In this document: positions 1 through 64,000 of the stretch, piece by piece
Position numbering within the stretch: position 1 is the first letter of the stretch
How the letters are laid out: the number at the start of each line of letters is the position of its first letter
Source: Pseudomonas fluorescens HK44
GTDB taxonomy: Bacteria; Pseudomonadota; Gammaproteobacteria; Pseudomonadales; Pseudomonadaceae
Assembly: GCF_000217955.3 (NCBI RefSeq)
Contig: NZ_AFOY02000015.1
Span: 1,543,744 to 1,607,743 of the forward strand
DNA length: 64,000 nt
Direction: 5' to 3'
Program-made: the position numbers and the translations under genes
The notes under the pieces: generated by a model
Told to the model about the DNA's origin: nothing
Databases searched by the model: none
Seen by the model: the letters and a program-made list of their open reading frames with translations, nothing else

Positions 1-204
1 GTAGCCCTGGCCCGAGGTATCACCGGTCACAGTTCGGCAAAAAGCTTCTTCGAAAAAAGTCGTCAGGACATGAACAACGTTCGTTCGAAAATCGAACGGG
101 CCGGTGCAGAGCTCAAAACCCTGAAAGCCAATGCCGATGCAGCTACCCGTACCGCAACGGTGACCGGCAATGATTCGCTGAAGTCGCCCAAGGCCGGGGT
201 TTGA
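1..204 (+). CDS. C-terminal part of an unidentified protein (truncated by window edge)
   Basis: The first 67 codons run open from base 1 to a TGA at 202-204, so the start lies outside the window. The peptide is hydrophilic and probably helical, with heptad-like spacing around SRQDMNNVRSKIERAGAELK, and ends SLKSPKAGV. Codon use is normal for the region. I do not recognise the family; the only inference is that the real gene reads into the window on the + strand and converges with the next gene. Confidence 0.55.
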   Translation, partial: VALARGITGHSSAKSFFEKSRQDMNNVRSKIERAGAELKTLKANADAATRTATVTGNDSLKSPKAGV

Positions 205-230
205 TCCGAGTAATGCGTCGAGGCCGAAGG

Positions 231-254
231 CCTCATCGCGAGCAGGCTCGCTCC
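231..254. repeat. REP sequence (single copy)
   Basis: The bases cctcatcgcgagcaggctcg match the REP core seen again at 35931-35957 and, inverted, at 37341-37367. It lies between two convergent genes, the usual place for Pseudomonas REPs. Confidence 0.8.
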
Positions 255-279
255 GGGCGGCGATCCGACGATGGCGGTT

Positions 280-1509
280 TTAGCGAAGCAACTCGGTATC
301 CAGCACTTTCGACGGCTCCCCGATAATGCTCTGGGCCAACACCACAAACTCTTTGGTGCTGACCCGTCCGAGGTCCATGGCGCCGCGCAACATGTCGTCC
401 AGTGAACGCTTGTTACGGGTTTTCAGGCGAATTTCGCGGTCCAGCTCCTGTAGCAGCAACACCGCTTTGGCGAGCTGCGCCGCGCTGAGCTGATCGCCAC
501 GCAGAGTGCTGACGTGATGGCTGAGCTTGGCCATTTTGTCTTCCAGCGTCTGATAACGATCATCGCTCATGCCGCCGGCACGGCGCAGCAGTTCAATCGC
601 GTAGTACTCGGCAAAGCCTTCGCTGATCCAGTCACTGCGATCACTGTCCTTGATTCGCCCCAATACCTGGGCCAACTCACGGATCAACGGGCTGCTGCCG
701 CTTTCGCTGACCAACGGCAAATGACTGTGCAGATAAATCGATTCGTGCCCGGCCAGGCTGCCGCGCCACATCGGGTCGGCGGCCCCCACAATCAGCAGCT
801 TGCCGGGATGACGCGGGTACAGCGCTTGCACTTGCGGCCAGACGAAGGTCAACAGCGTCAACACGTCCATCCGGTGCATGCCCTGCCCTTGCGGCGAGGC
901 GACCGTGACTTCGGTTTCGCCCAGGCGTGTGCGACGACTGCCCAGGTTGCCGGCAAGCATCCAGCCCGTAGGCCGGTCGAGCCGCCGAGCAACGTTGTCG
1001 ATGCGAAAGCGGTTCTTGCCAACCCGCGGCCAGGAAGTCTCGACGCTTTTCCAGCCTTCCGGTAATTCGAACTCCAGCCGCGACACCAGCTCGACACCGT
1101 CCTGCTGATCCAGGCGCGCCGCCGGGACCAGGTCGTCGCCACGCAGCAACGCCCAATTGGGCGTCATGCGGGTATCGAAACTGGAATTCTTGAAGGTGTG
1201 ACTGATGCGTACCCGGTAGGTCAGGCTGGCCTTGTCAGCGGCCGGATGCCAGACGCCACGCGCCGCGTTGCCCGGCGTGAGTTGCCACTGACCATCGGCC
1301 TTGAAGTCGCTGTACTGGCTGCCATCGCCCAGATCAAAATCCAGGCTGCGCACCGCCGAGCCGTGTGCCAGGGTCAAGCGCACTTCGGCCTGATCGCTTT
1401 GCGGTAACAATCGTACGTGGTAATCCAGATCGACTTTTTTAGCCGCCCACACCGGTGAACTCAGCACCAGCAACGACAAAGCCAACGGCAGCTTCAACCC
1501 AACAGCCAT
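280..1509 (-). CDS. Secreted M61-peptidase-like protein with a degenerate zinc site
   Basis: A 409-residue protein beginning with a signal peptide (MAVGLKLPLALSLL, cleavage after VWA around residue 22). The C-terminal third carries WISEGFAEYYA near residue 291, which is the segment that follows the zinc site in M61/M1-type gluzincin peptidases. Where HExxH should stand, near residue 276, the sequence is RELAQ, so zinc-dependent catalysis is unlikely. I chose the ATG at 1507-1509 over the GTG two codons upstream because AAGGAG lies five bases before the ATG. It follows ycgN by 39 bases on the same strand, probably as an operon. The fold assignment is inference from the short motif; a structural or binding role in the periplasm is possible. 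Confidence 0.7.
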   Translation of the reverse strand: MAVGLKLPLALSLLVLSSPVWAAKKVDLDYHVRLLPQSDQAEVRLTLAHGSAVRSLDFDLGDGSQYSDFKADGQWQLTPGNAARGVWHPAADKASLTYRVRISHTFKNSSFDTRMTPNWALLRGDDLVPAARLDQQDGVELVSRLEFELPEGWKSVETSWPRVGKNRFRIDNVARRLDRPTGWMLAGNLGSRRTRLGETEVTVASPQGQGMHRMDVLTLLTFVWPQVQALYPRHPGKLLIVGAADPMWRGSLAGHESIYLHSHLPLVSESGSSPLIRELAQVLGRIKDSDRSDWISEGFAEYYAIELLRRAGGMSDDRYQTLEDKMAKLSHHVSTLRGDQLSAAQLAKAVLLLQELDREIRLKTRNKRSLDDMLRGAMDLGRVSTKEFVVLAQSIIGEPSKVLDTELLR

Positions 1510-1548
1510 ACACACTCCTTCGTGACTTGCCCGTACTACGACAGGTGC

Positions 1549-1998
1549 TTAACCCGCCCGAAAAATCAGATGATCTTCCCAGTCATCCTCAGCCACGCTG
1601 CCTTCGGCGAGCATGCGCCCGGACTGGGAAATGCGCTCGTGGTGCACGGCATCCCGATCACCGCAGACCAGGTGATGCCAAAGCGGCAAGTCCTTGCCCT
1701 CACTGACCAAACGGTAACCGCAGGTCGGCGGCAGCCACTTGAACTGGTCGGCCTTGCCCGGCGTGAGCTGGATGCAGTCCGGCACCGAGTCGCGACGGTT
1801 CACGTAGTCGGTGCACTGACAGGTTTTCAGGTCCAGCAGTTTGCAGGCGATGCGCGTGTAGTAGACGCTGTTGTCTTCTTCGTCCTCAAGCTTTTGCAGG
1901 CAGCACAGGCCACACCCATCGCACAACGACTCCCACTCCTCTTGATCGAGTTGTTCGAGGGTTTTGCGTATCCAGAAAGGTTCGACTTTGGCAGCCAT
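1549..1998 (-). CDS. ycgN: YcgN family (UPF0260) cysteine-cluster protein
   Basis: 149 residues, the usual family length. The N-terminus has the family signature [13 protein letters not shown] near residue 22, then [11 protein letters not shown] and a C-terminal [10 protein letters not shown] and LPLWHHL. The cysteine arrangement resembles the YkgJ/Fe-S type zinc-or-iron chelating group; the biochemical function is not established in the family. The ATG at 1996-1998 starts [15 protein letters not shown], in register with relatives. ycgN, ycgL and rnd lie close together here, echoing the ycgL-ycgM-ycgN neighbourhood of enterobacteria. Confidence 0.92.
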
Positions 1999-2280
1999 GG
2001 CTCAAGCATCAACATCAGGTGGTGAAAAGGCCGCCAGTCTAGTGCCCCAGCCCCTGCGGGCCAAGTGCTGGCGACTGCCGGTAGAACAGAACTTGTCAGT
2101 TATGACGCCGCGAAGTAGCTTTGCGAGTCGCAACGACCCATGCCAAGGTGCCATTAACGCTCAACCGCGTTGCATTCAGGGCAATTGCCCCGGGTCTGAA
2201 AAACCTCACTGCCCAGCTCAACTGTGCGCGTCGGTTTTTACTCAGCTTTTCCTTCATAAACGTAGTCAGGAAACTCGTCC

Positions 2281-2874
2281 ATGAGCGCTAATCCCCGCGT
2301 TGCCGAATATGCCATTCATCCACAGTTCACTGACCGTTGGTCGCCGCGCGCCTTCACCGGTGAAAGTATCCCTGAAGAAACCCTGCTGAGCTTTTTCGAA
2401 GCGGCTCGCTGGGCACCGTCGGCCTACAACTCGCAACCATGGCGTTTTCTCTACGCGCGCCGCGATACGCCGAACTGGGAGCGTTACCTCGGTCTGCTGA
2501 ACGAGTTCAACCGCAGTTGGGCGCAACACGCCTCGGCCCTGGTGATCGTGATCTCGAAAACCACCTTCACCGCGCCTGGCGCCACCGAAGAAACCGCCGC
2601 CCTGTGGCACACCTTCGACACCGGCTCCGCCTGGGGCCATTTGGCCCTGCAAGCCTCTATCAGCGGCTGGCACACCCACGGCATGGCCGGTTTCGATCAG
2701 GAGCTGACCCGCAAGGAGCTGAATATTCCTGAAGGCTACGCGCTGCACGCGGCAGTCGCGATCGGCAAGCTGGGTGACAAGGCGACGCTCGCCGATTATC
2801 TGCAAGCCCGGGAAGTCCCAAGCCCGCGTCGCCCATTGAGCGAGCTGGCGGCTGAGGGTGATTTCACCCTGTAA
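2281..2874 (+). CDS. Nitroreductase family protein (FMN-dependent)
   Basis: 197 residues with the nitroreductase fold signatures: the FMN phosphate motif RWSPRAF near residue 19, WAPSAYNSQPWRF near residue 44, and a C-terminal LHAAVAIGKLG. Members reduce nitro groups, quinones or enals with NAD(P)H; the natural substrate cannot be read from sequence. The start ATG follows an AGGAAA box by about eight bases. The gene stands alone, divergent from ycgN and separated from the downstream gene by a REPIN. Confidence 0.9.
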   Translation: MSANPRVAEYAIHPQFTDRWSPRAFTGESIPEETLLSFFEAARWAPSAYNSQPWRFLYARRDTPNWERYLGLLNEFNRSWAQHASALVIVISKTTFTAPGATEETAALWHTFDTGSAWGHLALQASISGWHTHGMAGFDQELTRKELNIPEGYALHAAVAIGKLGDKATLADYLQAREVPSPRRPLSELAAEGDFTL

Positions 2875-2889
2875 GCCACACTGAAAAAC

Positions 2890-3022
2890 CTGTGGCGAGG
2901 GAGCTTGCTCCCGCTGGGTTGCGAAGCAACCCCAAGACTGGCAACCGCGCTTTATCCGATAGAACGCATCCGCCGGTTTACGACCGCTACGCGGCCGAGC
3001 GGGAGCAAGCTCCCTCGCCACA
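2890..3022. repeat. REPIN (two inverted REPs)
   Basis: Arm 1 at 2891-2912 (tgtggcgagggagcttgctc) and arm 2 at 3001-3022 are perfect inverted copies, with about 88 bases between them that contain further short dyads. It separates two convergent genes. Confidence 0.9.
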
Positions 3023-3054
3023 ACAAGTTCGCTCTCACAGTAGTTTGTGGGTTT

Positions 3055-3987
3055 TCAATACCCGCGTGTGAAATCCACTTCGCCGCGCAACGCTTCACCG
3101 GCCTGGAACGCGCGCAGATTCTCGATAAACAACTGCACCATCATCGGCGGTGAGGTAGGTGCCGAGCTGTGGCCGGTCAGCAGCAAGCCCCAGGCGGTCC
3201 AGAATGGATGGCGCTGCGGCAACGGTTCCTGACGGCAGACATCGATCACCGCCCCCGCCAGATGCCCTTCTTTCAGGGCCTCCACCAGATCCGCATCGAC
3301 TACCGCCACGCCACGCCCGACGTTGATGAACAAACCGGTCGACTTGAACTGCTTGAACAACGCGGCGTTGTACAGATCGTGAGTGTTCGGCGTATTCGGC
3401 AGCAGGTTGACCACGTAATCGACTTCACCGACCAGGCGCCCCAGATCCTCCAGCCCCGCAACTTCAATGAACGGCGCCTGCTCGCGTGGCGTACTGGCGA
3501 TCCCGTACAGCTTGACGCCAAAAGGTACCAGGAACTGCGCCACGCTCTGACCGATATCGCCGGTCCCGACGATCAGCACCTTGCGCCCCGCCAGACTCTG
3601 GCCCAGACGGTTGTCCCACTTGCGCTCGACCTGGCTGACCAGTCGCGCCAGCACTTCGCGCTCATGGCCAAGCATGTAGGTCAGCACATATTCAGCCATC
3701 ATCTGACCGAATATCCCGACCGCACGGGTCAGCCGGTAGTGGCGTGGCAAGCCGTCGGCGAGCAACGGTGTAATACCGGCCCAGGTCGATTGCAGCCACT
3801 GAGGCTCATGACCTTGACGCAACAGCGTCGCCAACAGGTCTGGCTGGCCGAGCCAGACCGGGCAGTCGGCGGCCAGGCTGGCCAATTCAGCGGAGTCGCC
3901 GCTGGTCAGTACTTGCAGTTCAGGCGCGGCCTGACGCAACAGTTGGGCATATACAGCGTGGTCGTGTTCGGCAATCAGAACGCGCAT
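3055..3987 (-). CDS. D-2-hydroxyacid dehydrogenase (GhrA-like)
   Basis: 310 residues. The NAD-binding motif GTGDIGQSVAQF lies near residue 141. The catalytic Arg is in NVGRG near residue 222, the Glu in CRQEP near residue 250, and the His in LTGHSSAPT near residue 270, so the full Arg-Glu-His set is present. The short length and the HSSAPT sequence fit the glyoxylate/hydroxypyruvate reductase A branch more than formate dehydrogenase or SerA. It probably reduces glyoxylate or hydroxypyruvate in the cytoplasm. The gene precedes ycgN in the convergent REPIN-flanked block and is not obviously in an operon. Confidence 0.9.
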   Translation of the reverse strand: MRVLIAEHDHAVYAQLLRQAAPELQVLTSGDSAELASLAADCPVWLGQPDLLATLLRQGHEPQWLQSTWAGITPLLADGLPRHYRLTRAVGIFGQMMAEYVLTYMLGHEREVLARLVSQVERKWDNRLGQSLAGRKVLIVGTGDIGQSVAQFLVPFGVKLYGIASTPREQAPFIEVAGLEDLGRLVGEVDYVVNLLPNTPNTHDLYNAALFKQFKSTGLFINVGRGVAVVDADLVEALKEGHLAGAVIDVCRQEPLPQRHPFWTAWGLLLTGHSSAPTSPPMMVQLFIENLRAFQAGEALRGEVDFTRGY

Positions 3988-4114
3988 GGTTCAAACCTTA
4001 AAAAACAGTGCACAAGACCGCCGAAGGAGTGTTTCTCCCTCGCCCGCGGCCCTCGCCAAAATAATCAATTCCATTGTTTCCAGAGGCTCTGGACAGAGCC
4101 CCTACAGATATCCG

Positions 4115-4408
4115 TCAAACCGGATCATTGCGTCGTAGCAGCTCTTCCGGCAAGTGCTCGATGTACTCGTCTTCGGCCGGCGGCATTTGCAGGTGATAAC
4201 CCTGCTTGTCGAGATTTTCCAGGACCACCGTGATGTCTTCGCGCGAGAGCTTGCGCTCGGGGGTCAACACCAGGTCGAAGGCGTGATGCGGTTTGCCGAA
4301 CGCCAGCAGCAGGTTTTCCGGGACGCGCTCCAGTGCATCGCTTTTGAGCACGTAGAGGTACATCTCGTTTTTCTTCAGGCTTCGGTAGATAGAGCAAATA
4401 CGTTTCAA
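4115..4408 (-). CDS. ycgL: YcgL domain-containing protein
   Basis: 97 residues starting [20 protein letters not shown], the YcgL family pattern, with [13 protein letters not shown] in the middle. The function of the family is not known. Its start overlaps the last four bases of rnd, so the two are translationally coupled, as in other gammaproteobacteria. Confidence 0.93.
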
Positions 4409-5538
4409 GGCTGTTCTCCGACAGTGGCCAGGCAGTCGAGCAGGGCCTGGCCCATCAATTCGCGGCGCCAGCCACGCAGCGAATCAGGCAATTGGTAAGG
4501 GCCCTCGGGGAAGCCGCTCTTGAGCAAGGCTTCGAGGGTTTTCTTGCGCAGCATCAGTTCCGGGGCAATGTTCAAGCGTTCAGCTTCGGCCTGACCGAGC
4601 GCCCGCAGACGCTTGATCAGTGCCGCGGCTTCCACCGGCAAGGGCTCGGGCACCGCCGGCGGCCACTGGTCCGGCGGGACACTGCCCGCCTGCTTGATCA
4701 AGCCCAACAGAAACTCACCGTCCTGGCGCACGGTGCGCGGGTGCATGTCTTCGATTTTCGCCAATGCCCCGAGATTGTCCGGCTGGGTGCGTGCCAGCGG
4801 CCACAACGAATGCTCGCGCACGATGCGGTTGCGTGGCAGATCGCGGGCGCGGGCTTCGTGTTCGCGCCAGGCGCAGAGTTCACGCAGTACCGCGAGTTGC
4901 GCGCGGGACAGTTTCCAGGCCAGCTTGGCCTCGCGATACACCTCGTAAGGGTCGACTTCGCGGCGCAGGTTGGCCACCAGTTCGGCGCCATCTTCCAGGA
5001 CCCAGGCGTACTTGTCGTCTGACAATTTTGGCCGCAGACGCACGAAAACCTCCGCCAGATGCACGGCATCTTCGGCGGCGTAGCTGATCTGGGTTTCCGA
5101 GAGCGGACGTTGCAGCCAGTCAGAACGGGTCTCACCCTTGGGCAGGTCGATGCCGAGCACTTCCGACACCAGCCGCGAGTAGCCCATGGAGAAGCCCAGG
5201 TTCAGGTAGGCAGCCGCCAGTTGCGTATCGAACAATGGCGCAGGCAGGCTGCCGGTCAAGCGCAACAGGACTTCGAGGTCTTCGCTGCAGGCGTGCAGCA
5301 CTTTGACCACTGCCGGGTTTTCCAGCAATTGGGCCAGCGGTTGCCAGTTGTCGATCGTCAATGGATCAATCAGGAAAGCCCGCTCGCCATCGCCAATCTG
5401 CAACAGGCCGGCGATCGGGTAAAAAGTGTCGACCCGCATGAATTCGGTATCGAGGGCGACGAACGGCAACTGCTGCCATTGGGCGCAAAACTGACCGAGG
5501 CTATCGTTGTCGCGAATCCAGTGAATATCGATGGCCAC
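4405..5538 (-). CDS. rnd: Ribonuclease D
   Basis: 377 residues. A 3'-5' exoribonuclease that trims tRNA and other small RNA precursors. The DEDD motifs are visible: ExoI DTEFMR (Asp30, Glu32), Exo[12 protein letters not shown] near residue 120, Exo[12 protein letters not shown] near residue 170, followed by an HRDC domain from about residue 205. The long open frame extends upstream to 5808, but the real start is a GTG at 5536-5538 behind a GGGAGAG box, giving VAIDIHWI at the N-terminus. It is followed by coupled ycgL. Confidence 0.95.
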
Positions 5539-5650
5539 ACGGCTCTCCCTTGAAGAATGGCGCGCAGTATATATCGGCCCCGGCGATTTCCGCGCACTGA
5601 CTGAGCAAGCGCTTGAGCAAAACTCCCGCGGCTCGAGAAGAATAGGACAA

Positions 5651-6313
5651 CTAGTCGGCTTTATGCAGCACGTAGACACGCGGCAGATCGCTGCCAGGCA
5701 GGGTGTCCAGGTATTTGAGCGTCTTGAAGCCCGCTTGCCGGAACTCTGCCTCAAGTTCGGCCTTGGTCGCCAACTGACGCGCTTGTGCATCCTCGCCGAA
5801 CCGCGCACGCAGCTTGAAGTAACCGTCTCGCTGTACCGACACGATCAGCGCGTCGCGACTGACCCGGTGAAACTCACGCAGTATCGCCAAGCGATGTTCA
5901 CTGTTTTCGATGTGCTGAAACAACCGCATGCAAAAAATGCAATCCACGGCGTTTTCCGGCAAACCGATGGTGAATGCCGAGCCCTGAAAGGTTTTGACCC
6001 GCTTGAGCAGCTCGGCCGGATGATGAGTCTGGGCGTGGTCGAGCATTTCCTGGGACGGGTCAGTGGCCAGAATCACCCGGTTGGTGTGCTCGGCCAGCAC
6101 CGGCCAGTTGCCCCCTGCCCCGCAGGCCACATCGAGAATCAGCCCCGGCTCGCCGGCCACCTTGAGTGCGCGCCGCACCAGTCGCTCGCCACGCCACTGC
6201 AAAAACCGCTGCACCAGCCCACGGGGATGCGGCTGGAGGCAGACTCGAGCGTGCTCCTGATCGTAGCGTCGAGCACATTCGTGCTCGACTGAAGAGGGGG
6301 GTTGCGCAGACAT
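5651..6313 (-). CDS. Class I SAM-dependent methyltransferase
   Basis: 220 residues. Motif I is ILDVACGAGGNWP near residue 59, motif II VILATDPSQEML, and the acidic post-motif IPDCIFCMRLFQHI-type segment follows near residue 125. Such proteins methylate small molecules or lipids; the substrate is not readable. It sits 112 bases upstream of rnd on the same strand and may share a transcript. RNA-binding domains are absent. Confidence 0.85.
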   Translation of the reverse strand: MSAQPPSSVEHECARRYDQEHARVCLQPHPRGLVQRFLQWRGERLVRRALKVAGEPGLILDVACGAGGNWPVLAEHTNRVILATDPSQEMLDHAQTHHPAELLKRVKTFQGSAFTIGLPENAVDCIFCMRLFQHIENSEHRLAILREFHRVSRDALIVSVQRDGYFKLRARFGEDAQARQLATKAELEAEFRQAGFKTLKYLDTLPGSDLPRVYVLHKAD

Positions 6314-6421
6314 AACTGGCGACTCTTGGTAAAGGGAACAACTGACTGGCGACAGGTTATCAAGCTTCGCGTGAAAAAAAGGTTTAATGACGATACAGGC
6401 TCTAGTCTGCCGCTTTCAGCA

Positions 6422-7798
6422 TTACGCCTGATGCAAATACCAGCGCCAGTCCTGCTCCCCGACTTCCCCCATGAACGTACGGTACTCAGCGCGTTTCACG
6501 GCCAGGTAAACCCCGAGGAATTCCCCGCCGAACGCCTCGCGCGCCCAGGCCGAACCTTCCAGTGCGCGCAGTGTGGTCAGCCAGTCGGTCGGCAGCAACT
6601 CGCTGGCCTGCGCGTAGCCATTGCCTTCGACCGGGGCGCCGGGGTCGCGCTGTTCGCGAATCCCACGATGAATACCGGCCAGAATCGCCGCAGCCGCCAG
6701 GTACGGGTTGGCGTCAGCGCCACAGATGCGGTGCTCGATGTGCCGGGAAAACGCCGGTCCGCCCGGCACGCGCAGGCTCACGGTGCGGTTGTCCACGCCC
6801 CAGGTCGCGGCCAGCGGTGCATAGCTGTTGGTCTGGAAACGCCGATAGGAATTGGCATTGGGGCAAAACATCAACAATGAATCGAGCAAGGTGCCAAGCA
6901 TGCCGCCCACCGCATGCTTGAGCAGCGGCGTGCCGTCCGGCGCCTCACTGGCGAACAGGTTGTTGCCGTCCTTGTCTGCCAGGCTGACGTGCAGGTGCAT
7001 GCCGGTGCCCGCCAGATCATCAAAGGGTTTGGCCATAAAACACGCGACCATCCCGTGCCGGTGCGCCACGCCTTTGACCAAGCGTTTGTAACGCACCGCT
7101 TCGTCCATGGCTTGCAACGCATCGCTGCGGTGTTCGAGGGTGATTTCCACCTGACCCGGGGCGTACTCGGAAATCGCCGTGCGTGCCGGGATGCCCTGGA
7201 GTTTGCAGGCCGCATAGAGATCAGCGAGAAACGGTTCGATCTGTTCCAGTTCACGCAAGCCGTAGACCTGGGTTGTCCGTGGTCGCCCACCGTCGACATC
7301 CCGCGCGGGCTGCGGGCGACCGTTGCTGTCGCGTTGCTGGTCGAGCAGGTAAAACTCCAGCTCCGCCGCCATCACCGGGTAATAACCATCGGCCTTGAGC
7401 CCGTCGATGACCTTGGCCAGCAAATACCGCGGATCGGCCACGGTCGCCGGCAGGCCCTCCTGCGGGTGCATGCTGACTTGCACCGCCGCCGTAGGGATCT
7501 GCCGCCACGGCATGCGCTGCAAACTGCCACTGAGCGGATAGGCCCGGCAATCGATATCGCCAACCTCCCAGACCAGCCCGGAATTTTCCACGTCCTCGCC
7601 ATTGATCGTCAGCCCGAGAATGGTGCTTGGCAGTGGCCGGCCGCTTTCATAGACCGCCAGCAATTCATCGCGATGGAGCAGTTTGCCGCGTGGCACGCCG
7701 TTGTTGTCGAGGATGAACAACTCGAACATCTCGATATCCGGGTTGAGTTCAAGGAAGGTCAGGGCTTCTTGTTTCGAGGCAAAGGGGGTCGTACTCAT
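6422..7798 (-). CDS. Glutamine synthetase family protein (PuuA/SpuI type gamma-glutamylpolyamine ligase)
   Basis: 458 residues with the glutamine-synthetase catalytic core: MAAELEFYLLD near residue 144, AGQ-type AP GQVEITLEH, GTGMHLHVSL near residue 268, and NRTVSLRVPGG near residue 340. The short N-terminal domain and the absence of the adenylylation loop Tyr region distinguish it from GlnA and fit gamma-glutamylputrescine synthetases, which start polyamine catabolism by joining glutamate to an amine. No other polyamine genes are adjacent, so the exact amine is unknown. Confidence 0.85.
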   Translation of the reverse strand: MSTTPFASKQEALTFLELNPDIEMFELFILDNNGVPRGKLLHRDELLAVYESGRPLPSTILGLTINGEDVENSGLVWEVGDIDCRAYPLSGSLQRMPWRQIPTAAVQVSMHPQEGLPATVADPRYLLAKVIDGLKADGYYPVMAAELEFYLLDQQRDSNGRPQPARDVDGGRPRTTQVYGLRELEQIEPFLADLYAACKLQGIPARTAISEYAPGQVEITLEHRSDALQAMDEAVRYKRLVKGVAHRHGMVACFMAKPFDDLAGTGMHLHVSLADKDGNNLFASEAPDGTPLLKHAVGGMLGTLLDSLLMFCPNANSYRRFQTNSYAPLAATWGVDNRTVSLRVPGGPAFSRHIEHRICGADANPYLAAAAILAGIHRGIREQRDPGAPVEGNGYAQASELLPTDWLTTLRALEGSAWAREAFGGEFLGVYLAVKRAEYRTFMGEVGEQDWRWYLHQA

Positions 7799-8270
7799 GG
7801 GAACTCTCGTATTTCCGCGTCAGGCAAACGCACAGGCGCCGCCAGTTGGATCCCTGCACACGAGGCAAGGACCGTTGAGAAGACTTAACGGGAAATACAG
7901 ACATCCGGCGGGCGCGCATGGCGACAGTGCCACAGCGCCCAAAAGGCCAGTTCAGAAGGCAATGCAGACAGGTTCAGGACGGTGGCGGACGTGAATCGAC
8001 GCTGATGCTGACGGCATGATGCATCAGCGCCAGGCGAAGCCTCGGGGTGAATGTCGACTGAGCAACCGTCCATAGAGAACACCGCAGTACACAGAGGCTA
8101 AGCAGCGTCACACGCAGCGATATGCCGTTAAATCCAGACTTGAAGAACCTTGGTTGCGGATTGGCTAAACATTCTCCGCGCAATGACCCTACGCTTGCGC
8201 CATCGCGCCCAGCCAACAAATACTGACGTCGACCTCCCCTCCTCCTCTGGCAACACTCAAGGACGACCCG
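7799..8270. other. Intergenic, no gene seen
   Basis: 472 bases between two divergent genes. I see no RNA gene, no credible reading frame and no strong hairpin; it should hold the two divergent promoters. Confidence 0.5.
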
Positions 8271-9056
8271 ATGAACGCTCGTTTACTGCTCTGCTCCTTA
8301 CTCACGTTCAGCGTCCAGGCCTATGCGCAGAATGCGCCCTCGCACCTGGACCAGGTGATTGAACGGGGTCATCTGAAGGTCTGTACTACCGGCGATTACA
8401 AGCCTTACACCTATCTGCGCGCAGAGGGCGGATACGAAGGGATCGATATCGCCATGGCCCAATCCCTGGCGAAAAGTCTGAACGTTGACGTGCAATGGGT
8501 CCCCACCACCTGGAAGAGCCTGATGACGGATTTTCTGGTTGACCGTTGCGATATCGGCATGGGCGGCATTTCGGTTTCACTGGAGCGGCAGAAGAAGGCG
8601 GCTTTCAGCGACACGCTGGGCGTCGACGGAAAAATCCCGTTGGTGCGTTGCGAAGATAAACAACGCTATCAAACCGTCGAACAGCTCAATCAGTCTTCCG
8701 TGCGGTTGATCGAGCCGGCAGGCGGTACCAACGAAGTATTTGCCCGCACTCACTTGCCCAACGCCACGCTGACCCTGTTTCCGGACAACGTGACGATTTT
8801 CGAACAATTGCTGGAAAACAAGGCCGACGTGATGATCACCGACGCCTCTGAAGCACGCTATCAACAGAAGCTCAAACCCGGTTTGTGCGCAGTCAACCCC
8901 GAGCAGTACTTGCAGTACAGCGAGAAAGCCTACTTGCTGCCTCGTGATGACGTGGCCTGGAAGGCCTATGTGGATCAGTGGCTACACCTGAGCAAAGCCA
9001 CCGGCGCCTATGATGCGGTGCTCGCCCAGTGGCTGGCGACCGCTCCCGGTCACTGA
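8271..9056 (+). CDS. Periplasmic substrate-binding-type protein, cyclohexadienyl dehydratase (PheC) like
   Basis: 261 residues with a signal peptide ending VQAYAQ near residue 20. The body is a bacterial type-3 solute-binding fold: GHLKVCTTGDYKPYTY near residue 34, GGYEGIDIAMA, DRCDIGMGGISVSLERQ near residue 90, GGTNEVFA near residue 148 and a C-terminal EKAYLLPRDD. The pattern of these blocks, the length and the position of Cys residues follow Pseudomonas PheC, a periplasmic enzyme converting arogenate and prephenate to phenylalanine and phenylpyruvate. A plain amino-acid binding protein is the alternative; no permease genes adjoin it, which favours an enzyme. Confidence 0.75.
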   Translation: MNARLLLCSLLTFSVQAYAQNAPSHLDQVIERGHLKVCTTGDYKPYTYLRAEGGYEGIDIAMAQSLAKSLNVDVQWVPTTWKSLMTDFLVDRCDIGMGGISVSLERQKKAAFSDTLGVDGKIPLVRCEDKQRYQTVEQLNQSSVRLIEPAGGTNEVFARTHLPNATLTLFPDNVTIFEQLLENKADVMITDASEARYQQKLKPGLCAVNPEQYLQYSEKAYLLPRDDVAWKAYVDQWLHLSKATGAYDAVLAQWLATAPGH

Positions 9057-9275
9057 ACACTGACCAGCGCCCGGAATGCCTCACTCGCCGCGCTGCGATA
9101 AGCGCCCTTGCGACTGAGCAAGGCCACCGTGCGTTGCGGTAACGCCGGTTGCAGCGCCAGCGGGCGCAACCCCGGCAGTTACAGACTGTTGAAACGCGCC
9201 AGCAACGGGCCGATCAGGTAAGCGGTGAAGGTCGGCGTCATGGCCAATCGCAACGAGCCGCGTGTCAGGGCCTGC
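9050..9275 (-). pseudogene. Remnant of a LysR-family regulator gene
   Basis: Reading the minus strand, ALTRGSLRLAMTPTFTAYL and GPLLARFNSL are the start of a LysR (CynR-like) effector domain. They run into a TAA, and directly after it the same strand continues LPGLRPLALQPALPQRTVAL and RKGAYRSAASEAFRALV, the C-terminal end of such a protein, ending with TGA at 9050-9052. The helix-turn-helix half and the middle of the effector domain are missing. The stump overlaps the last codons of the pheC-like gene. Confidence 0.75.
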
Positions 9276-9314
9276 ACAGAACAAGGTTTTGTCTGAGGCT
9301 CAGCGCGCTGAATA

Positions 9315-9680
9315 TCAGTGGCTGATGGCCGTCTTGGCGTAGGAATCGCGATCGATATCCAGAATCTCGACGCACAGTTGCACATCAACACTGGCGGGCC
9401 ATTCGCAGAGGTCCTGCACCACCGCCAACAGGCTTTCGGACAATTGCTTCTTGATCGCGGGCGAGCGCCCGCTCAGCAACGCCAGCTTCACATGCACAAA
9501 ACCACGTTCGCCCAGCCCGGTACCGACCCGAAACGCACCGACCTGCACCGCACGGCTCTTGATATCGTACTCTGCGGAAAACTGCCCGGACGCCACCAAT
9601 GCGTTGTTCAAGCGCAACAACGCCACATCGGCATTGAGGTTCGGCAGGTTGGCGGTGTATTCCATGTGCAGGTGAGGCAT
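9315..9680 (-). CDS. 5-carboxymethyl-2-hydroxymuconate isomerase family (tautomerase superfamily)
   Basis: 121 residues starting MPHLHMEYTANL, with the N-terminal proline expected as the catalytic base in tautomerases. VGAFRVGTGLGERGFVHVKL and SGRSPAIKKQLSESLL are typical of the CHMI (HpaF) family. The reading frame stays open another 46 codons upstream, but the short start follows an AGGAGC box and puts Pro at position 2. No homoprotocatechuate genes are near, so the pathway is unclear. One base of uncertainty in the start coordinate is possible. Confidence 0.85.
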   Translation of the reverse strand: MPHLHMEYTANLPNLNADVALLRLNNALVASGQFSAEYDIKSRAVQVGAFRVGTGLGERGFVHVKLALLSGRSPAIKKQLSESLLAVVQDLCEWPASVDVQLCVEILDIDRDSYAKTAISH

Positions 9681-9777
9681 TGTGATGCTCCTTGAGGATT
9701 GAACGAAGGGGCGTAGATATACCATAGAGCGCCCCTGCCCTTCCCCGCGAAATGCCGGGCAAGCAAACCGCCGCCGG

Positions 9778-10722
9778 TTACCGTCCGAGCAACTTGTCAC
9801 TCTGTATCCCGGACACACCGCGCTCGCTCATGAAGGCTTCGAGGCGTGCACGCAGCCAGCGTTCGGCGGGGGCGGTATCGACGTGACTCAGCCAGACCAT
9901 GGACAGGTCCAGGGTCGGCGTCTTGAACGGGAACGGTTCCATGAACAACTGACCCGAGGCGGCCATCGCCGCTGCCGCGTAGTCCGGCAGGCTGGCAATC
10001 AGGTCCGTCCCCGCGAGCAGGGCCGGCAAGGCACTGTATTGCGGCACCGAGAGCACCACTTGGCGTTTGCGACCGATCTCGGCCAGCCACTCATCGGCAT
10101 AGCCACTGACATTGGCCGTGTGCGAAACCAGCACATGCGGCCGCGAACAGTACTCGTCGAGGGTCAGCGGCGTATCGCAGGCATCGGCGCGCAGTATGCA
10201 GGGCTGAATGTGCCGCAACAGTTTGCGCTTGGCATTGGCCGGCAGGCCGCGGGTCTGGCTGATGCCGACCGTGATGCCACCGGACGCGAGCAAGTCCGGG
10301 ATCCGCCAGTAATCGACATGCTGAACCACGAACACCACTTGCGGCGCTTCCTGGCGCAATGCGCGCAACAGCGGAGGCAGCAGACCGAATTCGACGTCAT
10401 CGGACAAACCGATGCGAAAGGTCATGGTGCTGCTGGCAGGATCGAAGTGGTGGGTCAGGCTCAACGCCGAGGACAACGCGTCCAGCGCCGGCGAGAGGTG
10501 TTGAATCAGTTCCTCGGCCCGTGCCGTCGGCTCCATGCGGTGGCCGACCCGGATAAACAGCGGATCGTTGAACATCACCCGCAAACGGTTGAGTGCCGAG
10601 CTGATGGTCGGTTGCCCGAGAAACAGCTTCTCTGCCACTCGCGTCACATTGCGTTCGAGCATCAGCGTCTCAAACACCACCATCAAATTGATGTCGGCCT
10701 TACGCAGTTCATTGCGGTTCAT
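9778..10722 (-). CDS. LysR-family transcriptional regulator (NodD/LeuO-like branch)
   Basis: 314 residues. The winged helix is at residues 8-68 (DINLMVVFETLMLERNVTRV, then FLGQPTISSALNRLR), followed by a linker helix and an effector domain with FRIGLSDDVEFGLLPPLL near residue 100. A GGAGG box seven bases upstream fixes the ATG at 10720-10722. Its neighbours on both sides are small or decayed genes, so the target is unknown. Confidence 0.9.
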   Translation of the reverse strand: MNRNELRKADINLMVVFETLMLERNVTRVAEKLFLGQPTISSALNRLRVMFNDPLFIRVGHRMEPTARAEELIQHLSPALDALSSALSLTHHFDPASSTMTFRIGLSDDVEFGLLPPLLRALRQEAPQVVFVVQHVDYWRIPDLLASGGITVGISQTRGLPANAKRKLLRHIQPCILRADACDTPLTLDEYCSRPHVLVSHTANVSGYADEWLAEIGRKRQVVLSVPQYSALPALLAGTDLIASLPDYAAAAMAASGQLFMEPFPFKTPTLDLSMVWLSHVDTAPAERWLRARLEAFMSERGVSGIQSDKLLGR

Positions 10723-10889
10723 CAGCTGCCTCCGGTCTTCAAGACTGGCGACAGTTTATGAAGCTGTGGGGAGCGCCGTCTATCGGCAAGAAGGATTCCC
10801 CGTTCGGCCCCCTGCCATCGGGACCTGCGACACGGAGCTGCCCGATGTGTCTGAGCAGCCCCGATTCAACACACCAACAGGTAAAGACC

Positions 10890-11081
10890 CTAGATTTCCT
10901 TCACCGATGTTTCGTTGTGGACACTTTTGATCAACCCGATCACGTGCAGGCAATCCGCCTTGTTGATGTACGACTCGCCGCTGGCAACCGTCTCATGATT
11001 GGCCGCCCTTAAACGCCAGCGCCATTGGCCCTTCCCGGTAAGCGGGGTGCCTCGCGACTGCCTGTAGATCTCAAAGTACAT
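10890..11081 (-). CDS. DUF1508 (YegP-like) small protein
   Basis: 63 residues starting MYFEIYRQ. The motif WRWRLRAANHETVASGESY followed by NKADCLHVIGLIKS is one DUF1508 repeat; E. coli YegP has two. A perfect AAGGAG lies seven bases before the ATG. The function of the family is not known. It stands alone downstream of a LysR gene. Confidence 0.85.
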   Translation of the reverse strand: MYFEIYRQSRGTPLTGKGQWRWRLRAANHETVASGESYINKADCLHVIGLIKSVHNETSVKEI

Positions 11082-11359
11082 GGTTCGCTCCTTGCGACTG
11101 CTGATAACGACAGACTCCTGGTCTGTACACGCAGCGTAGACGAGTGATTCAAGATTGAGCGGCGATCAAAAGTAAGCAGACATTACCCAAAAAACACTCC
11201 GCCCCGACGAAAGCCAACAGACACCAAGGCCAGTAAAAAGGCTGACTGAACACCGTCACTTTTCAGGAAATCGTACTTATTTTTCATACAGAGTCTGGGC
11301 CGCATTCATCCCGATCCGCTCAAGAAAAGCACGGAACAAACAAGCTCGCTCCGTCTTTG

Positions 11360-11600
11360 CGCCGTCCCAATACCGGTCTTCTACGACAGCTATGCGCCCG
11401 ATGATGAGCACCATAACGGGTAGAAATCAAAAGCAGCTCAATGTTCCAGGGTTACTCCTGGGTCGATCCGAGCGCCTGCTCCTTCACCGAAGACGGCTGG
11501 TTGCGCACAGGTGATATCGGCGAGTTCGATGACGAGGGTTTCCCCTCGCGGGTAAGCCTTAGATATAAACGACATCTTCGCTCGGTACCCAATGCAGGAT
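11360..11600 (+). pseudogene. Remnant of an AMP-forming acyl-CoA ligase gene
   Basis: Two pieces survive on the + strand. At 11360-11405 the frame reads AVPIPVFYDSYAP, like the ligase segment after the first core helix. From 11441 another frame reads MFQGY, then FTEDGWLRTGDIGEFDDEGF, which is the A7-A8 core of adenylate-forming ligases. About 250 residues between the two and the whole C-terminal domain are missing, and the following bases lose similarity. Confidence 0.7.
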
Positions 11601-11828
11601 GCAGGCAAGATCGTGCCACGGGTAGTGCTGAGGATCCGCGCGAAGACAGCTGTTCTCATGGAGGAACGGCAAGTTGGCATCACTGGCTTTTTGTCCGCTG
11701 CCACAGGCCGTACAGCGCAGATAGACACCACTCAGATGCCAGTGGCGGGAAAACTTCAACACCAGGCTGTCCAGTCCCAGCAGTCTTTGCGGTGGGTGCT
11801 TGTCCGCCAGCTCGAACCCGTCATTCAT
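11559..11828 (-). CDS. Small Cys/His-rich protein coupled to a chemoreceptor gene
   Basis: 89 residues. Its ATG overlaps the TGA of the chemoreceptor gene as ATGAATGA, a classical re-initiation junction, which is the main reason to believe it is translated. The central part has a C-x2-C pair (RCTACGSG) and a later H-x3-C (LHENSC), a spacing that could hold a zinc ion. The rest is rich in aromatic residues ([20 protein letters not shown]). I do not recognise the family; the C-terminal part enters the region of the ligase remnant. Confidence 0.55.
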
Positions 11829-13410
11829 TACGTTCACGCCCCCAGAATTGCGCCGACAGCAGTTGAAGGCGCTCAGCCAGTCTGGCGACATGGGCAGCAG
11901 TTGTGCGGCTCTGGCTGCTGGCAAGCACATTACTTTGGGTGGCTTGACTGATACCGTCCAAGTTGCACTGGATGCTGTCACCCACCGCACTCTGCTCTTC
12001 TACAGCGGCAGCTATTTGCACACTCATGTCGCTTATCTCGCCGACTCGCCGGGTGATCCCATCCAGTGCCCTGGCGGCAAACACTGCCTGTTCAACACTG
12101 GCTTCGGCCTTACTGTGGCTGCGTTGCATCGCGACCACGGCATCACCCGTGGAGCGCCGTAAAGTATCGATGGTGCCCTGGATGTGCGCGGTGGATTGCT
12201 GGGTGCGCGAAGCTAGCCCGCGCACCTCGTCGGCGACCACTGCGAAACCGCGTCCAGCCTCGCCGGCGCGAGCAGCCTCGATGGCGGCGTTGAGGGCGAG
12301 CAGGTTGGTCTGTTCGGCGATGCTCTGGATGACCTCCAGTACGCGGTTGATTTCTTGTCCATGCTGTTCCAGTTGGTGAATCACCGCGCTGGTCTGTTGC
12401 ACCTCGCTGGCGAGACCGTCGATGTGTTGGCGGGTTTGCTCGACCAGTTCTCGACCTCGGTCGGTTTCTTGATTGGCCAGGTTCGCCGAGTTGGCGGTGA
12501 GCTGAGCGTTGCGCGCCACTTCCTGCACACTGCTGGCCATCTGGGTTATGGCGCTGGCCACCTGGGCAGTTTCCCCTTGCTGCTGCAAGGTCGCGCAGTT
12601 GTTATTGTCCACTGCGGCGACGAGCTCTTCGGCTTCTTTGTTCAACTGACGGGCCGAGTCGGCAATGCGTCCGACTACTGCCCGCGTCTCGGCTTCAAGC
12701 ATTTGCAAGGTGAAATCGATCTGTCCAAATTGGTCGCTGCGGCCGCTGTACAGCATCTGGCTTAGCGGATTATCGGCGATATTTTTGGCTTTTCGGGCAA
12801 GGGCGTCGAGAGGAAGCAGGCTATAGCGCAGCACACCGCCGATCAGCACGCTGAATAGCGGCGCAGCGATTGCTGCATGGTTCCAGGATAGGGCGCCCGC
12901 CAAGCCTAAGGCGGTAAAACCGAGCAGATTCAGCCCAGTGCCAACAAGTACTAAGCGCATGCCGACGGACAGTCGTGACGGATACAGGCAGTGTGTTTTT
13001 TTACCGCTGCGCAACTGTGCATAGAGATGTTCGGCGGTGTCTACCAGTGCTTTCGGTGGGAGCGTGCGAACGGACTGGTATTCCACTATGTCACCCTTGC
13101 GCTGCATCGGCGTGACGTAGGCGCTGACCCAGTAGTGGTCACCATTCTTACAGCGATTTTTTACCAGCCCCATCCACGAGCGTCCGGCCTTGAGGGTCTG
13201 CCACAGGTGGGTGAAAGCTTCTGGCGGCATATCCGGGTGACGCACGATGTTGTGATTGACACCCAGCAACTCAGCCTCGCTGAAGCCGCTGATGTTGATG
13301 AAATCCGGATTAACGTATGTGATGGCTCCCTTGGGGTTGGTTGTTGAAAGAATATTCGCATTGGCGCTGAACTCGACAGCACGACCACTGAGCGGAAGAT
13401 TAATTTTCAT
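11821..13410 (-). CDS. PAS-domain methyl-accepting chemotaxis protein (Aer-like)
   Basis: 529 residues. An N-terminal PAS domain (residues 10-120) contains [19 protein letters not shown] and the NIVRHPDMP motif of Aer-type redox/oxygen sensors, then two hydrophobic stretches near residues 150-190 with almost no periplasmic loop, and a signalling domain with the invariant hairpin tip [20 protein letters not shown] near residue 385. It probably senses energy or redox state through FAD, as Aer does, and signals to CheA. The start at 13408-13410 follows a strong GGAGG. A 46-base gap separates it from the globin-GGDEF-EAL gene on the same strand. Confidence 0.92.
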
Positions 13411-13456
13411 TATTTGCCTCCTGAGCTGATGGATAAACGCTGGGTGCCTACCGTGC

Positions 13457-15676
13457 TTACAGCAACGGGCCCCCAACCCCCTCGAAACAGTCCTCTGCGC
13501 TGAACAACCGTTGCATCTGCGCGGCAGGTCGTGGTCGGCTAAACCAGTAGCCTTGGGCGTAATGGCAGCCTTCACTGACCACAAAGTCGAGTTGTGCCGG
13601 GCTCTCGATGCCCTCGGCCACTACTTCCAAGCCAAGGCTACGGCCAAGACCGATGATCGCTTGGCTGATCGCGCTCTGTTTTTTGTCGGACGGGATGCCG
13701 TCGATGAAACTTCTATCCAGCTTGAGTATGTGCAGCGGAAAGCGTGTGAGATAACCAAGCGATGAGTAACCGGTGCCAAAATCGTCCAGCGCCAACAACA
13801 CGCCAAAGCGAGTCAATTCGTTCAGACAGGCCAATGTATCCATGTCGTCATGCATCAGTTGGCTTTCGGTAATCTCCAGGATCAGGCTGGCTGGCGGCAG
13901 GCCGCTTTCTTGCAGGATTTCGATTAGCCGGAGCGTGAAGTCGGCTTGTTGCAACTGGAGGCTGGAGATGTTCACCGAGCAGCGCAGATGGTCATGTCCG
14001 GCCAGCTGCCAGAAGCGGGTCTGCTGGCAGGCTTCACGCAATACCCATTCGCCGACGCGGATGATTTCCCCCGACTCTTCCAGCGCCGGAATGAACTCCA
14101 GTGGTGAGATCAAGCGTTCGCCATGGCGCCACCGTAACAGCGCTTCGACCCCGGACAGAATTGGCGCCCCCTGATCAAGACGATAGATCGGTTGGTAGTG
14201 CAGTTCGAACTCGTTGCGTTGCAGCGCCTGGCCCAGAGCGGACTCCAGTTCCAGATGGTGTTGTGCGGTGCCTTGCAACGCTTCGCTGTAGTGGGCGAAC
14301 CGCGCCTTGCCGGCAGACTTGGCTCTGTAGAGGGCAAGGTCGGCGGCCTGCAAGACATCCAGCGCTTTGCCGTTATCGTGCAATGGAGCGATACCAATGC
14401 TGGCACTGACCACCAGGGTACGACCGTCCATGTGCAACGGTTGATGCAGGTTGTCGAGAATGCGTTGGGATACTCGCTCGGCGTCGCGGTCGCAGGTGAG
14501 TTCATGAAGCAATACGATGAACTCGTCCCCGCCGAAGCGAAATAGCTGATCACCAGGGCGCAGAGAGTCCCTCAAGCGCTGCGCCACTTCTACCAGCACG
14601 CGATCACCAACGTTGTGGCCGAGACTATCGTTGATCAACTTGAAGCGGTCGAGGTCGATGAACAGCAGCGCCTCGTGGGCACCTCCCTTGCGCAGTTTCA
14701 TGAAGGTTTTCTGCATTTGCTCGTCAAGGCGCATACGGTTGGCCAGGCCGGTCAGCGGGTCATGGCGGGCGGCATGTTTGAGGCGCTGCTCGGCGTCCTT
14801 GCGTGCACTGATATCGGACTGTGAGCCGGCCATGCGTAACTGGCCCGGCGTCGTCGCTTCGGCGACTCCACGTACCAGAACCCACAAATAGCTGCCATGG
14901 TTTTGGCGGATGCGGTACTCATGGTGGACAAAGGAGGTCTGCCCTTGTAAATGGGCGTCGATGGCCTGGCGAAAATCCGGCAGGTCGTCCGGATGCACGC
15001 GACCGAACCAACTGGCACTGCTCTCGCCGATGCTGTCGCGGCTGAGGCCGAGCATGCTGGCCCAACGTTCGGAAACATACAGTCGATCCTGATCGACATG
15101 CCAGTCCCAGATGCCGTCGCTGGCGCCGCGTAGCGCACGGGCGAAGCGCGCCTCGCTGTCTTCCAGCGCCTTGTGCTGGGCCGCACTGTAGGTGTCGATG
15201 GCCAAGGTCATGTCGAAGAACACCGCCTTCAACAGACTTGAGTAAAGCTTGGCCTGGTCGCTGTTGTCGAACACGCTTGCAAGCATGTCGTCGAGGTATA
15301 GACGGTAGCTGCCAAGGTACCACTTCAACTCCAGGCCGACCTGTTGGTGGATCACACCGATGCGCAGACGGCCGTTGACGTAGGCGTCATCGTAGGGGCC
15401 GCCCCACAAACGCTGGTAATACTCGGCCTGGCTGTGCTTCAGGCGAGCCGTGACCTGCGGCGCGCGAAGTAGAGCCGACGGCGTGGAAAACTGCTCCAGG
15501 TGACGGTACAAGTGATCGACGAAAGCCTGCTGAGCCGGGGCCATCTGCTGGGCTGCTGCGCCGAGTCGCTCGGCATCTTCAGCGCTCCAGTTGAGAAAGC
15601 GGAAGCGCTCGATGATCTCCTCGTGATCAAGACGGATACGTGTAAGCAACGCCGTCAGATCTTTTGTCACCTTCAT
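13457..15676 (-). CDS. Globin-coupled PAS-GGDEF-EAL c-di-GMP enzyme
   Basis: 739 residues. Residues 1-165 form a globin-coupled sensor: [12 protein letters not shown] is the A/B helix region and [19 protein letters not shown] near residue 100 carries the probable heme-ligating His. A PAS-PAC segment (residues 180-300, ending [12 protein letters not shown]) follows, then a GGDEF domain with the intact RFGGDEF site near residue 397, then an EAL domain with SGVEALLRW near residue 510 and [10 protein letters not shown]. Both catalytic sites look complete, so it could make and degrade c-di-GMP under oxygen control. It lies just upstream of the PAS chemoreceptor in the same direction. Confidence 0.93.
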
Positions 15677-15712
15677 TTTCAATTCCCTGTGTTTGTACAG
15701 ATGCCTTTTTGC

Positions 15713-15771
15713 TGACAAAAAAAAGCGCCGTGACAACCCGTTCTGGTCAAGAACGGGTTGTCACGGCGCTT
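15713..15771 (-). terminator. Strong rho-independent terminator
   Basis: A perfect 22-bp stem (arms 15723-15744 and 15750-15771, five-base loop) is followed, reading the minus strand, by eight T. It ends transcripts of the small gene at 15848 before the globin-GGDEF-EAL gene. Confidence 0.9.
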
Positions 15772-15847
15772 CGTCTTTCAGGCCCAATGTCCTGCTCGGC
15801 AAAGCCGGTTCCCGCATTGAGCGGAACCTACTGATGGCATATTTACA

Positions 15848-16159
15848 TCATTCTGGATTGTCTGACAATTTATCCAGCAGTGCAACCAAGCGCCGCCGTA
15901 GAAGCCCCAGTTCGCGAGATTTGAAGGCGTGTCGAGTCTGCTCCAAAACCTCGGTGGCCTCCGCCAACGCGGCATACACCCACCCAGCCGGCCCTAATTG
16001 TGCTTCACCGATCCAGCGGCAAAACGGCGCCGCCCTGCAATCACTCGGCGCGCTCAGCACCTCGCAATCTGGTGCTATGTGAACCAACAGTTGGCGCAAT
16101 TGATCGGCTAGCTCACGATCGTTGCAGATAATTCGGGCTGTCTGGTTGGACTCGTGCAT
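15848..16159 (-). CDS. Small protein of unknown function
   Basis: 103 residues starting MHESNQTARIICNDRELA. The N-terminal half looks like a mixed alpha/beta fold of the receiver-like type (ARIICNDRELADQLRQLL), the C-terminal half is helical and Arg/Leu rich. No catalytic motif is recognised. The ATG at 16157-16159 has a GGGGA ten bases upstream; a TTG six codons earlier is possible. It is separated from the downstream sensory genes by a strong terminator and is divergent from benA. Confidence 0.6.
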   Translation of the reverse strand: MHESNQTARIICNDRELADQLRQLLVHIAPDCEVLSAPSDCRAAPFCRWIGEAQLGPAGWVYAALAEATEVLEQTRHAFKSRELGLLRRRLVALLDKLSDNPE

Positions 16160-16308
16160 AAAACTGCATCCCCACAAGGTTGACGCGATGTTTACACCAC
16201 CGTCCGTGTCGTTTTATTGATTCAAATCAATGCCTAAGCCGATCCTATGGCTTTCCACCTACCCAATGAAACTCATCACTATTCGCTTCACTCCGGGATT
16301 CCTGAAGC

Positions 16309-16344
16309 TGCATGAAACGGATACAGGTCTGCACGGATAGGATA
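16309..16344 (+). promoter_or_regulatory. XylS/BenR-type double operator (Pm-like)
   Basis: Two direct copies of TGCA-N6-GGNTA: 16309-16323 and 16330-16344, separated by six bases. This is the half-site sequence and spacing of XylS on the TOL Pm promoter, including the linker start caggt. It lies 62 bases before the benA start, so a BenR/XylS activator encoded elsewhere very probably drives benAB in response to benzoate. Confidence 0.85.
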
Positions 16345-16406
16345 TTGCCGGGCCCGCCGACTCTCCACGCTGTAGATACCTAATAACAACAATGGAGTCT
16401 CAGGCC

Positions 16407-17768
16407 ATGCCCATCGGCATCGAGTACCTCAATTCTTTGCTTGAAGAAAACCGTGGAAAAGGCGTTTACCGCTGCAAGCGGGAAATGTTCACCGACCCTC
16501 GCTTGTTCGATCTCGAGATGAAGCAGATCTTCGAAGGCAACTGGCTCTACCTGGCCCACGAGAGCCAGATCCCGAACATCAACGATTTCTACACCACCAC
16601 CATGGGCCGCCAGTCGATCTTTATCGCGCGCAACAAGGACGGTGTACTCAATGCCTTTCTTAACGCCTGCAGTCACCGCGGTGCGATGTTGTGCCGGCAC
16701 AAGACCGGCAACAAGGCGTCCTATACTTGCCCCTTCCATGGCTGGACCTTCAACAACTCCGGCAAGCTGCTCAAGGTCAAGGATCCGTCCGAAGCGGGCT
16801 ACCCGTCGAGTTTTAACTGTGAAGGCTCCCACGACCTGACCAAGGTTGCACGCTTCGAGTCCTATCGCGGCTTTCTGTTCGGCAGCCTGAACCCTGATGT
16901 CGTTCCTTTGGCCGAGCATCTCGGAGAATCGGCGAAGATCATCGACATGATCGTTGATCAATCCGCCGACGGCCTGGAAGTGCTGCGCGGTTCGTCCAGC
17001 TACATTTACGAAGGGAACTGGAAGCTGACCGCCGAAAACGGTGCTGATGGTTACCACGTCACTTCCGTGCATTGGAACTACGCGGCTACCCAGAACCAGC
17101 GCAAGGAACGCCTGGCGGGCGACAACAACCCGACGATGAGCGCCGGCGGTTGGGCCAAGAATGGGGGTGGTTTCTATTCCTTCGATAAAGGTCACATGCT
17201 GTTATGGACCCGTTGGGCCAATCCGCAAGACAGGCCTCTCTACGAGCGTCGCGATGAGCTGATCGGTGACTTCGGACAGGCTCGCGCTGACTGGATGATC
17301 GGTCACTCGCGCAATCTGTGCCTGTACCCGAACGTGTACTTGATGGATCAGTTCAGCTCGCAGATCCGCATTGCCCGGCCGATCTCGGTCAACCAGACCG
17401 AAATCACCATTTATTGCATCGCGCCCAAAGGCGAGAGCGACGACGCTCGTTCCAAGCGCATTCGCCAGTACGAGGACTTCTTCAACGTCAGTGGCATGGC
17501 CACTCCCGATGACCTGGAAGAGTTCCGCTCCTGCCAGGTGGGTTATGAAGGCAGTGCCGGCTGGAACGATATGTCACGCGGTGCCATGCATTGGATCGAA
17601 GGGGCCGATGCGACAGCACAGGAAATCGATCTGCACCCGCTGCTCAGTGGCGTACGCACCGAAGACGAGGGCCTGTTTGTGCTGCAACACAAGTATTGGC
17701 AGGAAACCATGCTCAAGGCGCTATCGGCCGAACAGGACCGGTTGATTCGGGTGGAGGAAGCACAATGA
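16407..17768 (+). CDS. benA: Benzoate 1,2-dioxygenase large (alpha) subunit
   Basis: 453 residues. A Rieske [2Fe-2S] domain has CSHRG (Cys88, His90) and CPFHGW (Cys108, His111). The mononuclear iron site is in [16 protein letters not shown] near residue 210 (Asp, His, His). The overall pattern matches BenA rather than AntA, notably the [20 protein letters not shown] block. With the beta subunit it dihydroxylates benzoate to a cis-diol using electrons from a reductase. I prefer the ATG at 16407, nine bases after a GGAG, to the in-frame ATG at 16392. It overlaps benB by four bases and follows a Pm-like operator. Confidence 0.9.
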
Positions 17769-18253
17769 GCGTTTCCTACGAAACAGTGTGCGACTTCCTC
17801 TCCCGCGAAGCGCGCTACCTCGATGACAAGGACTGGGACAACTGGCTGGAACTCTACGCCGTCGATGCAAGTTTCTGGATGCCGTCCTGGGACGACGATG
17901 ACGAGCTGACCGAAGACCCGCAGAAAGAAATTTCGTTGATCTGGTACGGGAGCCGTATGGGTCTCGAAGATCGGGTGTTCCGAATCAAAACCGAGCGCTC
18001 CAGTGCCAGCATTCCCGACACCCGTACCTCACATAATTTGAGCAATATCGAGATCATCGAGCATGGCGAAGGCACCTGCCGGGTACGTTTCAACTGGCAC
18101 ACCCTGAGTTTTCGCTACAAGACGGTCGACAGCTACTTCGGCACCTGCTTCTACACCCTGGATGTCAGTGGCGAACAGCCGCTGATCAAGGCCAAGAAAG
18201 TGGTGCTGAAGAACGACTACGTTCGCCAGGTCATCGATATCTATCACCTGTGA
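17765..18253 (+). CDS. benB: Benzoate 1,2-dioxygenase small (beta) subunit
   Basis: 162 residues starting [20 protein letters not shown], with [20 protein letters not shown] and a C-terminal [14 protein letters not shown] and [11 protein letters not shown], the beta-subunit cone fold of aromatic-ring dioxygenases. It has no cofactor and completes the alpha3beta3 oxygenase. The ATGA overlap with benA makes the pair translationally coupled. Confidence 0.92.
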
Positions 18254-18355
18254 ATGAGGCCGTATTCAGCTGTTGTCTTTGTTGGGCGCATGCCGTTTTG
18301 CTGCATGTCGCCAATTCCGAAAATGGCATTTCGAGTGCGGTTCCGTGAGGTCGCC

Positions 18356-18445
18356 ATGAACCCCAGGATTGCATTGAACTTCGAGGATGGGATTACCCAC
18401 TTCATCGATGCCACGCCGAATGAAACCGTGGCCCATGCCACTTAG
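18356..18445 (+). pseudogene. benC: Stump of benC (benzoate dioxygenase reductase)
   Basis: After benB, an ATG preceded by GAGG opens MNPRIALNFEDGITHFIDAT, which matches the first residues of BenC, and ends after 29 codons at TAG (18443-18445). The full protein is about 336 residues with a plant-type ferredoxin, FAD and NAD domains. Everything after the first beta strands, and all of benD, is gone; the sequence passes into the catA leader 113 bases later. Confidence 0.85.
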
Positions 18446-18558
18446 GTGGTGGTGACCTGGGCTGAATGCCCAGCCGTGACATTAGCCAGCGCTGTTGACG
18501 TTTGGCCAGTACTGAAAAAACCGTTGATTCATAAGACCGATAAGAGAGGTTAACCAGC

Positions 18559-19497
18559 ATGAACGTGAAAATTACCCATACTCCCGAAGTCCAGGCCTTC
18601 TTCAAGGAAGTGAGCGGCTTGGGTAATGACCAAGGCAGCCCGCGCCTGAAGCAGCTGATGTTTCGGGTCGTAAATGAAATCGCGAAAATCGTCGAGGACC
18701 TGGACGTCACCGATGACGAATTTTGGGTACTGATTGACTATCTGAATCGCTTGGGGAGCAATAACGAAGCAGGCTTGTTGGTGGCAGGCCTTGGTATCGA
18801 GCACTTCCTGGACTTGCTTCAAGATGCCAAGGATGAGCAAGTTGGTCTTGTCGGTGGTACTCCGCGCACGATCGAAGGTCCTCTCTATGTGGCCGGTGCT
18901 CCGCTGTCCCAAGGACAAGCCCGGATGGATGACGGCAGTGAAGACGGTGTCGCCACTGCTTTGTTTCTGCAAGGCGTGGTGCGCGATGCCGATGGCAATC
19001 CGGTCTCGGGCGCAGTGGTTGACCTTTGGCACGCCAATACCCAAGGGGCTTACTCCTATTTCGATTCGCGCCAGTCGGAATACAACTTGCGTCGCCGTAT
19101 CGTCACCGATTCCGAAGGCCGCTACCGGGCACGCTCCATCGTACCGTCGGGCTATGGCTGCAATCCTCAGGGTCCGACCCAGGAATGCCTGGACCAGTTG
19201 GGCCGCCATGGTCAGCGGCCGGCGCATATTCATTACTTCATCTCGGCGCCAGGCCATCGCCATCTGACGACTCAGATCAATCTTTCCGGGGACAAGTACC
19301 TGTGGGATGACTTTGCCTATGCCACCCGTGATGGTCTGGTAGGTCAGGTGAACTTTGTCGAGGGTAATGCACAGGCAGAACAGCTCGGCATAGTGGGACG
19401 TCACGCTGAACTTGAATTCGACTTCCAGTTGCAAAGTGCGCCGAGCCCTGAAGCCGAACAGCGCAGCAATCGTCCAAGGGCCTTGCAAGAGGGCTGA
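18559..19497 (+). CDS. catA: Catechol 1,2-dioxygenase
   Basis: 312 residues. Intradiol cleavage of catechol to cis,cis-muconate with non-heme Fe(III). The ligands are visible: Tyr165 in TQGAYSYFD, Tyr199 in PSGYGCNPQG, His223 and His225 in RPAHIHYF. The N-terminal helical dimerisation domain is present. A GAGAGG box lies ten bases before the ATG. It follows the benC stump in the same direction, so it probably came with the ben genes; the usual catB and catC are not here. Confidence 0.95.
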   Translation: MNVKITHTPEVQAFFKEVSGLGNDQGSPRLKQLMFRVVNEIAKIVEDLDVTDDEFWVLIDYLNRLGSNNEAGLLVAGLGIEHFLDLLQDAKDEQVGLVGGTPRTIEGPLYVAGAPLSQGQARMDDGSEDGVATALFLQGVVRDADGNPVSGAVVDLWHANTQGAYSYFDSRQSEYNLRRRIVTDSEGRYRARSIVPSGYGCNPQGPTQECLDQLGRHGQRPAHIHYFISAPGHRHLTTQINLSGDKYLWDDFAYATRDGLVGQVNFVEGNAQAEQLGIVGRHAELEFDFQLQSAPSPEAEQRSNRPRALQEG

Positions 19498-19513
19498 GTC
19501 ACCTGTCTGACGG

Positions 19514-19556
19514 GGAGTTGGGCTAGCCATTAATCCGCGGCCCAGCTCCTTTCGTT
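19514..19556 (+). terminator. Probable terminator after catA
   Basis: Arms 19514-19523 and 19540-19549 (ggagttgggc with one mismatch) close a 16-base loop and are followed by TTTCGTT. Moderate strength. Confidence 0.6.
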
Positions 19557-19781
19557 CAGCTTTATTGAGGCTGGTTTAAAGCGGGTGGCTGATGCCTGGG
19601 CGGTCATCGCCCCCCCCCCTTCGAGCCACTTGTTTTTTGTTTGCCGGGTTTAACTTTCAGCAAAAAAGCAGCTTCCGCCTGTGGTGAATCGCAAGGGTAA
19701 AAGTCAGTATCAGAGATCGTAGATCGAGTCAGTCACTACACTTCTGGACTTGCCCCTTCAAAACCGGACACCAACTCCCCG

Positions 19782-20657
19782 TTAAATTGATGCCACTGCC
19801 AAGCGCCTGAACTCCCTCGGTGAACGGTAGTTCAAGGCGCTGTGCGGATGCTGCTCGTTGTAATGTTCGAAGGCAATTGCCAAGTTACGCAGCGCCGTTT
19901 CTCGATCCGGCTTGGGCATGTGCGCCACGTAATCACGCTTGATCGTCTTCACGAAGCTCTCTGCCATGCCATTACTCTGTGGGCTACGCACCGGTGTGGT
20001 CACCGGCTGCAAGCCGATCTGTCGAGCAAACAGGCGCGTCTGTTCGGCGGTGTAGGCCGAACCGTTATCGCTGAGCCACTGCACCGGCGTTGCAGGCAGT
20101 TGATCACCGAAGCGCTTCTCCACGCTTTCCAACATCAAGTCGCGGATGTCATCGCCGCTGTACCCGGTTGGGCTGGCGACCCAGCCGATGGCTTCGCGAT
20201 CACAGCAGTCCAGGGCGAAGGTCACGCTCAGTTTGGCGCCGTCCTCGCAACGGAATTCAAAGCCATCCGAGCACCAACGCGTATCGCTGGTTTGCACCGC
20301 AATACGGCCTTCGTGCCGACGCGGCACGCCGGGTTGTTTGATCCGGCGTTCAAGCAGCAGGTTGTGATCACGCATTACCCGGTAAACACGCTTCACGTTG
20401 ATCGCGGGTAGCAACTGGGTTTCACGGGCACGACGCAGCAATCCCCAGACTCGACGGTAGCCATAGCTGGGCAGTTCGCTGACCTGTTGCTGGATTTCGG
20501 CCACCAACTCAGCGTCGTTCACAGGCCTGCTTCGCCGTGTCTTGGGCGATACCGATTGCTTGATTCGAACCGTTAATTGCGAGCGCGCCACACCGAGACA
20601 TTCGCTGACCAGCTTCACTGGTCGTCCCCCGGCAACAAGGGTGAGTGCGCAATCCAT
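19782..20657 (-). CDS. IS3-family transposase OrfB
   Basis: 291 residues with an rve integrase core. The DDE triad is in [10 protein letters not shown] near residue 129, [11 protein letters not shown] near residue 193, and [18 protein letters not shown] near residue 226. HTH_21 type helix ([13 protein letters not shown]) precedes it. In IS3 elements the active enzyme is an OrfAB fusion made by -1 frameshifting; the overlap with OrfA near 20650 (cgaaaatgg) is where this would occur. The frame is intact. Confidence 0.92.
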
Positions 20658-20968
20658 TTTCGCGACCGGGCGATCTCCATGGCTTCTTTGAGGATTTCCG
20701 CTTCCATCGTTTTCTTGCCCAACATCCGTTGCAGTTCACGGATCTGCTTGAGCGCATCGCTCAGCTCGGAGGCCGGCACCACGGCTTCGCCCGCGCTGAC
20801 CGCCGACAGGCTGCCGTCCTGATACAGCTTGCGCCACAGGAATAACTGGTTGGCATTGATGCCGTTGCGCCGAGCGACGACCGACACACTTTGCCCTGAC
20901 TCAAGGCTCTCGCGAACCATGGCCAGCTTTTGCTCTGGACTCCAGTGGCGCCGCCGCTCCTGGCCCAA
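20615..20968 (-). CDS. IS3-family OrfA (HTH protein)
   Basis: 117 residues. A helix-turn-helix of the HTH_8/Tnp_1 type ([38 protein letters not shown]) is followed by a leucine-zipper stretch [20 protein letters not shown]. It binds the terminal repeats and supplies the N-terminal half of the OrfAB transposase. Confidence 0.9.
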
Positions 20969-21216
20969 AAGGCACCTTCCTCTATCTCAGCGTGGACATT
21001 CTTTTGTTGAATGGGCCTGTTCGAAGCACACCGGCGCAACGGCAAAAATCGGCCGATTCTGTTGAAAAAGTCGGATTTTTCCGCTCCCCTGAACTCAGGC
21101 ACTACCAGCAGCACCGGAGAACCTACTGGGATTAAGTAAGGGTACTCAGGCTCCGACTGCAGCGCACACCCATCATTCACAAAACTTCCTGCTTCATCGA
21201 GACAGCCCTCGCCCAC

Positions 21217-22890
21217 TCAGATTTTGAACTGCTGCACCAGGACCTCCAGACGATTGCCAATGCCATACAGATCGTCCACCGTTCTGACGCCGATCTGGGT
21301 CTGCTCCGCCACACGATCGCTCGCTCGGGCAATCTGATGCACGCTGCGGTTGATTTCTTCCGCCACACTGGTCTGTTCCTCAGCGGCGCTGGCGATATGG
21401 GCGTTCATGGTGTTAATGGTGGCAATCAGTTCAACGATGGTGCCCAGAGACTGACCCGCCTGACCGGCGTGGGCACTGGCTCCTTCGCTGGCTTCGCTGG
21501 ATTGGCGCATGGCCCCGACGGCGCCGCTGGTGGTGCGTTTCAGACGCTCGATCATTGTCTGGATTTCCTGGGTGCTGCCCTGGGTGCGGTTGGCCAGAGC
21601 ACGCACTTCATCGGCCACCACGGCAAAACCACGCCCAGCTTCACCGGCCCGGGCCGCTTCAATGGCTGCGTTGAGTGCTAGCAGGTTGGTTTGCTCTGCA
21701 ATCGAGCGGATGACATCCAGTACCGTCACGATCGCGGCCACATCATGCTGCAGACCTTGCAACGAGACGCCGCTGTTGGCCAAGTCAATCGTCAGCGCCT
21801 GGATACGCTCAATACTGCCGTTGACCACCTGCCGGGCATGTTGGGACTGCTGATTGGTTTCCAATGCCGCGTCGGAAGCACCTTGTGCACTGGTCGCCAC
21901 CTCTTGGGCCGACGACGACATTTGATTGATGGCCGCCGCCACTTGATCGGTTTCATGGCGCTGTTGCTCCATAGCGCTGCCCATCTGCTTGCTCTGATCG
22001 GCCACATGCCCCACCGCGCTGTTCAGCTGGCGGGTCATGACGGCGATCTGGCTCACAAGCCCATGGATCTTGCCCACAAAGGCGTTGAATGACTGGGCTA
22101 ACTGTCCAAGTTCATCGTTGCTGCTGACCGGCAACCGACGCGTCAGATCGCCCTCGCCAGCGGCGATTTCGTCAAGGCTGTTACGGATCAGCAACAACGG
22201 TCGCATGCTGTTGTTGACCAGCAACAACGCCAACACCCCCAGCACCGCCAACAGAACCAGGGCAATCAGCACAATGCCCACGACAAGGCTGCGCACTTGC
22301 TGGTGGATATCGCCACGCACCTGCTCAACCTGGGCTTCGATGCTGTCAAGGTTGATGGCCGTAACAACCACCATGTCCCACTTGGGCAAATAAAAGCTGT
22401 AAGCCAGTTTCGGCACCACTTTGTCGGTGTTGACCAATGCGCCAGAGTAATTGACGAAGTGACTGTCATTCTTTGCTGCAGCGACCATGTCACGGTTCAG
22501 ATAGACCCCGTTTTTGTCCTTACGCTCGCTCATATTGGTGCCCACGCCTTCGTTGCTGTCACCGCGAAACAGGCGCACCACCTGGCTGTCGTATCCAATG
22601 AAATAACCGTCTTCGCCGTATTTCATGCGCGACAATCGGGCAATGCCCAAGGCGCGCTTCGACAGATCGCCGTCCGTCCCGTTGGCGTAAAGATCCACCA
22701 CCGCCGTACGCGCAATGCTGGCGTAATCCTCAAGCCGGGAACGGCTCTCTTGCAGCAGCCGCTCACGGGTCTGCTGCACGTCCTGTTCGGCACGAGACAG
22801 CAGCGTGGTCGTAATGCAGATGCTCAGGACCAAGGCGAATAACAACACTGGCAGCAGGGTCAGCAGGAGTATTTTTTGTTTGAACGACAT
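21217..22890 (-). CDS. Methyl-accepting chemotaxis protein with Cache sensor
   Basis: 557 residues. TM1 at about 8-30, a periplasmic single-Cache domain ([26 protein letters not shown]) to about residue 190, TM2 near 200-225, a HAMP domain ([20 protein letters not shown]), and a signalling domain with [20 protein letters not shown]. Single-Cache receptors of this kind often bind small carboxylates. It has no methyltransferase-binding pentapeptide at its end. It lies beside the tricarballylate locus, so a tricarboxylic acid ligand is a reasonable guess only. Confidence 0.9.
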
Positions 22891-22959
22891 AACCCGATTC
22901 CTTCATCCAAGACTACAGGGCAACACCTGAAACCGGCTACCTTGGGGCGGCGAGCATCA

Positions 22960-23279
22960 AGAGCGCCTTACCAAAGGGCGATGTCGCAGGTGAAATAGAG
23001 GCGATTGGGCGTGGTCTCCTCACAACGCTTGAACACCGTGACCTGGACAAACAGCTAATCAATATCAGCGTCCGGATGGAGTAACGGATTAATGATCGCC
23101 ACCTTACTGGTTTGCGGGCAGCCACCGTCGATGCCGTCTATTTCCAACTCATGTTCCGAGCCCATCAAATTGAGCAGCTGTCCGTCACGCTATTCAATGG
23201 CAACCGGCAGATCTCAACCGAGAAATAGAGGTCCTTTGGAGATGCCACCACGCATCAATACGTAGAGAATTCGTTGCAT
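22960..23279 (-). pseudogene. Decayed PrpF/GalD-family isomerase gene
   Basis: From the ATG at 23277-23279 the minus strand reads MQRILYVLMRGGISKGPLF, stops, then LMGSEHELEIDGIDGGCPQT followed by SKVAIINPLLHPDADID, stops again, and LFVQVTVF. These are the conserved N-terminal blocks of the PrpF family (aconitate isomerase PrpF, 4-oxalomesaconate tautomerase GalD). At least three in-frame stops and the loss of the C-terminal two thirds make it a pseudogene. Its position next to tcu genes fits a former aconitate-isomerising step. Confidence 0.8.
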
Positions 23280-23470
23280 GAATACCAACCTTAGTTTAAT
23301 CATCATGGAAATTAACACTCATAAGACAATGAGTATTGGCAAATTAAATTTTCTTCAAATGCAAATATCGTTTCAATAATTCCGACCCGCGCATAAAACA
23401 TGCACACATGTCTTATCGACAGAGTGCATTACAGCCAAAACCATTTGAATTAAAGTCTTTAAATCTGTTT

Positions 23471-23511
23471 GAAAGAAAAAAACATCTGGCCCAGTCCTAC
23501 ACCCGGCCAGA
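23471..23511 (-). terminator. Terminator after the OprD-family porin gene
   Basis: Arms 23505-23511 and 23485-23491 (tctggcc) with a 13-base loop are followed on the minus strand by TGTTTTTTTC. It lies 70 bases beyond the porin stop. Confidence 0.65.
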
Positions 23512-23582
23512 CAAACACCGTACCGCGACCTCATAAAATGAACGACACTCGTCGGCGCAGCAAAGGGCTCCTAGCTGAGTTG

Positions 23583-24890
23583 CTATAGAAGCGGAATGCT
23601 ATAGCTTACTAACACCCTATTCTGATCCTGATCACGGGCGGCTTCGCTGTTGGATTTGCCGTTACGCCAACCGAACCCAACGCCTTTGAACGTTCCTGAC
23701 TGAAGAACGTAGTCCAGGCTGATATCTCTTTCCCATTCTTTCTGATTGTTGCCAGTCGTTGTCTTGATATTGTCCCCAGAGAGGTAAATGACCGAAGCTT
23801 TCAAGCCAGGGACACCCAAAGCGGCGAAGTCGTAAGCGTACTGACCGAAAGCTGTGCGCTCGCCTGCGCGGGTGAAGCTTTGGATCAAGCGATCGGTATA
23901 CAGATAAAGGCTTGCCCCACCAGCGCCCTTGTCTACCAGGCTGCCCTGATTGAGTTGAGTGAAATTACTGCCGTCCGACACACTTTGGTACCCCGCAGTA
24001 ATCGCGTGGCCACCCAGTGTGTAAATCAGCGCGGCACTCCAGGTACGGTTGTCGATTTCGCCATCACCGTTCTTGGTGTAGCCACTCACTCTGTAGCCTT
24101 TAGTACCGGAGCTGTTTTCGCCTGAGGAGTCTGTTTTGAAGTAGCGCAGGTCGGTTTTCAGGGACTGATTATCCAAGAAATTAATGGTGTGAATCAGTCC
24201 AAAAAATTGCTGGGTGTAATAGTTCTCGAGGTTGGCGTAATAATATTGAGCTGTCAGGTCTTTGGTAACTTTCCAATCGCCCCCGGCGAAGTCGAACTGG
24301 TTGCTTTCACGCGTACCGCCAGTAACGGCCAGCCCCGTCTGATCGCTCGAACCACGGCCTGTTGCATGTTCGATTCGGCCTCCCGTCAGCGTCAGATCCT
24401 TAAACTCGCTTGAGGTGATTTGACCACCTTCGAAAGCTTGTGGAAGCAGGCGTCCATCGTTGGCAACCAGAATCGGAAGTTTTGGAATCAGCGTACCGTA
24501 ACGAAGTTCGGTCTTCGACATTTTGACTTTACCGGTCAGCCCCAGCCGGCTCCACTCGTCGACGGCGCTATTGTCACTATCAGAAGGAATCATGGTGCTG
24601 CCGACATGCCGTCCTTGGCCGCTGTCCAGGGTAACACCCAGCAAACCCAGAGCATCAACGCCAAAACCGATCGTGCCATCGGTGTATCCCGACTTATAAT
24701 CCAACATGAAACCTTGCGCCCACTCTTCTGTTTTCGAAGGGGCAGCGGTGCCATCACGGTTGTCGTTATTGAAGTAGAAATTCTTCATTCCCAGCGTGGC
24801 TTTACTCTCACTTAGAAAGTCAGCATACGCTTGGGTACTCAGAGCGATACTGCTCAGCGCGAAAGTTATAGCAATTTCTCTCTTATTCAC
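23583..24890 (-). CDS. OprD-family outer-membrane porin
   Basis: 435 residues with a signal peptide ending AYA near residue 23 and then DFLSESKATLGMKNFYFNND, the OprD N-terminal strand. WAQGFMLDYKSGYTDGTIGF and TSSEFKDLTLTGGRIEHAT are typical of OprD channels, and it ends with Leu in VLVSYSIPLL as a beta barrel should. The start is GTG at 24888-24890, with GGAG about nine bases upstream. Next to tcu genes it most likely passes tricarballylate or related acids. It is similar in pattern to the opdH product at 51443 but clearly a different gene. Confidence 0.93.
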   Translation of the reverse strand: MNKREIAITFALSSIALSTQAYADFLSESKATLGMKNFYFNNDNRDGTAAPSKTEEWAQGFMLDYKSGYTDGTIGFGVDALGLLGVTLDSGQGRHVGSTMIPSDSDNSAVDEWSRLGLTGKVKMSKTELRYGTLIPKLPILVANDGRLLPQAFEGGQITSSEFKDLTLTGGRIEHATGRGSSDQTGLAVTGGTRESNQFDFAGGDWKVTKDLTAQYYYANLENYYTQQFFGLIHTINFLDNQSLKTDLRYFKTDSSGENSSGTKGYRVSGYTKNGDGEIDNRTWSAALIYTLGGHAITAGYQSVSDGSNFTQLNQGSLVDKGAGGASLYLYTDRLIQSFTRAGERTAFGQYAYDFAALGVPGLKASVIYLSGDNIKTTTGNNQKEWERDISLDYVLQSGTFKGVGFGWRNGKSNSEAARDQDQNRVLVSYSIPLL

Positions 24891-25210
24891 CTATAGCGCT
24901 CCGGTTTTTTTATTTTAATTAACATAATCAATACGAAAGATAAACAACCCGCAACAATACAAACAGAGGACTGCCAGACAGCTTTTATTTCTATAAAAAC
25001 ATGTAGCACGAGCCTTTAAATACTTAAACTTCTACTGCCACTTTTCCAGCCATTATTTAACCAACTCCAAAGCATCGCCTATCAACCCCGACAACGCCAA
25101 TCATATTAAACATACAGCTCCCTGACTAAACTGATCACTCAGCAGTAATCATTACTACTTCTACGAGCATGCTTTAGGCAGGGAAGATATTGTTCGGTCA
25201 ATATGTTTTG
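24891..25210. other. AT-rich intergenic segment
   Basis: 320 bases, visibly richer in A+T than the neighbours, between tcuC and the porin gene. It should hold the porin promoter; I see no gene or strong terminator in it. Confidence 0.5.
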
Positions 25211-26524
25211 CTAGTCGGCGGTTTGAACCAAGTCAGCCACTGACCTATTACGTTGTCGATACAAGACCATCGTTGCCGAGAACCCGCACAACGCTGCGAA
25301 CATCAACCAATATGCCGGAGACGCCTTGTCACCGGTTACCTGCACCAGAAAGGTCGACATCGCCGGGGTAAACCCACCAAAAATTGCGGTCGCCAGGCTG
25401 AAGGCCAAAGAGAAACCCACCACCCGTACATTCTGTGGCATGACTTCGGTCAACGCCGCGACCATTGCACCGTTGTACATGCCGAAGAAGAACGAGAAGT
25501 ACAGCAAAACCACCAACAATCGCTCAAAACTGGCGGCTTCAGCAAGCCAATGCATGGCCGGATACGCGGTGAAAATGCACAGCAGCGAGATCGCCAACAG
25601 CAGTGGACGACGGCCGATTCGATCTGAAATCGCGCCGCCGATGGGCAACCAAATGAAATTGCTGAGGCCCACAAACAACGTCACCACCAAGCTATCAGTG
25701 GTGCTCAAGTGCAGCACCGTTCTTCCGAACGTCGGGGTGTATACGGTGATCAGGTAAAAGGAAGTCGTGGTCATCGACGCCAACAGACCGCCCGCCAGCA
25801 CTGTGCGCCAGTTGTCCCGCATGGAGCGGAACACTTCGGCAGTACTTGGGTGATGCGCGCGAGCCTTGAACGCTTCGGTTTCCTGCAACGAACGACGAAT
25901 GATGAAAATGAACGGGATGATCACGCAGCCGATGAAGAACGGAATGCGCCAGCCCCACGCAGCTATCTCGGTTGCATCCAGATAGGCGTTGATCCCATAG
26001 CCCAACGCCGCCGCAAGGATGATCGCGATCTGTTGGCTGGCCGATTGCCAACTGGTGTAGAAACCAGTACGGCCCGGCGTTGCGATCTCGGCCAGATAAA
26101 CCGACACACCGCCCAGCTCCGCACCTGCCGAGAAGCCCTGAAGCAATCGACCCAACAGTACCAGAATCGGTGCTGCGACTCCGATGCTGGCGTACCCTGG
26201 CACCAACGCGATCAGTACCGTGCCGCATGCCATGATCGACAGCGTCACAATCAAACCCTTGCGACGCCCCACCTTGTCGATGTAGGCGCCGAGTATGATC
26301 GCACCCAATGGACGCATCAGAAAACCCGAACCGAATACGGCGAAGGTCATCATGAGCGAGGCGAACTCACTGCTTGCAGGGAAGAACGTCTGGGATATGT
26401 AGGTTGCATAGAACCCGAACAGAAAGAAGTCGAACTGTTCGAGAAAGTTGCCGCTGGTAACCCTTATGATAGCGCCGAATTTTGACGTCCGGGATCGGGT
26501 GACTTCCGTTTTTATTTTGGTCAT
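25211..26524 (-). CDS. tcuC: MFS transporter, tricarballylate/citrate:proton symporter type
   Basis: 437 residues, twelve predicted membrane segments. The metabolite:H+ symporter signatures are present: [20 protein letters not shown] with GRRKGL near residue 80, [17 protein letters not shown] near residue 131, and DRIGRRPLL in the second half. It lies directly after tcuB in the same direction, with 47 bases between, as tcuC does in Salmonella. The substrate is inferred from this context. Confidence 0.88.
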
Positions 26525-26571
26525 GGTTACGTTGATACTCGATTTTATTATTGGAATAGAGGTCGTGACGG

Positions 26572-27729
26572 TCAGTCACTGCCGGCGTTGATCGGGTTGG
26601 GTAGACGTTTTTCGATGGAGTACTTGAGTAGCGCGGCGCCACGGAAGATACCGTGGGCGAATTTGCTGTAGGGCATGGTCAGAAAGAACGCCATAACCAG
26701 TCCCAGGTGGATTGCCAGCAGCAGGCCCAAGGCGCTGGTCTCGCGCAAAGCGAGCAACGCCAGACCGCTGGAACTGACCAGCAACAGCAGTGCAATGAAT
26801 CCGCGATCCATGGGTTTCTGGTTCTCATCGCCCTGTTCCGGGTTGCGACGCAGATTCATCCATAGCAATCCGGCCGACCCCACCAACAGGCCGGCACCAC
26901 CGAAGATTCCGAGCATCACCGGCAGACTGAAGATGGGGTATGGGGCAGACCAGTCGAGAAGGAAGTGATAGAGCGTGGCCACAGCCGTGGCAGCGAAGCA
27001 CAGCATGAAGCCGTAGAAGGTGAAGTGGTGGAAGCGACGGCGCCATAGAGTGAATTTGTCATCGTCGTTGTTGCAGCCTTCTCCGTGGCCGCCATCCAGA
27101 TACTTGAGCTGTGCGACATTGGCTGTGGCTTCCAGGGCGGCAGAGGTTTTCAGTGGTAGCGGCGCGTCGACAGGTGAGACGTTACGCCAGAAGCGTCGTA
27201 CTCCGATTGTCAGGGCCAGTACCGCAAAGCCGAACACTGCGCCAAACATCAGGGCCAGTGTGTTGTGCGGGAAAACACTGTAGAAATTGCCACCCGGTAT
27301 GGCCGTGAACAGGTTACCCATAACCATCAGGGTCAAGCACAGAAACAATGCCAACCCGCCGCCTGAAGCCAGAGCCAGGGTTAGGCCGTTACGTTGGTAA
27401 AGCTTACCCAACGGCTGCGGCCAAACGTATTCGACGTAAGTGTTCAGACGCACCTTGGCCATTGCTTTAGGCACATTGACTGCAAACTCATGGGGCGCTG
27501 CGTACTGGCACGCCGAGAGGCAAGCGCCGCAGTTGTGGCATAGGTTCGCCAGGTAATGGATGTCCGCCTGCGTGAACTCCAGACGCCGAGTCATGGCCGG
27601 AAACACCGCGCAGAAGCCTTCGCAATAGCGACAGGCATTGCAGATAGTCATCTGCCGCTCAACTTCACTTTCCTCCAGATTAAGGACAGGGATCAGTTGG
27701 CTGGACGCTTGGGGATCAAACAGTTGCAT
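26572..27729 (-). CDS. tcuB: Tricarballylate utilisation protein TcuB (membrane Fe-S electron carrier)
   Basis: 385 residues. The N-terminus has two ferredoxin-type clusters, [15 protein letters not shown] near residue 30 and [19 protein letters not shown] near residue 63, followed by about six membrane helices with histidines that could ligate heme ([23 protein letters not shown]). TcuB re-oxidises the flavin of TcuA and passes electrons to the quinone pool. The start overlaps the end of tcuA by 14 bases, which points to translational coupling. Confidence 0.92.
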
Positions 27730-29170
27730 GTCGAGATTCCGATATCACAGTAGAAGGGCCGAAACCCACCGAGGCCGCCGCCTGAACGCCAGCGATACGC
27801 CCGAAAGCGGTGCCTATGGCCATGCCGATGCCGGCGGTGTACCCCTTGCCCAGCACGTTACCCGCCATCATTTCTCCGGCGACAAACAGATTCGGACTGG
27901 CTTTACCTTTGAAGTGCACAGCAGCAGTTTCGTCGGTGGCCAAGCCCAGGTAGGTGAAGGTCACACCAGGTTTAAGCGGATAGCCATAAAACGGCGGATT
28001 GACCAAAGGCCGTGCCCAGTGTGTCTTGGCCGGTGTCAGGCCTTCGGTGTGGCAGTCGTCCAGGGCGGTGTGGTCGAAAGTCCCGACCTTACAGGCACCG
28101 TTGTAGCTTTCGATGGTTTGCATGAACTGCGTTTCTGGCAAATCCAAAAGACGCGCGAGCTCTTGCAGTGAGTTGGCCTTGGTCCCAGGGAAAACCGGCG
28201 GCATGAAGCGGCCGATCGCCTGCTGGTCGATGATCGAATACGCCTGCTGGTTGGGTTGCCCAGCCACCAACCGACCCCAGATCGCATAGCGCTTGGGCCA
28301 GAAATCTTCGCCTTCGTCGTAGAAACGCTCGCCGTCGCGGTTGACCACCACGCCCAGCGACACGCAGTCGATGCGGGTGCAGATCCCACCGTCGTAAAGC
28401 GGCGCCCGGGCATCGATGGCGACCATGTGCGCCTGTGTCGGATCGCCTATGACGTCAGCGCCGAGATCCAGCATGCGGCGCAGCAACACCCCGGTATTGA
28501 AACGCGTGCCACGGATCAGAAAATTATCCGACGGCCATTCGCCGCGTTCGTTTTGGCCCCAGGCCTCGCGCAGCCATTCACGGTTGGATTCGAAGCCACC
28601 AGCTGCCAGCACGCAAGAGCGGGCTTCGACGCGTTCGGCAGGCAGATGCTGTCCGTCGACCTCGCGCTCGCCGATGTGTGCGGCGACAAATTTTCCATCG
28701 CTCAGCTCGATATCGGTTACTTGAGCGTTGTAGTGAATCTTGACGCCTAGGCGTTCAGCGCTGCGAAAGTACGCATTGACCAGCGCCTTGCCTCCGCCCA
28801 TGAAGAACGCATTGGTGCGCGCTACATGCAGCGCGCCGGACAGCGGCGGCTGGAAATGCACGCCGTGGGATCGCATCCAGTCGCGACACGAGGAAGAGGC
28901 GCGAATGGCAATGCGTGCCAATTTTTCATTGGTGATGCCGCCGGTAACTTTGAGCAAGTCCTGCCAATATTCTTCTTCCGGATACGCGTCGACCAGCACA
29001 TCCTGCGGCGCATCATGCATGCAGCGTAGGTTGCGTGTGTGTTGTGAGTTACCGCCGCGCCAGGCCTTTGGCGAGCCTTCCAGCAACATCACGCTGGCAC
29101 CGGCTTCTCGCGCCATCAGCGCCGCGCACAAGGCCGCGTTACCGCCACCTATTACCAAAACATCGACCAT
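27716..29170 (-). CDS. tcuA: FAD-dependent tricarballylate dehydrogenase
   Basis: 484 residues. The dinucleotide-binding motif [17 protein letters not shown] opens the protein, then [15 protein letters not shown] near residue 39. A fumarate-reductase-like FAD domain follows with [13 protein letters not shown] near residue 185 and a C-terminal [20 protein letters not shown]. It oxidises tricarballylate to cis-aconitate. First gene of tcuA-tcuB-tcuC, 244 bases after tcuR. Confidence 0.93.
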
Positions 29171-29276
29171 CGTCTCTCCTCAATTCGCAAGCAGACGGGA
29201 ACGAGTTGCTGCTGGCGAGTGGGCGAACAGTAGTGCGACGTTCAAGGGGGCGAAAGGCGAGTTTGTACATGGGGGC

Positions 29277-29291
29277 TTTAGTTTTACTAAA
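29277..29291. promoter_or_regulatory. Candidate LysR-type operator upstream of tcuA
   Basis: The dyad TTTAGTTTTACTAAA has the T-N11-A form of LysR sites and lies about 107 bases before the tcuA start and 124 bases after the end of tcuR. It is a candidate for TcuR binding. Confidence 0.5.
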
Positions 29292-29414
29292 GGGGGGCGA
29301 AGTGAGCTTTCTTCGGTCAGCGGCCCCCTTGATCGCAACGGTATGCGAGGCGACCAACTGGTGAGTGGGCGGCATTGCCTGTAAGGCATACGTCCGCCGA
29401 TAGTGTTCTAAGTC

Positions 29415-30344
29415 TCAAACCTCCTGAATCAAACGCGCTCCGGGCCACTGGCAATCATTGACCAATTGTCGCACTACATCGGTTATCACGACCCGCGTCG
29501 CCAGAGCAGCGGGAGACAGTTCGTCGTCAGCAAGCGTCGCCAGCAAATTCCTACGCCCAACGTGCGCATCTGCGATCTGTACCAGCGACAGTCCCGATGC
29601 CCCCTCTAATGCGGCGGCGGCACCTGGTTGAATCGTCGCAGCGTGCCCGGCCCGTACCGCGTTCATTAGTATGACCAGCCCGTCTACCTCCATGATGATG
29701 TTAGGCGTCATGCCCGAGCGCTCAAAAGCGGTCATCAGCGTCGCACGCAATCCATGTTGGGAGCTGGGCATCACCAAAGGCAGTTGACCAAGATCTGCCA
29801 GTTGCACGCTGTCGCCGCGTGGTGCGCCGGGTAGTTCTCGGGAAGCAATCACGAATAGTTTTTCGTCCAGCAGCGGCGTCACGCTCCAGCGCTTGCCTCC
29901 TTCGAGTTGAAACAGGATTGCCAGATCGATTTGCCGCGCATTGAGCTGCGCCGCGAGGTGCCCGGACAGCATCTCCACCAAGTGCAGTTGGATGTCTGGG
30001 TAACGCTCGCGCATTGCATTAATCAACGGCAGCGCTAGAACCGTGGCAGTGGTGGGTGGCAGACCAACACTGACGTATCCACTCATGCGCCCGCGATGGG
30101 CCGCCAGGATCGCGTTCTCCGCCTGGCGTAAGGTCAGCTGGGCATGGTGCAGGAAGGCGAACCCGGCGCTGGTCGGAGTCACGCCAGTGCTGGTACGGTT
30201 TAGCAGGCGAGTCGACAGTTCACTCTCAAGCTTGCCGATCTGTTGGCTTAGCGCTGAGACGCCGACGTCCAGCTCCAATGCAGCACGGCCAAGGCTGCCA
30301 TGCTCAACGATCTTCACGAAATAGCGCAGTTGCTTGAGTTCCAA
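29415..30344 (-). CDS. tcuR: LysR-family regulator, probable TcuR
   Basis: 309 residues. The winged helix is at residues 1-60 (MELKQLRYFVKIVEHGSLGR, VSALSQQIGKLE). The effector domain begins GYVSVGLPPTTATVLALPL near residue 89. In Salmonella tcuR precedes tcuABC in the same direction, as here, and its product activates them with tricarballylate. The assignment rests on position and family. Confidence 0.85.
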   Translation of the reverse strand: MELKQLRYFVKIVEHGSLGRAALELDVGVSALSQQIGKLESELSTRLLNRTSTGVTPTSAGFAFLHHAQLTLRQAENAILAAHRGRMSGYVSVGLPPTTATVLALPLINAMRERYPDIQLHLVEMLSGHLAAQLNARQIDLAILFQLEGGKRWSVTPLLDEKLFVIASRELPGAPRGDSVQLADLGQLPLVMPSSQHGLRATLMTAFERSGMTPNIIMEVDGLVILMNAVRAGHAATIQPGAAAALEGASGLSLVQIADAHVGRRNLLATLADDELSPAALATRVVITDVVRQLVNDCQWPGARLIQEV

Positions 30345-30446
30345 GGGGAAGCGACTCCGGACGAAGGATAAACGAGTAGTCTACCTTTTGTCTGAACTGC
30401 GTGTCGGCCATCGGCTTGGTGATTACCGATAGGTCGGCTTTTTCCT

Positions 30447-30607
30447 TTGTCTGTTGGCGCCGACACCGAATTGACCTACGTGCCGACGCAAGACTGACCC
30501 AACTCCAATCGGCAGAAATCCAGCACAGGAAATGGTTCGCGAGGAATCAGACTGGGTCAGTGGCATCTCGGTAACTGGGTCAATTCAGCGTCGGCGCCAA
30601 CAGACAA
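30447..30607. repeat. 161-bp element with long inverted repeats (MITE-like)
   Basis: The ends 30447-30476 and 30578-30607 are 30-base inverted copies with about three mismatches (core ttgtctgttggcgccgac). Inside, near-copies of the octamer CTGGGTCA occur in both directions next to each end. No reading frame is present. This looks like a non-autonomous transposable element; the multiple internal end repeats resemble IS21-family ends, but that is a guess. Confidence 0.75.
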
Positions 30608-30810
30608 TCGCTGGCAAGCGTTCGTACGTTGGTGTCGGTCAGATGATGATCCCGATTACAACGATGCGAGTCAGATCGATCGACGGATCGCTGCTGGACT
30701 GCACCGCTTAGAAACTGTCGGAAAATCAGCCTTTGGTCGAAAAACACTGAGCAATCCAGGGTATGGGCCAAAGTATGGGCTGGGATTTTTTTCAGAAACA
30801 CAGAAACGAA

Positions 30811-30834
30811 AAAGCCCTGAATAATCAGGGCTTT
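30811..30834 (-). terminator. Terminator of tRNA-Ser
   Basis: Stem aaagccctga/tcagggcttt with an ATAA loop, followed by a T run on the minus strand, 13 bases past the tRNA 3' end. Confidence 0.85.
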
Positions 30835-30846
30835 AACGTATAGGTA

Positions 30847-30936
30847 TGGCGGAGAGATAGGGATTCGAACCCTAGGTACCGGTGAAGGTACAACGGATTT
30901 CGAATCCGTCCCATTCGGCCACTCTGGCATCTCTCC
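30847..30936 (-). tRNA. tRNA-Ser (CGA)
   Basis: 90 bases including an encoded CCA. Acceptor arm GGAGAGA/TCTCTCC, anticodon loop TTCGAAA with CGA, the long variable arm of serine tRNAs (TTGTACCTTCACCGGTACC) and GGTTCGAATCC in the T arm. It reads UCG codons. The nearby inverted-repeat element lies downstream of it. Confidence 0.97.
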
Positions 30937-31020
30937 AACGGCGCGCATCATAACAGCACATTCACCGGAAGCGAACCCCCTAAGTGAAATTTTTTCCGTG
31001 CTATCAGATGCTTGCGTCGA

Positions 31021-31731
31021 TTACAGCGGTACGCCGAGGCGCTTGGCGACTTCTTCGTAAGCTTCGATGACGTCACCGAGGCCCTGACGGAAGCGGTCCT
31101 TGTCCATTTTCTTGCCGGTGGCCTTGTCCCACAGACGGCAGCCGTCCGGGCTGAACTCGTCACCGAGGACGATTTCACCGTGGAACACGCCGAATTCGAG
31201 TTTGAAGTCGACCAGCAGCAGGCCTGCGTCGTCGAACAGCTTGCTCAGGACTTCGTTGACCTTGAGCGACAGTTCTTTCATGCGAACCAGTTGCTCGGCC
31301 TTGCCCCAACCGAACGCCACGACGTGGGATTCGTTGATGAACGGGTCGCCCTTGGCGTCGTCCTTCAGGAACAGTTCGAAGGTGTACGGGTTGAGCTTCA
31401 TGCCCTCTTCGACGCCCAGACGCTTGACCAGGCTGCCAGCGGCGTAGTTACGCACGACGCACTCGACCGGGATCATGTCGAGCTTCTTCACCAGGCACTC
31501 GTTGTCGCCCAGCAGTTTGTCGAATTGGGTCGGCACGCCGGCTTCTTCGAGTTTTTGCATGATGAAGGCATTGAACTTGTTGTTCACCATGCCCTTGCGG
31601 TCGAGCTGCTCGATGCGCTTGCCGTCGAACGCCGAGGTGTCGTTGCGAAACAGCAGGATCAAGCGGTCAGCGTCGTCGGTCTTGTAAACCGATTTGGCTT
31701 TGCCGCGGTAGAGTTCTTCACGTTTTTCCAT
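31021..31731 (-). CDS. purC: Phosphoribosylaminoimidazole-succinocarboxamide synthase
   Basis: 236 residues, the bacterial short form. The motifs [14 protein letters not shown] at residue 7, [19 protein letters not shown] near residue 81, [10 protein letters not shown] near residue 171 and [12 protein letters not shown] near residue 191 are those of SAICAR synthetase, which joins aspartate to CAIR in purine synthesis. It is the last gene of dapA-bamC-MBL-purC. Confidence 0.97.
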
Positions 31732-31759
31732 GATGGGCTCCGCTTGCTAAGTAGATGGG

Positions 31760-32518
31760 CTAGGCGATATGTCGCCAGTCGAGCCCTGAATCTTGATCGG
31801 CCAATTGCAGCCAGTCCGGGTCGCACCCGAGGGTGTCGACAAAACATTGCCGGGCCAGCTGCGGCAGGTTGTTCTTGCTGCTCAGATGGGCCAGTACCAG
31901 GTGTTGCAGGTCCTGCCAGCCCAACTCGGCCACCAGGTTTGCGGCCTGATGGTTGTTCAAATGTCCCAGTTCACCGCCTACCCGCTGCTTGAGAAAGTAC
32001 GGGTAGTGACCGCGGGCCAGCAGGTCGCGGCAGTGATTGGACTCGATCATCAATGCATCGAGATCCCGATAACCGTCCAGCACCGTGGCGCAGTACGAAC
32101 CGAGGTCGGTCAGCAGGCCGAAACGCCGCGAACCGTCACTGAAGACGTATTGCGTCGGTTCCTGCGCATCGTGGGCCACGGCAACGACGCCGATACTCAG
32201 CCCGCCGATCTGTAACTGATCACCACCGGCGACAAAGCCTGCCGGCTCAACCGGCTTGCGCATCCCGCGCAGGGTGCCGCGACTCAGGTAGACAGGAAGA
32301 TTGTAGCGCCGAGACAGCAAACCCACGCCATGCACGTGGTCGGCATGTTCGTGGGTCACCAGTATCGCGTTCAACTGCGTCGGGCTTACCCCCAGGCGCA
32401 GCAGGCGTTTTTCGGTTTCGCGCAAGGAGAAACCACAATCGACCAGGACGTACGTGTCATCACTGGCTATCAGCGTGCCATTCCCTTGGCTACCACTGCC
32501 GAGAACGGCAAAACGCAT
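31760..32518 (-). CDS. Metallo-beta-lactamase fold hydrolase (YycJ-like)
   Basis: 252 residues with the metal motif THEHADHVHG near residue 54 and later metal ligands in LIESNHC and AHLSSKNN, where an LSxxN segment replaces the usual terminal His region, as in the YycJ/WalJ group. Those members act as 5'-3' exonucleases or phosphodiesterases. Four bases separate it from bamC and 28 from purC. In pseudomonads this order is conserved; the precise substrate is unknown. Confidence 0.88.
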   Translation of the reverse strand: MRFAVLGSGSQGNGTLIASDDTYVLVDCGFSLRETEKRLLRLGVSPTQLNAILVTHEHADHVHGVGLLSRRYNLPVYLSRGTLRGMRKPVEPAGFVAGGDQLQIGGLSIGVVAVAHDAQEPTQYVFSDGSRRFGLLTDLGSYCATVLDGYRDLDALMIESNHCRDLLARGHYPYFLKQRVGGELGHLNNHQAANLVAELGWQDLQHLVLAHLSSKNNLPQLARQCFVDTLGCDPDWLQLADQDSGLDWRHIA

Positions 32519-32522
32519 TTGA

Positions 32523-33638
32523 TCAGCCCAGGTTGTCCTGAATCACGCCCAACACTTTGCGCGCCACTTCAGCCGGCGCAACGGTGTTGATGTTCTTCTC
32601 GACGGTCACTTGTACGTTCTCGCCAATCTTGCTCAGGCGAACCTGATAACGCTCGGCACGGGCTTCAACTTCTTCCTTGCTCGGCGCGCTGCCGAACAGG
32701 TTGCTGAAGAAACCTGGCTTCTCGTTTTTCTTCTCGGCTTTTTCGGAAAGGTTGATGTAGTACAGGCCCAGGCTGCGGTTGATGTCTTCAACACGCCATT
32801 CACCCTTTTCCAACGCACGCCCTACGCTCGACCAGGCGCGGTCAAGGTCGGTACCGACGTTGAGCACCGGGTTACCGCTGCCGTCTTCAGTCAGGCTGAC
32901 ACGGTTTGGCGTATCGAAATCACGCGAAGCGAGCATCGAGACCGAACCGCCCTTCTCCGACGTGCGGCTCATGCTGGCGAGCATGTCGTCGATCAGCGCA
33001 GCGTCCAGGCCGGTGTTGACCGAACGGTTGGTGAACGCGACATCGGCGGAGCTACCGGCAGGACGCTCGGCGCTGACCACATAGACTTCACTGGTGTTGC
33101 GCTGCACGCCTGGCTCGATGCGCACCCGCACGCGAGTCTGGCTGTCAGAACCAACGCCGGTGCTGCTCAGGCGCTTGGCCATCGTCGCGGAAAGCTCGTC
33201 AGGACGCTGCCAGGCCGTGGTGAACTCGCCGGTTTGCGGGCGCTGTTGATCCAGACGGAAGCCGTTGTCCTGGAAGAACTGCACAGCCACTGGCCAGACT
33301 TCAGCCGGTGGATGCTGGGCCATGACCCAACGCGAATCGCCGCTTTTTTGCAGACTGTAATCGCTGGCATCGGCAATCGCCGACAACGGCTGCGGACGAG
33401 GAACGATGTATTCGCCCTTGAACGTGTCATCGGCGACGTTGCGCGGAATCGGCAGCAACGGGTCCAGGCGCTTGGAGGTATGGACATCTGGCGGCAGTTG
33501 CATCGGTGCAGTCTGTTGCGCTTCCAGGTAATCGCTACCACGGTCACGGAAGTAACCTTCCGGGCCCCAGATCCATCCACAGCCACTGGTGCTGGAGATA
33601 ATCAAGGCAAGTGCGGAAAGTCCGGCCATTCGCTTCAT
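32523..33638 (-). CDS. bamC: Outer membrane assembly lipoprotein BamC
   Basis: 371 residues. The signal peptide ends in the lipobox STSGC near residue 20. A long unstructured BamD-binding segment ([20 protein letters not shown]) is followed by two helix-grip domains. BamC is a lipoprotein of the BAM machine that inserts beta-barrel proteins into the outer membrane. It is placed between dapA (17 bases) and the MBL gene (4 bases). Confidence 0.95.
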
Positions 33639-33655
33639 GCGTTGTACTTCCTCAA

Positions 33656-34534
33656 TTAAACCAATACGCCGGACTGGCGCATGGCCAGTCGCAGCGGTTC
33701 GTGACAGGCTTCGCTGAGCCAGGTGAGCGGCAGACGGATACCGTCCGGCATCAAGCCCATTTCATGCAGCGCCCATTTCACGGGGATAGGGTTGGATTCA
33801 ATAAACAGGGTTTTATTGAGCGGCATCAGCTTTTCGTGGATCGCGCGGGCTTTCTCGGCATCACCGTTCAAGGCAGCGATGCATAGATCGCTCATGTCAC
33901 GCGGCGCAACGTTGGCGGTTACCGAGATATTGCCTTTGCCGCCCAGCAGGATCAGCTCGACTGCGGTGGCGTCGTCGCCGGAAAGCACCAGGAAGTCCTT
34001 GCTGACGCCATCCAGGATGGCCTTGGCGCGCGCAAGATCGCCCGTGGCTTCCTTGATGCCGATGATGTTCTTCACGGTCGACAGGCGGATGACCGTCTCG
34101 GCCTGCATGTCGCACGCAGTACGACCCGGCACGTTGTAGAGGATCTGCGGAATGTCGACAGCTTCGGCGATGGTCTTGAAATGCAGGTACAGGCCTTCTT
34201 GCGTCGGCTTGTTGTAGTACGGCGTTACCAGCAGGCACGCATCGGCGCCAGCGGTCTTCGCATTGGTGGTCAGTTCGATCGCTTCGCGCGTCGAATTGGC
34301 GCCTGTACCGGCGATCACCGGAATACGACCGTTGACCTGCTTGACCACGCGACGAATCACTTCGATGTGTTCGTTCACGTCAAGGGTCGCAGACTCACCT
34401 GTGGTGCCGACCGCCACAATGGCGTGGGTGCCGTTTTGCAGGTGAAAGTCCACCAGTTTGCTCAGGCTGTCCCAATCAAGACGACCCTGTGCATCCATGG
34501 GTGTGACCAGTGCCACCATACTGCCCGCAATCAT
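33656..34534 (-). CDS. dapA: 4-hydroxy-tetrahydrodipicolinate synthase
   Basis: 292 residues. GTTGESATL near residue 43, [11 protein letters not shown] near residue 130 with the catalytic Tyr, and [12 protein letters not shown] near residue 155 with the Schiff-base Lys are all present. It condenses pyruvate with aspartate semialdehyde for lysine and diaminopimelate. The open frame extends 28 codons upstream, but an AGGAG seven bases before the ATG at 34532-34534 fixes the start. First gene of the operon. Confidence 0.97.
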
Positions 34535-34863
34535 GCAACCGCTCCTGCCGGAAAAAGAGAACGGTAATGGTACTGGCGCCAAGATGCTTGTACAAGCGAA
34601 GTACTGCGCTCGCGCCATTCCCCTGAGCGCCGGTTTTCGCTACCCTTCAGACTTTGATCAGTACCGACAGGCTCGTACGCCGGGTTCCAGCCTCCACTTT
34701 CGGCCTCACAAGCCCTGATCCTGCGTTGCCGCCTACCCGATCTCGCCTCACTGGAGCTCGTCGCAACCATCTGGCTCGGGCTTTTTGATTTCGCATCCGG
34801 ACGCCCACCCCGACGAATCGGCCCTTGATAAGTACCGACCGCTCATCGCTTTAGGAATGCTGC
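34535..34863. promoter_or_regulatory. Divergent dapA / gcvR promoter region
   Basis: 329 bases without a gene. The octamer AGTACCGAC occurs at about 34670 and again near 34832. I cannot place promoters with confidence. Confidence 0.5.
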
Positions 34864-35424
34864 ATGTCCACCCCCACAGTTCGCGAACAATTCCTTGTCA
34901 TCAGTGCCCTCGGCGCCAACCCCATGGAGCTGACTAACGTCCTGTGCCGCGCCAGCCATGAAAACCGCTGTGCCGTGGTCACCTCTCGCCTGACCCGTCA
35001 TGGCGAGTGCAGTGCGTTGGTCCTCGAGATTTCCGGTAGCTGGGATGCGCTGGCGCGCCTTGAAGGCAGCCTGTCGAGCCTCGCCAAAAAGCACGCCTTC
35101 ACGGTCAACGTGGTCCGCAGCGCGGCGCTGGAGAACCGTCCACAGGCCCTGCCGTATGTCGCCTATGTCAGCTCGGCTTACCGCTCGGACATCATCAACG
35201 AGCTGTGCCAGTTCTTCATGGACCACAACGTCGAGCTGGAAAACCTGACCTGCGACACGTATCAGGCGCCGCAAACCGGCGGCACCATGCTCAACGCCAC
35301 GTTTACCGTGACGCTACCGGCCGGCGTGCAGATCAGCTGGCTGCGCGATCAGTTCCTGGATTTCGCCGACGCGCTGAACCTGGACGCGCTGATCGAACCG
35401 TGGCGCCCACAGAACCCAATGTAA
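34864..35424 (+). CDS. Glycine cleavage system regulatory-type protein (GcvR, two ACT domains)
   Basis: 186 residues. The first ACT domain opens EQFLVISALGANPMELTNVLC and the second PYVAYVSSAYRSDIINELC near residue 100. The pair matches GcvR-like proteins, which in enterobacteria bind GcvA and respond to glycine. Ten bases separate it from bcp, the conserved pseudomonad order. ACT-domain proteins of other roles are the alternative. Confidence 0.88.
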   Translation: MSTPTVREQFLVISALGANPMELTNVLCRASHENRCAVVTSRLTRHGECSALVLEISGSWDALARLEGSLSSLAKKHAFTVNVVRSAALENRPQALPYVAYVSSAYRSDIINELCQFFMDHNVELENLTCDTYQAPQTGGTMLNATFTVTLPAGVQISWLRDQFLDFADALNLDALIEPWRPQNPM

Positions 35425-35434
35425 GGAAGCTCCC

Positions 35435-35908
35435 ATGGCCGTTGCTATCGACCAACCTGTCGCCGACTTCGAAGCGCCTGCCACCAGCGGGCAGACCGTC
35501 AGCCTCGCGGCCCTCAAGGGCAAACAAGTGGTGATCTACTTCTATCCCAAGGACAGCACGCCGGGTTGCACCACCGAAGGTCAGGGCTTTCGCGACCAGT
35601 ATGCACAGTTCACCGCCGCCAACACCGAAGTGTTCGGCGTGTCGCGTGACAGCCTGAAATCCCACGAGAACTTCAAGTGCAAACAGGAGTTCCCGTTCGA
35701 GCTGATCAGCGACAAGGACGAAACCATCTGTCAGTTGTTCGACGTGATCAAGCTGAAAAAGCTCTATGGCAAGGAATACATGGGGGTTGATCGCAGCACT
35801 TTCCTGATCGACCAGAACGGCGTGCTGCGTCAGGAATGGCGTGGCGTGAAAGTGCCTGGGCATGTTGACGCGGTATTGGCTGCGGCCCAAACGCTGAACG
35901 AGGCCTGA
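35435..35908 (+). CDS. bcp: Thiol peroxidase of the Bcp/PrxQ family
   Basis: 157 residues. The peroxidatic Cys lies in DSTPGCTTEGQGFRD near residue 45. In most Bcp proteins a resolving Cys follows five residues later; here that position is Gly/Gln, so this is a one-Cys or atypical form. Other cysteines (NFKCKQEF, TICQLF) could serve. It reduces organic and lipid hydroperoxides with thioredoxin. An AGGAAG box precedes the ATG; it is probably co-transcribed with gcvR. Confidence 0.93.
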   Translation: MAVAIDQPVADFEAPATSGQTVSLAALKGKQVVIYFYPKDSTPGCTTEGQGFRDQYAQFTAANTEVFGVSRDSLKSHENFKCKQEFPFELISDKDETICQLFDVIKLKKLYGKEYMGVDRSTFLIDQNGVLRQEWRGVKVPGHVDAVLAAAQTLNEA

Positions 35909-35930
35909 TTATTTCGGCGCCTGTCCGGAC

Positions 35931-35957
35931 CTCATCGCGAGCAGGCTCGCTCCCACA
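35931..35957. repeat. REP sequence, left partner
   Basis: Same core as the copy at 231-254; its inverted partner is at 37341-37367 beyond the insertion sequence. Confidence 0.9.
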
Positions 35958-35972
35958 TCTATGGTTACCCCC

Positions 35973-36238
35973 TTTTCTGCAATACTGTTTTTGATGCGTG
36001 TTTGGCTTGCTTTCATCTATCCGGCGTCTGTGTGGGGTGGCAACCCCGCGCCTCGATGAGAATCGATGCCTAACGATCCTAATTATTCGAACGGCCTTTC
36101 AGCCGTGTGGGAGCTCAGGGTTGTCGTCAGGCCGGTTAGCCGTTCACGTCATCTGTTATCCAGCATCGCAAAACCAGGTGGGTGGTGCTCGGGTGACAGC
36201 AGGGTCAGGCGTTCATCGCGGTTGGCCCTGCATCAAAT
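35973..36238 (-). ncRNA. Possible bridge-RNA region of the IS110-family element
   Basis: Non-coding end of the element, 3' of the transposase, with hairpins such as GGGGTGGCAACCCC near 36037 and several GC-rich dyads. In IS110-family elements a structured bridge RNA that pairs with target and donor DNA comes from the longer non-coding end. Placement here is inferred from that rule; no transcript signal was identified. Confidence 0.35.
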
Positions 36239-37230
36239 TCAGTGTGGTGGGCCAGCAATCGCCCAGGCGATCCTTGCCAGCTTGTTGGCCAGCGCGCAGA
36301 CCACATGGTTGGAGTGATGGTGGGCCAATAGCTGCCGGACCCAGTCCGCCAGCCAGCCTTTCTGTCGGTCCAGTTGCATCAGGTAAACACGGGCACATTG
36401 GACAAGCAGGCGCCGCTGGTTGCGATCACCTCGCTTGCTGATGCCCAGCAGGACGGTCTTGCCGCCCGTAGAATGCTGTTTGGGTATCAGCCCGATTGAG
36501 GCCGAATAGCCTCGGCCGCATTTGAACTGCTTGCCATCGCCCAATTCGGCAGCCAGGACGCTGGAGGTGATCGGGCCTACGCAGGGCATGGTCATCAAAC
36601 GAGCCGCCAGATCATCTTCGGCGGCCTGGCATTCCACTTCCTTGTCCAGCGTCTTGATCTGCCCATCCAGATAGGTGAAGTGCTCCTGCAACCTCGTCAG
36701 AAGTTTTTTGATGGGCACAGGAATTGAACTCGCTTCAAGCCGAGCGGGCAGTTCTTTGATGGGCTTGAAGCCTGTGGCCAGACTGACGCCGACCTCCAAA
36801 AGCGCTGCGTGAATCCGATTGACGGTCGCGGTGCGCTCTTTGATGAACGAATCGCGTGTCGAGTTGAGCATGGCCAGCAGCTGCTGAGCCTGGGTTTTGG
36901 GGTGTACAAAGCGCATTGTTGGACGAGTCGCCGCCTCGCAGATCGCTCGGCATCAGCGAAGTCGTTTTTGTTGCTTTTCACGTAAGGGCGTACGAGATGC
37001 GGGGCAATGAGCTTGGGCGTATGTCCCAGCTTCGCGACCTCCTGCGCCATGAAGTGGGCTCCGCCGCAGGCTTCCATCACAACGGTGCAGGGTTCGAGAT
37101 TCATCAGGTGCTGCATGAGCGCCGCACGAGTAAACTTTTTGCGGTAAAGCTCATGACCACGATCATCTTGCGCGTGTAGATGGAAAGAGTGTTTTCCCAG
37201 ATCGATGGCGGCAATAGCTACTTTGTTCAT
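36239..37230 (-). pseudogene. IS110-family transposase, frameshifted
   Basis: The N-terminal half starts at 37230 with AIDLGKHSFHLHA, VVMEACGGAHF and SNKNDFADAE, the DEDD residues of the RuvC-like domain. The C-terminal half continues in another frame as MRFVHPKTQAQQLLAML, with PCVGPITSSVLAAELGD and IPKQHSTGGK, the domain with the catalytic Ser. The two frames join if one base is restored near 36946, where DAE should continue AICEAATRPT. The lesion should inactivate the enzyme unless frameshifting rescues it. Confidence 0.88.
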
Positions 37231-37247
37231 GGCAACGGTCTCCGATG

Positions 37248-37283
37248 AGCCCCCTGCGAAAGCTTAGTGGGCGATCACAGGGG
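37248..37283. repeat. Hairpin near the right end of the IS110-family element
   Basis: GCCCCCTG and CAGGGGGC form an eight-base perfect stem with a 20-base loop, just upstream of the transposase start. Confidence 0.6.
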
Positions 37284-37340
37284 GCGGCGGGGGTAGCCAT
37301 TTCATTATTAGATCGTGTATGTCTGAGTAACTCGGTCAAC

Positions 37341-37367
37341 TGTGGGAGCGAGCCTGCTCGCGATGAG
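37341..37367. repeat. REP sequence, right partner
   Basis: Perfect inverted copy of the REP at 35931-35957. Without the insertion the two would be about 80 bases apart, a normal REPIN. Confidence 0.9.
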
Positions 37368-37399
37368 GTCCTCTGCCCCGCTGAAGAATCAGCTGACAG

Positions 37400-38473
37400 T
37401 TAAAGCAGCGGCGCGACAATCGGCTCCTTGCGCGGCCAGGCATCCAGCACGGCCTTGAACAGGGTGGCCAGCGGAATCGCGAAAAACACGCCCCAGAACC
37501 CCCACAGCCCGCCAAACAACAGCACTGCGCAAATGATCGCCACCGGGTGCAGATTGACCGCCCCCGAAAACAGCAGTGGCACCAGCACATTGCCGTCCAG
37601 CACCTGAATGATCCCGTAGACCGCCATCAAGTAGATGAACTGATCGCTCCAGCCCCACTGGAACAAGGCAATCAACAGCACCGGCACGGTCACCACCACT
37701 GCCCCGACATACGGCACCACCACCGAAACGCCGACCAGCAGTGCCAGCAGTGCCGCGTAATTGAGCCCCAGGGCAACGAAGCCGATGTAGGTCGCCCCGC
37801 CGCAGATGACCATTTCCATGACCTTGCCGCGAATGTAATTGGCGATCTGCCGGTTCATTTCTTCGGCAACGCGGGTGATCAGTGCACGCTCACGTGGCAG
37901 ATACCCACGGACCCACTGCCCGATCATCGCCCGGTCCTTGAGGAAGAAAAACACCAGAATCGGCACCAGCACCAGATAGATCATGATGTTCACCAGCAAT
38001 GGCAAGCTGGACAGCGAGAACGTCAACGCCCACTGACCGAACTTGCCAATCTCGCCACGCGCCACCTCAATGGCCTGCAGCACCTGTTGATCGGACACCA
38101 GATGCGGGTAACGCTTGGGCAGCAATAGCAGCAATGACTGCCATTTGGCGAGCATGCCTGGCAGTTCGTTGAACAAGGTAATCAGTTGATGCCAAAGCAA
38201 CGGCAGCACCACGACCAGAAATAACAGCAACATGCCCATGAACAACGCGAACACCAGTCCCACCGCGGCAGCACCGGGCAAATGCAGGCGCTCAAGGGTG
38301 CTGACCAAACCTTGCATCAGATACGCCAGCACCATCCCCGCCAATACCGGCGCGAGCATTCCACCCAGAGTCAGGACCGCCGTGAAGGCCAGAAAGAGCA
38401 GCACGGCCAGCACCACGGCCTCCTCATCGGAGAAGTAGCGCTGAATCCAGTCGCGTAACACTTTGAACATCAA
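37400..38473 (-). CDS. AI-2E (PerM) family membrane protein
   Basis: 357 residues with about eight membrane segments. The family marks are the paired N-terminal helices (VVLAVLLFLAFTAVLTLGGM), the cytoplasmic-side segment NRQIANYIRGKVMEMVICGG near residue 210, and VPYVGAVVVTVPVLL near residue 255. Members export small molecules or work as Na+/H+ antiporters; the AI-2 link is not general. It lies 27 bases after the tusA-like gene in the same direction. Confidence 0.9.
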   Translation of the reverse strand: MMFKVLRDWIQRYFSDEEAVVLAVLLFLAFTAVLTLGGMLAPVLAGMVLAYLMQGLVSTLERLHLPGAAAVGLVFALFMGMLLLFLVVVLPLLWHQLITLFNELPGMLAKWQSLLLLLPKRYPHLVSDQQVLQAIEVARGEIGKFGQWALTFSLSSLPLLVNIMIYLVLVPILVFFFLKDRAMIGQWVRGYLPRERALITRVAEEMNRQIANYIRGKVMEMVICGGATYIGFVALGLNYAALLALLVGVSVVVPYVGAVVVTVPVLLIALFQWGWSDQFIYLMAVYGIIQVLDGNVLVPLLFSGAVNLHPVAIICAVLLFGGLWGFWGVFFAIPLATLFKAVLDAWPRKEPIVAPLL

Positions 38474-38500
38474 TATTCCTTAACAATGAACGCCGAACAC

Positions 38501-38740
38501 TCAGGCTTTTTTCAGCCAGTAGCGAAAAACACCAGCCTCGTCTTCTTCATGAAGCAGCGTATGACCGGCCAAACGGGCAAAGGTGCGAAAATCGCGTTGC
38601 GAGCCGGCATCAGTGGCGATCACCTTGAGTACCGCGCCGCTGGGCAGGCGATTGAGTTCCAGCTTGGCCTTGAGCAACGGCAATGGACAGTTCAACCCGC
38701 TGGCGTCCAGTTCGGCGTCATGCTCTACAGCGTCGGTCAT
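38501..38740 (-). CDS. TusA/SirA-family sulfur carrier-like protein
   Basis: 79 residues. The signature LDASGLNCPLPLLKAK with its active Cys near residue 18 defines the TusA-like fold, and ends with DFRTFARLAGHTLLHEEDE. TusA proper carries sulfur for tRNA thiolation; here the partner PerM-type gene suggests the conserved pair found in many gammaproteobacteria whose role is not known. Confidence 0.9.
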   Translation of the reverse strand: MTDAVEHDAELDASGLNCPLPLLKAKLELNRLPSGAVLKVIATDAGSQRDFRTFARLAGHTLLHEEDEAGVFRYWLKKA

Positions 38741-38837
38741 TGCTTCACTCCAGATAGGTGCTTGAGTGGTCTAGAATATCTGGTCGCAACGCATGTGTCC
38801 GGCTACAGTAAGGTCTTTGTCGACTAAGGCTTCGTGC

Positions 38838-40271
38838 ATGACTTTTCTGCGCCCCACCCTGCTGACGCTCGCTTGCCTGCTAGCCTCACCAGGCTTTGCC
38901 GACGACCTGCCGTCACTTGGCGATGCCAGTTCTGCCATCGTATCGCCACAGCAGGAATACCAGCTGGGCCGCGCATGGCTAGCGATGCTGCGCAGCCAGG
39001 TGTCACAACTCAACGACCCACTGCTCAAGGACTACGTCGAAACCAGCGTCTATAAACTGGTGGAAACCAGCCAGGTCAATGACCGGCGCCTGGAGTTCAT
39101 TCTGATCAACAGCCCGCAACTCAACGCCTTCGCCGCACCCGGCGGGATTGTCGGGGTCAACGGCGGCCTGTTTCTGAATGCCCAGACCGAAAGCGAATAC
39201 GCTTCGGTACTCGCCCATGAATTGGCTCACGTGTCGCAACGCCACTTTGCTCGCGGCGTCGAAGCGTCGCAACGTATGCAAATCCCGATGATGGCCGCTC
39301 TACTCGGCGGGATCATCGTGGCCGCGGCTGGCGCCGGAGACGCCGGTATCGCCGCCATCGCCAGCACCCAGGCAGCGGCCATTCAAGAACAACTACGCTT
39401 CTCCCGGGAGAAGGAGCAAGAGGCCGACCGTATCGGTATGCTCAATCTCGAGAAAGCCGGTTACGACCCGCGCTCGATGCCGACCATGTTCGAACGTCTG
39501 ATGCGCCAGTACCGTTTCAATGCCAAACCGCCCGAATTTCTGCTGACTCACCCAGTCACCGAATCGCGGATCGCCGACACCCGCAACCGCGCCGAGCAGT
39601 TCAAACCGGGCGGCAAGGAAGACAGCCTGACGTATCAACTGATTCGCGCACGCGTCCAGTTATTCTATGAAGACAGTCCAGGTCTTGCCGCTAAACGCTT
39701 TCGCGCCCAACTCGATGAAAACCCGAAAAGCGATGTGGCTCGTTATGGCCTGGCTATCGCCCAGATCAAGGGCAGCCTGTTCAACGACGCCCGCGAGAAC
39801 CTCAAGCAGTTACTGGCCAAGTCGCCTGATGAAATCATCTACAACCTGGCGCAAGTCGATCTGGATATCGCCAACAATCGCCTGCCGGATGCACAGACGC
39901 GGGTCGACCGGATGCTCGTGCAGTACCCGCGCAACTATCCGCTGAATCAGGTGCGGGTCGACTTGTTGCTCAAGCAGAACCGCCCGTCTGACGCAGAGAA
40001 AGCCCTTGAGGCCCTGCTCAAGAACCGCCCGAACGATCCGGACGTCTGGTACATGGTGGCCGAGACTCGCGGCCTGTCCGGCAACATCATTGGCCTGCAT
40101 CAAGCCCGCGCCGAGTACTTCGCACTGATCGGCGACTACCGCCAGGCGATCCAGCAACTGGACTTCGCCAAACGTCGCGCAGGCACCAACTTCCCGCTGT
40201 CGTCACGCATCGATGCGCGTCAACGGGAACTGATGGAGCAAGAGCGCCTGGTCAAGGACATGATGGGCTGA
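38838..40271 (+). CDS. bepA: M48-family periplasmic metalloprotease BepA
   Basis: 477 residues. A signal peptide ends PGFA near residue 20. The zinc site HELAH is near residue 135 and the third ligand Glu in EKEQEADRIG near residue 195. Tetratricopeptide repeats fill residues 310-460. BepA clears stalled LptD and BAM intermediates from the outer membrane. The frame opens 15 codons upstream, but the ATG at 38838 places the signal peptide correctly. It is divergent from the tusA-like gene. Confidence 0.95.
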   Translation: MTFLRPTLLTLACLLASPGFADDLPSLGDASSAIVSPQQEYQLGRAWLAMLRSQVSQLNDPLLKDYVETSVYKLVETSQVNDRRLEFILINSPQLNAFAAPGGIVGVNGGLFLNAQTESEYASVLAHELAHVSQRHFARGVEASQRMQIPMMAALLGGIIVAAAGAGDAGIAAIASTQAAAIQEQLRFSREKEQEADRIGMLNLEKAGYDPRSMPTMFERLMRQYRFNAKPPEFLLTHPVTESRIADTRNRAEQFKPGGKEDSLTYQLIRARVQLFYEDSPGLAAKRFRAQLDENPKSDVARYGLAIAQIKGSLFNDARENLKQLLAKSPDEIIYNLAQVDLDIANNRLPDAQTRVDRMLVQYPRNYPLNQVRVDLLLKQNRPSDAEKALEALLKNRPNDPDVWYMVAETRGLSGNIIGLHQARAEYFALIGDYRQAIQQLDFAKRRAGTNFPLSSRIDARQRELMEQERLVKDMMG

Positions 40272-40286
40272 GGTTTCTTTGCCCCA

Positions 40287-40317
40287 TAAAAAAACGCCTC
40301 TTTCGAGGCGTTTTTTA
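40287..40317. terminator. Bidirectional terminator between bepA and mucD
   Basis: A perfect stem acgcctc/gaggcgt with a TTTC loop, flanked by A7 and T7, serves both convergent genes. Confidence 0.93.
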
Positions 40318-40334
40318 TTCAGTGACCAACCGGT

Positions 40335-41762
40335 TTACTCGGCCAGTTTGAAGGTAATGAAGCTGGCACGCCCTTGACGCAAGACCCGCATCGATACCGA
40401 GCGGTTCTTTGGCAGCGCCTGGGCGATTTCCGTGAACTCCTTGGCAGAACCAATCGCCTGATTGTTCAAGTGAGTAATCACGTCGCCCGGTTGCAGACCG
40501 ATCAGGGCGGCAGGACCTTCCTGAACGTCCTTGATCACCACGCCACCCTTGAGGTCGAAGGCTTTTTTCTGCTCATCGCTCAAATCGGCCACGGATACAC
40601 CCAGTCGATTGCTGCTGCGCTCGACACCAGGCTTGGCAAGGGCATCAAGCTCTTTGCCTTCCTCTGGAATCGCGCCAACCGTCAGATCGACATTTTTACG
40701 CTTGCCGTCACGAATCACTTCAAGCTTGGCTTTCTCACCTGCCTTGAGCGCACCCACCAGATGCGGCAGGTCTGCTGACATGATGATCGGCTGACCGTTC
40801 ATGCTCAGGATCACGTCACCTACCTGCAAACCACCCTTGGCAGCCGGACCGCCATCCTGGATCTGAGCCACCAGCGCACCGGCCGGCTTCTCCAGACCGA
40901 AGGACTCGGCGAGATCCTTGCTCACTTCCTGAATGACCACACCCAACCAGCCTCGGCTGACTTTCCCGCCACTTTTCAGCTGATTGGAAACATCCATGGC
41001 AACATCGATCGGGATCGCGAACGACACGCCCATGAAACCACCGGAACGGGTGTAGATCTGCGAGTTGATCCCTACCACTTCGCCCGCCAGGTTGAACAGC
41101 GGACCACCCGAGTTACCCGGGTTGATCGGCACGTCGGTCTGGATGAACGGCACATAGTTTTCGTTCGGCAGGCTGCGACCAATGGCACTGACGATGCCCT
41201 GGGTCACCGTGTGGTCAAAACCAAACGGCGAACCGATGGCAACAACCCACTGCCCGGCTTTCAGATCCTGGGATTTACCCAATTTGAGCACCGGCAGGCC
41301 TTTGCCCTCGACCTTCAGCAACGCCACATCGGAACGTGGGTCAGTGCCGATCAACTTGGCTTTCAACTCACTGCGATCGGCAAGACGCACGATGATTTCA
41401 TCAGCATCGGCGATCACATGGTTGTTGGTCAGAATGTAGCCATCAGGCGAGATGATGAACCCTGAACCCAGGGATTGCGCTTCACGCTGGCGACCACGAG
41501 GCGCACGCTGCTGTGGCGGCATGCCACGCTCGAGAAACTCGCGCAGCGCCGGCGGCAAACCTTCCAGGTCCGGAACATCCTGATTGGAGACCTTACGGTC
41601 CGGCAATTTTTGCGTGGTACTGATGTTCACTACCGCAGGCGAGGCTTGCTCGACCAACTGCGTGAAGTCAGGCAGCTCGGCCGCCTGGGCACTGACGGCC
41701 TGACCGAGTACTAATACAGCGGCAAAAATGGAGAGGTAGGATTTCAAACGTGGTATCGACAT
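40335..41762 (-). CDS. mucD: Periplasmic serine endoprotease MucD (DegP family)
   Basis: 475 residues. The signal peptide ends AQA near residue 27. The protease domain has the triad His in TNNHV near residue 115, Asp in SDVALLK near residue 145, Ser in PINPGNSGGPLF near residue 220, and then two PDZ domains (near 265-355 and 375-470). MucD removes misfolded envelope proteins and restrains AlgU activation. A GGGAG five bases before the ATG at 41760-41762 fixes the start, 29 codons inside the longer open frame. It is the last gene of the algU locus, 248 bases after mucB. Confidence 0.97.
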   Translation of the reverse strand: MSIPRLKSYLSIFAAVLVLGQAVSAQAAELPDFTQLVEQASPAVVNISTTQKLPDRKVSNQDVPDLEGLPPALREFLERGMPPQQRAPRGRQREAQSLGSGFIISPDGYILTNNHVIADADEIIVRLADRSELKAKLIGTDPRSDVALLKVEGKGLPVLKLGKSQDLKAGQWVVAIGSPFGFDHTVTQGIVSAIGRSLPNENYVPFIQTDVPINPGNSGGPLFNLAGEVVGINSQIYTRSGGFMGVSFAIPIDVAMDVSNQLKSGGKVSRGWLGVVIQEVSKDLAESFGLEKPAGALVAQIQDGGPAAKGGLQVGDVILSMNGQPIIMSADLPHLVGALKAGEKAKLEVIRDGKRKNVDLTVGAIPEEGKELDALAKPGVERSSNRLGVSVADLSDEQKKAFDLKGGVVIKDVQEGPAALIGLQPGDVITHLNNQAIGSAKEFTEIAQALPKNRSVSMRVLRQGRASFITFKLAE

Positions 41763-41834
41763 ACGGCTCCCGTTACGACGAGCATGGTTAAGCGATATGG
41801 AGCAAGGAATACCGGGAAACATACACCGGTACTT

Positions 41835-41849
41835 TTGTTCCGGGAACAA
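41835..41849. promoter_or_regulatory. Perfect 15-base palindrome between mucB and mucD
   Basis: TTGTTCC-G-GGAACAA lies 73 bases upstream of the mucD start. It is followed at 41860-41877 by a CAGAGCC/GGCTCTG hairpin. The dyad could be an operator for a separate mucD promoter; no regulator is named. Confidence 0.45.
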
Positions 41850-42010
41850 CAAACAAGGCCAGAGCCGTGGGGCTCTGACCTATAGAAAATTTTTGGGGAT
41901 TTTGCAAATAGAAATGCTCACCAAACATTTCAACATCTCAATTGTGGAGTGGACAATTGCTGACCTCTTTCACAACCAACCGACTGCCCGATGAGCGTCA
42001 TCGGATCAGC

Positions 42011-42970
42011 TCACTGCTTGGCCGCAGTGGTATTGGCACGCATGGAGAGTGCAATGCGCTCAGCGGTGCCGATCGGAATTTCGCCGACTACAGTGACCAT
42101 CATCTCGCCTTCAGGCGTGGTCAGACGTCGCGAAACCGCAACGGTCGGGCCTAACTGAGTACGTGTATCGGTAACCACCGCGCCATTGAGCGGCTCCAGG
42201 AACACCGAAAAACGCGCCAGGCCATCGTCATACATCAAGCTGCTGATCTGGACCTTGGTCTGCGGATCCTGGCGTGCACTACTGCTGCTGAGCTCGAAGC
42301 CAGGTGGCAACCAGTCGGAATGCCATACCTGAGCGGTTTTCACCGCTAATGCCTTGTCGCTGTCGAGCGCCACAGCCTTGCACTCGGAAGTGGCTTGCAG
42401 ATCACGCTCAGTCGGCATGTCAGCCGTATCCAGTCGAGTAAACTGGAAACGCTCCAGCAACTGCCCCTTGTCATTCAACAGCAATGATTTCAACGGCAAG
42501 CCGGTTTCGCGGTCCAGGTGCAATTCAAAGCCATAACGATGCTGATCACGCGGCGTCAATGAAACGATGACCGCCGGGCGCCCAGCCACGCGCGACTTGC
42601 CGATGACGGCAAGGTCATACCAATTCTTGAGCTTTTGTGGATCGAGCGCACGACCAGAAGAGTCGGGAGTATCCCCCAGCCCCGCCACCAGGCTGCCGCT
42701 GACGCATTGAGTATGCCCATCAATACGTACGACTTCCTGAGCAGAACCGTCAAGCTGAAGCAAACGCTCGCGGACTTTGCCATCCTGGACGCGGTGCCAG
42801 ATGTTGTGGGTAGAAAAACTACCGTTACGCTCGTAGACGAAAGTGCCTTGGAAGCTTTGCTGTTGTTCGGCCTGGCCCAGGCGGGTCAACCAGTCCTGAG
42901 CCTCATCGGCATAGGCTGGGACAACAAACCAGCCAGTCACCAGCAGCGTAAGTAGAGGGATGGCGCGCAT
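42011..42970 (-). CDS. mucB: AlgU negative regulator MucB (RseB)
   Basis: 319 residues with a signal peptide ending AYA near residue 21. The LolA-like N-terminal fold carries QSFQGTFVYERNGSF near residue 38 and the C-terminal domain WLPPGFELSSSS near residue 220. MucB binds the periplasmic part of MucA and protects it from proteolysis until LPS or porin stress. Eight bases separate it from mucA. Confidence 0.96.
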   Translation of the reverse strand: MRAIPLLTLLVTGWFVVPAYADEAQDWLTRLGQAEQQQSFQGTFVYERNGSFSTHNIWHRVQDGKVRERLLQLDGSAQEVVRIDGHTQCVSGSLVAGLGDTPDSSGRALDPQKLKNWYDLAVIGKSRVAGRPAVIVSLTPRDQHRYGFELHLDRETGLPLKSLLLNDKGQLLERFQFTRLDTADMPTERDLQATSECKAVALDSDKALAVKTAQVWHSDWLPPGFELSSSSARQDPQTKVQISSLMYDDGLARFSVFLEPLNGAVVTDTRTQLGPTVAVSRRLTTPEGEMMVTVVGEIPIGTAERIALSMRANTTAAKQ

Positions 42971-42978
42971 GATCCTCC

Positions 42979-43566
42979 TTAACGGTTTTCCATGCTTGCC
43001 GCACGAGCGTAAGGCAGAGCACTTTCAGTGCCTTTCAGTGCAGCTTGTTGAGCATGTTGGCGCAAGTAGCCTGGCAGACGTTGATCATGCCAGCCCGGCT
43101 GACCTTGCAATACGCCGTTGGCCATAGGACCAGTGGCTTGCGAACTCTCATTGTAGCCTGCCAAAACGGCTGGGCCTTTTACTTGAGGAACGGCCAGAGC
43201 CGGTTGAGTGGAATGCTGGGCCAATTCGACACCGGCGATCTCATCCTGGTTGTACAGACGCACTCCCGCCAGAACAGCAAGGGTCACCGATGCAGCCACA
43301 GCCAGACGACCCACAGTACGCCACGGACCACGAGTGGCCTTGACCGGTACGGCTTCGTCAGCCAGGGCAGCAGAAACGGCCGAAGCAATATCCAGACGAG
43401 GGATCAGCAGGTCCTTGTGCATGACTGCACGAGCGACTTGGTAACGGGCCCAGGTCTCGCGGGTTTCAACATCGTCAAAGGCATTTAATACCCGACGCAA
43501 TTCCAGTTCGTCCGCTTCGTTATCCATCACTGCGGACAGCGATTCCTGCAGGGCTTCACGACTCAT
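42979..43566 (-). CDS. mucA: Anti-sigma factor MucA
   Basis: 195 residues. The cytoplasmic AlgU-binding part is MSREALQESLSAVMDNEAD to about residue 80, one membrane helix is near residues 86-102 (GRLAVAASVTLAVLAGV), then a periplasmic domain that holds MucB. The frame is intact to its natural end, so there is no mucoidy-type truncation. A GAGG lies before the ATG at 43564-43566; 31 bases separate it from algU. Confidence 0.97.
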   Translation of the reverse strand: MSREALQESLSAVMDNEADELELRRVLNAFDDVETRETWARYQVARAVMHKDLLIPRLDIASAVSAALADEAVPVKATRGPWRTVGRLAVAASVTLAVLAGVRLYNQDEIAGVELAQHSTQPALAVPQVKGPAVLAGYNESSQATGPMANGVLQGQPGWHDQRLPGYLRQHAQQAALKGTESALPYARAASMENR

Positions 43567-43597
43567 GGCGGTTCCTCTCTTGGCTGTCGCCGCTGTC

Positions 43598-44179
43598 TCA
43601 GCTTTCCTGCAACAACGGCTGCAGGGCTTTATCGATGGCTTCCCGAGCGCGGAAAATCCGGGAGCGCACGGTACCCACCGGACACTGCATGACGCTCGCA
43701 ATGTCCTCGTAACTCAGACCATCGAATTCACGTAAAGTTAATGCCGTACGTAAATCTTCTGGCAATTGCTGGATGGTTCGATGGACGGTGCCTTCGATCT
43801 CATCACGCAGCAATGCACGCTCCGGCGATTCGAGATCCTTGAGGCCATGATCGCCATCGTAGAACTCTGCATCCTCTGAACTGACATCGCTATCCGGCGG
43901 CCGACGGCCGCGTGAAACCAGATAGTTTTTCGCCGTGTTGATGGCGATTCGGTAAAGCCATGTATAAAACGCGCTGTCGCCGCGAAAATTTCCAAGTGCA
44001 CGGTAGGCCTTGATAAAGGCTTCCTGTGCGACATCCTGGGCTTCATGGGTGTCGTGCACGAAACGCACGATCAACCCGAGAATTTTGTGCTGGTATTTCA
44101 GCACTAGCAGATCGAAAGCGCGCTTGTCGCCGCGTTGAACGCGCTCGACCAGCTGCTGATCCTCTTCCTGGGTTAGCAT
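43598..44179 (-). CDS. algU: Extracytoplasmic-function sigma factor AlgU (sigma-22)
   Basis: 193 residues, the exact family length. Region 2 holds DLLVLKYQHKILGLIVRFVH and FYTWLYRIAINTAKNYLV; region 4 holds LPEDLRTALTLREFDGLSYE and VGTVRSRIFRARE. It directs the envelope-stress and alginate regulon. AGGAG five bases before the ATG at 44177-44179 selects MLTQEEDQQL over the upstream MFM. An AlgU-type promoter lies 60 bases upstream. Confidence 0.98.
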   Translation of the reverse strand: MLTQEEDQQLVERVQRGDKRAFDLLVLKYQHKILGLIVRFVHDTHEAQDVAQEAFIKAYRALGNFRGDSAFYTWLYRIAINTAKNYLVSRGRRPPDSDVSSEDAEFYDGDHGLKDLESPERALLRDEIEGTVHRTIQQLPEDLRTALTLREFDGLSYEDIASVMQCPVGTVRSRIFRAREAIDKALQPLLQES

Positions 44180-44238
44180 GAACACTCCTCGATAAGCTCA
44201 GAGGAGGCTTGCATAACTAATCGATCAGGCTTGCAAAC

Positions 44239-44265
44239 ATAGACTCGGGCTTTTCGCAAAAGTTC
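44239..44265 (-). promoter_or_regulatory. AlgU (sigma-22) dependent autoregulatory promoter
   Basis: On the minus strand GAACTT (44260-44265) is followed after 16 bases by TCTAT (44239-44243), the consensus of AlgU promoters. It lies about 60 bases before the algU start, so algU is probably autoregulated. Confidence 0.85.
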
Positions 44266-44736
44266 TCCCCCTCCAAGCAAGTTTCCTGCGCGCTCTGATT
44301 TGGCACACACGAAAGACGCAGCACAGGCTGAGCCGGCTACGCGAATAATCTTTTCGTCGAATCCACCCGCAATGACCAAAACACAAATCCTGCGTGAAGC
44401 CGACGCTGCTCCTTGTTTCAGGCAACCTTCTATTGAGCTTGAGCGCTTGGCAAAGTTCCCAACCTTTATAGTCATGCGAAACGAATAATGTATGACCACG
44501 CGGCGAAAAACAGCACTTCATCGGCGATCAGGCTGCCTTATCGTCGATCCCGCGTGCAAATCGCCCTACACAGCCATCTGTCTTTTCCGTCACAGTAGTT
44601 TCACATTGCCACGTAGGCCCGACTATTGTGCCGATCCACCCCTCTATATACTAGTGCACTGTGTGGCTGTCTCGACTCGCCGATTCAGGTGTCTTGCGCC
44701 AACCCCGACCCGGGTCGCTTTGAGCGGAATCCTGAA
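44266..44736. other. algU / nadB divergent region, no gene seen
   Basis: About 470 bases upstream of the AlgU promoter, with several weak reading frames but none with an SD or family pattern. A TATATACT box near 44645 could belong to nadB. Confidence 0.45.
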
Positions 44737-46353
44737 ATGAGCCAACAGTTTCAACATGATGTTCTGGTGATTGGCAGCGGCGCTGCCGGTTTGAGTCTGG
44801 CACTGACCTTGCCCGATCATTTGCACATTGCCGTACTGAGCAAAGGCAACCTCGCCAACGGTTCGACCTACTGGGCCCAGGGCGGTGTCGCTGCCGTACT
44901 GGATGACACCGATACCGTTGAATCCCACGTCGATGACACCCTCAACGCTGGCGGAGGTCTGTGCCACAAGGACGCCGTGCGTTTTACCGTCGAGCATAGC
45001 CGCGAAGCCATTCAATGGTTGATCGATCAGGGCGTGCCATTCACCCGCGATGAACAGTCCCGCACTGAAGACGGCGGTTTCGAGTTTCATTTGACCCGCG
45101 AGGGCGGCCACAGTCATCGACGTATTATTCATGCCGCCGACGCCACAGGCGCCGCGATTTTCAATACGTTGCTTGATCAAGCTCGGCAACGACCGAACAT
45201 CGAGTTGCTGGAGCAACGGGTCGCCGTTGATCTGATCACCGAAAAGCGCCTGGGCCTGGAAGGTGATCGCTGCCTTGGTGCCTACGTGCTCAATCGCGGC
45301 ACCGGTGAAGTCGATACCTATGGTGCGCGGTTCGTGATCCTCGCCTCCGGCGGTGCCGCGAAAGTCTATCTCTACACCAGCAACCCCGACGGTGCTTGCG
45401 GCGACGGCATTGCGATGGCCTGGCGCTCGGGCTGCCGGGTGGCGAATCTGGAGTTCAACCAGTTCCACCCCACCTGCCTCTACCACCCACAAGCCAAAAG
45501 CTTCCTGATTACCGAAGCCCTGCGTGGTGAAGGCGCACATTTGAAGCTGCCGAACGGCGAACGCTTCATGCAGCGCTTTGACCCTCGCGCCGAACTGGCG
45601 CCACGGGACATCGTCGCCCGGGCAATCGACCATGAAATGAAGCGCCTGGGTATCGACTGCGTCTATCTGGACATCAGCCACAAACCTGCATCTTTCATCA
45701 AGTCGCACTTCCCGACGGTGTACGAACGCTGCCTGGAATTTTCCATCGACATCACCAAGCAGCCGATCCCGGTGGTCCCGGCCGCGCATTACACCTGCGG
45801 CGGCGTCATGGTCGACCAACACGGCCGCACCGACGTGCCTGGCCTGTATGCAATTGGCGAAACCAGCTTCACCGGCCTGCACGGTGCCAACCGCATGGCC
45901 AGCAATTCGCTGCTGGAATGCTTCGTTTATGCCCGTTCGGCGGCGGCCGACATTCTTGAACAACTGCCTGAAGTCGCGATTCCGAGCGCCCTGCCCGCCT
46001 GGGACGCCAGCCAGGTCACCGACTCCGACGAAGACGTGATCATTGCGCACAACTGGGACGAGCTTCGGCGGTTCATGTGGGACTACGTGGGCATCGTGCG
46101 CACCAACAAGCGCCTGCAACGCGCCCAGCATCGCGTGCGCCTGCTGCTGGACGAGATCGACGAGTTCTATAGCAACTACAAGGTCAGCCGGGATTTGATC
46201 GAACTGCGCAACCTGGCTCAGGTGGCCGAACTGATGATTCGCTCAGCCATGGAGCGCAAGGAAAGTCGTGGCCTGCATTACACCCTCGATTACCCGAACA
46301 TGCTGCCAGAAGCGCTGGACACTATTCTGGTGCCGCCCACCTACGCCGACTGA
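44737..46353 (+). CDS. nadB: L-aspartate oxidase
   Basis: 538 residues. The FAD motif [15 protein letters not shown] is near residue 10, [16 protein letters not shown] near residue 42, and [20 protein letters not shown] near residue 350. It oxidises aspartate to iminoaspartate, the first step of NAD synthesis. The frame runs open from 44626 but the ATG at 44737 gives [13 protein letters not shown], the family N-terminus. It is divergent from algU, as in other pseudomonads. Confidence 0.97.
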
Positions 46354-46774
46354 ACTTGAGCCGGACCCGCAGGCGTCGGTGAACATCCGTCGCCTGCGCA
46401 TCGCGCGGCACACAGATCGCCCGGACCCGCCGTTCGCCTTTCAGACGAAAACGCAACACGACGACCAACGGTAGCGCCAGGCTGTCCGGACATAATTGCA
46501 CGGATTGCCAACCCGATAGCCGATTCCACAACTGCCAACCATCAGCGTCCCGACGCAAACCGCGAAATGCCTGCGGGTGCGTCAGCAGAATCTGTCGCGG
46601 CAACACCCAAAAACCGTGAGCCACGCACAGCGCAATGCCGAGCAAACTGGCCCATAGCGGTATAGAGAGCAGCAATAGCGAACCCAGCGCGAGCAGCTGG
46701 GCGAGAAGATAAGCCGCCAGCAATTGCCGTGAGGCATGCCAGCGGCACTCAAACGGGTTACTTGGGTTGGACAC
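46322..46774 (-). CDS. YgfX family membrane protein
   Basis: 150 residues with two membrane helices near residues 18-55 ([19 protein letters not shown]) and a C-terminal basic beta domain. YgfX lies with sdhE in E. coli, where it has been named CptA. The C-terminal end overlaps nadB by 32 bases and its start overlaps sdhE by 17 bases. Confidence 0.85.
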
Positions 46775-47012
46775 GGTCCAGAATCATGCGAACCATGCGC
46801 TGCAGCTCAGGGTCTTCCGATTCGGCGCGTTCCATGAACCAGCCGAACATGTCCTGATCTTCGCATTCGAGCAGTTTGCGATAGCACTCGCGATCAACAT
46901 CGTTGAGGTGCGGATAGACCTCTTTGACAAACGGCACGAGCAACACGTCAAGCTCGAGCATGCCGCGGCGGCTGTGCCAGTAGAGGCGGTTCAGTTCAAC
47001 ATCTTCGACCAT
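46758..47012 (-). CDS. sdhE: FAD assembly factor SdhE (YgfY)
   Basis: 84 residues with the RGxxE motif RRGMLELD near residue 15 and the DQDMFGWFM helix. It aids covalent flavin attachment to succinate dehydrogenase and fumarate reductase. It is coupled to ygfX by a 17-base overlap, and divergent from ygfZ. Confidence 0.95.
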
Positions 47013-47161
47013 GGAGCGCTCCTCAAATAGAGCGCAAGTATACAGCCCCTATCCGTGTCGAACAGTCGGCTTTGGTCGGGCACCCTCGATCCTTTGTGAA
47101 CTACCCATTTCAAGGGCGCCCCCTTATGATGTCCTCCAGACTCTTTACCCTGCGATGACCC

Positions 47162-48103
47162 ATGGCCGATTCTGCTTTTTTCTGCACCTTGTCCCATGAA
47201 GGCGTGCTCGCCGTTCGCGGCTCCGACGCCAGCAAGTTCCTTCAGGGGCAATTGACCTGCAACCTCAATTACCTGAGCGACACCCAGGCCAGCCTTGGTG
47301 CACGCTGCACCCAGAAAGGCCGCATGCAGTCGAGTTTTCGCATCCTGCTGGAAGGTGACGGGGTGCTGTTGGCGATGGCCAGCGAGTTGCTGGAGCCACA
47401 ACTGGCGGACCTGAAAAAGTACGCGGTGTTCTCCAAATCCAGATTGACCGACGAAAGCGCTGCCTGGATTCGCTTTGGCCTGCAGCACGCAGAAGCCGTC
47501 CTGTCCGGCCTGGGCCTGGCACTTCCCCGGGAAGACGGCACCGTTGCCCGCGCAGGCGGCTTGATTGCCATTCGTGTGTCATCCGATCGCGTCGAACTCT
47601 GGGCGGCGGCCAGTCAGGCCGACACCTTGCGCAACACGCTGGGCGCACTGCTGCCTGAAGGCAATCTGAACCAGTGGCTGCTCGGGCAGATCCGCGCCGG
47701 CATCGGCCAGGTGATGCCGCAAACCCGCGAGCTGTTCATACCGCAAATGCTCAATCTGCAAGCGGTGGGCGGCGTGAGCTTCAAGAAAGGTTGCTACACC
47801 GGCCAGGAAATCGTCGCGCGCATGCAGTACCTGGGCAAACTCAAGCGTCGGTTGTATCGCCTGCAACTCGACACCGCCGAACTGCCCGAGCCTGGCACTG
47901 CACTGTTTTCCCCAACCCACGGCAGTTCCATTGGTGAAGTGGTGATCGCCGCGCACGCCGAACAGAACATCGAGCTGTTGGCGGTGCTGCAAGCCGAAGC
48001 CGCGGATAGCGGCGACGTGCACCTTGGCGCCCTGGAGGGCCCGGCCCTGCACCTGCTTGACCTGCCTTACCCACTGGATCGTGACCTTGAGATCCAGCGT
48101 TAA
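47162..48103 (+). CDS. ygfZ: Folate-binding protein YgfZ
   Basis: 313 residues. The signature KGCYTGQEIVARMQYLGKLK near residue 223 with its conserved Cys defines YgfZ/GcvT-like proteins. It helps make or repair Fe-S clusters using folate. The neighbourhood ygfZ-sdhE-ygfX is the same as in E. coli. Confidence 0.95.
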   Translation: MADSAFFCTLSHEGVLAVRGSDASKFLQGQLTCNLNYLSDTQASLGARCTQKGRMQSSFRILLEGDGVLLAMASELLEPQLADLKKYAVFSKSRLTDESAAWIRFGLQHAEAVLSGLGLALPREDGTVARAGGLIAIRVSSDRVELWAAASQADTLRNTLGALLPEGNLNQWLLGQIRAGIGQVMPQTRELFIPQMLNLQAVGGVSFKKGCYTGQEIVARMQYLGKLKRRLYRLQLDTAELPEPGTALFSPTHGSSIGEVVIAAHAEQNIELLAVLQAEAADSGDVHLGALEGPALHLLDLPYPLDRDLEIQR

Positions 48104-48139
48104 TTGCAGCATTTTTTTGCAATACCCTAGAGAAACTCA

Positions 48140-48961
48140 ATGAGCGAGCTGGCGGAAAAGGTCCAACAGGATTTGGTTGAGGCCATCGATAACGATGACC
48201 TGGTTCTGCCAACGTTGCCGGAAGTGGCCTTGCAGATTCGCAAGGCTGCCGAAGACCCGGAAATCAGCGTCGCCACCCTGAGCAAAGTCATCGGCCGCGA
48301 CACCGCGCTGTCCGCGTGCTTGATCAAGGTGGTCAACAGTCCGTTGCTGCGTGCCGCTCAGGAAGTGACCGATCTGCACACGGCAATCACCCGATTGGGC
48401 ATCAATTACAGCAGCAACCTGGCTATCGGCCTGGTCATGGAACAGATTTTCCATGCCCGCTCCGACGTGGTGGAACAGAAGATGCGCGAAGTCTGGCGCA
48501 AAAGTCTGGAAATCGCCGGTGTCAGCTATGCGCTGTGCCGCACTCATACCCAATTGAAACCGGATCAGGCGGCCCTTGGCGGGCTGGTGCATCAGATCGG
48601 CGTGCTGCCGATTCTGACCTACGCCGAAGACCACTACGAGCTGCTGTCAGATCCGGTCAGCCTCAACCATGTGATCGAACACATTCATCCGCTGCTCGGT
48701 GACAAGCTGCTGCAGGTCTGGGAGTTTCCGGAAATGCTGGTGAAGCTGCCGGGGCTGTTTCTGGACCTCAAACGTCAGTCCGAACAGCTCGATTATGTCG
48801 ACCTGGTGCAAATAGCCAGCCTGTATTGCCACAAGGACACCGATCATCCGCTGTCCAGAATCGATGTGCTCGGCGTGCCGGCGTTCAAAAAACTGGGGAT
48901 TGATCCAGAGAACACGGCGATGTGCAGTGACCTGGAAGAGTCACGCTCGATGTTCTATTGA
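48140..48961 (+). CDS. HDOD-domain signalling protein
   Basis: 273 residues, a single HDOD domain: LVLPTLPEVALQIRKAAEDP near residue 20, LSKVIGRDTALSACLIKVVN, and HQIGVLPILTYAED near residue 150, where HD-domain metal ligands are missing as usual. Such proteins act in stress and motility signalling without known catalysis. It lies 36 bases after ygfZ and is probably co-transcribed. Confidence 0.9.
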   Translation: MSELAEKVQQDLVEAIDNDDLVLPTLPEVALQIRKAAEDPEISVATLSKVIGRDTALSACLIKVVNSPLLRAAQEVTDLHTAITRLGINYSSNLAIGLVMEQIFHARSDVVEQKMREVWRKSLEIAGVSYALCRTHTQLKPDQAALGGLVHQIGVLPILTYAEDHYELLSDPVSLNHVIEHIHPLLGDKLLQVWEFPEMLVKLPGLFLDLKRQSEQLDYVDLVQIASLYCHKDTDHPLSRIDVLGVPAFKKLGIDPENTAMCSDLEESRSMFY

Positions 48962-48978
48962 TCGCTGCAGAGGGGCTT

Positions 48979-49128
48979 CTGTGGCGAGGGGGCTTGTCGG
49001 AACGCCGCACCGCCCTGTTCGGCTGCGAAGCAGTCGTAAAATCGGATGAGTCGTTGATTCAGATAAAACGCGGTAACCATTCTTGGGACCGCTTCGCGCT
49101 CCAGCGGGGGCAAGCCCCCTCGCCACAG
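48979..49128. repeat. REPIN
   Basis: Inverted arms 48979-48997 (ctgtggcgagggggcttg) and 49111-49128 enclose about 110 bases with further dyads. The loop resembles that of the copy at 56852-57002. Confidence 0.9.
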
Positions 49129-49158
49129 GTATTGTGTTTCGCTCGCAGGAAATCAGCC

Positions 49159-50544
49159 CTACCCGGCGATAAAACTGACCCGAACCTTCAACCCGGCCTG
49201 CGCGCCATCGTGCAGGCTGATCTGGGCCAGATGGGCGCGGCAGATTTCACCGACAATCGCCAGGCCCAGGCCTGAACCCGCCACCTGCTGATTACGCCGG
49301 TAGAAACGCTCGAACACCCGGTCGCGCTCCTCAAGCGGTATCCCCGGTCCATCATCCTCGACCTCCAGCACCGCGGGCGCACTGACGCGCAAGATCACGT
49401 TGCCGCCGGGGGGCGTGTGAGCCAAGGCGTTATCCACCAGATTGCTCAACAGTTCATTCAACAACGTTGGCTCGCCGCGCAGCCATACCGGCTCCTCAGC
49501 CTCCAACGCCAAAGCGACGCCCCGCGCGTGGGCCAACGGCGCCATGGCCAAGCCCAACTCGCGAGTCAATTGACTCAGATCGAGCAACTGCGCCCCACCC
49601 TCGGCAATCGCCCGCGCGCCGTTCTCGACGCGTGCAAGCGAGAGCAATTGATTCGCCAAATGAGTCAGCCGATCAGTGCCCTGAGCGGCGCTCTCCAACG
49701 TATTTCGCCAGATTTGCGGCTCGCCCGCCCGCAGTCCTAATTCGAGCCTTGCTTTAAGAGCCGCCAACGGCGTTCGCAACTCATGAGCGGCATCGGCGAT
49801 GAACTGCGCCTGGCGCTCGAACTGCCCACGCAAGCGCTCGGTAAAGTGGTTAAGCGCGCGCACCAGCGGCCACAATTCGCGCTGCACTTCCACCAGTGGC
49901 AAAGGCCGAAGGTCATCCGACTGCCGCTCCTCCACCACCGTGCGCAAACGCTCGAGTGGGCGCAATGCCGCGCTCACCGCAAACCACACCAACAGCAACG
50001 CCCCCACTGCCAGCAGGCCCAGACGCAGCAAGGTATCGGTCATCAGGCTGCGAGCCATGCGGACGCGGGCCTCGTCGGTTTCCGCCACGCGGATTTCCGC
50101 CATGCCATTCATGTTCGGTTCGGTCACCGGCTTGAGCAGGCTCACTACCCTCACGTTCTGCCCTTGGTAAATGGCGTCATAGAACCGCGCCAGCGCTGGA
50201 TAATCGTCGGTTCGCGGCGTGCCTGGCGGTGGCCCGGGCAGGTTTTCGTAACCGGAAATCAGCTGCTGATGAATGTCGTTGACCTGGTAGTAAATGCGCC
50301 CGGCGCTGTCGTAGGCAAACGTGTCCAGCGCCACGTAAGGCACATCGGCGCTGAGGCTGCCGTCTCGCTGGGAAAGCCCGGCGGCGATGGTTCGCGCCGA
50401 GGCCAGCAAGGTCCGGTCATACGCTGTATCGGCCGCTTCGCGACCGTTCCAGTAGGCACTCAAACCGCTGGCAATCATCAGCACCACCAGCAGCAGTGCC
50501 AGGTTCCACAGTAACCGCCAGCGCAGACTGCCGGGCTTATGCAT
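49159..50544 (-). CDS. tctE: Sensor histidine kinase TctE
   Basis: 461 residues. TM1 near 12-34, a periplasmic 2CSK-type sensor part with LPGPPPGTPRTDDYPALARF, TM2 near 173-195, an H-box ADAAHELRTPLAALKARLEL near residue 250, an N-box LSNLVDNALAHTPPGGN and the G-boxes DDGPGIP and GSGLGLAIVGEICRAH. It probably senses tricarboxylates and phosphorylates TctD. It overlaps tctD by eight bases. Confidence 0.93.
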   Translation of the reverse strand: MHKPGSLRWRLLWNLALLLVVLMIASGLSAYWNGREAADTAYDRTLLASARTIAAGLSQRDGSLSADVPYVALDTFAYDSAGRIYYQVNDIHQQLISGYENLPGPPPGTPRTDDYPALARFYDAIYQGQNVRVVSLLKPVTEPNMNGMAEIRVAETDEARVRMARSLMTDTLLRLGLLAVGALLLVWFAVSAALRPLERLRTVVEERQSDDLRPLPLVEVQRELWPLVRALNHFTERLRGQFERQAQFIADAAHELRTPLAALKARLELGLRAGEPQIWRNTLESAAQGTDRLTHLANQLLSLARVENGARAIAEGGAQLLDLSQLTRELGLAMAPLAHARGVALALEAEEPVWLRGEPTLLNELLSNLVDNALAHTPPGGNVILRVSAPAVLEVEDDGPGIPLEERDRVFERFYRRNQQVAGSGLGLAIVGEICRAHLAQISLHDGAQAGLKVRVSFIAG

Positions 50545-51208
50545 CGCGGGCTTCCAGCAGGTAACCGAGCCCCCTGAAGGTCACGATTGCCACCGCATGG
50601 CCGTCGAGTTTCTTGCGCAAACGGTGGACGTAGATTTCGATGGCGTCAGGGCTGGCCTCTTCGTCCAGACCAAACACTTGGGAGGCAAGCTGCTCCTTGC
50701 TCATCACTCGCCCAGGGCGCGCGATCAACGCCTCGAGCACCGCTTGTTCGCGGGAAGTCAGGGTCAGCAGTTCATCGCCGAGGGTAAAGCGCCGAGTGTC
50801 CAGGTCATACACCAACACGCCGCAGCGTTGCTGACGCTCGCCGCCGAGTACGCTGCGGCGCAACAGGGCCTTGACCCGCGCTTCCAGCTCGGTCAGTTCA
50901 AAGGGTTTGGCCAGGTAGTCATCGGCGCCAAGGTTGAGCCCGTGAACCCGATCCTTGACGTCGCTGCGGGCCGTCAGCATCAGCACGGGCAAGTTTTTAC
51001 CACGGCTGCGCAAACGCGCCAGCACCTCGAAACCGTCCATGCGCGGCAAGCCGACATCGAGGATCGCCACCGCGTACTCCTCGCTGTTCAAGGCCAGGTC
51101 GGCAGCCACCCCATCGTGCAGCACATCGACGGTCAAACCGGTGCTCTTGAGCGCCTGGGCGACACTTTCGGCCAACTGCAGATGGTCTTCGACGAGAAGA
51201 ACACGCAT
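50537..51208 (-). CDS. tctD: Response regulator TctD (OmpR type)
   Basis: 223 residues. The receiver has the phosphorylated Asp in AILDVGLPRMDG near residue 51 and Lys in LAKPFEL. The winged-helix output domain (residues 125-220) ends YVHRLRKKLDGHAVAIVTFR. In Pseudomonas and Salmonella TctD controls tricarboxylate uptake; here it faces opdH-tctCBA across 234 bases. Confidence 0.94.
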   Translation of the reverse strand: MRVLLVEDHLQLAESVAQALKSTGLTVDVLHDGVAADLALNSEEYAVAILDVGLPRMDGFEVLARLRSRGKNLPVLMLTARSDVKDRVHGLNLGADDYLAKPFELTELEARVKALLRRSVLGGERQQRCGVLVYDLDTRRFTLGDELLTLTSREQAVLEALIARPGRVMSKEQLASQVFGLDEEASPDAIEIYVHRLRKKLDGHAVAIVTFRGLGYLLEARDA

Positions 51209-51442
51209 GGATTTTTACCTCATTCGGGGATGGTCGACGCCATTCTTTGGCGCGGAGTTTACAGCCGCATCCACCGCTGTGAAGCCCGAAAACAATGAAA
51301 GTCTGCTGAAAGGTTGGAGAAAGGTTAGCCCGTTAGAGTCCAGCCACGGACCGTTTCGACTGCCGTGACCATGAAGCGCTGCAACCGAAAAACGCCTCGA
51401 AGCGTTTTCGCCAAATAAGAACAATAAACGGAGTATTTCAGC
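51209..51442. promoter_or_regulatory. tctD / opdH divergent control region
   Basis: 234 bases between the two-component genes and the uptake genes; it must hold the TctD target sites. I could not pick a convincing direct repeat by eye. Confidence 0.5.
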
Positions 51443-52735
51443 ATGCTGTCCACACAGCCTCAGGCTTGCCCGCCTGCGCGTTTTTCCCGCCTCGGCTCCA
51501 CCGCCCTCGCCAGTGCCGCCGCCCTCGCCGGCTTTTCGCCCGTCAGCCAGGCCGCCTTCTTCGAAGACAGTAGCGCGACCCTCGAAACCCGCAACATGTA
51601 CTTCAACCGTGACTTTCGCAGCGGCACCAGTGCCCAGCAATCCAAACGTGACGAATGGGCCCAGGGCTTCATGCTCAACGTGCAGTCAGGTTATACCGAC
51701 GGCACCGTGGGTTTTGGCGTGGACGCGCTGGGCATGCTCGGGGTCAAGCTCGACTCCAGCCCCGACCGCACCGGCACCGGCTTGTTGCCGACCCACGATG
51801 ATGGGCGTGCCGCCAACGAGTACTCCAAACTCGGCCTGACCGGCAAAATGAAGATCTCCTCCACCGAGCTCAAAGTCGGCAGCCTGATCCCCGAACTGCC
51901 GACCCTCAAGCCCAACGACGGGCGCATTCTGCCGCAGACCTTTGAAGGCGGCCTGGTGACCTCAAAGGAAATCAAGAACCTGACCTTCACCGGCGGACGC
52001 CTGGATAAAGCCAAGGACCGCGACAGCACCGACTTCGAGGACATCGCCCTCAACAACAAGAACAGCCGTTTCGCTGGCACCGTGCCCGGCACCCATTTCG
52101 ATTTCGGCGGTGTCGACTACAAGTTCACCGACAAGATCACCGGCAGTTACCACTTCGCTCAGTTGGGCGAGGTCTACAACCAGCATTTCCTTGGCCTGGT
52201 CGCTTCGCAACCGTTCGGCCCAGGCACTTTCGCCACCGACCTGCGGCTGGCCATCAGCAACGACCAGGGCCAGGCCCGCGGCGGCAAGATCGACAACAAA
52301 TCCCTCAACGGTCTGGTGAGTTATGCCTTGAGCGGGCATAAACTCACCGCCGGTTATCAGCATATGTCCGGTGACAGCGCGTTCCCGTATGTCGATGGTG
52401 CCGACCCTTATCTGGTCAACTTCGTGCAGATCAACGACTTTGCCGGCGCCGAAGAACACTCCTGGCAGGCGCGTTATGACTACGACTTCGCCAAGCTCGG
52501 GGTTCCGGGCCTGAGCTTCATGACCCGTTACATCAGCGGTGACAATATCAAGCTGAAAAACGGCGCCACCGGCGAAGAGTGGGAACGCAATACCGAAATC
52601 AAATACGTGGTGCAAAGTGGTGCCCTCAAGGACGTCGCCGTGCGTCTGCGCAATGCCACCTACCGCTCCAACTATTCCGCCCGTGACGCTGATGAAGTGC
52701 GTTTGCTGGTGAGCTATAGCGTTGCCCTTTGGTAA
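51443..52735 (+). CDS. opdH: OprD-family tricarboxylate porin OpdH
   Basis: 430 residues. An unusually long signal peptide ends VSQA near residue 37, then AFFEDSSATLETRNMYFNRD. WAQGFMLNVQSGYTDGTVGF, TSKEIKNLTFTGGRLDKAK and the C-terminal LLVSYSVALW are OprD features. OpdH admits cis-aconitate and citrate in P. aeruginosa, where it is also controlled by TctDE. It heads the opdH-tctC-tctB-tctA operon. Confidence 0.9.
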   Translation: MLSTQPQACPPARFSRLGSTALASAAALAGFSPVSQAAFFEDSSATLETRNMYFNRDFRSGTSAQQSKRDEWAQGFMLNVQSGYTDGTVGFGVDALGMLGVKLDSSPDRTGTGLLPTHDDGRAANEYSKLGLTGKMKISSTELKVGSLIPELPTLKPNDGRILPQTFEGGLVTSKEIKNLTFTGGRLDKAKDRDSTDFEDIALNNKNSRFAGTVPGTHFDFGGVDYKFTDKITGSYHFAQLGEVYNQHFLGLVASQPFGPGTFATDLRLAISNDQGQARGGKIDNKSLNGLVSYALSGHKLTAGYQHMSGDSAFPYVDGADPYLVNFVQINDFAGAEEHSWQARYDYDFAKLGVPGLSFMTRYISGDNIKLKNGATGEEWERNTEIKYVVQSGALKDVAVRLRNATYRSNYSARDADEVRLLVSYSVALW

Positions 52736-52789
52736 TGGATTCAACCAACGACAGCTCCTACACAACAACAACTCCTGTGGAGACGAAAA

Positions 52790-53779
52790 ATGGACTTATC
52801 ACTGCGTAAAGTTGCATTAGCCGCCAGCTGCCTGCTGTTCGCCGGCCCACTGCTGGCCGACGTCGCTGGCGAGCCCAAGCGCCCGGAATGCATCGCCCCG
52901 GCCTCCCCGGGCGGTGGCTTCGACCTGACCTGCAAACTGGCGCAAAGCGCGCTGGTGAACGAAAAAATCCTGACCAAACCGATGCGCGTGACCTACATGC
53001 CCGGCGGTGTCGGCGCGGTGGCTTACAACGCCGTCGTCGCCCAGCGCCCTGCGGACGCCGGTACCCTGGTGGCCTGGTCCAGCGGCTCGCTGCTGAACCT
53101 GGCCCAAGGCAAGTTCGGCCGCTTCGACGAAAGCGCCGTGCGCTGGCTGGCAGCGGTGGGCACCAGCTACGGTGCCATCGCGGTGAAAAGCGACTCGCCC
53201 TACAAGAACCTCGACGATCTGGTTCAGGCGTTGAAGAAAGACCCGAGCAAAGTAGTGATCGGCTCCGGCGGCACAGTGGGCAGTCAGGACTGGATGCAAA
53301 CCGCGCTGATCGCCAAGGCCGCCGGCATCAACCCGCGTGACCTGCGTTACGTCGCCCTCGAAGGCGGCGGCGAAATCGCTACCGCGCTGCTCGGTGGCCA
53401 CATCCAGGTCGGCAGCACCGACATCTCCGACTCCATGCCGCACATCCAGAGCGGTGACATGCGCCTGCTGGCCGTGTTCGCCAACGAGCGCCTGGACGAG
53501 CCGGAAATGAAGGACATTCCGACCGCCAAAGAGCAAGGCTACGACATCGTCTGGCCAGTGGTTCGGGGTTTCTACCTCGGGCCAAAAGTCAGTGATGCGG
53601 AATACGCCTGGTGGAAAAACGCCTTCGACAAACTGCTGGCCTCGGAAGACTTCGCCAAGCTGCGCGATCAGCGTGAACTGTTCCCGTTCGCCATGACCGG
53701 GCCAGAGCTGGACACCTACGTGAAGAAGCAGGTAGCGGACTACAAACTGCTGGCCAAAGAGTTCGGCCTGATTCAGTAA
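52790..53779 (+). CDS. tctC: Tripartite tricarboxylate transporter binding protein TctC
   Basis: 329 residues with a signal peptide ending LLA near residue 23. The family pattern is clear: PGGGFDLTCKLAQSAL near residue 40, YMPGGVGAVAYNAV near residue 70, and GGTVGSQDWMQTALIAKAAG near residue 160. It binds citrate-like acids in the periplasm and gives them to TctA-TctB. GGAG is eight bases before the ATG. Confidence 0.94.
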   Translation: MDLSLRKVALAASCLLFAGPLLADVAGEPKRPECIAPASPGGGFDLTCKLAQSALVNEKILTKPMRVTYMPGGVGAVAYNAVVAQRPADAGTLVAWSSGSLLNLAQGKFGRFDESAVRWLAAVGTSYGAIAVKSDSPYKNLDDLVQALKKDPSKVVIGSGGTVGSQDWMQTALIAKAAGINPRDLRYVALEGGGEIATALLGGHIQVGSTDISDSMPHIQSGDMRLLAVFANERLDEPEMKDIPTAKEQGYDIVWPVVRGFYLGPKVSDAEYAWWKNAFDKLLASEDFAKLRDQRELFPFAMTGPELDTYVKKQVADYKLLAKEFGLIQ

Positions 53780-53837
53780 TCGCCTCTGTCTCGCGGCCAG
53801 CCCCTTGCGCATCAAGGGGCTGGCCCAGGAGTTTGTC

Positions 53838-54296
53838 ATGCTCTTACAACGCATTTTTGCCTCGGCGCTGTTACTGGCCTGTCTCGGCCTGGCACTGATG
53901 GCCTGGCCGTATCAAGCGGCTTTTTCCTATGAACCTGTCGGCCCCAGAGCCTTTCCGCTGTTGATGCTCGGCTTGATGGGCGTGGCACTGCTGTACATGG
54001 TGTTTCGCCCTGCGCCGATCAAACACAGTGAAGACGAGCCGCCACTGGACCGCGAAACCCTGACCAAGATCGGTGTCTGTGTCGTTCTGCTGCTGGTGTT
54101 CGCCGGAACCTTCGAACCGCTCGGGTTCATTGTTTCGAGCATCCTCATCGGCGTACCGATGGCCCGCTTGTACGGTGGCCGCTGGTTGCCGAGCGTGGTG
54201 ATCATCAGTTTGATGAGCGTCGGTCTGTACATGCTGTTCGACCGGTTGATGGACGTGCCACTGCCGTTGGGCCTGCTCGACGTTCTGGAGAACTGA
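53838..54296 (+). CDS. tctB: Tripartite tricarboxylate transporter small membrane subunit TctB
   Basis: 152 residues with four membrane helices (IFASALLLACLGLALMAWPY first). The start ATG follows AGGAG by six bases; an upstream in-frame start gives 11 extra residues that do not fit. It lies between tctC and tctA, separated from tctA by one base. Confidence 0.92.
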   Translation: MLLQRIFASALLLACLGLALMAWPYQAAFSYEPVGPRAFPLLMLGLMGVALLYMVFRPAPIKHSEDEPPLDRETLTKIGVCVVLLLVFAGTFEPLGFIVSSILIGVPMARLYGGRWLPSVVIISLMSVGLYMLFDRLMDVPLPLGLLDVLEN

Positions 54297-54297
54297 T

Positions 54298-55812
54298 ATG
54301 GATACCCTTAACTACCTCGGCCAGGGCTTTGGCGTCGCACTGACCCCTTTCAACCTGGTCACCGCGTTGTGCGGCACCCTGATCGGCACCGTGGTCGGCT
54401 TGTTGCCGGGCCTGGGGCCGATCAACGGTGTGGCGTTGTTGATCCCGATTGCGTTCGCCCTCGGCCTGCCACCGGAGTCCGCACTGATTCTCTTGGCTGC
54501 CGTCTACCTGGGCTGCGAATACGGCGGGCGTATCAGTTCGATTCTGCTGAACATTCCGGGCGAAGCGTCCACGGTCATGACCACCCTTGATGGCTACCCC
54601 ATGGCCCGCCAGGGCATGGCCGGCGTGGCGCTGTCGTTGTCGGCCTGGAGCTCGTTCATCGGCGCGTTCATCGCCACCTGCGGCATGGTGCTGTTCGCCC
54701 CGTTGCTGGCGAAATGGGCCATCGCCTTCGGCCCGGCGGAATATTTCGTGCTGATGGTCTTCGCCATTGTCTGCCTCGGAGGCATGGCCGGTGATCGACC
54801 GCTGAAAACCTTCATCGCCGCGCTGATCGGGTTGTTTCTGTCGTGCGTCGGGATCGACGCCAACAGCGGTGTGTACCGTTTCACTGGAGACAACATCCAC
54901 CTCACCGACGGTATTCAGTTCGTGGTGTTGGTGCTGGGCCTGTTCTCCATCAGCGAAATCCTGTTGCTGCTGGAAAAAACCCATCACGGCCAGGAAGCCG
55001 TGAAAGCCACCGGGCGGATGATGTTCAACTTCAAGGAAGCCGCCTCGGTGTTCGTAGTGAACATCCGTTGCGGCGTTCTGGGGTTCATCATGGGTGTGTT
55101 GCCAGGTGCCGGTGCGACACTGGCCAGTGCCGTTGCCTACATGACCGAGAAACGTATTGCCGGCGCCAGCGGCACCTTCGGCCAGGGCGACAAACGTGGC
55201 CTCGCGGCACCGGAAACCGCCATCGGCGGTGCAGCCTGCGGCGCATTGGTCCCGATGCTGACCCTTGGTGTACCGGGTTCGGGCACCACGGCGGTGATGA
55301 TCGGCGCCCTGTCGCTATACAACATCACCCCGGGGCCACTGTTGTTCCAACAGCAACCGGACATCGTCTGGGGCCTGATCGCCTCGTTGTTCGTCGCCAA
55401 CGTCATGCTGGTGATCCTCAACATCCCGATGATCCGCATCTTCACCCGCATCCTTGCCGTGCCGAACTGGGCACTGGTGCCGGTGATCGCGATCATTACC
55501 GGGATCGGCGTCTACGCCGTGCACGCGACGACCTTCGACCTGTTCCTGATGATCGGCATCGGCATCTTCGGCTACATCCTGCGCAAGCTGGATTTCCCGC
55601 TGTCACCGGTTTTGCTGGGGTTCATTCTTGGCGGCTTGATGGAACAGAACCTGCGACGTGCGCTGTCGATTTCCAACGGTGCGCTGGAAATCCTCTGGTC
55701 GAGCCCCATCACCTTCGGTTGCTGGGTACTGACGGCAATCATGTTACTGATGCCGATCCTGCGCATCTGGCGCAAACGCTCCGTCGCGCGGCGTGCAATC
55801 GCCGATGTCTGA
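54298..55812 (+). CDS. tctA: Tripartite tricarboxylate transporter large membrane subunit TctA
   Basis: 504 residues with about twelve membrane helices. GLLPGLGPINGVALLIPIAF near residue 36 and GVLPGAGATLASAVAYMTEK near residue 265 are the two conserved family loops, and LTLGVPGSGTTAVMIGAL lies near residue 320. It moves citrate-type acids with sodium. Its end overlaps the start of the next gene by eight bases. Confidence 0.95.
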   Translation: MDTLNYLGQGFGVALTPFNLVTALCGTLIGTVVGLLPGLGPINGVALLIPIAFALGLPPESALILLAAVYLGCEYGGRISSILLNIPGEASTVMTTLDGYPMARQGMAGVALSLSAWSSFIGAFIATCGMVLFAPLLAKWAIAFGPAEYFVLMVFAIVCLGGMAGDRPLKTFIAALIGLFLSCVGIDANSGVYRFTGDNIHLTDGIQFVVLVLGLFSISEILLLLEKTHHGQEAVKATGRMMFNFKEAASVFVVNIRCGVLGFIMGVLPGAGATLASAVAYMTEKRIAGASGTFGQGDKRGLAAPETAIGGAACGALVPMLTLGVPGSGTTAVMIGALSLYNITPGPLLFQQQPDIVWGLIASLFVANVMLVILNIPMIRIFTRILAVPNWALVPVIAIITGIGVYAVHATTFDLFLMIGIGIFGYILRKLDFPLSPVLLGFILGGLMEQNLRRALSISNGALEILWSSPITFGCWVLTAIMLLMPILRIWRKRSVARRAIADV

Positions 55813-56842
55813 TCGGCTTTTCAAAAGCTGGTGGGGAACGCCGCTGGTCGGTCTGCTGGGCGGGTACCTCGCCAGCCAGATCGGCTGGCCGCTGCCATGG
55901 ATGGTCGGCTCGTTGCTGGCGATCATCCTGGTGCGCTGCCTGACACCCTGGCAATTGGCGGAAATCCCTGGCGGGCGTAAATGCGGCCAGTGGATTGTCG
56001 GCATCGGTATTGGTCTGCACTTCACCCCGGTGGTGATCGAGCAGGTCATGAGCCACTTTGGCCTGATTTTCTTCGGGGCGCTGGTCACCAGCCTATCGGC
56101 AGTGGTCGGGGTCTGGTTGTTGCGGCGCACCGGCGAGGATCGCGCCACCGCGTTTTTCTCCAGCATGCCGGGCGGTTCCGGTGAAATGGTCAACCTTGGC
56201 GCACGCAATGGCGCCGTGCTTAGCCGGGTGGCCGCGGGGCAAAGCCTTCGGGTGCTGGTGGTGGTGCTGTGTGTGCCGGCAGCCTTCAAATACCTGCTCG
56301 GGGACGGTGTCCCGCAACTGCATCCGGCCACCGTTGATTGGCACTGGCTGGCTGTGTTGTTTCCGGCCGGAGCCCTGCTCGCCTGGATCTGGCAACAGTT
56401 GCGCCAGCCCAACCCCTGGCTGTTCGGCCCATTACTGGTGAGTGCTGCGGTGAGCATCAGCTGGGATTTGCATATCAGCCTGCCCCATGGCGGCAGTCAG
56501 ATCGGCCAATGGCTGATCGGCAGTGGCCTGGGCTGTCACTTCAATCGGCAGTTCTTTCGTCGTGCGCCGTCGTTCATGGGTCGGACCCTGATCGGTACGG
56601 CGCTGACCATGCTGATCGCCACATTGGCCGCGTTGGGGCTGAGTGCGCTGACCCAACTGGACCTGCGCTCACTGACCCTGGGCATGATGCCCGGCGGCAT
56701 TGCAGAAATGAGCCTGACCGCTGAAACCTTGCAACTGTCGGTGCCTTTGGTCACAGCGATGCAAGTGATGCGGTTGTTGTTCGTGCTGTTTCTGGCGGAG
56801 CCATTGTTCAGGTATTGGAACCGGCAACCGGATGAAACCTGA
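55805..56842 (+). CDS. AbrB-family membrane protein
   Basis: 345 residues, two repeats of an AbrB/AmoA-like membrane domain: GWPLPWMVGSLLAIILVRCL near residue 25, SMPGGSGEMVNLGARNG near residue 120, and MMPGGIAEMSLTAETLQLSV near residue 300. The family is often next to tct genes in pseudomonads; its function is unproven. The ATG overlaps the tctA stop, so it is coupled to tctA and last in the operon. Confidence 0.88.
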   Translation: MSDRLFKSWWGTPLVGLLGGYLASQIGWPLPWMVGSLLAIILVRCLTPWQLAEIPGGRKCGQWIVGIGIGLHFTPVVIEQVMSHFGLIFFGALVTSLSAVVGVWLLRRTGEDRATAFFSSMPGGSGEMVNLGARNGAVLSRVAAGQSLRVLVVVLCVPAAFKYLLGDGVPQLHPATVDWHWLAVLFPAGALLAWIWQQLRQPNPWLFGPLLVSAAVSISWDLHISLPHGGSQIGQWLIGSGLGCHFNRQFFRRAPSFMGRTLIGTALTMLIATLAALGLSALTQLDLRSLTLGMMPGGIAEMSLTAETLQLSVPLVTAMQVMRLLFVLFLAEPLFRYWNRQPDET

Positions 56843-56851
56843 GTTGATCAC

Positions 56852-57002
56852 CTGTGGCGAGGGGGCTTGTCGGAACGCCGCACCGCCCCCGTTCGGCTGC
56901 GTAGCAGTCGTAAACCCTATGTCTGTGGTGTGTCTGACGAAATGCAGTGGCTGGTTTTGGGGCCGCTTCGCGACCCAACGGGGGCAAGCCCCCTCGCCAC
57001 AG
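56852..57002. repeat. REPIN
   Basis: Inverted arms 56852-56870 and 56985-57002, same arm sequence as the copy at 48979-49128. Confidence 0.9.
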
Positions 57003-57031
57003 AAGCCCCTCCCCTTCACTTTCGCGTCGTT

Positions 57032-57724
57032 TCAGACCGGAGGTAACCGCCACTCGATCGGCGTCTCGCCATTCTGTTCAAGAAACTTGTTGGCGCGGCT
57101 GAAGTGCCCGCAACCGAGAAATCCGCGATAGGCGGACAGCGGTGATGGGTGCACCGACGTCAGCACCAGATGCTTGGTCGCATCGATCAGTTTCTGCTTG
57201 CTCTGCGCGTGAGCGCCCCACAGCAAAAACACCAGATGGGGCTGATGCTCGCTGACCACCTCGATAATCCGATCGGTAAAGTGCTGCCAGCCCTTGCCCG
57301 CATGGGCGTTGGCGTTGGCCCGCTCCACGGTCATGGTGGTGTTGAGCATCAGCACGCCCTGGTCGGCCCAGCTTTGCAGGTAACCGTGGTTCGGGATGTC
57401 GATGTTCAGGTCGCGCTTCAACTCTTTATAGATGTTCACCAGCGACGGTGGTGCCGGTACACCCGGTTGCACCGAGAAACACAAGCCATGGGCCTGACCC
57501 GGGCCGTGGTATGGGTCCTGGCCGAGGATCACCACTTTGACCTTGTCCAGCGGCGTCGAGTTGAGGGCATTGAAGATCATCGGCCCCGGCGGATAGATTT
57601 CCTTGCCTGCGGCGTTTTCCTGCCGCAGAAACTCGCGCAACTCAGCCATGTAAGGCTGGTCGAATTCGGCACGCAGTGCTTCCTTCCAGCTCGGTTCGAG
57701 TTTGATACGGTCTTCAGCAGTCAT
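57032..57724 (-). CDS. ung: Uracil-DNA glycosylase
   Basis: 230 residues. The water-activating motif [14 protein letters not shown] near residue 64 and the DNA-intercalation loop [14 protein letters not shown] near residue 190 mark family 1 UDG, which removes uracil from DNA. The start is the ATG at 57722-57724; the frame extends 33 codons upstream without family match. Confidence 0.97.
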
Positions 57725-57855
57725 GGTTACACCCGAGTATTCAATGGGGCGAACCCTAGGAAAGCCCACCGAGCTTGTCAATTGATCTGACGCAGATCCA
57801 GCACTTTCTCGTACAGCGATCATACTGAACGTTCAAATCAGTCATCGAGGTCAAA

Positions 57856-58968
57856 ATGAATCTGCACTTCGAAGAACTCACCGGCACGGACGGCGCACGC
57901 ATCGGTATCGCCAGCCTGGATGCCGAAAAAACCCTGAACGCCCTCTCGCTGCCGATGATCAGAGCCTTGAGCGATCAACTGGAGGCCTGGGCCAAAGAGC
58001 CGCAGATTGTCTGCGTGCTGTTACGCGGTAACGGCGCCAAGGCGTTTTGCGCCGGCGGTGAAGTGCGCAGCCTGGTAGAGGCCTGTCGAGCCCATCCCGG
58101 TGAGGTGCCGCCCTTGGCCGCACAGTTTTTCTCGGCGGAATATCACCTTGATTTCCGCTTGCACACTTACCCTAAACCGCTGATCTGCTGGGGCCACGGT
58201 TACGTCCTCGGTGGCGGCCTGGGGTTGCTGCAAGGCGCGAGCATCCGCATCGTCACACCGAGCAGCCGCCTGGCCATGCCTGAAATCAGTATCGGTCTGT
58301 ACCCGGATGTTGGCGCCAGTTGGTTTTTATCACGACTGCCCGGCAAGCTCGGCCTGTTTCTTGGTTTGACCGGCGCGCAGATGAACGCACGCGACGCCAT
58401 TGATCTGGACCTGGCTGACCGCTTCTTGCTGGAAGAACAGCAGGAAGAGCTCATCGAAGGTCTGCTGCAACTGAACTGGCAGGAACAGACGCCAATGCAG
58501 CTCAACAGCCTGCTCAAGGCCTTGCAGCAAGAAGCCGTCGGGCAAATGCCCGAGGCGCAATGGTTGCCACGACGCCAGCAGATTGATGAGTTGCTGGATG
58601 TCAGCGATGTACGTTGCGCCTGGCGCGCCATCAGTCTGTTGCGCGATCACCGCGACTTGCTACTGGCACGTGCGGCGAAAACCCTGCACGAGGGCTGCCC
58701 GCTGACCGCCTGTCTGGTCTGGGAGCAGATCCAGCGTGCTCGGCACCTGTCACTGGCCGAGGTATTCCAGATGGAATACACCATGAGCCTGAACTGCTGT
58801 CGGCACCCGGAATTCAGCGAAGGTGTTCGTGCACGCTTGATCGACAAGGACCAGAAGCCGCATTGGCATTGGCCGAACATCAACGCGATACCTGAAGCGG
58901 TCGTCCAGGCGCATTTTCACAAGGTCTGGGAAGGTCGACATCCGCTGGCGGATTTGTCGGGTTACTGA
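57856..58968 (+). CDS. Enoyl-CoA hydratase family, 3-hydroxyisobutyryl-CoA hydrolase-like
   Basis: 370 residues, longer than simple crotonases as expected for the HIBCH branch. The oxyanion hole segments are GAKAFCAGGEVRSLVE near residue 60 and GYVLGGGLGLLQGASI near residue 115, and the branch mark MPEISIGLYPDVGASWFLSR near residue 140 holds the catalytic Glu and Asp. Such enzymes release free 3-hydroxyisobutyrate in valine degradation, but without neighbours the substrate is unsure. Confidence 0.9.
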   Translation: MNLHFEELTGTDGARIGIASLDAEKTLNALSLPMIRALSDQLEAWAKEPQIVCVLLRGNGAKAFCAGGEVRSLVEACRAHPGEVPPLAAQFFSAEYHLDFRLHTYPKPLICWGHGYVLGGGLGLLQGASIRIVTPSSRLAMPEISIGLYPDVGASWFLSRLPGKLGLFLGLTGAQMNARDAIDLDLADRFLLEEQQEELIEGLLQLNWQEQTPMQLNSLLKALQQEAVGQMPEAQWLPRRQQIDELLDVSDVRCAWRAISLLRDHRDLLLARAAKTLHEGCPLTACLVWEQIQRARHLSLAEVFQMEYTMSLNCCRHPEFSEGVRARLIDKDQKPHWHWPNINAIPEAVVQAHFHKVWEGRHPLADLSGY

Positions 58969-58980
58969 AATTTCAGGCAT

Positions 58981-59007
58981 AAAAAAGCGGCGCTGAATGC
59001 GCCGCTT
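58981..59007 (-). terminator. Terminator of the Tyr/Asp/His-rich lipoprotein gene
   Basis: Arms 58985-58993 and 58999-59007 (aagcggcgc) with a TGAAT loop, followed by six T on the minus strand. It lies 15 bases past the stop. Confidence 0.85.
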
Positions 59008-59021
59008 GTTCGTTGCAAGGC

Positions 59022-59456
59022 CTAACGGTGGCCGTCCCAACTGCGGCGGCCATCGCGACCATCACGGTCACCATGTCTGTCGTGATCACGCCCGTCACGA
59101 TGCCCCCGATCATCCCATTCCCGGCGGCCATGGCCACCCTCTTCGCGATGACCCCAGCCATGGCGGTCGCGGTCATCCCAGCCACGGCTCTGGTAAACGC
59201 GGTACTCGACTCGCGGTGGTGCCTGGTAATAACGCGGCGCTGGCTGGTAATAGCGCGGCGGCGAGTAGTAACGCGGAGCTGGCTCGTAGTAACGCGCAGG
59301 CGGTGCGGAGTAATAGGATCCACCTCCGTAGTAATAGGCTGGCGCCGGAGAGGTGTAGACCTCAGAGCTGTAATTACCGGGACCTTCGTCGTAATAGGGT
59401 ACACAAGCAGAAAGCGTCAAACCCAATGAAGCAATGAGAAGAAGTCGACGATACAT
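59022..59456 (-). CDS. Low-complexity lipoprotein (Tyr/Pro then Arg/Asp/His rich)
   Basis: 144 residues. The signal peptide ends in lipobox LSAC near residue 18. Residues 20-90 repeat YY, RYY and APRYYQ units; residues 95-144 are charged (WDDRDRHGWGH, HRDGRDHDRHGDRDG). The shared upstream bases and signal peptide (MYRRxLL, LSAC) with the next gene show a duplicated pair. No function is recognised; the His/Asp end could bind metal. Confidence 0.8.
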   Translation of the reverse strand: MYRRLLLIASLGLTLSACVPYYDEGPGNYSSEVYTSPAPAYYYGGGSYYSAPPARYYEPAPRYYSPPRYYQPAPRYYQAPPRVEYRVYQSRGWDDRDRHGWGHREEGGHGRREWDDRGHRDGRDHDRHGDRDGRDGRRSWDGHR

Positions 59457-59704
59457 GGCGGCCTCCTGGACCGCGAATGAGCCATACCAGCGACGCTGGT
59501 CAGCGGCAGCCAATTCATCTGGCTGACGAAACATCTGACAGCAAAATCAGAATCTGGTGCGATTTAGAAACAAATTTAAACAAGTAGCCAATAACGCTTC
59601 TCGACCGCTGGAAGCCGGCATGAAAAACGGCGCCTCCTTTACCCGCAAAGCGCCGTGAAATGAAAGAATTGAAAAACCATTGAGCCCGCTCGCCTTATCT
59701 GGCT

Positions 59705-59956
59705 TCAATCGTGCTCGTGGCGATCCCCCCCGCGGTCATGGTCGTGGTCACCATGGTAATAATGGCGATAACCGCCGTAATAGCGAGGGCCATAGTAGTA
59801 ACCACCATAGTAATAAGGCCTGTAGTAATAACCGCCGTAGTAATAAGGTGCCGGCACGGTGTACACCTCTGGGCCGTAATAGCCGGGTTCTGCGTAGTAA
59901 AAACAGGCGGAAAGACTCAAGCCAAACAACGCACTGAGCAAGATTCGACGGTACAT
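59705..59956 (-). CDS. Small Tyr/Gly-rich lipoprotein
   Basis: 83 residues. Lipobox LSAC is near residue 18, followed by repeats of YYYGGYYYRPYYYGGYYYGP and a C-terminal YYHGDHDHDRGGDRHEHD with many His. It is a shorter paralogue of the gene at 59022, with a nearly identical leader including the same ribosome-binding region (gcggcctcctggaccgc on the plus strand). The start is the ATG at 59954-59956. Confidence 0.8.
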   Translation of the reverse strand: MYRRILLSALFGLSLSACFYYAEPGYYGPEVYTVPAPYYYGGYYYRPYYYGGYYYGPRYYGGYRHYYHGDHDHDRGGDRHEHD

Positions 59957-60065
59957 GGCGGCCTCCTGGACCGCAGGCAGCACCTCCCGAAAACGCGGGT
60001 TGCTGCCAGTCGGAACACTAAACGGCTGACATTGATTAAGACTTTGTCACAACCACCAAGTGCCT

Positions 60066-60179
60066 CTTTGCTCAGAACTTCAGATCAGCGGCCGATCCAA
60101 CTTGCACAGCCTGTTGTCACGCGCCGATCAGGCGATGTACCGTGCCAAGCCTACCGCCCAGAAGTGCCCCACTCCAGCG
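60066..60179 (+). pseudogene. C-terminal fragment of a GGDEF-domain gene
   Basis: The frame upstream of the CWC gene reads LHSLLSRADQAMYRAK, which is the last conserved segment of GGDEF domains (normally LL.xADxAMYxAKxxGRN). No GGDEF motif or start precedes it, and it continues without a stop into the next gene's frame. Confidence 0.55.
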
Positions 60180-60386
60180 ATGAATAAACCTGACCTCTGT
60201 CCAGCCTGCGGCGCCGGCAACGATTGCAGCCTGGCCGACCCGCGAACCGCCGACCAGGCCTGCTGGTGCTACGCCGTGGCTATCGACCCGGCAGTGCTGC
60301 TGGCGTTGCCCGCCGAGCTGCGCGACCGGTCGTGCCTGTGCCCACGCTGCGCGCAGGTCGAGTCGCAGCTGCAAGCAGCCCTATAG
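60180..60386 (+). CDS. Cysteine-rich CWC family protein
   Basis: 68 residues starting MNKPDLCPACGAGNDCSLAD, with QACWCYAV containing the CWC motif and a final CLCPRC. The family (DUF1289-like neighbours) likely binds zinc or an Fe-S cluster; function unknown. I chose the ATG at 60180 because the upstream in-frame part is a GGDEF remnant. It is followed after 37 bases by an RsuA-type gene. Confidence 0.85.
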   Translation: MNKPDLCPACGAGNDCSLADPRTADQACWCYAVAIDPAVLLALPAELRDRSCLCPRCAQVESQLQAAL

Positions 60387-60423
60387 GGTAAGATGCGCGC
60401 CCTTTTCCGATCTGCCGACCGTC

Positions 60424-61116
60424 ATGCGCGTTGACCGCTTCCTCAGCAACCTGCCCCGCTTCAACCGTAAACAGGTGCGTCTGCTGTTGGTCGAGCGGCG
60501 GATCAAGATCGACGGGCAGATCGTCAGCGATCCGCATTGTGACGTGCGCGAGTTCAGCCGTGTCGAGTGCGACGACGAAGTGCTGCAAGTCGGCAAACCA
60601 CCGCGCTACTTCATGCTGCACAAACCGCCGGGCTGTGTCAGCGCCACTCGCGACCCGCAACACCCAACCGTCCTCGACCTGATCCTTGAGCCTGACAAGG
60701 ACGATCTGCACATCGCCGGGCGTCTGGACTTCAACACCACCGGGCTGATGCTGATCACCAACGACGGCTCCTGGTCGCGGCGCCTGACCCAACCGCAGAC
60801 CAAACTGCCGAAGGTCTACTACGTCGAAACCGAACAGCCGATAACGCCGGAGTACGCACAGACCTTCGCCCAAGGCCTGTACTTCGCCTTTGAGGATCTC
60901 ACCACTCAACCTGCCGACCTGGTCGTGCTGGGCGAAAAATCGGCGCGGCTGAGTATCGTCGAAGGCCGTTATCACCAGGTGAAACGGATGTTCGGCCACT
61001 TCGATAACAAGGTCTTGCGCCTGCACCGCGAACGCATGGGGCCACTGGTACTCGACGATACATTGAGACCAGGCGAGTACCGCCCGCTGAGCGCCACAGA
61101 GATCCAGCTGATCTGA
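60424..61116 (+). CDS. rsuA: Ribosomal small-subunit pseudouridine synthase A
   Basis: 230 residues. An N-terminal S4-like RNA-binding domain (MRVDRFLSNLPRFNRKQVRL) is followed by the catalytic domain with the Asp in HIAGRLDFNTTGLML near residue 100 and the C-terminal GRYHQVKRMFGHFDNKV. It makes pseudouridine 516 of 16S rRNA. RluE/RluB-like members cannot be fully excluded, but length and motifs fit RsuA. Confidence 0.9.
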   Translation: MRVDRFLSNLPRFNRKQVRLLLVERRIKIDGQIVSDPHCDVREFSRVECDDEVLQVGKPPRYFMLHKPPGCVSATRDPQHPTVLDLILEPDKDDLHIAGRLDFNTTGLMLITNDGSWSRRLTQPQTKLPKVYYVETEQPITPEYAQTFAQGLYFAFEDLTTQPADLVVLGEKSARLSIVEGRYHQVKRMFGHFDNKVLRLHRERMGPLVLDDTLRPGEYRPLSATEIQLI

Positions 61117-61428
61117 AGCAAGCGACCGCTGAGCAGAAGTCGTCGAACAATTTACGAACTGCACTTGCGCGATGGCCGCTCCCCTGCTTGAATCAGGACG
61201 TCGGCCGAAATGTGACCGGCAAGTCATAACATACTTCTAAGAAACTTTTTGTCGGCAGAGCGCCTCGCAGATTCCACCTCTCCCGACAGACTGCCCGCCA
61301 ATAACAATACCCGTCGACCAGCCTTCACCGGATCGACATGGGCTCAAAAATTCCAGGCGTATGCCTACCTGTCACAAAGCTCGTGCAATCTTATTGCGCG
61401 CATACCCGCTTGCCAGGAGTCTTATGAC

Positions 61429-62313
61429 ATGAGGCCAGAAACCGCTGTGCTGGATATACAAGGTCAGTACCGGGTTTACACGGAGTTCTATCGCGCAGAC
61501 GCCGCAGAGAAGACCATTATTCTGGTCAACGGCTCGATGGCCACTACTGCATCGTTTGCACAAACCGTGAAAAACCTGCACCCGCAATTCAACGTGGTGT
61601 TGTACGACCAGCCCTACGCGGGCAAGTCAAAAGCCCACAATCGGCACGAGAAAATGCTCACCAAGGAAATGGAAGGGCAGATCCTCCTTGAGCTGATCGA
61701 CCATTTTGCCGCGGAACACGTGATGTCATTCTCGTGGGGTGGCGCAGCTACTATGATCGCTCTGGCGCAGCGCCCGCGCCGGATCGAAAAAGCCGTGATC
61801 AGCTCGTTTTCGCCAGTGGTCAACGAGCACATGCGCGATTATCTGGAGCGCGGTGTCGACTACCTCGGCAAGCTTGACCGCGACCGTGTCGGCCATCTGG
61901 TCAACAACACCATCGGCAAGCACCTGCCATCGTTGTTCAAACGCTTCAACTATCGTCACGTCAGCACCTTGGCCGAACACGAATACGGGCAAATGCACTT
62001 CCACATCAGCCACGTGCTCAACAGCGATCGCCTGTGCTACCTCAAGGCAGCCAAGCAAATCAACGTGCCGGTGCTGTTCATGAACGGTGAATGGGACGAG
62101 TACACCGCCGCCAGCGATGCCCACCTGTTCGCCAGCCATATACAACACAGCACGTTCAACACCATCCGCGCCACCGGGCACTTTCTCGACATGGAGCACA
62201 AAGCTGCCTGCCGAGACAGCCGCCATGCACTGATGGGGTTCCTGAAACCGGCCCACCATGAAGGCCGAACGCGTTCCCACTTCACTCAGGACCACCATGC
62301 ACTGGCCATTTGA
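61429..62313 (+). CDS. phaG: (R)-3-hydroxyacyl-ACP:CoA transacylase PhaG
   Basis: 294 residues starting MRPETAVLDIQGQYRVYTEF, which follows P. putida PhaG almost word for word. An alpha/beta-hydrolase fold with the nucleophile region SFSWGGAATM near residue 100, and WDEYT and GHFLDMEHK for the other triad positions. It links fatty-acid synthesis to medium-chain polyhydroxyalkanoate production. RhlA is the closest alternative, but the N-terminus is PhaG-like. The frame opens 60 codons earlier; the ATG at 61429 follows CAGGAG and is the family start. Confidence 0.93.
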   Translation: MRPETAVLDIQGQYRVYTEFYRADAAEKTIILVNGSMATTASFAQTVKNLHPQFNVVLYDQPYAGKSKAHNRHEKMLTKEMEGQILLELIDHFAAEHVMSFSWGGAATMIALAQRPRRIEKAVISSFSPVVNEHMRDYLERGVDYLGKLDRDRVGHLVNNTIGKHLPSLFKRFNYRHVSTLAEHEYGQMHFHISHVLNSDRLCYLKAAKQINVPVLFMNGEWDEYTAASDAHLFASHIQHSTFNTIRATGHFLDMEHKAACRDSRHALMGFLKPAHHEGRTRSHFTQDHHALAI

Positions 62314-62560
62314 AACAGCGTCCTCGCGAGCAACCTCGTCTTCCTGACTACCCGCATTACCTGTAGGAACGAGGCTTGCCCGCGACAGACCGCAATACGC
62401 TTTCAAACCCTGTGCATCATCCTTATCGTCCGCGTTGCCCCTACCGCCGACGACGCACTGCCTTGTCTGCCAAAACCTGCAAAAAACCACGTAACCGCAG
62501 ATCTGCCAAAGAAAAACTTCAAATCCAGAGCCACATCTGGTACAAAGTCAGCCGCTCTGA

Positions 62561-62614
62561 GCGGGTGTCGTATAATGGCATTACTCCAGCTTCCCAAGCT
62601 GATAACGAGGGTTC
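62561..62614 (+). pseudogene. Truncated tRNA-Gly (CCC) copy
   Basis: GCGGGTGTCGTATAATGG and the anticodon stem-loop CAGCTTCCCAAGCTG are intact tRNA-Gly(CCC) parts up to GAGGGTTC. After that the T arm and acceptor 3' strand are replaced by unrelated bases, so no tRNA can form. It lies 43 bases before the functional copy. Confidence 0.7.
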
Positions 62615-62657
62615 TTATTGGACATGCCGTTTTAGTGCACCGTGAAGGCAAGAAAAA

Positions 62658-62731
62658 GCGGGTATAGTTGAATGGTACAACTATAGCTTCCCAAGCTATC
62701 GGTGAGGGTTCGATTCCCTCTACCCGCTCCA
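62658..62731 (+). tRNA. tRNA-Gly (CCC)
   Basis: 74 bases including encoded CCA. Acceptor GCGGGTA/TACCCGC, D loop TTGAATGGT, anticodon CCC in AGCTTCCCAAGCT, T arm GAGGGTTCGATTCCCTC. It reads GGG codons. Confidence 0.96.
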
Positions 62732-63139
62732 CCTTCCAGCCAGTGTTTCCGGGCCTTCCAGGGGACTACCCCCCAATCAGGAAGCCCCTCAAAGCCTCAT
62801 TGCAGCGCCTCGATCCCAACTCCCCAGCATCCCCCTAGAGACACCAAAATCTGGTGCACCGTCGACTCCGTCCAAAATGACGAATCGACAGACCATCGCC
62901 CTCCTCGGGTCACCCAATAAACCCTAAAAAGCTCATTTCCGTACCAAGCCTGGATCGCCAACCAGCTCATCATCGTGCGTCCCAGAATGCCGTCCGGAAG
63001 CCGACCCAGAATTCCGAAAGTCAGCGAGCGGAATGGCCAGCCCTCCCCCCTCAAAAATTACCTGGACGTCGACAGGGCTCCAAACGACCAGCAGCATCCA
63101 TTCCAATGTTCAGTCGCTCCCCACCTTCCGATCGCGCTC
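62732..63139. other. Segment after tRNA-Gly without a convincing gene
   Basis: 408 bases between the tRNA and the unknown gene at 63140. A minus-strand frame (62797-63054) is open but has no ribosome-binding site or family match. The stretch could be the edge of an integrated element; no integrase is visible inside the window. Confidence 0.5.
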
Positions 63140-63946
63140 CTAACCACGCTCACGCTCACGTTGGCGGTAGCGCTTTACAAAGCTGGCTTCGATCAGTTCT
63201 TCGACTCCCAATCTAAGCCCGCAGTTTACCAATGAAGCCATAGAACTATCGGTCAGTGAAAAATCATCGGGAATAAAGCCGATATTCTTCACCGTGTTCC
63301 TATCAAGTTCTGCTTCAAACGCTTTCAAGAAGTCAGCCAGTCCAGGGCGACGAGCTTCTGTTGCTGCACTTGCAGCGGAGTCATCAGCAACTGTTACTGC
63401 ATTGGCCGCATTGATACCAATTTGCGCCACCACCTTAGTTATGGAAGGCCAATATTTTAAATCATACTGATAGGTCAATTTATCCAACTTGTTCTTCACA
63501 TGAGACCTGAAAAGCCCATTGTCCTCAGAAGCCTCTTCAACGACATCCATAATATGGTAGTAGGTATCACTACTAAAACTGGACATCTCTTTAACCTCGG
63601 TGCGCCGCGAGAGCAACTCCGAGAGTAACTCTGAAACTTTTGCAACTCGAACATTCAACTCACTGAGTTTCTCGCGATCCTCACGAGCTTCTTTGATCTT
63701 TTTAGGATTCCAGGAGTACACCGTGGTTGTGAAGACGTCGAAGAATGACTTCAGCGCCCTGGGCTGTTCAGCCAGCTCGGCATACAGCTCGACGTAGACA
63801 TCAGCAAGCTCAGTGGTGCGTCCCAGCAGACTCTCGATGATCCGATTGATACTGCACCAGGTACCGTGTTCCTCGTTATATTTAAAGTCCTCACGCAATA
63901 TGTCTTCACACACATCGATTGCAGCGGCGCGACCTTTAACATCCAT
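63140..63946 (-). CDS. Protein of unknown function
   Basis: 268 residues. The protein is soluble and mostly helical by eye, with a charged segment KIKEAREDREKLSELNVRV near residue 85 that could form a coiled coil, and a basic tail RYRQRERERG. No catalytic motif is recognised. The ATG at 63944-63946 has GAGG eight bases upstream; a TTG two codons earlier is less likely. Base composition is lower in GC than most of the window. It lies beyond tRNA-Gly on the opposite strand, a typical position for accessory genes. Confidence 0.7.
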   Translation of the reverse strand: MDVKGRAAAIDVCEDILREDFKYNEEHGTWCSINRIIESLLGRTTELADVYVELYAELAEQPRALKSFFDVFTTTVYSWNPKKIKEAREDREKLSELNVRVAKVSELLSELLSRRTEVKEMSSFSSDTYYHIMDVVEEASEDNGLFRSHVKNKLDKLTYQYDLKYWPSITKVVAQIGINAANAVTVADDSAASAATEARRPGLADFLKAFEAELDRNTVKNIGFIPDDFSLTDSSMASLVNCGLRLGVEELIEASFVKRYRQRERERG

Positions 63947-64000
63947 ATTCAAAACCTCAATTAATTGATAAGCCGATGATAAGGTCTCAGCCGTGAGGTG

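Follow-up and report, generated by a model that had tools for sequence, protein, structure and literature searches.

Organization of the locus

We analyzed a window of 64,000 nucleotides from Pseudomonas fluorescens HK44, in which three adjacent minus-strand genes encode, in reading order, a Protoglobin-PAS-GGDEF-EAL protein, a PAS chemoreceptor, and a small Cys/His protein. Table 1 lists the coordinates of these genes and of the features discussed below. Judged by its sequence, the chemoreceptor is Aer-like: its best match in the PDB is 31cj, "Aerotaxis receptor" (E 1.1e-54), and the third, 8dik, carries the same name (E 1.2e-32). Because of the domain content of both proteins, the globin-PAS-GGDEF-EAL gene and the receptor look like an oxygen-related c-di-GMP/taxis unit. 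A related arrangement is found in P. putida, where the neighboring genes aer1 and pp2258 encode an Aer receptor and a c-di-GMP enzyme, each containing a PAS domain; the order is reversed relative to the window pair, and no microprotein is mentioned in the excerpt of that report (PMC6093933).

Table 1. Coordinates of features at the receptor locus and of the leader at a related locus
Feature	Position	Strand	Remarks
89-aa Cys/His microprotein gene	11559..11828	-	Ligands C39, C42, H57, C61
Overlap of receptor stop and small-gene start, ATGAATGA	11821..11828	-	8 bases
28-base 3'-end identity	11560..11587	-	Four orthologues, synonymous sites included
Acyl-CoA ligase remnant	11441..11545	+	Opposite strand, beyond the stop of the small gene
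Aer-like PAS chemoreceptor, 529 aa	11821..13410	-	PAS and MCP signaling domain
Protoglobin-PAS-GGDEF-EAL gene, 739 aa	13457..15676	-	Upstream of the receptor
Conserved leader	L034:3520-3685		Upstream of small-ORF operons

The small gene runs uninterrupted for 89 residues on the minus strand, from an ATG at 11826-11828 to a stop at 11559-11561. An earlier note on this DNA held that the frame starts inside the chemoreceptor stop, and this is borne out by the 8 bases that the two genes share. The codon usage of the 89-codon frame scores weakly, at 6.3 bits against a cut-off of 18, using a simple codon scorer. The same scorer made the gene calls in the window and around the family copies described below, with start codons beside the copies set by a rough rule. 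No minus-strand promoter-like site was found in 11100-16400, and no minus-strand terminator-like site was found within the receptor or the small gene. A perfect 20-bp inverted repeat followed by a minus-strand T run lies at 15724-15770, just upstream of the globin-GGDEF-EAL gene. An Rfam search up to E 1 returned nothing at 9000-16500 of the window; on 16 related loci it returned PAGEV RNA on three and PtaRNA1 on one.

The earlier note also placed the tail of the gene over old ligase sequence and proposed that the gene had taken up junk. The plus-strand ligase match ends at about 11542-11545, ~14 bases short of the stop at 11559, and all four orthologues have the same 28 bases at the end of the gene, the second base of the stop codon being the last of them. 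We therefore rejected a junk tail over the ligase, since the remnant ends short of the gene and the tail is common to the four receptor-linked loci. The 28-base run, which was noticed before it was tested, was reached by 85 of 20,000 codon shuffles, and a 25-base part of it occurs at a single place in the genome when up to 3 mismatches are allowed. A second function of this run at the DNA or RNA level is possible. Alignment of the window with genome G128 extends to 11550, which is 9 bases beyond the stop.

Conservation and selection

The 89-codon length is unchanged in the four orthologues, and the six comparisons among them give dN/dS values of 0.21-0.42. For the receptor, three pairs were comparable, and they give 0.12-0.16. 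Four other reading frames of the orthologues give ratios of 1.59, 0.99, 1.09, and 0.50, the last being an antisense frame. Across the wider family described below, we kept 95 pairs with >55% identity, ≥8 changes, and ≥45 shared codons, and left 25 with saturated dS out of the median. The remaining 70 measurable pairs, which are not independent, have a median dN/dS of 0.22; 69 lie below 0.5 and all 70 below 1. We rejected a chance frame on the dN/dS of both the orthologues and the family pairs. By these sequence comparisons, the small frame is a protein gene under selection.

The microprotein carries a C-x2-C (C39, C42) and an H-x3-C (H57, C61). The suggestion that this spacing marks a metal site is supported by the family, as all four ligands are present in 104 of the 107 copies in which the four columns are filled. 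This count covers 112 fetched copies and the window, and the copies came from a profile that rewards those ligands. Checked as the earlier note had proposed, the Cys and His are kept far beyond close strains. From this ligand conservation, the microprotein is probably zinc-binding.

A dispersed Pseudomonas family

The microprotein is a member of a family for which Pfam, NCBIfam, and PHROGs offer no model. The window protein itself gave no match in Pfam and NCBIfam up to E 1, and none in PADLOC. Scanning 30 members one by one gave scattered weak PHROGs and Pfam matches, none of them common to two members. We built profile A1 from 30 diverse rows, the window sequence among them. Its residues W20, C29, C32, F45, H47, C51, P60, and L64, numbered after the trimmed first row, are invariant over the 30 rows. 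The family signature consists of the C-x2-C and H-x3-C ligands with a W before and PW-x2-L after; the window protein carries all of it and matches the profile at E 4.0e-24, although its own sequence went into the profile. Among PDB sequences, the profile had no match.

Profile A1 found at least 106 places in at least 54 of 198 genomes of the window's genus, with up to 8 per genome; at most 29 candidates were scored per genome, so copies may have been missed. Of the class, 273 other genomes were drawn, and none of them had a match. A separate draw of 198 genomes from the taxonomic family, spanning 19 genera, gave matches in five genomes including the window's own, all of the window's genus. With the window protein alone as query, a plasmid search returned 28 records, all Pseudomonas, and another member returned three. 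There was no listed gene under the match in 22 of the 28 records, for which the gene table is incomplete. Thus, the family is dispersed over Pseudomonas plasmids and many chromosomal sites and is accessory in the window's genus.

The window genome has a second copy, found with the single protein alone (57% identical, E 8.9e-23). Among the full-length copies found, only those linked to the receptor are nearer to the window protein. Phage cargo was rejected, as phage records searched with two members and viral contigs searched with three queries held no copy. A mobile element with flanking repeats was also rejected; repeats between both flanks of a copy were found in 2 of 112. A pair of copies in genome G050 sits in a stretch that looks prophage-like.

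None of the open-licence PMC papers listed by our literature searches deals with this microprotein family. Its multiple copies are under selection and have an invariant metal motif, and in our searches only Pseudomonas carried them. It is new as a family; as a mechanism, its novelty is modest until tested.

Plasmid-type operons

Three plasmid ORFs belong to the same family: WP_343177157.1 (p1, strain 4810-S13), WP_290467299.1 (pD4A-46), and an unlisted frame of pWW0. All share the C-x2-C...H-x3-C, W, and PW signature with the window protein. As in the window, the start overlaps the upstream gene, through ATGA on p1 and one shared base on pD4A-46. However, the upstream cistron of the plasmid members is another small plasmid ORF, whereas in the window it is a chemoreceptor.

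We compared the position of all 112 copies with the gene upstream. Eight overlap a same-strand gene or lie within 10 bases of one; seven of these are behind small plasmid-type ORFs (five by a 4-base overlap) and one, in G128, is behind the receptor. Elsewhere the same-strand upstream gene is 11-60 bases away for 2 copies, 61-250 bases for 24, and beyond 250 bases for 43. The upstream gene is on the opposite strand for 29 copies, and none was called for 6.

In the plasmid-type operon, a leader and ORF1 are followed by one or more of the Cys/His gene, ORF3, and ORF4 in varying combinations, with cistrons often joined by 4-base overlaps, ATGA or GTGA. ORF1 was assigned by position, with a full reading in L160 only. 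Modular micro-operons built from varying sets of these four kinds of cistron were seen on Pseudomonas plasmids and related loci, at L160-L167, L034, L036, L082, L123, and L127. Five small plasmids, four of them from P. fragi, carry ORF1-ORF3-ORF4 and one P. lundensis plasmid carries ORF1-ORF4, all without the Cys/His gene. ORF3 or ORF4 is present, not always adjacent, at 18 of the 110 loci with a family copy. ORF4 has a weak likeness to KorA, at E 0.011 and far below the cut-off of that model.

The leader consists of a terminator-like hairpin followed by two imperfect direct repeats, as judged by eye, and was seen at 13 loci (L034, L032, L036, L041, L049, L082, L112, L114, L116, L123, L126, L127, and L128). 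With the L034 leader as query, we found 13 plasmid records, all Pseudomonas; eight of them were read, and two more are L032 and L034. We also read 7 of the 28 plasmid records with a family match, and ArdR is near the family copy on two. The second copy in the window genome has a plasmid-type leader and an ORF4 remnant. Therefore, at least this second chromosomal copy is tied to the plasmid set.

Predicted structure and known zinc proteins

An AlphaFold2 model of the microprotein from 7 sequences has a mean pLDDT of 72.4. It predicts a helix at 13-29, strands between 30 and 47, and a helix at 70-80, with loose ends at 1-14 and 85-89. The mean pLDDT is 83-89 over residues 21-60, 76 over 61-70, and 81 over 71-80. 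A fold search with this model against the PDB and viral models gave no match at E ≤ 0.001, and VIA-align over 168 chains gave no known fold (best Z 2.9).

BED and other C2HC zinc fingers have one C-x2-C...H-x3-C-like site, as does the window microprotein. However, the Pfam scan of 30 members gave no BED family match, and the best BED structure in the fold search reached E 3.4 over 31 columns. TraR/DksA proteins are about 70 residues long, are encoded on plasmids and phages, and combine a helix with one zinc site, but their ligand set is unlike that of the window microprotein. They gave no match among the 30 members (Pfam, E 0.1) or in the fold lists, and may be distant relatives. These small zinc proteins (PMC9239242) are among the known systems closest to the window microprotein.

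Linkage to the receptor

The receptor was found at E ≤ 1e-180 in 27 of 398 genomes, the window's own included. We read the loci of the window and of 21 of the 26 other genomes, 22 in all. The Protoglobin-PAS-GGDEF-EAL neighbor is near full length at 18 of the 21 other loci. The small gene lies behind the receptor at four of the 22, namely the window, G128, G676, and G813, the last three having receptors about 89-91% identical to the window receptor. It was not found in the fetched stretches of the 18 other loci, three of which have receptors 85-87% identical. G126 has a receptor orthologue (77%) that is not followed by the small gene, and a family copy lies elsewhere in the genome. The earlier note had raised the prospect of a stoichiometric partner of an Aer-like receptor and had proposed a search behind such receptors in other pseudomonads. 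That search found the gene at 4 of 22 loci, all close relatives, and the idea of a general partner is not supported. The small gene is therefore a captured member of a wandering family and not a general receptor partner.

All four orthologues retain an ATG at the end of the receptor gene, and three of them (the window, G676, and G813) retain the overlap. The receptor of G128 stops 12 bases earlier, which leaves a 4-base gap before the small gene. In G844, which lacks the gene, the 20 bases beginning with the receptor stop equal those of the window, after which the sequences diverge. Therefore, the small gene may owe its first codons to old receptor flank.

In the receptor tree, a branch that sets the four loci with the gene apart from the rest has bootstrap support of 44% on DNA and 1% on protein. 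The tree is compatible with a single gain and also with a gain plus a loss. For the three nearest loci without the gene, it allows both loss and earlier branching. Close relatives that have the same receptor operon either with or without the microprotein provide a small natural experiment.

Seen from the family, a chemoreceptor lies within 100 bases of a copy in 2 of 100 loci and within 2 kb in 5. Of the two within 100 bases, one is in G128, whose locus is orthologous to that of the window, and the other is a convergent receptor in G023. Receptors occur at 11 places in 10 of the 100 loci (0.96 Mb), where the receptor density of the window's genome would predict about 5.6 (uncorrected P 0.027). 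The 11 places are not independent, as they include G128 and probably related loci. This excess leans toward a partner of the receptor, and we do not build on it.

Origin and possible role of the microprotein

We favor, at a probability of about 0.72, a functional C2HC microprotein of a dispersed family that was captured behind the receptor, is translated by coupling, and has an adaptor role. A family copy would have been captured directly behind the globin-PAS-GGDEF-EAL and Aer-like receptor pair in a few related strains. Translation of the small gene would most likely occur by re-initiation or coupling where the receptor gene stops, and the microprotein would therefore be made together with the receptor; we infer this co-translation from the overlap alone. 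The product may act as a protein-binding adaptor whose N-terminal helix, small zinc knuckle, and C-terminal helix dock on a host protein and modulate its function. As the structural model comes from 7 sequences and matches no known fold, this role is suggested by size and motif.

A doubtful alternative is that the microprotein is a factor of plasmid biology, acting in host take-over, regulation, or counter-defence at plasmid entry, with this role kept on the chromosome and the position behind the receptor supplying expression only. Copies do lie on conjugative and cryptic Pseudomonas plasmids, two of the seven read with ArdR nearby, and the leader and companion cistrons are common to several loci, including the weakly KorA-like ORF4 (E 0.011, far below cut-off). 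However, no companion cistron turned up in the sequence fetched for 92 of the 110 loci that have a copy, PADLOC has no match for the window protein, and the phage records and viral contigs, searched with two members and three queries, respectively, gave no copy. It is quite unlikely that the microprotein is instead a dedicated partner, tuning oxygen taxis or c-di-GMP by binding to the receptor or to the globin-GGDEF-EAL enzyme. The gene is missing at 18 of 22 receptor loci, including those three with 85-87% identical receptors, 90 of 100 loci with family copies have no receptor in the fetched stretch, and G126 has both genes unlinked. A partner would nonetheless fit the start kept at the receptor end in the four orthologues, the purifying selection on the receptor-linked copy, the globin c-di-GMP enzyme encoded upstream, and the receptor excess near family copies. 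It would also fit aer1 and pp2258 of P. putida, described as bicistronic, in opposite order, in the excerpt of PMC6093933. Finally, a chance open frame or insertion junk at the 3' end of the receptor is scarcely credible: the rearrangement boundary beside the ligase remnant and the weak codon score would suit it, but the family-wide invariant residues and purifying selection argue against it.

Beyond the favored reading of a captured family member, Pseudomonas might carry microprotein cistrons as an exchangeable pool, whose members join one another, and occasionally host signaling genes, via ATGA-type overlaps. We consider such a pool unlikely. If it exists, a joined cistron would be co-translated at once, and a wandering zinc microprotein could thereby become a stoichiometric add-on of an oxygen-taxis receptor.

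Other observations

On a P. fulva plasmid (L033), a truncated copy with a 46-residue open frame is flanked by a PAS chemoreceptor gene on one side and an EAL gene on the other; TniB/TniQ genes are nearby, and the orientation is unlike that of the window. In G023, seven of the eight family places are on a single 180-kb contig (C2) and one is on a 5.6-Mb contig. Within the window, a 14.4-kb stretch (16307-30725) is missing at the matching place in G128 and adjoins a tRNA-Ser (30847-30936). The gene beside this stretch and the tRNA-Ser is one that we take to be purC, and the stretch looks like an accessory island.
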